From: a virus
IMG/VR virus record: IMGVR_UViG_3300042197_001634
Location: 1-20,254 of that record
Length of the DNA stretch: 20,254 nt
Reading direction: 5' to 3' (one strand)
Shown here piece by piece: positions 1 through 20,254 of this stretch. How positions within the stretch are numbered: the stretch's first letter is position 1; the number at the start of each line of letters is the position of its first letter. Position numbers and translations under genes: made by a program. The notes under the pieces were generated by a model, which saw only the letters and a list, made by a program, of their open reading frames with translations, ran no database searches and was not told where the DNA came from.

Positions 1-289
1 CCTTGATGTCCGCTTCGCCCAGCCCCGATTCCTCAGGAGCCTTGAGGTCATAGACCTCCGGGACTCCTGCGGGCTTGTCGGCGTCGGGCTTGGCCGCTTC
101 CGGTGCAGCCGCGTCGGGCTTGGCCGCGTCGGGTGCGGCATCCGAATTGGGCTGCTCCGACTTGGCCTGTTCAGGGGCCGGAGACGACGGATTGGCGTTG
201 CCGGCCCCAGGCTGACCGCCTGTTGCTCCAGCGCCGCCGGCTGCCTCGGTGTTGTTCTGGGCAGCGAGAATGGTGTCGGCCACGGTCAT
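1..289 (-). CDS. Phage scaffold-like head assembly protein, N-terminal part
   Basis: The gene begins at ATG 289 and runs off the left edge, so only about 96 residues are visible. The start is MTVADTILAAQNN, followed by a low-complexity stretch rich in Ala, Pro, Gly and Lys with repeated AAKPDA units (about residues 15-75), and then VPEVYDLKAPEESGL. An acidic or proline-rich disordered start leading into a 'YDLKAPE' segment is common in phage scaffolding or prohead proteins located next to the portal gene. The start is preceded on the minus strand by GGAGG-like sequence (complement of cctcc at 298-302). It is the last visible gene of the leftward head module. The scaffold assignment rests on composition, the YDLK motif and position, not on a full domain, because the rest lies outside the window. 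Confidence 0.6.
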   Translation of the reverse strand, partial: MTVADTILAAQNNTEAAGGAGATGGQPGAGNANPSSPAPEQAKSEQPNSDAAPDAAKPDAAAPEAAKPDADKPAGVPEVYDLKAPEESGLGEADIK

Positions 290-361
290 TGGGAAACCTC
301 CACGGTGTTGTGATTGTCTCAATACTGATCGCGTAGTTCAATGGCGCATCGCGCATCGCCG

Positions 362-685
362 TTATTTCTGAGCCGAGCCCGCCCGCTTCGCCTGTAATTC
401 TCGCTGATGGGCGAGTTCACGGAATACCTCCTGCTGAGCCAGCAGGTACAGGTCTGGGCAGTGCCGGTGGATGTCCGCCAGAACCTCGAGTCCGACCGAT
501 CGCTTGCCCTCAAGAAAGAACGTCTCCGATGATCCAGTGAACGTGGACTGGTAAATCCGGCACCGGGCCAGCAGACGCCACAGCAGACGGCGACCGGGGA
601 CAGTCCCCATCACCGCACGCAGGTCGCTCGCGGCTTGTTGCTCGTCAAACTGCTGGTCGGGGTGGATGCGTTTCTTGCGGCTCAT
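362..685 (-). CDS. Bbp19-like phage protein
   Basis: About 107 residues from ATG 685; an in-frame GTG at 697 is an alternative start. The core reads DLRAVMGTVPGRRLLWRLLARC, then YQSTFTGSSETFFLEGKRSVGLEVLADIH and CPDLYLLAQQE. The pattern GRR..WRLL..C..F.T.S.TG...F.EG.R..GL.LL.DI....P.LY is the signature of the Bbp19-like family, first named from Bordetella phage BPP-1 and found beside portal and scaffold genes. Its biochemical role is unknown; a part in head assembly is inferred from neighbourhood. It lies between the scaffold-like gene and the beta-rich structural gene, transcribed in the same direction with short gaps. Confidence 0.8.
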   Translation of the reverse strand: MSRKKRIHPDQQFDEQQAASDLRAVMGTVPGRRLLWRLLARCRIYQSTFTGSSETFFLEGKRSVGLEVLADIHRHCPDLYLLAQQEVFRELAHQRELQAKRAGSAQK

Positions 686-726
686 GGCGGCGAACACTCC
701 ATCTGGCGATCAGGGCTGGACGACGA

Positions 727-1626
727 TCAGGGCTGGACGACGAGGAAGCTGATCTTGTGGGCCGAGTCGAATGCGGCTGATGCGTGAGCGTTCCGGACGG
801 TGATTGTGCATGACCCGGCACCAGGCACGATGGACGTGATCACCGGAGTACCGGCCCCGCTGTTGACATTGATCGAGGCCAGCACGATGGACGTGGCCGC
901 GATCAGCGTGTTGGTCAGGGTGATGGTGTACGTGCCAGCCGCCGCCGTCGTCTTGGACTCGGTGGTGATCACACCCACGGGCTTTGAGATGGTCACCGCG
1001 TCCGACACAGCCGTCCCAGTCCCGCCGTCCATGGTCAGGCTGCCGCCGGAGATGTCGAGGCCCGCAGCGGCTTCGACGGCTTTGCCGGCGACGACTTTCT
1101 CGGCTGAGTTGGTGGTCACGAACTTGAGGTAGCTGTTGGCCCCCTCGGTCACGTCGAGGGCAGACGCGAGGTTGTCGCCCAGGACCAGCTTGCCCACGCC
1201 GGTCGCAAGGCTGGCGAAACTCAGCGTGCCGTCCTTGGCCAGCAGCCCGTCGATGGTCACGCCGGCATCGGCAGTCACTTCACTGATCAGATCGACCTTC
1301 GCGCCCGTCTCCGTGATCTGAAACGGGATGCCGCCGTCAAGGTTCATCCACGTTTCGAACGTATCAGACGCATCAGACAGAGCCGTCACGATGGTCCCCG
1401 ACGTGTAGGCCGAGCAACGGAAGCGGTAGACACCAGCCGTCACGATGCCGGAGGCCGAAACAGTGAATGTCCCGACAGGCTCCCATGCCGAAGTTCCGAT
1501 ACCACGCTCCAGGACCACGGTCCCGCTGAACGTGCCGCTCACGGAGTACGTGGCGGTCTCTTTCGGACGCACGTTGATCGACGCGCTCACGCCTGTCGCG
1601 GTGAAACTCTTGGTGATTAAACTCAT
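727..1626 (-). CDS. Beta-rich phage structural protein, function unassigned
   Basis: 299 residues from ATG 1626, chosen because CGGAG lies 8 bases upstream; the frame stays open for ten more codons upstream but without a ribosome site. The protein is very rich in Ser, Thr, Val, Ala and Gly, with few charged residues and alternating hydrophobic positions typical of beta sandwiches. An N-terminal segment (about 1-90) begins MSLITKSFTATG, and a C-terminal segment (about 215-299) holds TAAAGTYTITLTNTLI and ends in HKISFLVVQP. This composition fits capsid decoration, head-fibre or tail-spike type proteins, and the position between portal and Bbp19-like genes supports a virion role. No specific family can be named. 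No catalytic motif is visible. Confidence 0.6.
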   Translation of the reverse strand: MSLITKSFTATGVSASINVRPKETATYSVSGTFSGTVVLERGIGTSAWEPVGTFTVSASGIVTAGVYRFRCSAYTSGTIVTALSDASDTFETWMNLDGGIPFQITETGAKVDLISEVTADAGVTIDGLLAKDGTLSFASLATGVGKLVLGDNLASALDVTEGANSYLKFVTTNSAEKVVAGKAVEAAAGLDISGGSLTMDGGTGTAVSDAVTISKPVGVITTESKTTAAAGTYTITLTNTLIAATSIVLASINVNSGAGTPVITSIVPGAGSCTITVRNAHASAAFDSAHKISFLVVQP

Positions 1627-1652
1627 GTTTGGCTCCGTTCTGTTGATGGTTG

Positions 1653-3332
1653 TCACATCGCACTGGTCAACTGCGTCAGCGCACTGTCGCGTGACGTGTC
1701 GGTCTCAGAAAGCAGCTTCGCACCCTTGGCCGCCTGCTCCAGCATCGCAAGCTGCTGGGCCTGCGCCTGCTGGGCCGCTCGCATCTGGCGAATCTGGGCC
1801 ACCGCCTCATCGTCCCGCACGATCGACGGAGGCACGCCCAGCGCGTCGCCGTACTCGTCGAGGGCTTGGTCGAGGTCCACCTTGTCCAGCGCCTCGGGGG
1901 ACGCTTCGGCCAGCGAGCCGGCAAACCCGACGAACCGCTCGATGTTGGCCGTCGCCATCATCTTCTGAGCCTGCGACATGATGCTGATATACTCGACCTT
2001 CAGCGGCATGCCCTGCAACTCTTCCGGCGGCTCGGGGATCAGGCCGCGGCGTGACATGATTGCAAACACCCGGTCAATCAGCGGGTCCAGAAGCTCGTCG
2101 TTCAGGCGCTCAAGCACCGGCCCCAGCATCAGCATCTTCTCTTCGTGCCGCTCGGCGATCTCCCGGGCCGTGATCTCACGCCGGTCACTCATGGCCAGCA
2201 TGAGGAACAGGTCCTTGTAGAACGCCGCATTCACGCGGGACTGCGTCTCTTGGATGTCCGTGATGGCCGCGCCGATCTCGTACCGCACTTCATGGGCCGG
2301 ACGGAACCCCGCCTGACCGTTGACGGAATCGACGTAGGTGATGCCGCCCGGCAGCAGGTTCGCTTCGTAACCTTTGAGCGACGTCGGGGCGATCATGGGC
2401 GGATCGACCATCTTGTCGATGGCCTTGGTCTTGGTCTTTTGCTGGAACTGGAGCATCTTCACGTCGCCCAGCGCCGCAATGCCGGGGCTGTCGGTGCCGT
2501 AGACGTCCTCGCTGGCGGTGTGCCACCGGGGGCAGAGGATCGGGCACTCGTCGTACCCCGACTCTCGCAAGAACAAGCCGTCAGGGGCACCGAACTCGTA
2601 GTGGCACGAGAGCCACGGCTTGTACCGCGACTCAAGTTTCGTGTCGTCCCGCTGATCGTTGGGCTTGATGACATGCACCACCTGGACCCACTGCTCGTAG
2701 TGGCCCTGCTCCCACATCCGCCGGACGGACGGGCTGATGTTGCGGAACCGCTGCTCGTCGCTCCCGCCCGGCTGCCCGAACTCCTGGACGATCTGGCGGA
2801 CCGTCATCTCGTACTCACGAGCGAACGTGGTGGGCCGAAGCCGGTGATCGTTGGCGATCATGTACGACCCGACCGGGTACGAGTAGCACCGGATGACGTC
2901 CGTGTCGTCCTCGAACACACCAATCGGGGCGGTGCCGAACACGCCGCAGTCGCCGTAGACGGTGGGGAGCACGTTGTAGAGGTTCGATTTGGCGAACACC
3001 ATGAGCATGCGGCTCGTCACCCACGACAGCCACATCTTTGCCCGCGGGGCCTCGGCGATGTCCGGATCAGGTGTCGTCAGCCGCACCCACGGCCGGGCCG
3101 GTGAGGTGATACCAGAGTGCATGCCCGCTTGGAGGACACGGGCCGCCATCTGCCCGGTGTTGTCGACGATCTTGTTGTACCGCTTCTGGCCACGGTTGCG
3201 GTCGGTCACCAGCCAGCGGGACCGCACCGGCAGGTAGTAGTCGCTCAACTCCGTCCAGTGCGAAATGAACGACGAACGCTCATTGCGGAGCTGTTCGATC
3301 ATCGACTCATACTGCTTGCGGCGTGTGTCCAT
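1653..3332 (-). CDS. Portal protein (head-to-tail connecting protein)
   Basis: 559 residues from ATG 3332; an in-frame GTG at 3359 is another possible start. It matches the pattern of the 'bacteriophage head to tail connecting protein' family of podovirus portals. The N-terminus is long and helical (RRKQYESMIEQLRNERSSFISHWTELSDYYLP). It continues with GQKRYNKIVDNTGQMAARVLQAGMHSGITSPARPW, a hallmark of this family, then YPVGSYMIAND and a C-terminal helical region containing TAREIAERHEEKMLMLGPVLERLNDELLDPLIDR. The tail is Gln/Ala-rich. Twelve copies of such proteins form the ring at one capsid vertex through which DNA is packaged. The length (about 500-560) is normal for the family. It is followed after 26 bases by the beta-rich structural gene. 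Confidence 0.93.
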   Translation of the reverse strand: MDTRRKQYESMIEQLRNERSSFISHWTELSDYYLPVRSRWLVTDRNRGQKRYNKIVDNTGQMAARVLQAGMHSGITSPARPWVRLTTPDPDIAEAPRAKMWLSWVTSRMLMVFAKSNLYNVLPTVYGDCGVFGTAPIGVFEDDTDVIRCYSYPVGSYMIANDHRLRPTTFAREYEMTVRQIVQEFGQPGGSDEQRFRNISPSVRRMWEQGHYEQWVQVVHVIKPNDQRDDTKLESRYKPWLSCHYEFGAPDGLFLRESGYDECPILCPRWHTASEDVYGTDSPGIAALGDVKMLQFQQKTKTKAIDKMVDPPMIAPTSLKGYEANLLPGGITYVDSVNGQAGFRPAHEVRYEIGAAITDIQETQSRVNAAFYKDLFLMLAMSDRREITAREIAERHEEKMLMLGPVLERLNDELLDPLIDRVFAIMSRRGLIPEPPEELQGMPLKVEYISIMSQAQKMMATANIERFVGFAGSLAEASPEALDKVDLDQALDEYGDALGVPPSIVRDDEAVAQIRQMRAAQQAQAQQLAMLEQAAKGAKLLSETDTSRDSALTQLTSAM

Positions 3333-3371
3333 GGTGCCGTCCGTTCTGTGGTTGCTCACTGGCCCAGCCGG

Positions 3372-3629
3372 TCACTGGCCCAGCAGGGTCTTACGCTGGC
3401 CAGACACCTGGCCCACGTCACCGAGCGGGCCGGTCAGGATCGTGTCCGACCGCCCATACGCACCCATCGCCTTCTTGCGGGTCCGGTCCCGGCTCATGGC
3501 CGCTTCCGGCTCGCCGCTTTTGGCGTTGGGCATCGTCGGCATCTTGGTGGCTTTGTTCATGGCCGCAGTCCCAGCCGACATGCCGCCGCCGATCAGTGCC
3601 CCAGCGATGATTGCGGTCTCAATGCCCAT
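3372..3629 (-). CDS. Small glycine-rich phage virion-associated protein
   Basis: 85 residues from ATG 3629, preceded on its strand by an AGGGGGT ribosome site. The first 20-25 residues (MGIETAIIAGALIGGGMSAG) form a small-residue hydrophobic segment, possibly a single membrane helix. A Lys/Arg-rich middle follows (SRDRTRKKAMGAYGRSDTILTG), and the end is GQRKTLLGQ. The pairing of GRS.TILTG with a terminal KTLLG is a recurring pattern in small proteins between terminase and portal genes of podoviruses; family knowledge here comes from recall and no function is established. It lies between the GNAT gene and the portal gene with gaps of 26 and 39 bases. It could be an internal or ejected virion protein. 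Confidence 0.65.
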   Translation of the reverse strand: MGIETAIIAGALIGGGMSAGTAAMNKATKMPTMPNAKSGEPEAAMSRDRTRKKAMGAYGRSDTILTGPLGDVGQVSGQRKTLLGQ

Positions 3630-3655
3630 GTGCGACCCCCTGTTCAACGCCCGCT

Positions 3656-4141
3656 TCAATGCCCATCGTCGATCCTCCGGTCCAGTCGCCGCGCGTAACA
3701 GCGGTGAGTTTCGAGATACCCCATCCCCTCAAAGATGCGGGAGATGTCGCGGTTGGCCGTCGTCTGACGGACCACCACCTCCACGCCCTCATTGGCCAAA
3801 GCCTCGTCCGCAAACCGGATCAGCCGCAGGCCCGTCGAGCCCAGCCGGTACTCCGGCAGGATGAACAGGGCGTCCTGACACGCTTGCAAGCACCGCCGGC
3901 TGTGAAGCGACGTGCTGACGATGAACACCGAGTAGCCGATCAGCCGGCCCCACTCAGTCCGGGCCGTGTAGCAGCGGAGCAGGCCCATGTCCTCAAGCTG
4001 CTCATACTGCTCGGTCGCCAGGTCCAGCGGAACGCCGGGCAACATGCCCGTCTCGTCGTGGTTGGCGGCACAGATCGGCTTGATCTCCGACCACAAGCCG
4101 GCCACCCGCTCTTGCTGGATTCTGGGCGTCTGAAGCTCCAT
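3656..4141 (-). CDS. Phage-encoded GNAT-family N-acetyltransferase
   Basis: About 161 residues from ATG 4141, chosen because GGAG lies 10 bases upstream; ATG 4150 and GTG 4177 are in-frame alternatives. The core strand and acetyl-CoA loop read ALFILPEYRLGSTGLRLIRFADEAL, matching GNAT motif A (hydrophobic strand, then R..G..GxxL). It is followed by NRDISRIFEGMGYLETHRCYARRL, matching motif B and the usual GNAT ending (N....F...GF). GNAT enzymes transfer an acetyl group from acetyl-CoA to an amine. Copies between terminase and portal genes are common in podovirus-type phages, and their substrate is unknown. The N-terminal 60 residues are less conserved. It reads in the same direction as the head genes and overlaps nothing. 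Confidence 0.8.
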   Translation of the reverse strand: MELQTPRIQQERVAGLWSEIKPICAANHDETGMLPGVPLDLATEQYEQLEDMGLLRCYTARTEWGRLIGYSVFIVSTSLHSRRCLQACQDALFILPEYRLGSTGLRLIRFADEALANEGVEVVVRQTTANRDISRIFEGMGYLETHRCYARRLDRRIDDGH

Positions 4142-4184
4142 GCGATCCATGCTCCAACCGGCTATGACAACCGGCACACCGCCG

Positions 4185-4212
4185 ATACTATCAGGCGTTG
4201 TGGTTTTCTCAA
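4185..4212 (-). promoter_or_regulatory. Possible promoter upstream of GNAT and portal genes
   Basis: On the minus strand TTGAGA (4207-4212), a 16-base spacer and TAGTAT (4185-4190) form a partial sigma-70-like match in the 109-base gap between the terminase end and the GNAT start. The two hexamers match consensus at 4 of 6 positions each. It could give extra expression to the head genes, but no further support is visible. Confidence 0.3.
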
Positions 4213-4250
4213 TGGTGCGTCGATCAGGCCACTCCCATCATCCACTCCCC

Positions 4251-5822
4251 TCAAAACGGCTCGTACTCCCGCCGGGCGAACTGCTGGACGGAACCACCGC
4301 GGCTCCTGCCATCAGCACCACGCGGTGCTACTGGGTAGGCAAACGTCAATGCAAGGGCGTCGGCCCGGTCTGGTGAGGACAGCCCACGCTTCTTCATGTC
4401 GTCCTTTCGCTCCAAGACAATCTCGTTGTGGACGTTGTAGCCGTACTCACGTGATTCCAACTGCGACTTGAGGTCGTGGTCACGCTCGATCGCACCGCCT
4501 GTCCGCAGCCAGGTCCGCATCTTCGCCCACATCTCCGCCGCCTTGTTCGCTACTGGCTCGGAGTCCGGTGGCGGATTGTCCGACGTGCCGCCGAAATGCA
4601 CCTCGATCACGCGGAGGCCAAGCTGCCGCAGCCGGTCGATCACGCCGCCACCCACGCCGGTCGCGTCCACAAAAACCGCGTCGGCCTGCTCTTTGAGCAT
4701 GATCTCGGCCACCCTGCCCGCCAGCGTCATCAGGTCCACGCCACGCAGCCGCACAGTCGGCACCGACCTGGCATCCCGGCCCCGGCGAACCTGGATCACC
4801 GACTCGTGGTCGCCGTACCGGGCCACGTCCACGCCCAGCACAACCGGGTCGGTCATCAGTGGCACTTCCTCTCGCTCCATCGCCGCATCGATCACATTAG
4901 AGGGGATAAACTGCATTGAGCCGGCGGATGGGAACTGGCCACGGATGCGGACCCGAACAAAGTCCGAGTCCTCGCCGTAGTCCTCGACCCACTGTTGGAA
5001 CTGGGCCTGATTGGTCCCCTCCACCGTCCGGGAATCGATCTGCCGATGGTTCCACCGGTGCGACAGACGCCCGAAGCACTCACGGAACCGGCCGCTGTTG
5101 CGTGTGGGGTTGCCGAACGCGGCCCAGATGATCTCCGTGTCGGCGTCGGTCAGGGCACCTTCAGCGACTTCCCAGACCGCATCAGCGATTGCGCTGGCCT
5201 CGTCGAACACCAGCAGCAGCCGCCGGCCCTGATTGTGCAGGCCGGCGAACGCCTCAGTATTGGTCTCAGACCACGGGATCGAGTCCGTCCGCCACGTCTT
5301 TTCGTGCTTGGGATCCATCGACGCCAACGAGGTCGCTGTGAATCTGAACCAGTGGGCATTGATTGCCAACCGATGCCATTTGGCCAGCTCGGGCCAGGTT
5401 TTGGTCCGCAACTGGGCCTCGGTGTTGGCCGTCACGACGCCCTTGCAGCCCTCGTACGTGGACATGGCCCAAAGCACGATCCACGAGACGAAAGCCGACT
5501 TGCCGATGCCGTGGCCGGAGGCGACGGCGATCTTGATCGGATCAGTCTTGGGCCGCTCCATGTGCCAACCGACAGATGGGGCTGCAACTGGAGCCGCCGC
5601 CATCGCCCCGCTCACAGCGGCTTGAAGCGGCTTGCCGGCTTGAAGAGCCTCGCCAATCTGACACAGGACGTCGCACTGCCACTGACGCGGGCCGGTGTGG
5701 CCCTCAAGCTCGGTCCCCGCCTCCCCCCAGGGGAACGCGAACAGGACGAACCCAAGCGGGTCGTGTTGGAACCCAGCAATCGTGGCGATCAGCTCGTCCT
5801 CGATCTCAGCTTTGGTGGGCAT
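4251..5822 (-). CDS. terL: Terminase large subunit
   Basis: 523 residues from ATG 5822 (MPTKAEIEDEL); the upstream open frame overlaps another small gene and looks non-coding. The ATPase Walker A motif is GHGIGKS (103-109) and Walker B is LLLVFDEA (202-209). The C-terminal RNase H-fold nuclease shows GVDVARYGD (Asp 332), AVFVDATGVGGGVIDRL (Asp 386) and SSPDRADAL (Asp 488). The start FQHDPLGFVLFAFPWGEAGT and GPRQWQ are typical of this terminase group. TerL translocates DNA into the prohead by ATP hydrolysis and cuts concatemers. An Ala-rich insert (about 65-95) lies just before the ATPase core and looks non-essential. It is encoded 35 bases downstream of a 50-residue gene that follows the small subunit, forming a packaging operon. 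Confidence 0.96.
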   Translation of the reverse strand: MPTKAEIEDELIATIAGFQHDPLGFVLFAFPWGEAGTELEGHTGPRQWQCDVLCQIGEALQAGKPLQAAVSGAMAAAPVAAPSVGWHMERPKTDPIKIAVASGHGIGKSAFVSWIVLWAMSTYEGCKGVVTANTEAQLRTKTWPELAKWHRLAINAHWFRFTATSLASMDPKHEKTWRTDSIPWSETNTEAFAGLHNQGRRLLLVFDEASAIADAVWEVAEGALTDADTEIIWAAFGNPTRNSGRFRECFGRLSHRWNHRQIDSRTVEGTNQAQFQQWVEDYGEDSDFVRVRIRGQFPSAGSMQFIPSNVIDAAMEREEVPLMTDPVVLGVDVARYGDHESVIQVRRGRDARSVPTVRLRGVDLMTLAGRVAEIMLKEQADAVFVDATGVGGGVIDRLRQLGLRVIEVHFGGTSDNPPPDSEPVANKAAEMWAKMRTWLRTGGAIERDHDLKSQLESREYGYNVHNEIVLERKDDMKKRGLSSPDRADALALTFAYPVAPRGADGRSRGGSVQQFARREYEPF

Positions 5823-5857
5823 TGCGGCTCTTCTGGGGTTAGCGGCTCTTCCGGGGC

Positions 5858-6010
5858 TCACACAAGCCGGACAGGGATGCCGCGATCGACCGCGGCGGCG
5901 GCCATGCAGGGCGGCGCGAAAAACCAGCCGTCGTCGAGCATGATCTGCCAGCGGCTTGCGGTTGGTGCGGTGCTCGTTGTGGGTTGGCTCATCGTTGTGG
6001 GTTGGCTCAT
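5858..6010 (-). CDS. Small conserved-looking protein between terminase subunit genes
   Basis: A 50-residue frame starting at ATG 6010, whose ATGA overlaps the stop of the terminase small subunit by 4 bases; this coupling supports translation. The product starts with a doubled MSQPTT, then TASRWQIMLDDGWFFAPPCM and AAAAVDRGIPVRLV. The second half is not low complexity and looks like a genuine small domain. It lies in the frame other than the artificial extension of terL. A second ATG at 5992 is equivalent because the first 18 bases are duplicated. No family is recognised. Its location suggests a packaging or head-related accessory role, which is inference only. Confidence 0.55.
   Translation of the reverse strand: MSQPTTMSQPTTSTAPTASRWQIMLDDGWFFAPPCMAAAAVDRGIPVRLV
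5975..6010. repeat. Perfect 18-bp tandem duplication of a gene start
   Basis: Positions 5975-5992 and 5993-6010 are identical. On the minus strand each unit reads ATGAGCCAACCCACAACG, so the duplication adds six residues (MSQPTT) and a second in-frame start codon. The unit length keeps the frame, and it points to recent slippage. Confidence 0.95.
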
Positions 6011-6582
6011 ATGACATCCTCCGGTGTGGGTGTGATGGTGGGTGTGACGGTGGCGACGATCTCAGGCAGAGCAACATTCACCGCTGGCCCCTGAGGCGAT
6101 GCCCCAGGCCCGACCAGTCGCCGCTCCCGGGCCATCCGCAGCCGCTCGGCCAAGCGGTCACCGACGTCGATCTCCAGCCTGTCCGAGAAGAGCCGCAGGT
6201 GCTTGCCCAGCAGCTCGAGCGCACGCAGGGCCGTGGGCATGTCGCCATCCTTTTCACACTTTTCGGCGATGCGGTTGATGCGGTCTATCACCGACTCGGC
6301 GGTGATGGCAGTCTTGGCCGCCCTCGCCTCCATGTGCTTGCGGACGACCTTGGCCACTTCGGGCCGGCGCAGCAGAAGTGCCCCTGTTTTGTGCGGCCTC
6401 GCGTACCCAGCGCGTTCCGCCGCCGCGGTCGCATTGAGGTCCACCAGGTACTCGCGGGCAAAGATGGCGTGTTTTGGCGCCAGCCCGTCGATCGGACGGG
6501 TGACAGCAGATCGCCGCGGCCGCCGGCGGCGTGGCTTCACGTCAGTCGTGTTGGTGGTCGCAGTGTTGGCGGTCTTTCCCAC
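6007..6582 (-). CDS. terS: Terminase small subunit
   Basis: About 191 residues if translation begins at GTG 6582; ATG 6651 is an in-frame alternative and neither has a strong ribosome site, so the start is uncertain. After a basic N-terminal segment (KPRRRRPRRSAVTR) comes LAPKHAIFAREYLVDLNATAAAERAGYARPHKTGALLLRRPEVAKVV, the helix-turn-helix of the Terminase_2 family. It is followed by helical oligomerisation segments (ITAESVIDRINRIAEKCEKDGDMPTALRALELLGKHL). The small subunit recognises the packaging site in phage DNA and hands it to TerL. A large cluster of short repeats lies immediately upstream and is a candidate recognition site. The stop overlaps the next start by four bases. Confidence 0.88.
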   Translation of the reverse strand: MGKTANTATTNTTDVKPRRRRPRRSAVTRPIDGLAPKHAIFAREYLVDLNATAAAERAGYARPHKTGALLLRRPEVAKVVRKHMEARAAKTAITAESVIDRINRIAEKCEKDGDMPTALRALELLGKHLRLFSDRLEIDVGDRLAERLRMARERRLVGPGASPQGPAVNVALPEIVATVTPTITPTPEDVI

Positions 6583-6622
6583 GCGGGCATATGATACCGC
6601 CAGTGATGCTGAAATCTCAACG

Positions 6623-6668
6623 CCGCGTCGAACCGCGTCGAACCCCCACATCCTCGAACCGCGTCGAA
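6623..6668. repeat. Three copies of CCGCGTCGAA near the terS start
   Basis: Exact copies at 6623-6632, 6633-6642 (tandem) and 6659-6668. They lie just upstream of, or inside, the uncertain 5' end of terS, so they may be coding if the longer start is used. Ten-base spacing would place tandem copies on one face of the helix. Confidence 0.85.
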
Positions 6669-6753
6669 CCACACACTCAAAACACCCTAACATCACCCGA
6701 CTGTATTTTGTACCTAACAAAGACCGTAACAAGAGCCCAGACCCCCTCATAAC

Positions 6754-6768
6754 CTGCAAATTTTGCAG
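6754..6768. promoter_or_regulatory. Palindrome CTGCAAATTTTGCAG
   Basis: Seven-base arms CTGCAAA and TTTGCAG around a single T form a perfect inverted repeat. It ends one base before the first decamer of the CAGTGTAGGG array and overlaps the larger inverted repeat starting at 6768. It looks like a protein binding site; the protein is unknown. Confidence 0.5.
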
Positions 6769-6815
6769 ACAGTGTAGGGATAGTGCTGGGATAGTGCGGG
6801 GATCCCTACACTGTC
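6768..6815. repeat. 14-bp inverted repeat enclosing degenerate 11-bp direct repeats
   Basis: GACAGTGTAGGGAT (6768-6781) is perfectly matched by its complement at 6802-6815. From the left arm inward, three direct 11-mers follow each other: AGTGTAGGGAT (6771), AGTGCTGGGAT (6782) and AGTGCGGGGAT (6793). The element could be a cruciform or a multi-site protein binding target. Confidence 0.85.
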
Positions 6816-7105
6816 CAACTATAGATTCTACAACGAGTTAACCCCGACAGTGTAGGGCAGTGTAGGGATGTTTTGCATCTGTTGCGCCAACTATTCATCT
6901 TGACCCTAACATATACCGTATTCTATTTCCTCTTTTGTTAGGTGTCTGTTACCTCTGACTTTTGAAATCAGTTTTTTCGAGATGATCCCTACACTGCCCT
7001 ACACTGAAATTCGCAAGTGCATTGATTTTAAAGCAGTTACAACAACAAAAACAGTGTAGGGATGCCAAAAACGATCCCTACACTGCCCTACACTGCCCTA
7101 CACTG
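6770..7105. repeat. Array of ten CAGTGTAGGG decamers in both orientations (iteron-like)
   Basis: Exact forward copies start at 6770, 6848, 6858 and 7052. Exact reverse copies (CCCTACACTG) start at 6804, 6987, 6997, 7076, 7086 and 7096. Several are head-to-tail without spacing: two at 6848-6867, two at 6987-7006 and three at 7076-7105. Forward and reverse groups face each other, and an AT-rich stretch separates the second and third groups. The arrangement resembles iterons of replication origins or clustered sites for a partition, terminase or repressor protein. No copy was noticed elsewhere in the window. Confidence 0.92.
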
Positions 7106-7172
7106 TTTCAGGGTGCCCGTTCCGAACGGGGCGGATATGCTGGCGCTGGCTCCCAGTCACAGGAGGTCCGTT

Positions 7173-7406
7173 ATGCGTCGTCTCGCCAAGTGGTACCGCG
7201 TCGTCGCGTCAGTGATACGAGACATCAAACCCAACCGCCAGGAGGCGGGGTGGGCCGTGGCGATCCTAGCCGGGCTTGTGACCGGCTGGCTCATGGAGTG
7301 GTTCGGCTGGGGCGGCTCAGGAGGCTGGGGCTCAGGCTGGACGATCGCGGCCTCGCTCGTCGCATGGGCGGCGGCGTGGATGGCCTGGGCCTGCTGGGTG
7401 GATTGA
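7173..7406 (+). CDS. Small two-helix membrane protein
   Basis: 77 residues from ATG 7173, with a strong ribosome site (AGGAGG at 7161-7166, 6 bases upstream), which decides the start. A basic amphipathic N-terminus (MRRLAKWYRVVASVIRDIKPN) precedes two hydrophobic stretches: AGWAVAILAGLVTGWLMEWFGW (about 26-47) and WTIAASLVAWAAAWMAWACWV (about 55-76), separated by a Gly/Trp/Ser turn. It is the only rightward gene in the left two thirds of the window and lies between the decamer array and the first 240-bp repeat. Size and topology fit a small holin or an inner-membrane accessory protein, but no family is recognised. No lysis gene is adjacent, so a holin role is only one possibility. Confidence 0.7.
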   Translation: MRRLAKWYRVVASVIRDIKPNRQEAGWAVAILAGLVTGWLMEWFGWGGSGGWGSGWTIAASLVAWAAAWMAWACWVD

Positions 7407-7445
7407 TGGGGGCCGGCGGGGCCGGGGTGGCGGGGAGTGATTGCG

Positions 7446-7685
7446 GCTGTAAGATGACGATCAAAATGGCAAGCCGCGACAGATCGCGTCAAACCTCGTC
7501 AATGTTCTGATGGGGCCTGAAGTTACGATCAGCGGCGGGCAAAAAAAAGCCCCCGACCAAAATGGCAAGCGGGGGCGTAAAAGGCGGGTTGGCTGGATCG
7601 GTATTTGGCAAACAAACCGCGTTTTTGGGGGCGTTAAACAGGGCGCCCCGCGCGCCGCCCCGCGCGCCGCGCGCTCCCCGCGCGC
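7446..7685. repeat. 240-bp repeat, copy 1
   Basis: This block is repeated at 10407-10646 in the same orientation with a single difference (C at 7644, T at 10605). Inside are a leftward terminator, a repeated phrase AAAATGGCAAGC (near 7461 and 7559) and a very GC-rich right end made of CCCCGCGCGCCG units. No inverted termini or target-site duplications were seen, and it encodes no obvious protein of its own. Copy 1 is placed between the convergent membrane-protein gene and an HTH gene. Confidence 0.97.
7541..7576 (-). terminator. Intrinsic terminator in repeat copy 1
   Basis: On the minus strand GCCCCCG (7570-7576) pairs with CGGGGGC (7549-7555) around a 14-base loop, followed by eight T residues (7541-7548). 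This is a standard Rho-independent terminator placed about 60 bases beyond the stop of the HTH gene, ending the four-gene leftward operon. Confidence 0.85.
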
Positions 7686-7942
7686 GAGAACAGACTGCCA
7701 ATAAGCGCCTCGACGACCACATCCTGGTCGACCTGCCCGATCGCCGCCGCCACCTCGACCAGCCGATCCACGCTGATCACATGCCGGCCGGACAGCATCC
7801 GATGGACATTGGGCTGGGCCATGCCGATCGCCGCCCCCAACTCCCGCTGCGTCATGCCGCGCTCAGCCATGGCGGCCTCGATGGCCCGCAGCACCCGGCC
7901 CTGGGCGTCGGTCGATGCGTCAGATGATGCGTCCTGTGTCAT
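7634..7942 (-). CDS. XRE-family helix-turn-helix protein
   Basis: 102 residues from ATG 7942, whose ATGA overlaps the stop of the preceding gene. Residues 16-70 contain the helix-turn-helix: AIEAAMAERGMTQRELGAAIGMAQPNVHRMLSGRHVISVDRLVEVAAAIG, with TQRELGAAIGMAQPNVHRML as the two DNA-contacting helices. The protein is small, without a sensing domain, as in many phage antirepressors or operon regulators. Its last 16-17 residues (RAGSARRAGRRAGRPV) are read from inside the 240-bp repeat, so the native C-terminus has probably been replaced. As the last gene of an operon with an inverted repeat in its promoter, it may autoregulate that promoter; this is inference. Confidence 0.82.
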   Translation of the reverse strand: MTQDASSDASTDAQGRVLRAIEAAMAERGMTQRELGAAIGMAQPNVHRMLSGRHVISVDRLVEVAAAIGQVDQDVVVEALIGSLFSRAGSARRAGRRAGRPV

Positions 7943-8424
7943 CGCGGACTCTGATCCTTTTGTTCCGCCCAGACCCACGCCAGACACTCCGACAGGTCGG
8001 CCATCCACGCCATCGCCTCCCGCAGCTCCTCCGGCGGCAACAGGACCGCCGACGGCATGATCCGCGTGGCCAGCCAGGGTGTTGCGGGCTGCCGGCTCGC
8101 ATCCGTCGCGTGCGGCTGGACCGAGTGCATGGCCCGCCAGACCACCGCCCCACACCGGCTGTGCAGCGCCACCCCCAGCCAAACCACATCGACCCAGACC
8201 ACCAGACGAGCCTGCACCGTCACGGACAAACACCGCCCAGGCTCCGCCGCCCCAGACAGCCGCCACGGACGCGGGCCCGGCACAGGGACCATCGCCGCCC
8301 CCTCCCGGACGAGCTGCTCCACGATCGGCCCCAGCACCCGCCGGCTCGCCGGCTGAACATGCGACGCCGGTACCATGACCGAGTCCCCCGTCTCCAGGGT
8401 GATGTGCAGGATGTTCCGCACCAT
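7939..8424 (-). CDS. Hypothetical phage protein
   Basis: 161 residues from ATG 8424. The start overlaps the stop of the upstream gene (TGATG) and the stop overlaps the start of the HTH gene (ATGA), so it sits in a tightly coupled operon. Recognisable stretches are MVRNILHITLETGDSV, a GPRPWRLSGAAEPGRCLSVTV segment, and WLGVALHSRCGAVVWRAMH near residue 80-99. It ends in an acidic helix (PPEELREAMAWMADLSECLAWVW). By eye this resembles unnamed proteins in proteobacterial prophages with a 'GR.L..TV...P.VT.GVA.HS..G..LW..LH' pattern, but this is memory only. No catalytic motif is visible and no function is proposed. Confidence 0.65.
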   Translation of the reverse strand: MVRNILHITLETGDSVMVPASHVQPASRRVLGPIVEQLVREGAAMVPVPGPRPWRLSGAAEPGRCLSVTVQARLVVWVDVVWLGVALHSRCGAVVWRAMHSVQPHATDASRQPATPWLATRIMPSAVLLPPEELREAMAWMADLSECLAWVWAEQKDQSPR

Positions 8425-8843
8425 CAGACAATCTCCCCATCCCGAGGGCCGCCCACGAGACGGATCGACACACTGTCGAAATTACCCAGAGGCTTGCCGC
8501 CTCCGTTCTGGGTCCAGACGTGGCCATCAAGAGATAGCCACCCGCCGTGGCCATCGCCCACCCCACAGTCGACATCCTGAGTGGATGGATCGACGTGGTA
8601 TTGGTCTCCATCCCACACGGCGTCCACGATCCTCTTGCCACCCGCCATCTCGACCAGACGCGGGTCCGGGGTGTGCTCGGGCCAGTTCTGGCGATGGGTC
8701 TCCATCGCCTGCTTCGCCTCATCGGGAGAGGCTCGAAAGTACGACCAGGTGTGCCCCCGAAAATCGTAGTCCGGGGGGAACTCGCAGAGTTCTGGCGGAG
8801 CGTCGCCAGGGTATGCGATGTAAGGGATGAGATCATCAGACAT
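8424..8843 (-). CDS. Hypothetical protein
   Basis: 139 residues from ATG 8843, with GAGGAG 7 bases upstream on its strand. The product is acidic and aromatic-rich: MSDDLIPYIAYPGDAPPELCEFPPDYDFRGHTW at the start, a charged middle, a glycine-rich stretch (GVGDGHGGWLSLDGHVWTQNGGG) and the ending VSIRLVGGPRDGEIV. It has no membrane segment and no motif that I can assign. The mRNA leader before it carries a 37-base element also found before the upstream gene. It is the second gene of the operon starting at the 9676-9703 promoter. Confidence 0.65.
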   Translation of the reverse strand: MSDDLIPYIAYPGDAPPELCEFPPDYDFRGHTWSYFRASPDEAKQAMETHRQNWPEHTPDPRLVEMAGGKRIVDAVWDGDQYHVDPSTQDVDCGVGDGHGGWLSLDGHVWTQNGGGKPLGNFDSVSIRLVGGPRDGEIV

Positions 8844-8855
8844 GTCAGGCTCCTC

Positions 8856-8892
8856 GCCCCTAAGTGTGCCCCGAGGCGCGGGCTGTGGATCA
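8856..8892. repeat. 37-bp leader repeat, copy A
   Basis: Matches 9623-9659 at 35 of 37 bases and lies 12 bases upstream of the 8843 start codon. On the transcribed (minus) strand it contains CCCGCGCCTCGGG, a small perfect hairpin (CCCG/CGGG), immediately upstream of the ribosome site. It could be a shared translational control element or a duplication scar. Confidence 0.9.
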
Positions 8893-8915
8893 GGCCGACT
8901 CCGGCCCTGGCCATG

Positions 8916-8931
8916 GCCCCCCGTAGGGGGC
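8916..8931. other. GC-rich hairpin between two coupled genes
   Basis: CCCCC and GGGGG flank a short loop (GTA-containing), located 12 bases beyond the stop of the 8943-9611 gene. No T run follows on the minus strand, so it is more likely an mRNA-stabilising or attenuating structure than a full terminator. Confidence 0.4.
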
Positions 8932-8942
8932 TCTGGCGAGGG

Positions 8943-9611
8943 TCAGGACTCGAGGGCGGCGACCAGCGCGTCGGCCTCCTCGACGCCGATGTGATCACGA
9001 ACCCAATCGGGGTCGGGCTCGCCATAGCGAGTCGTGTCGGCGGCCCCAGGATTCCGCTGCGGGCCAGTCTCCCTGACGACGCGGCTCATGCCGCAGCAGA
9101 GGCAGTGCGAGTGATACTCCATGCCGGTCCCACCCGTGGACCACACGCCAGGATTCTCTCGGCAGCCGCCCTCATGCGCGGCGGACCAGTAATGCACCCC
9201 CATCGGGCACTCGGGCTCATCTGGCAGGATGTCGATCTCCGACTCGTCGCCCACCACCTCCGACTCGATCCGGGGATGATAGACCGCCACCTCGACCGAC
9301 AGCCCGCCATCTTCGAGATCCCAGTCTCCGCGGCGAGCCCACCGCTCAGCGATGAGGACGGCCTCAAGGAGGCTGCGGCCACGGATGTCCCGATCTCCAC
9401 CCTCGCCGCTGTCGATCTCGGCAGCCCAATTGGTCGGGCCGGCGATGATCCGGTCCAGGAGGCCCGGCACCGATTCGATGTCGTCGGCGTCGAGCTGGGT
9501 CGACTCGTCTGGGTCGACGTAAATGTCGTCGATCATCTGGTCGAGCAATTCGTCCAGCTCGTCGGCGGTCAGGGCGGCCAGTTCTGCGGCAGTGTAGGAC
9601 TTGATGGACAT
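8943..9611 (-). CDS. Hypothetical protein with Cys/His zinc-binding cluster
   Basis: 222 residues from ATG 9611, with AGGAG 7 bases upstream. The N-terminal half (1-130) is very acidic (TADELDELLDQMIDDIYVDPDESTQL). The C-terminal half holds Cys 135, His 140, His 146, Cys 150, Cys 170, Cys 172 and Cys 173 in CPMGVHYWSAAHEGGC and HSHCLCCGMSR, a likely zinc site. The phrase ENPGV followed by a Gly-rich turn and C..CG..R recalls small unnamed proteins of bacterial mobile DNA, from memory only. The acidic start suggests DNA mimicry as one possible role, but nothing tests this. First gene of a four-gene leftward operon with a recognisable promoter 65 bases upstream. Confidence 0.7.
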   Translation of the reverse strand: MSIKSYTAAELAALTADELDELLDQMIDDIYVDPDESTQLDADDIESVPGLLDRIIAGPTNWAAEIDSGEGGDRDIRGRSLLEAVLIAERWARRGDWDLEDGGLSVEVAVYHPRIESEVVGDESEIDILPDEPECPMGVHYWSAAHEGGCRENPGVWSTGGTGMEYHSHCLCCGMSRVVRETGPQRNPGAADTTRYGEPDPDWVRDHIGVEEADALVAALES

Positions 9612-9622
9612 GTTCGACTCCT

Positions 9623-9659
9623 GCCCCTGAGTGTGCCCCGAGGCGCGGGCTGTCGATCA
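9623..9659. repeat. 37-bp leader repeat, copy B
   Basis: Second copy of the element at 8856-8892, here 11 bases upstream of the 9611 start codon and downstream of the predicted transcription start. The two differences are A/G at 8862/9629 and G/C at 8887/9654. Position relative to the ribosome site is the same in both copies. Confidence 0.9.
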
Positions 9660-9675
9660 CCCGATCGACGCCCAG

Positions 9676-9703
9676 ATAATATCATATGTGATATGCGTGT
9701 CAA
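9676..9703 (-). promoter_or_regulatory. Near-consensus sigma-70-type promoter with internal inverted repeat
   Basis: On the minus strand TTGACA (9698-9703), a 16-base spacer and TATTAT (9676-9681) match the housekeeping consensus at 6/6 and 5/6. The segment 9679-9694 has arms ATATCA and TGATAT around TATG, filling the spacer and touching the -10 box, where a repressor would block polymerase. It should drive the four genes from 9611 to 7634. Confidence 0.75.
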
Positions 9704-9730
9704 GGGGGGTGCGAAGGTTTTTTTTGCGGC

Positions 9731-10453
9731 TCATGCCCACTCCCGCGACAAGTTGAGGAAGCGTGTGGTTTTGCCGTCAAAGAGCAGTTCGACGATGCCG
9801 GTGGGGCCATTGCGCTGCTTGGCGATGATGATCTCCGACACGTTCTCCTTGCCGGCGTTTTCCGCAGCCCACTCCTGATCGCCGTTGTGGTAGTACGCCT
9901 CACGGTGGAGCATCATCACCACGTCGGCGTCCTGCTCGATGGAGCCCGATTCGCGGAGGTCCGACAGCATCGGCTTCTTGCTCTCTCGGCCCTCGGGGTT
10001 GCGGTTGAGCTGCGACAGGCAGATCACCGGCACCCGCAGTTCACGGGCCAGCGCTTTGACTGAGCGGCTGATGGCCGAGACTTCGGCCTGGCGGCTTTCG
10101 GAGCCGGGGAAACTCATGAGCTGCATGTAGTCGATGACAATGCACTGGATCGACTGCTGCGAAGCGAGGCGGCGGGCCTTGGCACGCAGCTCCATCGCGC
10201 TGATGCCCGGCGTGTCGTCGATGAACATCGGAGCCTGCGAAAGCTCGTCGGCTGTCTCCTGCAGGCGGGCAAGCTCCTCGGAGTTGAGCATGTTGCGGCG
10301 CATCCGCTGACTGTCGACACCCGAGCGGGCGCTGAGCAGTCGCTCGGCAAGCTGCTGCTTGGACATTTCGAGGGAGAACACGGCCACGGGCAGTTTGCTG
10401 TCCACTGCTGTAAGATGACGATCAAAATGGCAAGCCGCGACAGATCGCGTCAA
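9731..10453 (-). pseudogene. dnaB: Truncated replicative DNA helicase DnaB, C-terminal part
   Basis: The frame encodes the C-terminal RecA-like domain of DnaB: LPVAVFSLEMSKQQLAERLLSARSG, DDTPGISAMELRAKARRL, CIVIDYMQLM (Walker B), SRSVKALARELRVPVICLSQLNR, MLSDLRESGSIEQDADVVMMLHR and IIAKQRNGPTG. Homology begins at VDSKLPVAVF (about 10406), exactly where the 240-bp repeat starts. The N-terminal domain and the Walker A loop, together about 220 residues, are missing, so ATP-driven unwinding is not expected. The frame stays open 47 bases into the repeat, with a TTG at 10453 and a GTG at 10405 as possible starts. A terminator inside the repeat lies upstream, so expression is doubtful. The sequence looks closer to planctomycete DnaB than to phage versions. 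Confidence 0.88.
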
Positions 10454-10646
10454 ACCTCGTCAATGTTCTGATGGGGCCTGAAGTTACGATCAGCGGCGGG
10501 CAAAAAAAAGCCCCCGACCAAAATGGCAAGCGGGGGCGTAAAAGGCGGGTTGGCTGGATCGGTATTTGGCAAACAAACCGCGTTTTTGGGGGCGTTAAAC
10601 AGGGTGCCCCGCGCGCCGCCCCGCGCGCCGCGCGCTCCCCGCGCGC
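10407..10646. repeat. 240-bp repeat, copy 2
   Basis: Same orientation as copy 1, offset 2961 bases, one mismatch. Its left edge coincides with the break in dnaB and its right edge supplies the last codons and stop of the 10595-10909 gene. The two copies flank a 2.7-kb segment (7686-10406) holding the dnaB remnant and the four-gene operon. Confidence 0.97.
10502..10537 (-). terminator. Intrinsic terminator in repeat copy 2
   Basis: Identical to the terminator of copy 1: a GCCCCCG/CGGGGGC stem with a 14-base loop and eight T residues on the minus strand. It lies about 60 bases past the stop of the chimeric gene, ending the leftward accessory operon and isolating the dnaB remnant. Confidence 0.85.
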
Positions 10647-10909
10647 TGAGGAGAGCGGCAGTTATCGGGCTTCGGAACCAAATTAGCCGCCGCCAACGCC
10701 TCCGACATGACAGGGCTCACACTGTTGCCGACCATCCGCACCTGACCAGTCTTAGTGATGGGCCTGCCAGTGATGTCGTGGTCGATCACGTAGGAGTCAG
10801 GGAACCCTTGGGCCCACACGCTGGCCGCGCTCAGATGGGGGTGGTGCGCGTCTTTGAGACGCTTGATGAGGTTGCGGATTTCATCGGGGGCGGTCCAGAT
10901 CGATGCCAT
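10595..10909 (-). CDS. Chimeric short protein: metallopeptidase-like start joined to cytosine methyltransferase end
   Basis: 104 residues from ATG 10909, with GGAG 6 bases upstream. Residues 1-31 (MASIWTAPDEIRNLIKRLKD, then AHHPHLSAASV) resemble the start of putative phage metallopeptidases, where a helix ends in HHPHL. From residue 32 the text becomes WAQGFPDSYVID, then TKTGQVRMVGNSVSPVMSEALAAANLV. This matches the C-terminal end of DNA cytosine-C5 methyltransferases (motifs IX-X, AQGFP and GNSVSP). The catalytic PC and ENV motifs are absent, so it cannot methylate alone. The last 16 residues come from the 240-bp repeat. It looks like a deletion fusion of two phage genes, possibly a pseudogene with an intact ribosome site. 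The metallopeptidase part is the weaker identification. Confidence 0.6.
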   Translation of the reverse strand: MASIWTAPDEIRNLIKRLKDAHHPHLSAASVWAQGFPDSYVIDHDITGRPITKTGQVRMVGNSVSPVMSEALAAANLVPKPDNCRSPQRAGSARRAGRRAGHPV

Positions 10910-10937
10910 GGTCATCTCCAGAAATTGGTTGTGGTGC

Positions 10938-11270
10938 TCAGCCGATCGGTACCAACCCGTCGGCCGCGTCACGCATTTCGATGGCGAGGTTTTCACGAGA
11001 AAACGCTTCGTTTCGCAGGGATTCAGCCTCTTCTTCCAGTTCCGCTGCTTTCTGGAGCAGTTCGGACCTTCGCCACGTCACGCCGGCAAAACTCACCACC
11101 CTGTTGTTGGCCACCAAAGTCGCGTGCCGCTCAAAGCACGTCGGCGAGCAGATGAGCTGCCCATGGTGCTCAGCGGCCCACCACCGGACGGGCATCACCA
11201 CGCCGCAGATGGGGCAGTCCTGGGCCTCGAGGATTTGAACCGGGGGCATGTCGAGAAAGCACTGGGTCAT
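10938..11270 (-). CDS. Hypothetical zinc-finger protein with C-terminal coiled coil
   Basis: 110 residues from ATG 11270, with AGGAG 7 bases upstream. Cys 19, Cys 22, Cys 41 and Cys 45 (DCPICGVV and LICSPTCFERHA) form a CX2C-X18-CX3C cluster of the zinc-ribbon or treble-clef kind. Residues 70-100 (ELLQKAAELEEEAESLRNEAFSRE, in two heptad-like blocks) should form a short coiled coil. No enzymatic motif is visible. A DNA or RNA contact role is plausible for such proteins but not shown. It lies 34 bases downstream of tRNA-Ala on the same strand and upstream of the chimeric gene. Confidence 0.65.
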   Translation of the reverse strand: MTQCFLDMPPVQILEAQDCPICGVVMPVRWWAAEHHGQLICSPTCFERHATLVANNRVVSFAGVTWRRSELLQKAAELEEEAESLRNEAFSRENLAIEMRDAADGLVPIG

Positions 11271-11303
11271 GACGTGGCTCCTTTCAGAAGACCGATTCGG
11301 AAA

Positions 11304-11376
11304 TGGAGATGGTCCGGCTCGAACGGACGACTTCCTGCTTGCGGAGCAGGCGCTCTACCAACTGAGCTACATCCCC
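11304..11376 (-). tRNA. tRNA-Ala (anticodon CGC), with C at position 33
   Basis: The 73-base minus-strand sequence folds into a full cloverleaf: acceptor GGGGATG/CATCTCC, D stem GCTC/GAGC, anticodon stem CCTGC/GCAGG, five-base variable loop, T stem GTCCG/CGGAC with loop TTCGAGC, and discriminator A. The third acceptor pair is G3:U70, the identity element for alanine. The anticodon loop is TCCGCAA, so the anticodon is CGC and position 33 is C instead of the near-universal U. CCA is not encoded. It would read GCG codons. Confidence 0.9.
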
Positions 11377-11439
11377 GAGGCTTTCGAAAACCCCAGCCAC
11401 GCCGGTCAGACGGGGCGGGGCGAAAAGGAGGAGTATGAA

Positions 11440-11511
11440 TAGCGGGAGCAGGATTCGAACCTGCGGCCTCCTGGGAATGAGCCAGGCGAGCTACCACTGC
11501 TCCATCCCGCC
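11440..11511 (-). tRNA. tRNA-Met (CAT), initiator-like
   Basis: The 72-base minus-strand cloverleaf has acceptor GGCGGGA/TCCCGCT (pair 1:72 is G:U), D stem GAGC/GCTC, anticodon stem CCTGG/CCAGG with loop CTCATTC, T stem GCAGG/CCTGC with loop TTCGAAT, and discriminator A. The D stem has A11:U24, a feature of bacterial initiator tRNAs, and the TGGAGCAGTGGTAGCTC segment is close to tRNA-fMet. Two of the three initiator G:C pairs at the base of the anticodon stem are present (30:40 and 31:39). U37 and C38 are unusual. CCA is not encoded. Confidence 0.88.
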
Positions 11512-11572
11512 GTACCGGGCCGGGCGGTGCCGTCAAGTCACCGACCGACCCAGACCCTCGATCCGTCGAGAG

Positions 11573-11852
11573 TCAACCACCGGCCAGCCACTGCACGAGC
11601 CAGCCGAGGGCGTGAAAGCTGCCAATCAGGCCCGTGATGGCGATCGGAGCCAAGAGCCAGAAGATCAGGAGGTTTCGGAGGCCCACGAGCACATCGCCCC
11701 CCTTGGGCCAGACCATGTCCGGCTTCGTCGTGTGGGCCCAGGGCCCCGCGTCGATCAGGATCCGAAGCCCACCAGACGCTCTGGGCCACGAACAGGTACC
11801 CGTAGCCACGCGCCACGATGAAAACGATCGCTGGGAGTGTGGTGCCGCTCAT
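11573..11852 (-). CDS. Small membrane protein, apparently split by a frameshift
   Basis: The start ATG 11852 overlaps the stop of the XF1762-like gene (ATGA). It reads MSGTTLPAIVFIVARGYGYLFVAQSVWWASD, a likely first membrane segment. In this frame the sequence then turns Arg/Pro-rich and continues to a stop at 11538, looking non-coding. One base further on, the +1 frame gives LIDAGPWAHTTKPDMVWPKG followed by LLIFWLLAPIAITGLIGSFHALGWLVQWLAGG and a stop at 11573, a clear second membrane region. The best explanation is one two- or three-helix protein broken by an indel near 11755-11765, or a programmed shift. Two overlapping small genes are an alternative. No family is recognised; holin-like topology is possible. 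Confidence 0.5.
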
Positions 11853-11873
11853 CGCCCCACCTCCGGCATCTGC
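11847..11873. repeat. 27-bp gene-boundary repeat, copy 1
   Basis: Identical to 12559-12585. On the minus strand it encodes the C-terminal QMPEVGR and stop, and at the same time contains GGAGGTGGGGCGATGA, the ribosome site and overlapping start of the following gene. Confidence 0.95.
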
Positions 11874-12310
11874 TTGAGCACACGCATCCACCGTCGCTTC
11901 GGCTCCGGCCTGCGAGCTGATGCCCTCGTCCGTGATGGACGCGACCACTCCCCGCCAGAAGTCAGGCCCATGTCCCGGAATCCAGCGGCTCGCAAGCTGG
12001 TCCCAGGCTCCTCCGGCAGCGTGTACGTCCACGCCTCGACGTAGCCGAGAGACTTCGCGGCGCGGCACAGAGCCCCGTAAAGCATCGAGCAGGCATTGTC
12101 GGCTCCATCGGTTGCGACGCGGGTGATGACGCCCCTGCCGGTCCCCTGCCAGACGCGGGGGGGATTGGCGAACACCGCAACCCCTCGGATCGCCCCGGCA
12201 TCGTCAGCGACAGCGGCAGCAAACAGGCCACCCTGCAATTCCGGAAGATGCCGATGCGTGGCCCGGACGAACTGGACAGCCGCCTTCACGGTGATTGGAA
12301 CAACCTTCAT
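11849..12310 (-). CDS. XF1762-like protein (GNAT-like fold)
   Basis: 153 residues from ATG 12310, which overlaps the stop of the preceding gene by four bases and has GGGGGTGGGG upstream. It begins MKVVPITVKAAVQFVRATHRHLP, with central AIRGVAVFANPPRV and the diagnostic VTRVATDGADNACSMLYGALCRAAKSLGY followed by TYTLPEEPGTSLRAAGF and GGEWSRPSR. This is the pattern of the XF1762 family found in many phages and mobile elements (R...DG..NACS.LYGA..R.A...GY...TYTL..E.G.SLRA.G). The fold is related to acetyltransferases but the reaction is unknown. The natural end is around the basic segment PEPKRRW; the last residues QMPEVGR match the end of the DUF5131 protein encoded upstream. Confidence 0.88.
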   Translation of the reverse strand: MKVVPITVKAAVQFVRATHRHLPELQGGLFAAAVADDAGAIRGVAVFANPPRVWQGTGRGVITRVATDGADNACSMLYGALCRAAKSLGYVEAWTYTLPEEPGTSLRAAGFRDMGLTSGGEWSRPSRTRASARRPEPKRRWMRVLKQMPEVGR

Positions 12311-12312
12311 CG
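12290..12312. repeat. 23-bp gene-start repeat, copy 1
   Basis: Matches 13767-13789 at 21 of 23 bases. On the minus strand both encode MKVVPIT. Here it is the true start of the XF1762-like gene; the other copy lies at the 5' end of the DUF5131 frame. Confidence 0.9.
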
Positions 12313-12564
12313 CCCCACCCCCGACTCCAGGCTCCCTCGTTTATAGGAATGAGGGTCAAAGCCATCGTCGTATCCATTTTGCAGGTGGTACTCCAAAGCC
12401 GCCCCGTCACATTCCGGGTGGAAGCGATTGCAATAAAACTCACCATCAAAAAGGCCTGTCGCCACTACGCATTCATCGCCCTTTGCGATGTCCTCGCCAC
12501 ACCAGATGCACCGATGGGCTTTTCGCGTTCGTATTACCTTGGCTTCGAAGTTTTGGTGGCTCAT
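12307..12564 (-). CDS. Small zinc-binding phage protein
   Basis: 85 residues from ATG 12564, overlapping the DUF5131 stop (ATGA) and preceded by GGAGGTGGGGCG. Cys 19, Cys 22, His 49 and Cys 52 (HRCIWCGEDIAKGDECV and FHPECDGA) form a CX2C...HX2C cluster. The pattern 'A..C.WCG..I.KG......G..DG.FY..R.HPEC' with a later FDPHSYKRG recurs in small unnamed phage proteins. Zinc binding is likely and function is unknown. Its stop codon overlaps the XF1762-like start by four bases, so it is translationally coupled on both sides. Confidence 0.75.
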   Translation of the reverse strand: MSHQNFEAKVIRTRKAHRCIWCGEDIAKGDECVVATGLFDGEFYCNRFHPECDGAALEYHLQNGYDDGFDPHSYKRGSLESGVGR

Positions 12565-12585
12565 CGCCCCACCTCCGGCATCTGC
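12559..12585. repeat. 27-bp gene-boundary repeat, copy 2
   Basis: Identical to 11847-11873. Here it encodes the natural end of the DUF5131 protein (RQMPEVGR, stop) and the ribosome site and start of the small zinc protein. Confidence 0.95.
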
Positions 12586-13802
12586 CGCTTATCTATGTCT
12601 TTGGGCCATTCGGACGGGTCGGAGCCTTTGCGGGAGCGGATGTCAACCACCTGCATGACCCTGTGCCGCGTGACGCCGGTCTCTGGGTTGTAAATGGGCG
12701 GCGGTGTCGGGTCGCCCTCAGGCTTGGAGCCGAGCTGCTTCACGAACACCGGCACACCCGCTGCTTCACACTGACGAACGATGCTCCTGATCCATGCGAT
12801 CCGACACGGCCTCGCGCCGGGGCCTGATTCGCCGCCGACGATGACCCAGTCAAGAGCGATATCTCTGCGGAGCTTCTCGCCGTCGTTTGGGCATGTGGTG
12901 TCGTCGGCCAGGTTGGACGCGAACAGGCACTTGGGGCAAACCCGATGCGATGCGCGGTGTAGGTAAGGGCGCACATCGACTTCCTCCAGCAGCGGCTCTG
13001 CCGAGATGAACCGCACCGCCGCCGGGCATCGCAGCAGGTGGGGAATCCTCGCGTCCGCCGTCGCCTGGTTTTCCACGCTCGCCCCGAGCCAGACGTTGGG
13101 GAGGGGCCATGGAATGTCGTGAGGCACGACGGGACCAACAGTTTGCCAGCCAGAAGCTGGCCCCCCCAAGCGACGAGCCATCGCCCATCGGAAGCGAATC
13201 ACGTCAACTGGCGTAAACTCTTTTTTCACAGTGCTCTGCACATGTGCGTCCGCTGCCGCCTGCAATTGTGATAAATACTCCGCCATCCGCTCAGGCCGCT
13301 TCGTCAGCACTTGAAACGTGTGCTGCGGCGCCAGGGCCATCACCGAGAACACCTGGTTGATGAACTCGAACGGCACCGCCTCATGGAACAGGTCGCTCAT
13401 CGAATTGACCAACACACGCCTCGGCTTCCGCCAGTGGAGCGGGTCCGTCAGCCGGTCGGGGACCATCCGCACCAAGCCTGTGAACACAGGCCGACCGCCG
13501 CGAACCTCGGCAATGCGGATCGTTTCGCCGCTCTGTTTCTTCCGCAGGGCTGAGGCATAACTGAGGTTGTCCTCACGCTGGATTTGACTCACACTCCGCG
13601 TGTCGGTGGCGGTCACGATCGGGGCATACTCCGGCCTGCCCATCGCCTCCAGCCGCCGGGCCATCCGGGCCGCGTAGCAGTTGAGGCAGCCGGGCGACAC
13701 GGGCCTGCAGCCTACCACGGGGTTCCAGGTCGCTTCGGTCCACTCGATGTTGCTGCTGCTGCTCATGGTGATCGGCACAACCTTCATCGTTGGAAAGCTC
13801 AC
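12561..13802 (-). CDS. Phage Gp37/Gp68 family protein (DUF5131)
   Basis: 413 residues from GTG 13802, whose GTGA overlaps the preceding stop; the family's usual start corresponds to ATG 13766 (MSSSSNIEW). SNIEWTEATWNPVVGC, then SPGCLNCYAARMA (Cys 32, 39 and 42), is the family signature, a CX6CX2C cluster reminiscent of radical-SAM type iron-sulfur sites. Later come RVLVNSMSDLFHEAVPFEFINQVF, FQVLTKRPERMAEYL, PNVWLGASVENQATADARIPHLL, RFISAEPLLEEV, a second CPKC...CPNDG cluster and DWVIVGGESGPGARP, all typical of DUF5131. The function is unproven. Length is normal apart from a 12-residue N-terminal extension containing MKVVPIT, which duplicates the start of the XF1762-like protein. Confidence 0.93.
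   Translation of the reverse strand: MSFPTMKVVPITMSSSSNIEWTEATWNPVVGCRPVSPGCLNCYAARMARRLEAMGRPEYAPIVTATDTRSVSQIQREDNLSYASALRKKQSGETIRIAEVRGGRPVFTGLVRMVPDRLTDPLHWRKPRRVLVNSMSDLFHEAVPFEFINQVFSVMALAPQHTFQVLTKRPERMAEYLSQLQAAADAHVQSTVKKEFTPVDVIRFRWAMARRLGGPASGWQTVGPVVPHDIPWPLPNVWLGASVENQATADARIPHLLRCPAAVRFISAEPLLEEVDVRPYLHRASHRVCPKCLFASNLADDTTCPNDGEKLRRDIALDWVIVGGESGPGARPCRIAWIRSIVRQCEAAGVPVFVKQLGSKPEGDPTPPPIYNPETGVTRHRVMQVVDIRSRKGSDPSEWPKDIDKRQMPEVGR
13767..13789. repeat. 23-bp gene-start repeat, copy 2
   Basis: Second copy of the MKVVPIT-encoding element, located immediately upstream of the conventional DUF5131 start. It looks like the remaining first codons of another XF1762-type gene. Confidence 0.9.
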
Positions 13803-14092
13803 GACACCTCTTCAGAGAAAAGACCGCTTCCGTCAGGCTTGAAGCCACACACCTGCGACAGCCGATTGCGGTCGACCGTGAAATGTTCGGGGATAGTGGA
13901 CTTCAGAAAGATGCCCATGCCCATGCCCATGCGGAGAACTGCGGGGGCGTAGCCGCTCGCTGCCCCAACCTTTTGCTCCACATGTTCGAGCGTGAAGTGT
14001 TTGCCGCTGTTGCGGTACGACCACGCCACCATCATCCAAACGCCAGCGCGGGTGAGGGCCAAGCCTTCATTAAGTTTGTTGTTGTCTATCAA
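13799..14092 (-). CDS. Hypothetical phage protein with Met-Gly repeat
   Basis: 97 residues if translation starts at TTG 14092, which overlaps the stop of the upstream small gene (TTGA) and has GGAGG 8 bases before it; longer frames upstream are the shadow of that gene. Core: LNEGLALTRAGVWMMVAWSYRNSGKHFTLEHVEQKVG, then GYAPAVLRMGMGMGIFLKSTIPEHFTVDRNRLSQVCGF. A hexanucleotide repeat (13911-13932) encodes MGMGMG. The protein is soluble-looking and mixed helical. No domain is recognised. The stop overlaps the GTG start of the DUF5131 gene. The start codon is the least certain part. Confidence 0.6.
   Translation of the reverse strand: MIDNNKLNEGLALTRAGVWMMVAWSYRNSGKHFTLEHVEQKVGAASGYAPAVLRMGMGMGIFLKSTIPEHFTVDRNRLSQVCGFKPDGSGLFSEEVS
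13911..13932. repeat. Hexanucleotide ATGCCC microsatellite inside a gene
   Basis: ATGCCC is repeated 3.7 times. Because the unit is six bases, copy-number change would add or remove Met-Gly pairs without shifting the frame. Confidence 0.9.
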
Positions 14093-14211
14093 GGGGCGAG
14101 CCTCCGCCGCTTCGCCATACCGAGATAGCAGCAGTTGCGGTAGCTGCAGCCGCTCTCCAGCATCTCCAGCCATTCACGGACGGTTGTGGGTTGCACAGTG
14201 TTGGATTCCAT
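14089..14211 (-). CDS. Small phage protein of 40 residues
   Basis: ATG 14211 is preceded by AAGGA 6 bases upstream (complement of tcctt). The product MESNTVQPTTVREWLEMLES continues as GCSYRNCCYLGMAKRRRLAP. It has an amphipathic helix, three cysteines and a basic end. Good ribosome site, coupling to the next gene and sensible composition make it more likely than the overlapping longer frame on the same strand. No family is recognised. Confidence 0.55.
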   Translation of the reverse strand: MESNTVQPTTVREWLEMLESGCSYRNCCYLGMAKRRRLAP

Positions 14212-14222
14212 CGTCGTTCCTT

Positions 14223-14453
14223 TCACGCCCCACGTCGGGGGCGGATGATGTGTTCCTGTTCGTACACTTCGATGTCTCGGAGCCTGTACCGCACAGGGCT
14301 CCGCAAGCCGCCGCCGATCCGGATGTAGGCCGGCCCCTTGGATGCAAGCCTCCAGTTCTGGAGCGTTCCCGGCGACACCGACCAGCGCTCGGCCAGCTGC
14401 TCAGACGTGAGCAAAACGTCGGCTGCTTCTGCTGTTTGAGTGGCGTTCACCAT
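14223..14453 (-). CDS. Excisionase/AlpA-like helix-turn-helix protein
   Basis: 76 residues from ATG 14453, overlapping the recT-like stop by one base (TGATG). Residues 14-66 read LLTSEQLAERWSVSPGTLQNWR, then GPAYIRIGGGLRSPVRYRLRDIEVYEQEH. This is the MerR-like winged helix of the HTH_17 family (LT..ELAE...VS..TL..WR..G.GP.....G...VRY...D...W). Such proteins act as excisionases, AlpA-type activators or small DNA-binding regulators. No integrase gene is in the window, so excisionase is only one reading. It is coupled to the recombination genes upstream. Confidence 0.82.
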   Translation of the reverse strand: MVNATQTAEAADVLLTSEQLAERWSVSPGTLQNWRLASKGPAYIRIGGGLRSPVRYRLRDIEVYEQEHIIRPRRGA

Positions 14454-15472
14454 CAGATCACCCCGCCGTCGTCATCGGCGACACGCTGATCCATGTCGGC
14501 GTCACGGTCGACAACCTCGGCGTCGATGATGTCGTCGCTGGTGGACTGGGCCGCAGTCGCAGCCTGCCGCTGACCGCCACTCTGCTGTCCGGTCTGCTGG
14601 ACCAGAGCCTTCGTCCGCTTGGGCGTGGCGGCTTTGTCGGCCAGCTTCGCCTTCATGGACTCCTTGACCTCCTCAAACTTCGCCATCGCCTCATCGTCCT
14701 TGGCGGTCTTGGCCGCGACGTAGGCCTTGCCGTAGTTGGCCTTGAGTTCGACCATGGTTTCAGAGGACTCGATCAGGTCGATGAACTCCACAACCGTCTC
14801 AGCCTCCAGCTTGTCGGACGTGGCCGGAGCCTGGGGCTTGACCTGCTCGACGAGCTTGGTGCGGCGCGGCTCCTCGAGGCTGTTCGGATTGCTGACGAAC
14901 TTGGCGTCAGCCGGGACGACGTTGACAGGGCCCTTGGGCTGTCTGCCAGAAAACACCGCGCTGCAGTTGATGGGGATGTCCGCGACTTCCTCGGCGACAT
15001 ACATTCCGCTGGTCGCTCCCGGGAACACAGTGCGAACGCCCTCGCTGATGCACCGGCTGCGGAGCATCTGGCGGGGGTACTTGCTCCACATTGTGTTCTT
15101 GGTCACCTCAGCCTTCTTCGCTCGATTCAGGTCCCAGTTGATGCGGACGGCACCGCCCGCAGGATGACTGAACGTGGCGTCAGCGACGGTGTCATCGAGC
15201 ACATGCCATTCAACCTTGCCGCCGGCGGAGAAGAAGTCCCGCAGCATGGCCTCAGACTTCTTGGCTGGCCGATTGTGAACGATGTGGTAGTCACGCGCAG
15301 CGATGGCCGGGTGACACCCCTCAGCCTGGGCGACGAGCATGAGCGACAGGGCCTTCTCGGGCGTATCGAGACCGAACAAGCCGGACTTGGCGATGGCCAT
15401 GGCCATGCGTTCGAGGTCGCCCATGGGAATCATGGCGGTGTTGTTGCTGGATGGCACGAGTGCGGTGGACAT
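14453..15472 (-). CDS. recT: RecT-family single-strand annealing protein
   Basis: 339 residues from ATG 15472, chosen for GGAG 7 bases upstream. The core (about residues 10-170) includes MAMAIAKSGLFGLDTPEKALSLMLVAQAEGCHPAIAARDYHI, RPAKKSEAMLRDFFSAGGKVEWHV, ATFSHPAGGAVRINW and WSKYPRQMLRSRCISEGVRTVFPGATSGMY. These match phage RecT proteins, which anneal complementary single strands during recombination. The last 110 residues are Lys/Ala/Gln-rich and acidic at the end (DDIIDAEVVDRDADMDQRVADD), a disordered tail that may contact SSB-like partners. It follows the YqaJ-type exonuclease gene by 71 bases; the two form a standard exonuclease-annealase pair. Confidence 0.88.
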   Translation of the reverse strand: MSTALVPSSNNTAMIPMGDLERMAMAIAKSGLFGLDTPEKALSLMLVAQAEGCHPAIAARDYHIVHNRPAKKSEAMLRDFFSAGGKVEWHVLDDTVADATFSHPAGGAVRINWDLNRAKKAEVTKNTMWSKYPRQMLRSRCISEGVRTVFPGATSGMYVAEEVADIPINCSAVFSGRQPKGPVNVVPADAKFVSNPNSLEEPRRTKLVEQVKPQAPATSDKLEAETVVEFIDLIESSETMVELKANYGKAYVAAKTAKDDEAMAKFEEVKESMKAKLADKAATPKRTKALVQQTGQQSGGQRQAATAAQSTSDDIIDAEVVDRDADMDQRVADDDGGVI

Positions 15473-15543
15473 GATGGACTCCGAGTATGGTGTGGGATGG
15501 GGTGGATAGCAGGACGACGGGACACGGGACAACAACCGTCGCT

Positions 15544-16482
15544 TCACGCCATGACGTCGATGTTGACGCCCTTCTTGAGCGTGACACGGAAGTTGCGGTA
15601 CGGCTTGCGGGTGTACGCGACCTCAGCCTCACCGACGATGCCGGCGGAGATGGAACCGAGGTTGGTGACGACCTTCTCCGCGTCGCCGATGATGGTGAGC
15701 AGTTCCGACCGGGCCGCTTCCTTTCTCTCGCCAGCCTTGGCCTCATCGTTGGATGCCCGCTTGTATTCCGCGATCAGCGTTTCGATTCGCTCATCACCAC
15801 AGGCGTCGAAAACCTTGCCGGGCTCGGCGTGGCTGTAGAGCCGCTTGATCACGTCGGCATCGCGGGCGTAGTCGGGCTGGGGCTCGACGCCCTGATCGAC
15901 CGACACCCAGAACGCCTCGGCGACAGTCAGGATGCGGGCACAGATTTGTTCATCGAACTTGCGGTAGATGGTGACGACGCGGTTGCCTCCGACGAGCGCC
16001 GCGATCACGCACCAGGTGCGGCCGGAGACGAGCATCTGATGTTGAACCTGCAACTCGATGTGGGGCGGGGCCTCGACCTCGCCATCGTCGCCCACCAGCC
16101 AGCCGTCACGGAACACGAGGGCATCGACGTTCTTGACTTCGAGGATGCCGGGTCCATCTGGATGATCGACGACCTCATAGTCGAACGACGAGCCGAGCCG
16201 CAGCCCTTCGATCCGCATGTACTGGTTCAGCCGGCGGACCTGAAATCCCATGTCCTCGCCGATGCCCTTGGCGATCACATCCTGGAGCCGGTTGCCCCAG
16301 ACCATCCGTTCATTCTCTTCGATCCGGCCAAGGTCTCCGGACTGCTTGCGATGCCACAGTTCAAACGGAGTGCAGTACGGCGAGCAGCCGAACAGGGCGG
16401 AAACTTCGGTGCTGGTCAGGTCGGCGGCCCGGAGCTTGAGCCAGTGTTCCTGATTGTCGGGGGTGAAGCGGGTACGACGCAT
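15544..16482 (-). CDS. YqaJ-family viral recombinase exonuclease
   Basis: 312 residues from ATG 16482. LTSTEVSALFGCSPYCTPFELW (22-43) is the YqaJ opening motif. WGNRLQDVIAKGIGEDMGF (62-80), SSFDYEVVD with Asp 101, GILEVKNVD with Glu 115 and Lys 117, and ELQVQHQML (143-151) give the PD-(D/E)XK active site plus the following Gln. Such enzymes resect double-stranded DNA ends 5' to 3' to load the annealing protein. The C-terminal 100 residues contain a Glu/Lys/Ala-rich helical part (IAEYKRASNDEAKAGERKEAARSE) and a GIVGEAEVAYTRKPYRNFRV segment common in phage members. It works with the RecT-like gene directly downstream. Confidence 0.93.
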   Translation of the reverse strand: MRRTRFTPDNQEHWLKLRAADLTSTEVSALFGCSPYCTPFELWHRKQSGDLGRIEENERMVWGNRLQDVIAKGIGEDMGFQVRRLNQYMRIEGLRLGSSFDYEVVDHPDGPGILEVKNVDALVFRDGWLVGDDGEVEAPPHIELQVQHQMLVSGRTWCVIAALVGGNRVVTIYRKFDEQICARILTVAEAFWVSVDQGVEPQPDYARDADVIKRLYSHAEPGKVFDACGDERIETLIAEYKRASNDEAKAGERKEAARSELLTIIGDAEKVVTNLGSISAGIVGEAEVAYTRKPYRNFRVTLKKGVNIDVMA

Positions 16483-16518
16483 GGCGGTTCCTCTGTTACG
16501 GGGTGTGGTGGGTGTGGG

Positions 16519-16824
16519 TCAGACGGCGGAAGTGGTGGCAGGAGCAGCGGAAGCCGCTTCGACGAGGTCGGCGATCTCAGGCAGGTCTTTGTTGAACTCC
16601 TGAAAGAAGTCGTCGGTGAGAAACGCCGTCACGGTCCCGTTGGTGTAAATGCGACCGCGGCGCTCGATGGGGCCCGGAAGCATCAGTTTCAGGCAGGCGA
16701 TCAGAGACTTCTCGTGTGAGACGTTGTGGATCGAGACCTCACATTCAAGGTCCAACGGGATTCCGTTCTGGTCGAGCTTGTCGGCCAGATTCCTCAACAT
16801 GATGGCGGCGTGGCTGGTAGTCAT
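16519..16824 (-). CDS. Hypothetical phage early protein
   Basis: 101 residues from ATG 16824, with AGGAG 8 bases upstream. The sequence MTTSHAAIMLRNLADKLDQNGIPL, then LECEVSIHNVSHEKSLIACLKLML, and EFNKDLPEIADLVEAASAAP suggests a small alpha/beta protein with a helical acidic end. No motif is recognised. It is the first gene of the leftward early operon, about 54 bases after a predicted promoter -10 box and 36 bases before the exonuclease gene. Position suggests a recombination or host-takeover accessory. Confidence 0.65.
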   Translation of the reverse strand: MTTSHAAIMLRNLADKLDQNGIPLDLECEVSIHNVSHEKSLIACLKLMLPGPIERRGRIYTNGTVTAFLTDDFFQEFNKDLPEIADLVEAASAAPATTSAV

Positions 16825-16877
16825 GGCGGTGACTCCTGAACAGGGGTGTGGGGTACGACTCTTCGCAACGATGGTGA

Positions 16878-16906
16878 GTTTTACTCAACACTCAGGACGA
16901 TGTCAA
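16878..16906 (-). promoter_or_regulatory. Leftward early promoter with overlapping palindrome
   Basis: On the minus strand TTGACA (16901-16906), 17 bases and TAAAAC (16878-16883) form a good -35 with a fair -10. The -10 box lies in the perfect inverted repeat TGAGTTTTACTCA (16875-16887), a likely operator. It would transcribe the early operon from 16824 leftward. Confidence 0.65.
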
Positions 16907-16935
16907 GGCCCCGAATGAGGAATTCGCAACAAAAA

Positions 16936-16944
16936 TTATCCACA
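16936..16944 (+). promoter_or_regulatory. Consensus DnaA box TTATCCACA
   Basis: An exact match to the strongest bacterial DnaA box lies in the 162-base gap between repressor and early genes. A single 9-base match can occur by chance in 20 kb, but its intergenic, locally AT-rich position is suggestive. Confidence 0.4.
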
Positions 16945-16986
16945 ATGAGATGCCGTGAGGTGACGCCGACGGTCTACAGCGTGAAA

Positions 16987-17577
16987 TCAGGGGCGAATCC
17001 AGAGGACCGGGGAAACAGACGTGATGTCCACGGACTCCTCGGCCTCGCCTGTTGCCGGCAGCAGCAGTGAGTAACGCTCACGCCTCAACCCGCGTCGCAC
17101 GTAGGCCAGACGGGTCTTATCATCCGCATCGACGACAGCCAGCCGACCGATGCACTCAGCAGGCGTGGTTTCCGTACCGACTACCAGTAGCGCCCCGTCC
17201 ATGTAGGCCAACGCACTGCCAGACGATCGAGCCAGCAGTCCATAGGCCCCGGTAGGTGTATCCAGCGGGACCGTCACCCTGTCGATGGGCGACTTGGGGT
17301 CCATGTGGATGATGCCCCGATGATCGACCACGCCGACGACATCAACTGCGGCGCGGTGTTTTCTGGCAGACAGCCCAAGGGCCCTGTCAACGTCGTCCCG
17401 GCTGACGCCAAGTTCGTCAGCAATCCGAACAGCCTCGGCTGCTGACACTTTTCGCTTGCCGTGGATCGCGTAGCTGAGCGACGCCGGATCAATGCCGAGC
17501 CGCCCAGCAAACTTCCGCTGAGAAATGCCGCGCTCGGCGAGGACGGACTTAAACCACGCGGTGTCAACCTTGGTCAT
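16987..17577 (-). CDS. CI-like phage repressor (HTH plus S24-like C-terminal domain)
   Basis: 196 residues from ATG 17577, with AAGGAG 7 bases upstream. Residues 8-60 hold an XRE helix-turn-helix: KSVLAERGISQRKFAGRLGIDPASLSYAIHGKRKVSAAEAVRIADELGV. The C-terminal half (about 105-196) resembles the LexA/CI S24 fold: LLARSSGSALAYMDGALLVVG where catalytic proteins have GDSM.P...DGD.V.V, then RLAVVDADDKTRLAYVRRGLRRERYSLL. The expected catalytic Lys appears to be Arg, so self-cleavage is doubtful. Such repressors hold lysogeny by binding operators between divergent promoters. Two 19-bp sites lie in the gap to the rightward gene, one over its own promoter, suggesting autoregulation. Confidence 0.82.
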   Translation of the reverse strand: MTKVDTAWFKSVLAERGISQRKFAGRLGIDPASLSYAIHGKRKVSAAEAVRIADELGVSRDDVDRALGLSARKHRAAVDVVGVVDHRGIIHMDPKSPIDRVTVPLDTPTGAYGLLARSSGSALAYMDGALLVVGTETTPAECIGRLAVVDADDKTRLAYVRRGLRRERYSLLLPATGEAEESVDITSVSPVLWIRP

Positions 17578-17610
17578 GAACAGACTCCTTGTGCTCCCAG
17601 ATCGATCCTT

Positions 17611-17639
17611 ATTGTTGCATTTTTAGCAACAGACCGCAA
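17611..17639 (-). promoter_or_regulatory. Putative repressor-gene promoter
   Basis: On the minus strand TTGCGG (17634-17639), 17 bases and AACAAT (17611-17616) form a moderate match, 34 bases before the repressor start. The first 19-bp operator-like site (17613-17631) covers the spacer and -10 box. Confidence 0.5.
17613..17631. promoter_or_regulatory. Operator-like site O1, TGTTGC-N7-GCAACA
   Basis: Perfect six-base inverted arms around ATTTTTA. The same arms recur at 17705-17723 with one change and the same spacing, which supports a dimeric repressor binding site. Confidence 0.75.
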
Positions 17640-17695
17640 GCGAAATTGTGGATTTCCAGTCCGGATCAGAGGGTGGGTTTTTACCTGATGAGCCA

Positions 17696-17724
17696 TTGCA
17701 TCGTTGTTGCGAAATGCGTAACAT
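17696..17724 (+). promoter_or_regulatory. Rightward promoter giving a leaderless transcript
   Basis: TTGCAT (17696-17701), 17 bases and TAACAT (17719-17724) match consensus at 4 of 6 positions each with ideal spacing. Only six bases separate the -10 box from the ATG at 17731, so transcription should begin at or next to the start codon. Confidence 0.55.
17705..17723. promoter_or_regulatory. Operator-like site O2, TGTTGC-N7-GTAACA
   Basis: Same 19-base layout as O1 with one mismatch in the right arm. It lies across the spacer and -10 of the rightward promoter, where a bound repressor would block transcription. Confidence 0.7.
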
Positions 17725-17730
17725 GCCCCC

Positions 17731-18033
17731 ATGAGCAGCACCAGCACCAGTCTCGGACCCCACACTCCGGCAGCCCTTGTCGTCCATCGTTTTGGTGGAT
17801 GCCGGGCGTTGGCCAAGCTCCTGCAAATCTCTCCGTCTGCTGTGAGCCGCTGGAACAAGCCGCGCTCCGAAGGCGGCACGGATGGCCTGATTCCCTCGAG
17901 GAAACAGCATGCAATCCTGCAAGCCGCCAGGGACAAGGGTCTCGACCTGACCGCCGATGACCTGATCGGCCAGCCCCAGTTGAGAACCGCGACCGACGCC
18001 GCTGATCCACAGCCCCAGACCGCCGGGGCTTGA
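17731..18033 (+). CDS. Cro/YdaS-like helix-turn-helix regulator
   Basis: 100 residues from ATG 17731. No ribosome site precedes it, consistent with a leaderless mRNA. Residues 15-60 form the DNA-binding domain: ALVVHRFGGCRALAKLLQISPSAVSRW, then SEGGTDGLIPSRKQHAILQAARDKGLDLTADDLI, the pattern of small Cro/YdaS-type proteins (FGG...LA..L..S..AVS.W......G.IP......IL..A...G..L...DL). The C-terminal 20 residues are Ala/Pro/Thr-rich. It is divergent from the CI-like gene and should be its antagonist in the lysis-lysogeny switch. Downstream, AGCCCC/GGGGCT (18011-18016 and 18025-18030) at the stop may form a weak terminator. Confidence 0.82.
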   Translation: MSSTSTSLGPHTPAALVVHRFGGCRALAKLLQISPSAVSRWNKPRSEGGTDGLIPSRKQHAILQAARDKGLDLTADDLIGQPQLRTATDAADPQPQTAGA

Positions 18034-18061
18034 CCACCCTGAAAATTTTTTGCGGGGGGTA

Positions 18062-18089
18062 TTGCGTTTTTCTCAACACATGGAATAAT
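18062..18089 (+). promoter_or_regulatory. Possible promoter for the rightward helicase operon
   Basis: TTGCGT (18062-18067), 16 bases and AATAAT (18084-18089), 49 bases before the 18138 start. The spacer has CTCAACAC, an octamer also found at 16884-16891 beside the leftward early promoter, so both could answer to one regulator. Confidence 0.5.
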
Positions 18090-18137
18090 GCTCAACGTCG
18101 AGTCAACACACCCCCCCCTTTCTCAGGAGCCACCGCC

Positions 18138-18230
18138 ATGCGTCAGTTCATCGAATCCTGCCGTTTCTGGGCATGCACACTGCTTTGCCTTGGGACCGAT
18201 CCGAATCACCCGGACTACCGTGCTGAGTGA
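18138..18230 (+). CDS. Small protein of 30 residues
   Basis: ATG 18138 has AGGAG 8 bases upstream. The product MRQFIESCRFWACTLLCLGT continues DPNHPDYRAE. It has a short Cys/Trp-rich hydrophobic helix and an acidic end. The ribosome site and placement just after a predicted promoter support translation. No family is recognised; it could also act as a leader peptide for the genes downstream. Confidence 0.5.
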   Translation: MRQFIESCRFWACTLLCLGTDPNHPDYRAE

Positions 18231-18277
18231 CCGCCACATGAACCGCCCGCTCATAGTCATTAGACGAAGAAGCGATC

Positions 18278-18598
18278 ATGCCACTCGCCCGCAAACGTCC
18301 CCGCACGCTCGACATCGCCCCGCAGGTTGAACGCGATCCCGAAGTACCCCCAGCGATTCCGGTCTATCAGGCGGCCATCCAGTACGGCATCATCGCCGAC
18401 TGGTTCGAACAAAGGCCCATCACCAAGGACGCCCACCGGCTCGACGCGGAGGCGTTCGACCTCTTCAACCGTGCCGAGGCCCAGCTTCGAGAGTCGATCC
18501 GGCAAGCCGTGCTGATGGGCGAGAAGGGCGACCGCCACCGCATGAAGCTCCGGTACATTCCCCGCCACATGCTCGGACTGGATGGAGGCTGCGCATGA
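18278..18598 (+). CDS. Hypothetical protein coupled to helicase gene
   Basis: 106 residues from ATG 18278; the ribosome site is weak (GAAGAAG about 8 bases upstream). After a basic start (MPLARKRPRTLDIAPQ) comes VYQAAIQYGIIADWFEQRPITKDAHRLDAEAFDLFNRAEAQLRESI and a basic C-terminal part (GEKGDRHRMKLRYIPRHMLG). It is probably all-helical. The stop overlaps the helicase start by four bases (ATGA), so the two are made together and it may be a helicase partner or loader; this is inference from position. No family is recognised. Confidence 0.7.
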   Translation: MPLARKRPRTLDIAPQVERDPEVPPAIPVYQAAIQYGIIADWFEQRPITKDAHRLDAEAFDLFNRAEAQLRESIRQAVLMGEKGDRHRMKLRYIPRHMLGLDGGCA

Positions 18599-19992
18599 CT
18601 TTCGCGCTCCGGCCGTACCAGACCGACATCATCACCGAGACACGCGCGGCACTGTCCCGAGGCGTCCGCAGTGTGCTGATTCAGTCCCCGACCGGTAGCG
18701 GCAAGACGGCCCTGACCGCGTTCATGCTGGGCACGGCCCGGAGCCGCGGCAAGCGGGCATGGTTCATCGTCCATCGCCGTGAACTGATCAAACAGTCGGC
18801 CAAGACGTTCGACCTTGCAGCCACACCACACGGCATCATCTCCGCCGGGTTCCTGCCGCGACCGAGCGAGCTGATCCAAGTCGCGTCGATCCAGACCCTC
18901 ACCCGCCGGCTGACAGCAATCCAACCACCTGACTTGATCGTCTGGGACGAGTGCCACCACTGCGCATCGACGTCCTGGGCACAGACACAGGCTGCGTTCC
19001 CAAAGGCCCTTCACATCGGCCTCACCGCCACCCCTGAACGGCTGGATGGACGCGGGCTCATCGACCACTTCGACGTCATGATTAAGGGGCCCGACGTCCG
19101 CTGGCTGATCGACCAAGGCTTTCTTTCCGAGTATCGGTACTACGCGCCGTCCACCGTGCAACTGGTCGGCGTCAACCCCATCGCCGGCGACTTCAACAAG
19201 AAGAGCCTGGGGGCCGCGATGGACCAGCCCACGATCACCGGGGACGCGGTACAGCACTACCTGCGTCTGGCTCGGGGCAAACGGGCCGTCGTGTTCGCGG
19301 TCAACCGCATTCACAGCCAACGCGCCGTCAGCCAGTTTCTAGCGGCCGGCGTCCCGGCTGAGCACGTGGACGGGGAGACTCCGACTGAGCAGCGGGACGC
19401 TGCCATCGACCGCTTCGCCAGAGGCCAGACGCTTATTCTGTCGAACGTCGATCTGTTCGGCGAGGGTTTCGACCTGCCGGCTATTGAGGCCGTCATTCTG
19501 CTTCGCCCTACCCAGTCGCTCGGGCTGTACCTCCAGCAGGTCGGACGGGCCTTGAGGCCGTCACCGGGCAAGGAACACGCCATCATCCTCGATCACGCCG
19601 GCAACGTCGCTCGGCACGGCATGCCCGACGACCCGAGGGACTGGACCCTTGACGCCAAGCCTCGTGCCAAGCGGGGCAAGTCGGACCCCACCCTGAGCGT
19701 GCGAATGTGCCCCAAGTGCTATGCCGCGATGCCCAGCGGCAAGCCGGTGTGTGTGGTCTGCGGCCACATCTTCGAGGTCGAGCAGCGTGAGATCACGGAA
19801 GCGGATGGCGACCTTCAGGAAGTGACGAAGGAGCAGATCGAGCAGATGCGCCGGAGCCGGTTCAAGGAGCAGGCCCAGGCTCGGACTGTGGAGGAACTGG
19901 AACAGATCGGCAGGGCGAGGGGGTACAAGTCGCCTCGTCGCTGGGCGGAAGCGGTGATGGCCGGACGCCGGGCAAGGAGAATCGCATCATGA
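18595..19992 (+). CDS. Superfamily 2 DEAD/DEAH-box helicase with zinc ribbon
   Basis: 465 residues from ATG 18595. Motif Q-like LRPYQTDII (5-13), Walker A SPTGSGKT (31-38), DECHH (118-122), GLTATP (142-147), GEGFDLP (289-295) and QQVGRALRP (314-322) give a complete SF2 ATPase of the SSL2/type III restriction-like group. After the motor, MCPKCYAAMP and CVVCG provide Cys 372, 375, 386 and 389, a zinc ribbon, followed by a charged helical tail (about 400-465). Such helicases are found in phage replication modules next to annealing proteins and primases and are thought to remodel DNA at forks or recombination intermediates. The stop overlaps the next start. All motor motifs are intact, so it should be active. 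Confidence 0.94.
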   Translation: MTFALRPYQTDIITETRAALSRGVRSVLIQSPTGSGKTALTAFMLGTARSRGKRAWFIVHRRELIKQSAKTFDLAATPHGIISAGFLPRPSELIQVASIQTLTRRLTAIQPPDLIVWDECHHCASTSWAQTQAAFPKALHIGLTATPERLDGRGLIDHFDVMIKGPDVRWLIDQGFLSEYRYYAPSTVQLVGVNPIAGDFNKKSLGAAMDQPTITGDAVQHYLRLARGKRAVVFAVNRIHSQRAVSQFLAAGVPAEHVDGETPTEQRDAAIDRFARGQTLILSNVDLFGEGFDLPAIEAVILLRPTQSLGLYLQQVGRALRPSPGKEHAIILDHAGNVARHGMPDDPRDWTLDAKPRAKRGKSDPTLSVRMCPKCYAAMPSGKPVCVVCGHIFEVEQREITEADGDLQEVTKEQIEQMRRSRFKEQAQARTVEELEQIGRARGYKSPRRWAEAVMAGRRARRIAS

Positions 19993-20254
19993 TGAACCTC
20001 TGGACCACGGCGGACATCACGGATGAAGTCCTCGACGCGATCATGGGCCGGGGCTGTCTTGGTGCGACCTGCATGGAGCTACGCAATCACTTCGGATACG
20101 CATGGACAGCGGTCCAGCAGTCGCTCCAGACGCTCAAGGCTGACGGCATGATCTGCAAACGACAACAGCGACGGGGCGGCCACATCGTCTATCTCGGGAT
20201 ACCCGGACCGCACATCGCAGCCCGGTCATCCCCCCATTCGGAGTTCAACCATGT
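19989..20254 (+). CDS. Winged-helix-like protein, cut by window end
   Basis: The ATG at 19989 overlaps the helicase stop (ATGA), with a second ATG at 19992. No stop occurs before 20254, so at least 88 residues are encoded: MMNLWTTADITDEVLDAIMGRG, CLGATCMELRNHFGYAWTAVQQSLQTLKADGMICKR, RGGHIVYLGIPGPH. The pattern (helix, LRNHFGYAWTAVQQSLQTLKADGMI, then a beta wing RQQRRGGHIVYL) fits a winged helix DNA-binding domain of the kind found in small phage regulators or replication proteins. It continues the helicase operon. The C-terminal part and full function cannot be seen. Confidence 0.7.
   Translation, partial: MMNLWTTADITDEVLDAIMGRGCLGATCMELRNHFGYAWTAVQQSLQTLKADGMICKRQQRRGGHIVYLGIPGPHIAARSSPHSEFNH

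Follow-up and report, generated by a model that had tools for sequence, protein, structure and literature searches.

Phage genome and locus

The DNA analysed here (the window) is a 20,254-bp IMG/VR record (G000) of a phage that is also represented by a longer record, IMGVR 3300042198_000071 (G001; 44,905 bp), to which window positions 1-7566 and 7446-20254 align at 99.99% identity. An array of short repeats lies between two divergently oriented gene sets (Table 1). To its left are the terminase small and large subunit genes and a gene for a podovirus-type head-tail connector. To its right follow a gene for a 77-aa protein, a Cro/CI-like gene, a DnaB-type helicase fragment, tRNAs, a RecT-like gene, a YqaJ nuclease gene, a CI-like gene and a ResIII helicase gene. 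The SF3 helicase gene reached through this last module starts outside the window, about 600 bp past its right end (L028:13536-16070, equivalent to window coordinates 20850-23384 if extended) and is 13.7 kb from the array. On its 3' side there is a tRNA-like segment (L028 about 16170) and then a tyrosine integrase gene; the segment between the two genes is a possible attachment site.

Table 1 Features of the array and its surroundings (window coordinates)
Feature	Position	Strand	Basis or remark
terL, terminase large subunit	4251..6077	-	PHROG 5902; true start probably inside the ORF
terS, terminase small subunit	6007..6600	-	Pfam Terminase_2 2.2e-17, PHROG 51 3.9e-23; N-terminal start uncertain; reads away from the array
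Complete iteron array (proposed origin of replication): ten exact CAGTGTAGGG units, four forward and six reverse	6770..7105	.	Match count; kept in second contig
Left sub-array	6770..6813	.	Forward iteron 6770-6779, degenerate units at 6782 and 6793, reverse iteron 6804-6813
Forward iteron tandem pair	6848..6867	+	Gapless; within left arm (6848-6869) of the 22-bp inverted repeat
AT-rich core, candidate DNA-unwinding element	6868..6986	.	Lowest GC in the 44.9-kb genome
Reverse iteron tandem pair	6987..7006	-	Within right arm (6985-7006) of the inverted repeat
Right sub-array	7052..7105	.	Forward iteron 7052-7061 facing reverse tandem triplet 7076-7105
Predicted small membrane protein, 77 aa	7173..7406	+	First gene right of the array; no family match
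Cro/CI-like HTH protein	about 7634-7960
DnaB-type helicase fragment	9731..10453	-	Incomplete as a replicative helicase: C-terminal domain only, cut by the 240-bp direct repeat
CI-like (Cro/CI-like HTH) repressor	16987-17577
ResIII/DEAD-type helicase	18595..19992	+	Replication/recombination module leading to the SF3 gene

A two-orientation repeat array around an AT-rich core

Exact matching across the whole window finds ten CAGTGTAGGG units, starting at 6770, 6848, 6858 and 7052 on the plus strand and at 6804, 6987, 6997, 7076, 7086 and 7096 on the minus strand. All ten lie in the array, with 0 copies across the rest of the window, and dinucleotide shuffles of the window contain a mean of 0.00 copies and a maximum of 0. 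Two pairs and one triplet run head to tail without gaps at a 10-bp step, and the spacing between groups is irregular. After the first copy come two degenerate units, AGTGCTGGG and AGTGCGGGG, which suggests that the working unit is nearer to CAGTGTAGGGAT and that the array comprises about twelve units. The groups form inverted sets on both sides of the AT-rich core, and the two inner pairs make up an inverted repeat of 22 bp without mismatch that encloses 115 nt. As a single strand the array folds much better than shuffled sequence (z = -8.3), mostly because the copies are inverted. No other two-orientation 7-mer cluster in the 44.9-kb genome comes close to it in strength, and all ten copies are also present in G001, hence the array is not an assembly artefact.

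When 100-bp windows of the 44.9-kb genome are ranked by GC content, the lowest twelve all fall inside the array (G001 44201-44411), at 36-40% GC compared with approximately 60-70% in the surrounding phage genes. An earlier note on this DNA had described ten exact copies, four forward and six reverse and partly in gapless tandems, as too organised for chance, and had placed them around an AT-rich core in a GC-rich region next to terS. The exact count and the shuffles, the GC minimum and the identity of the adjacent gene (Terminase_2, 2e-17) bear out each of these points. The GC-skew switch that it had proposed to look for at this position disappears after removal of the trend: the detrended extremes are at 30.2 and 9.7 kb of the 44.9-kb genome. 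The raw cumulative GC-skew minimum at 44441 was rejected as a sign of an origin, given that it depends on the cut point of the linear record. The detrended AT-skew minimum (43915) lies near the array but is given no weight, because it coincides with a change in gene direction. Known RNA families in the window are limited to two tRNAs, tRNA-Ala(CGC) at 11304-11376 and tRNA-Met(CAT) at 11440-11511, with none at the array, and searches of the literature for the motif found nothing beyond primers and unrelated sequence.

An SF3 primase-helicase as candidate initiator

G001 encodes an intact 845-aa SF3/D5-type helicase with matches to DUF5906 (2.5e-13), D5_N, Pox_D5 and RFX_DNA_binding. An AlphaFold (AF2) model of its C-terminal 446 aa (pLDDT 91.7) contains a C-terminal winged helix, in which residues 394-404 of the modelled fragment (KNVFSRDLTAA) are the predicted recognition helix. 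The closest solved structure in a Foldseek search is the SaPI5 primase-helicase 7ola (2e-16), followed by other SF3/D5-type primase-helicases; a profile search of the protein also finds 7ola (1e-43), and the winged helix alone matches the DNA-binding domains of RFX1 and RFX5 by profile. There is no array at the 3' end of this phage's SF3 gene, and in this respect the locus departs from the directly downstream arrangement of the SaPI/Cch2 type.

Arrays follow SF3 genes in many relatives

We collected 80 viral loci with relatives of the window SF3 protein, of which 48 were independent after clustering at 70%, and scored as an array at least five copies of one 7-mer, with at least two per orientation, starting between -150 and +1000 bp of the SF3 stop. 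Such a two-orientation array is found at the 3' end of the SF3 gene in 19 of the 48 independent relatives, compared with 3.4 expected from random placement, and at a threshold of at least seven copies the numbers are 13 observed and 1.5 expected. The observed counts were not reached in any of 200,000 simulations. In many relatives the strongest local repeat cluster starts right after the SF3 stop codon. An SF3-adjacent array is absent in 29 of the 48; adjacency is common, not universal.

The array motif is clade-specific. Among the arrays of SF3 relatives only those of L172-L175 (CTTGCAGGGAT) and L176-L179 (CTGTGCAGGGAT) resemble that of the window, and the signature K[NS]VFxR, seen in the window SF3 helix AKNVFSRDL, is common only to L172, L176 and L179. 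The nearest helicase domains (L162-L167; 50-57% identical) carry other motifs, such as AGTACCGCG in L167, and other recognition helices. Across 18 clades, which are not fully independent, those with similar recognition helices tend to have similar array motifs (rho 0.52, p 0.03), and helicase-domain identity does not correlate with motif similarity (rho 0.10). Since the signal also comes largely from one clade, the correlation is supporting, not decisive. The array motif thus appears to follow the SF3 recognition helix, a supporting link made through a short helix and essentially one relative clade.

A reverse search was started from the motif alone, with intergenic arrays told from in-frame coding repeats by eye and by orientation. 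At five loci (L019, L027, L078, L240 and L251) an array found with the AGTGTAGG motif comes directly after a D5/VapE helicase gene, on its 3' side, and at a sixth (L015) the array is 80 bp upstream of such a gene. DUF5906 is over the cut-off in 8 of the 14 motif-selected records, and a ninth has a VapE helicase; as a rough background, and by a different measure from the DUF5906 count, tblastn finds a relative of the window helicase in 1,079 of 50,697 phage records (approximately 2%). An SF3 gene was not detected in four motif-selected contigs, of which three are fragments and one has a weak array only. Five candidates (L013, L014, L018, L022 and L024) were set aside as in-frame coding repeats, as was a motif-only scan for three copies of GTGTAGG, which returned mostly 12-bp in-frame coding repeats. 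L020 and L023 were left out, given that their arrays are in one orientation only. Locus L240 is Lactobacillus phage phiadh, in which the AGTGTAGGG repeats fall inside a replication origin annotated by the depositors (rep_origin, AJ131519 13084-13469) immediately after the primase gene.

Interpretation and comparison with known systems

We consider it very probable that the array is a replication origin, displaced from the helicase gene and located beside terS, with iterons for the SF3/D5-type primase-helicase that the phage itself encodes. The computation directly shows the array with its AT minimum, an SF3 protein that ends in a winged helix, the tendency of such arrays to lie at SF3 genes and the motif-helix match; from these we infer DNA binding, melting and origin function. 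The iterons, CAGTGTAGGG(AT), would be bound by the C-terminal RFX-like winged helix, and helicase subunits would load on the two oppositely oriented iteron groups to give two hexamers that face each other across the AT-rich core. These would melt the core and unwind bidirectionally, with primer synthesis as the next step. Many relatives keep the origin directly 3' of the SF3 gene, whereas in this phage the two would have parted, leaving the origin upstream of terS; in the simplest history the array and the packaging genes may have stayed together while the SF3 gene moved.

Several observations weigh against this reading. The 13.7 kb between array and SF3 gene are unlike the arrangement in many relatives, the closest helicase domains (L162-L167) go with other motifs, no GC-skew switch is left after detrending, and the four motif-selected contigs mentioned above lack a detected SF3 gene. 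In addition, the wing of RFX-type winged helices can take part in DNA recognition, and this element is not conserved among these SF3 proteins.

Origins of the SF3 iteron type are already known, and what is unusual here is the displacement of the origin from the helicase gene. The earlier note had recognised no known system in the array, but the arrangement fits the SF3/D5-type iteron origins of SaPI Rep, SCCmec Cch2 and the phiadh rep_origin. The C-terminal domains of SaPI Rep and Cch2 bind iterons directly downstream of their own genes (PMC7581432). SaPI Rep shares with the window system a self-loading SF3-type helicase, a C-terminal DNA-binding domain and a short-iteron origin (PMC7581432), although the SaPI origin is directly downstream of rep and has another iteron sequence, whereas that of the window is far from its gene, beside terS and in a large phage genome. 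Cch2 is, like the window SF3 protein, a D5_N-type helicase, and its C-terminal domain on its own binds direct repeats that lie downstream of the gene (PMC7581432). In contrast to the window, the putative Cch2 origin has three 5-nt AAGTG iterons, and binding needs no inverted groups.

Phage phiadh resembles the window phage in its repeated AGTGTAGGG core, in the AT-rich intergenic location of the repeats, in its temperate lifestyle and in its D5/DUF5906 primase-helicase. It differs in having three full AGTGTAGG copies, all forward, together with related TATACAC repeats, in their position directly after the primase gene, and in a helicase that is of the NrS-1-polymerase/D5 type and has another recognition helix. 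The alpha protein of P4 is also an SF3 primase-helicase that binds short iterons in both orientations, and the P4 ori is distant from its partner region crr; the P4 iteron sequence is unrelated to that of the window. P4 has both ori and crr, whereas a repeat-cluster scan of the 44.9-kb phage genome finds no crr-like second array.

In the crenarchaeal plasmid pRN1 the origin is on the 3' side of the SF3 rep gene and remains functional at another position (PMC4234260). Its replication protein, orf904, combines an SF3 helicase with a winged helix, like the window SF3 protein (PMC4234260). The pRN1 origin has a 21-nt stem and a 58-nt loop (PMC4234260), compared with a 22-bp inverted repeat and a 115-nt core in the window, but it is described as a stem-loop without iterons, whereas decamer repeats dominate the window array.

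Other readings of the array

The earlier note had listed a packaging site, a partition site and an operator field beside a replication origin with iterons, and the comparative evidence from SF3-associated arrays supports the last of these four. A pac or cos site, at which TerS would bind the decamers and recruit TerL to cut the concatemer, is suggested by terS and terL immediately left of the array, by a terminase gene soon after the array in L170, L221 and L223 (in L170 the SF3 gene is followed by the array, a short ORF and a terL of PHROG 5902, the family of the window's TerL) and by motif arrays near likely packaging genes in the unrelated G002 and in L016/L089. We nevertheless regard it as improbable. 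In many lineages the arrays directly follow SF3 helicase genes, the next genes are not terminases in L172, L231 and phiadh, and the motif appears to track the SF3 winged helix, not TerS. The proximity of terS can be attributed to the frequent order of phage modules, replication and then packaging.

The position between divergent genes, in a phage that encodes two Cro/CI-like HTH proteins, would also suit an operator field on which a repressor or regulator controls divergent promoters for terS on the left and the 77-aa gene on the right. This, too, has little chance of being correct, given that non-palindromic single units in 10-bp tandem steps, the irregular spacing between groups and the copy number are unlike dimeric operators, that there is no such field beside the repressor genes, and that the association with SF3 genes elsewhere would be left unexplained.

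A different initiator at this origin, whether DnaA, a Rep_3-type protein or a DnaB-containing system, would be in line with the DnaB C-terminal fragment, and iteron origins are also used by Rep_3 initiators. The DnaB gene is truncated, though, no Rep_3 initiator (PF01051) is found in G001, and the DnaA box TTWTNCACA has two scattered matches (13222 and 16936), none near the array. The correlations between SF3 protein and motif would also have to be a coincidence, so that only a slim chance is left for an initiator other than the SF3 helicase. Centromere-like sites typically contain short repeats in tandem, but a partition site of a phage-plasmid is hardly credible in a phage with a tyrosine integrase and with neither ParB_N (PF02195) nor a ParA/CbiA-type ATPase (PF01656) in G001, both of which were detected in most control genomes.

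An origin served by the SF3 primase-helicase would give a concrete candidate for the start of replication in an uncultivated phage. Clade-specific two-orientation arrays commonly follow phage SF3/D5-type genes, which would make the origins of many uncultivated phages readable from sequence, and an array that has moved away from its gene would still be assignable through its motif. A specificity code of SF3 initiators may be developed from the pairing of helix and motif.

Related arrays in bacterial chromosomes and further repeats

The earlier note had named arrays of the decamer on host chromosomes as an observation that would count against its reading. Arrays of nearly the window's unit are indeed present in Bacteroidales chromosomes, but several of them sit in small mobile elements with their own SF3-like (VapE) gene, which fits a pairing of origin and initiator. 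A speculative extension, which we think doubtful, is that GTGTAGGG is a recurrent and portable origin specificity. Nearly the same unit would then be used by unrelated SF3 families (VapE types, the Pox_D5-like type described here, and D5/NrS-1 types in Firmicutes and other phages) and by Bacteroidales elements with GTGTAGGG-rich inverted ends, and a helix code would predict the origin motif from the protein sequence. If this were true, origins and initiators could be exchanged or parasitised among phages, satellites and gene-less elements.

Three elements in Prevotella MAGs (L259 about 1060-2830, L265 about 3490-5710 and L263 about 3180-4580) have inverted ends of approximately 110 bp built of GTGTAGGG repeats. 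Between the ends of L265 lie a VapE/DUF5906/DUF3874 SF3-like gene and a small gene, with related genes in L259 and L263; no transposase was noticed in the three, which are possibly helicase-based mobile elements. Other Bacteroidales MAGs (L258, L268, L270, L272 and L276) contain gene-less, MITE-like intergenic elements of approximately 350-480 bp, several of them in one genome; their ends resemble GAAAAAACTTTTTCGCGAAAACCCTACACCCCTACA, and GTGTAGGG arrays lie inside. In the Ruminococcus MAG RUG12253 (L251, L257 and L267) a D5/NrS-1-type helicase gene is followed by a TAGTGTAGGG array, and a second TAGTGTAGGG array (L257) lies without a helicase gene between chromosomal genes, beside a gene that, judged by inspection of its sequence, resembles a sigma factor.

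Within the phage itself, window positions 12561-13802 encode a DUF5131 protein (PF07505), a phage protein family of unknown function. A 240-bp perfect direct repeat (7446-7685 and 10407-10646) flanks a 2.7-kb segment that holds the Cro/CI-like gene and the truncated DnaB gene. The G001 record begins within the segment, and the two ends of the record overlap at the repeat, so that the segment could be a duplication, an excisable element or an assembly error. A 98-bp inverted repeat with 99% complementarity (14875-14972 and 17340-17437; 2.37 kb apart) has its arms in the RecT-like ORF and the CI-like repressor ORF, and could mark an invertible segment or an assembly feature.
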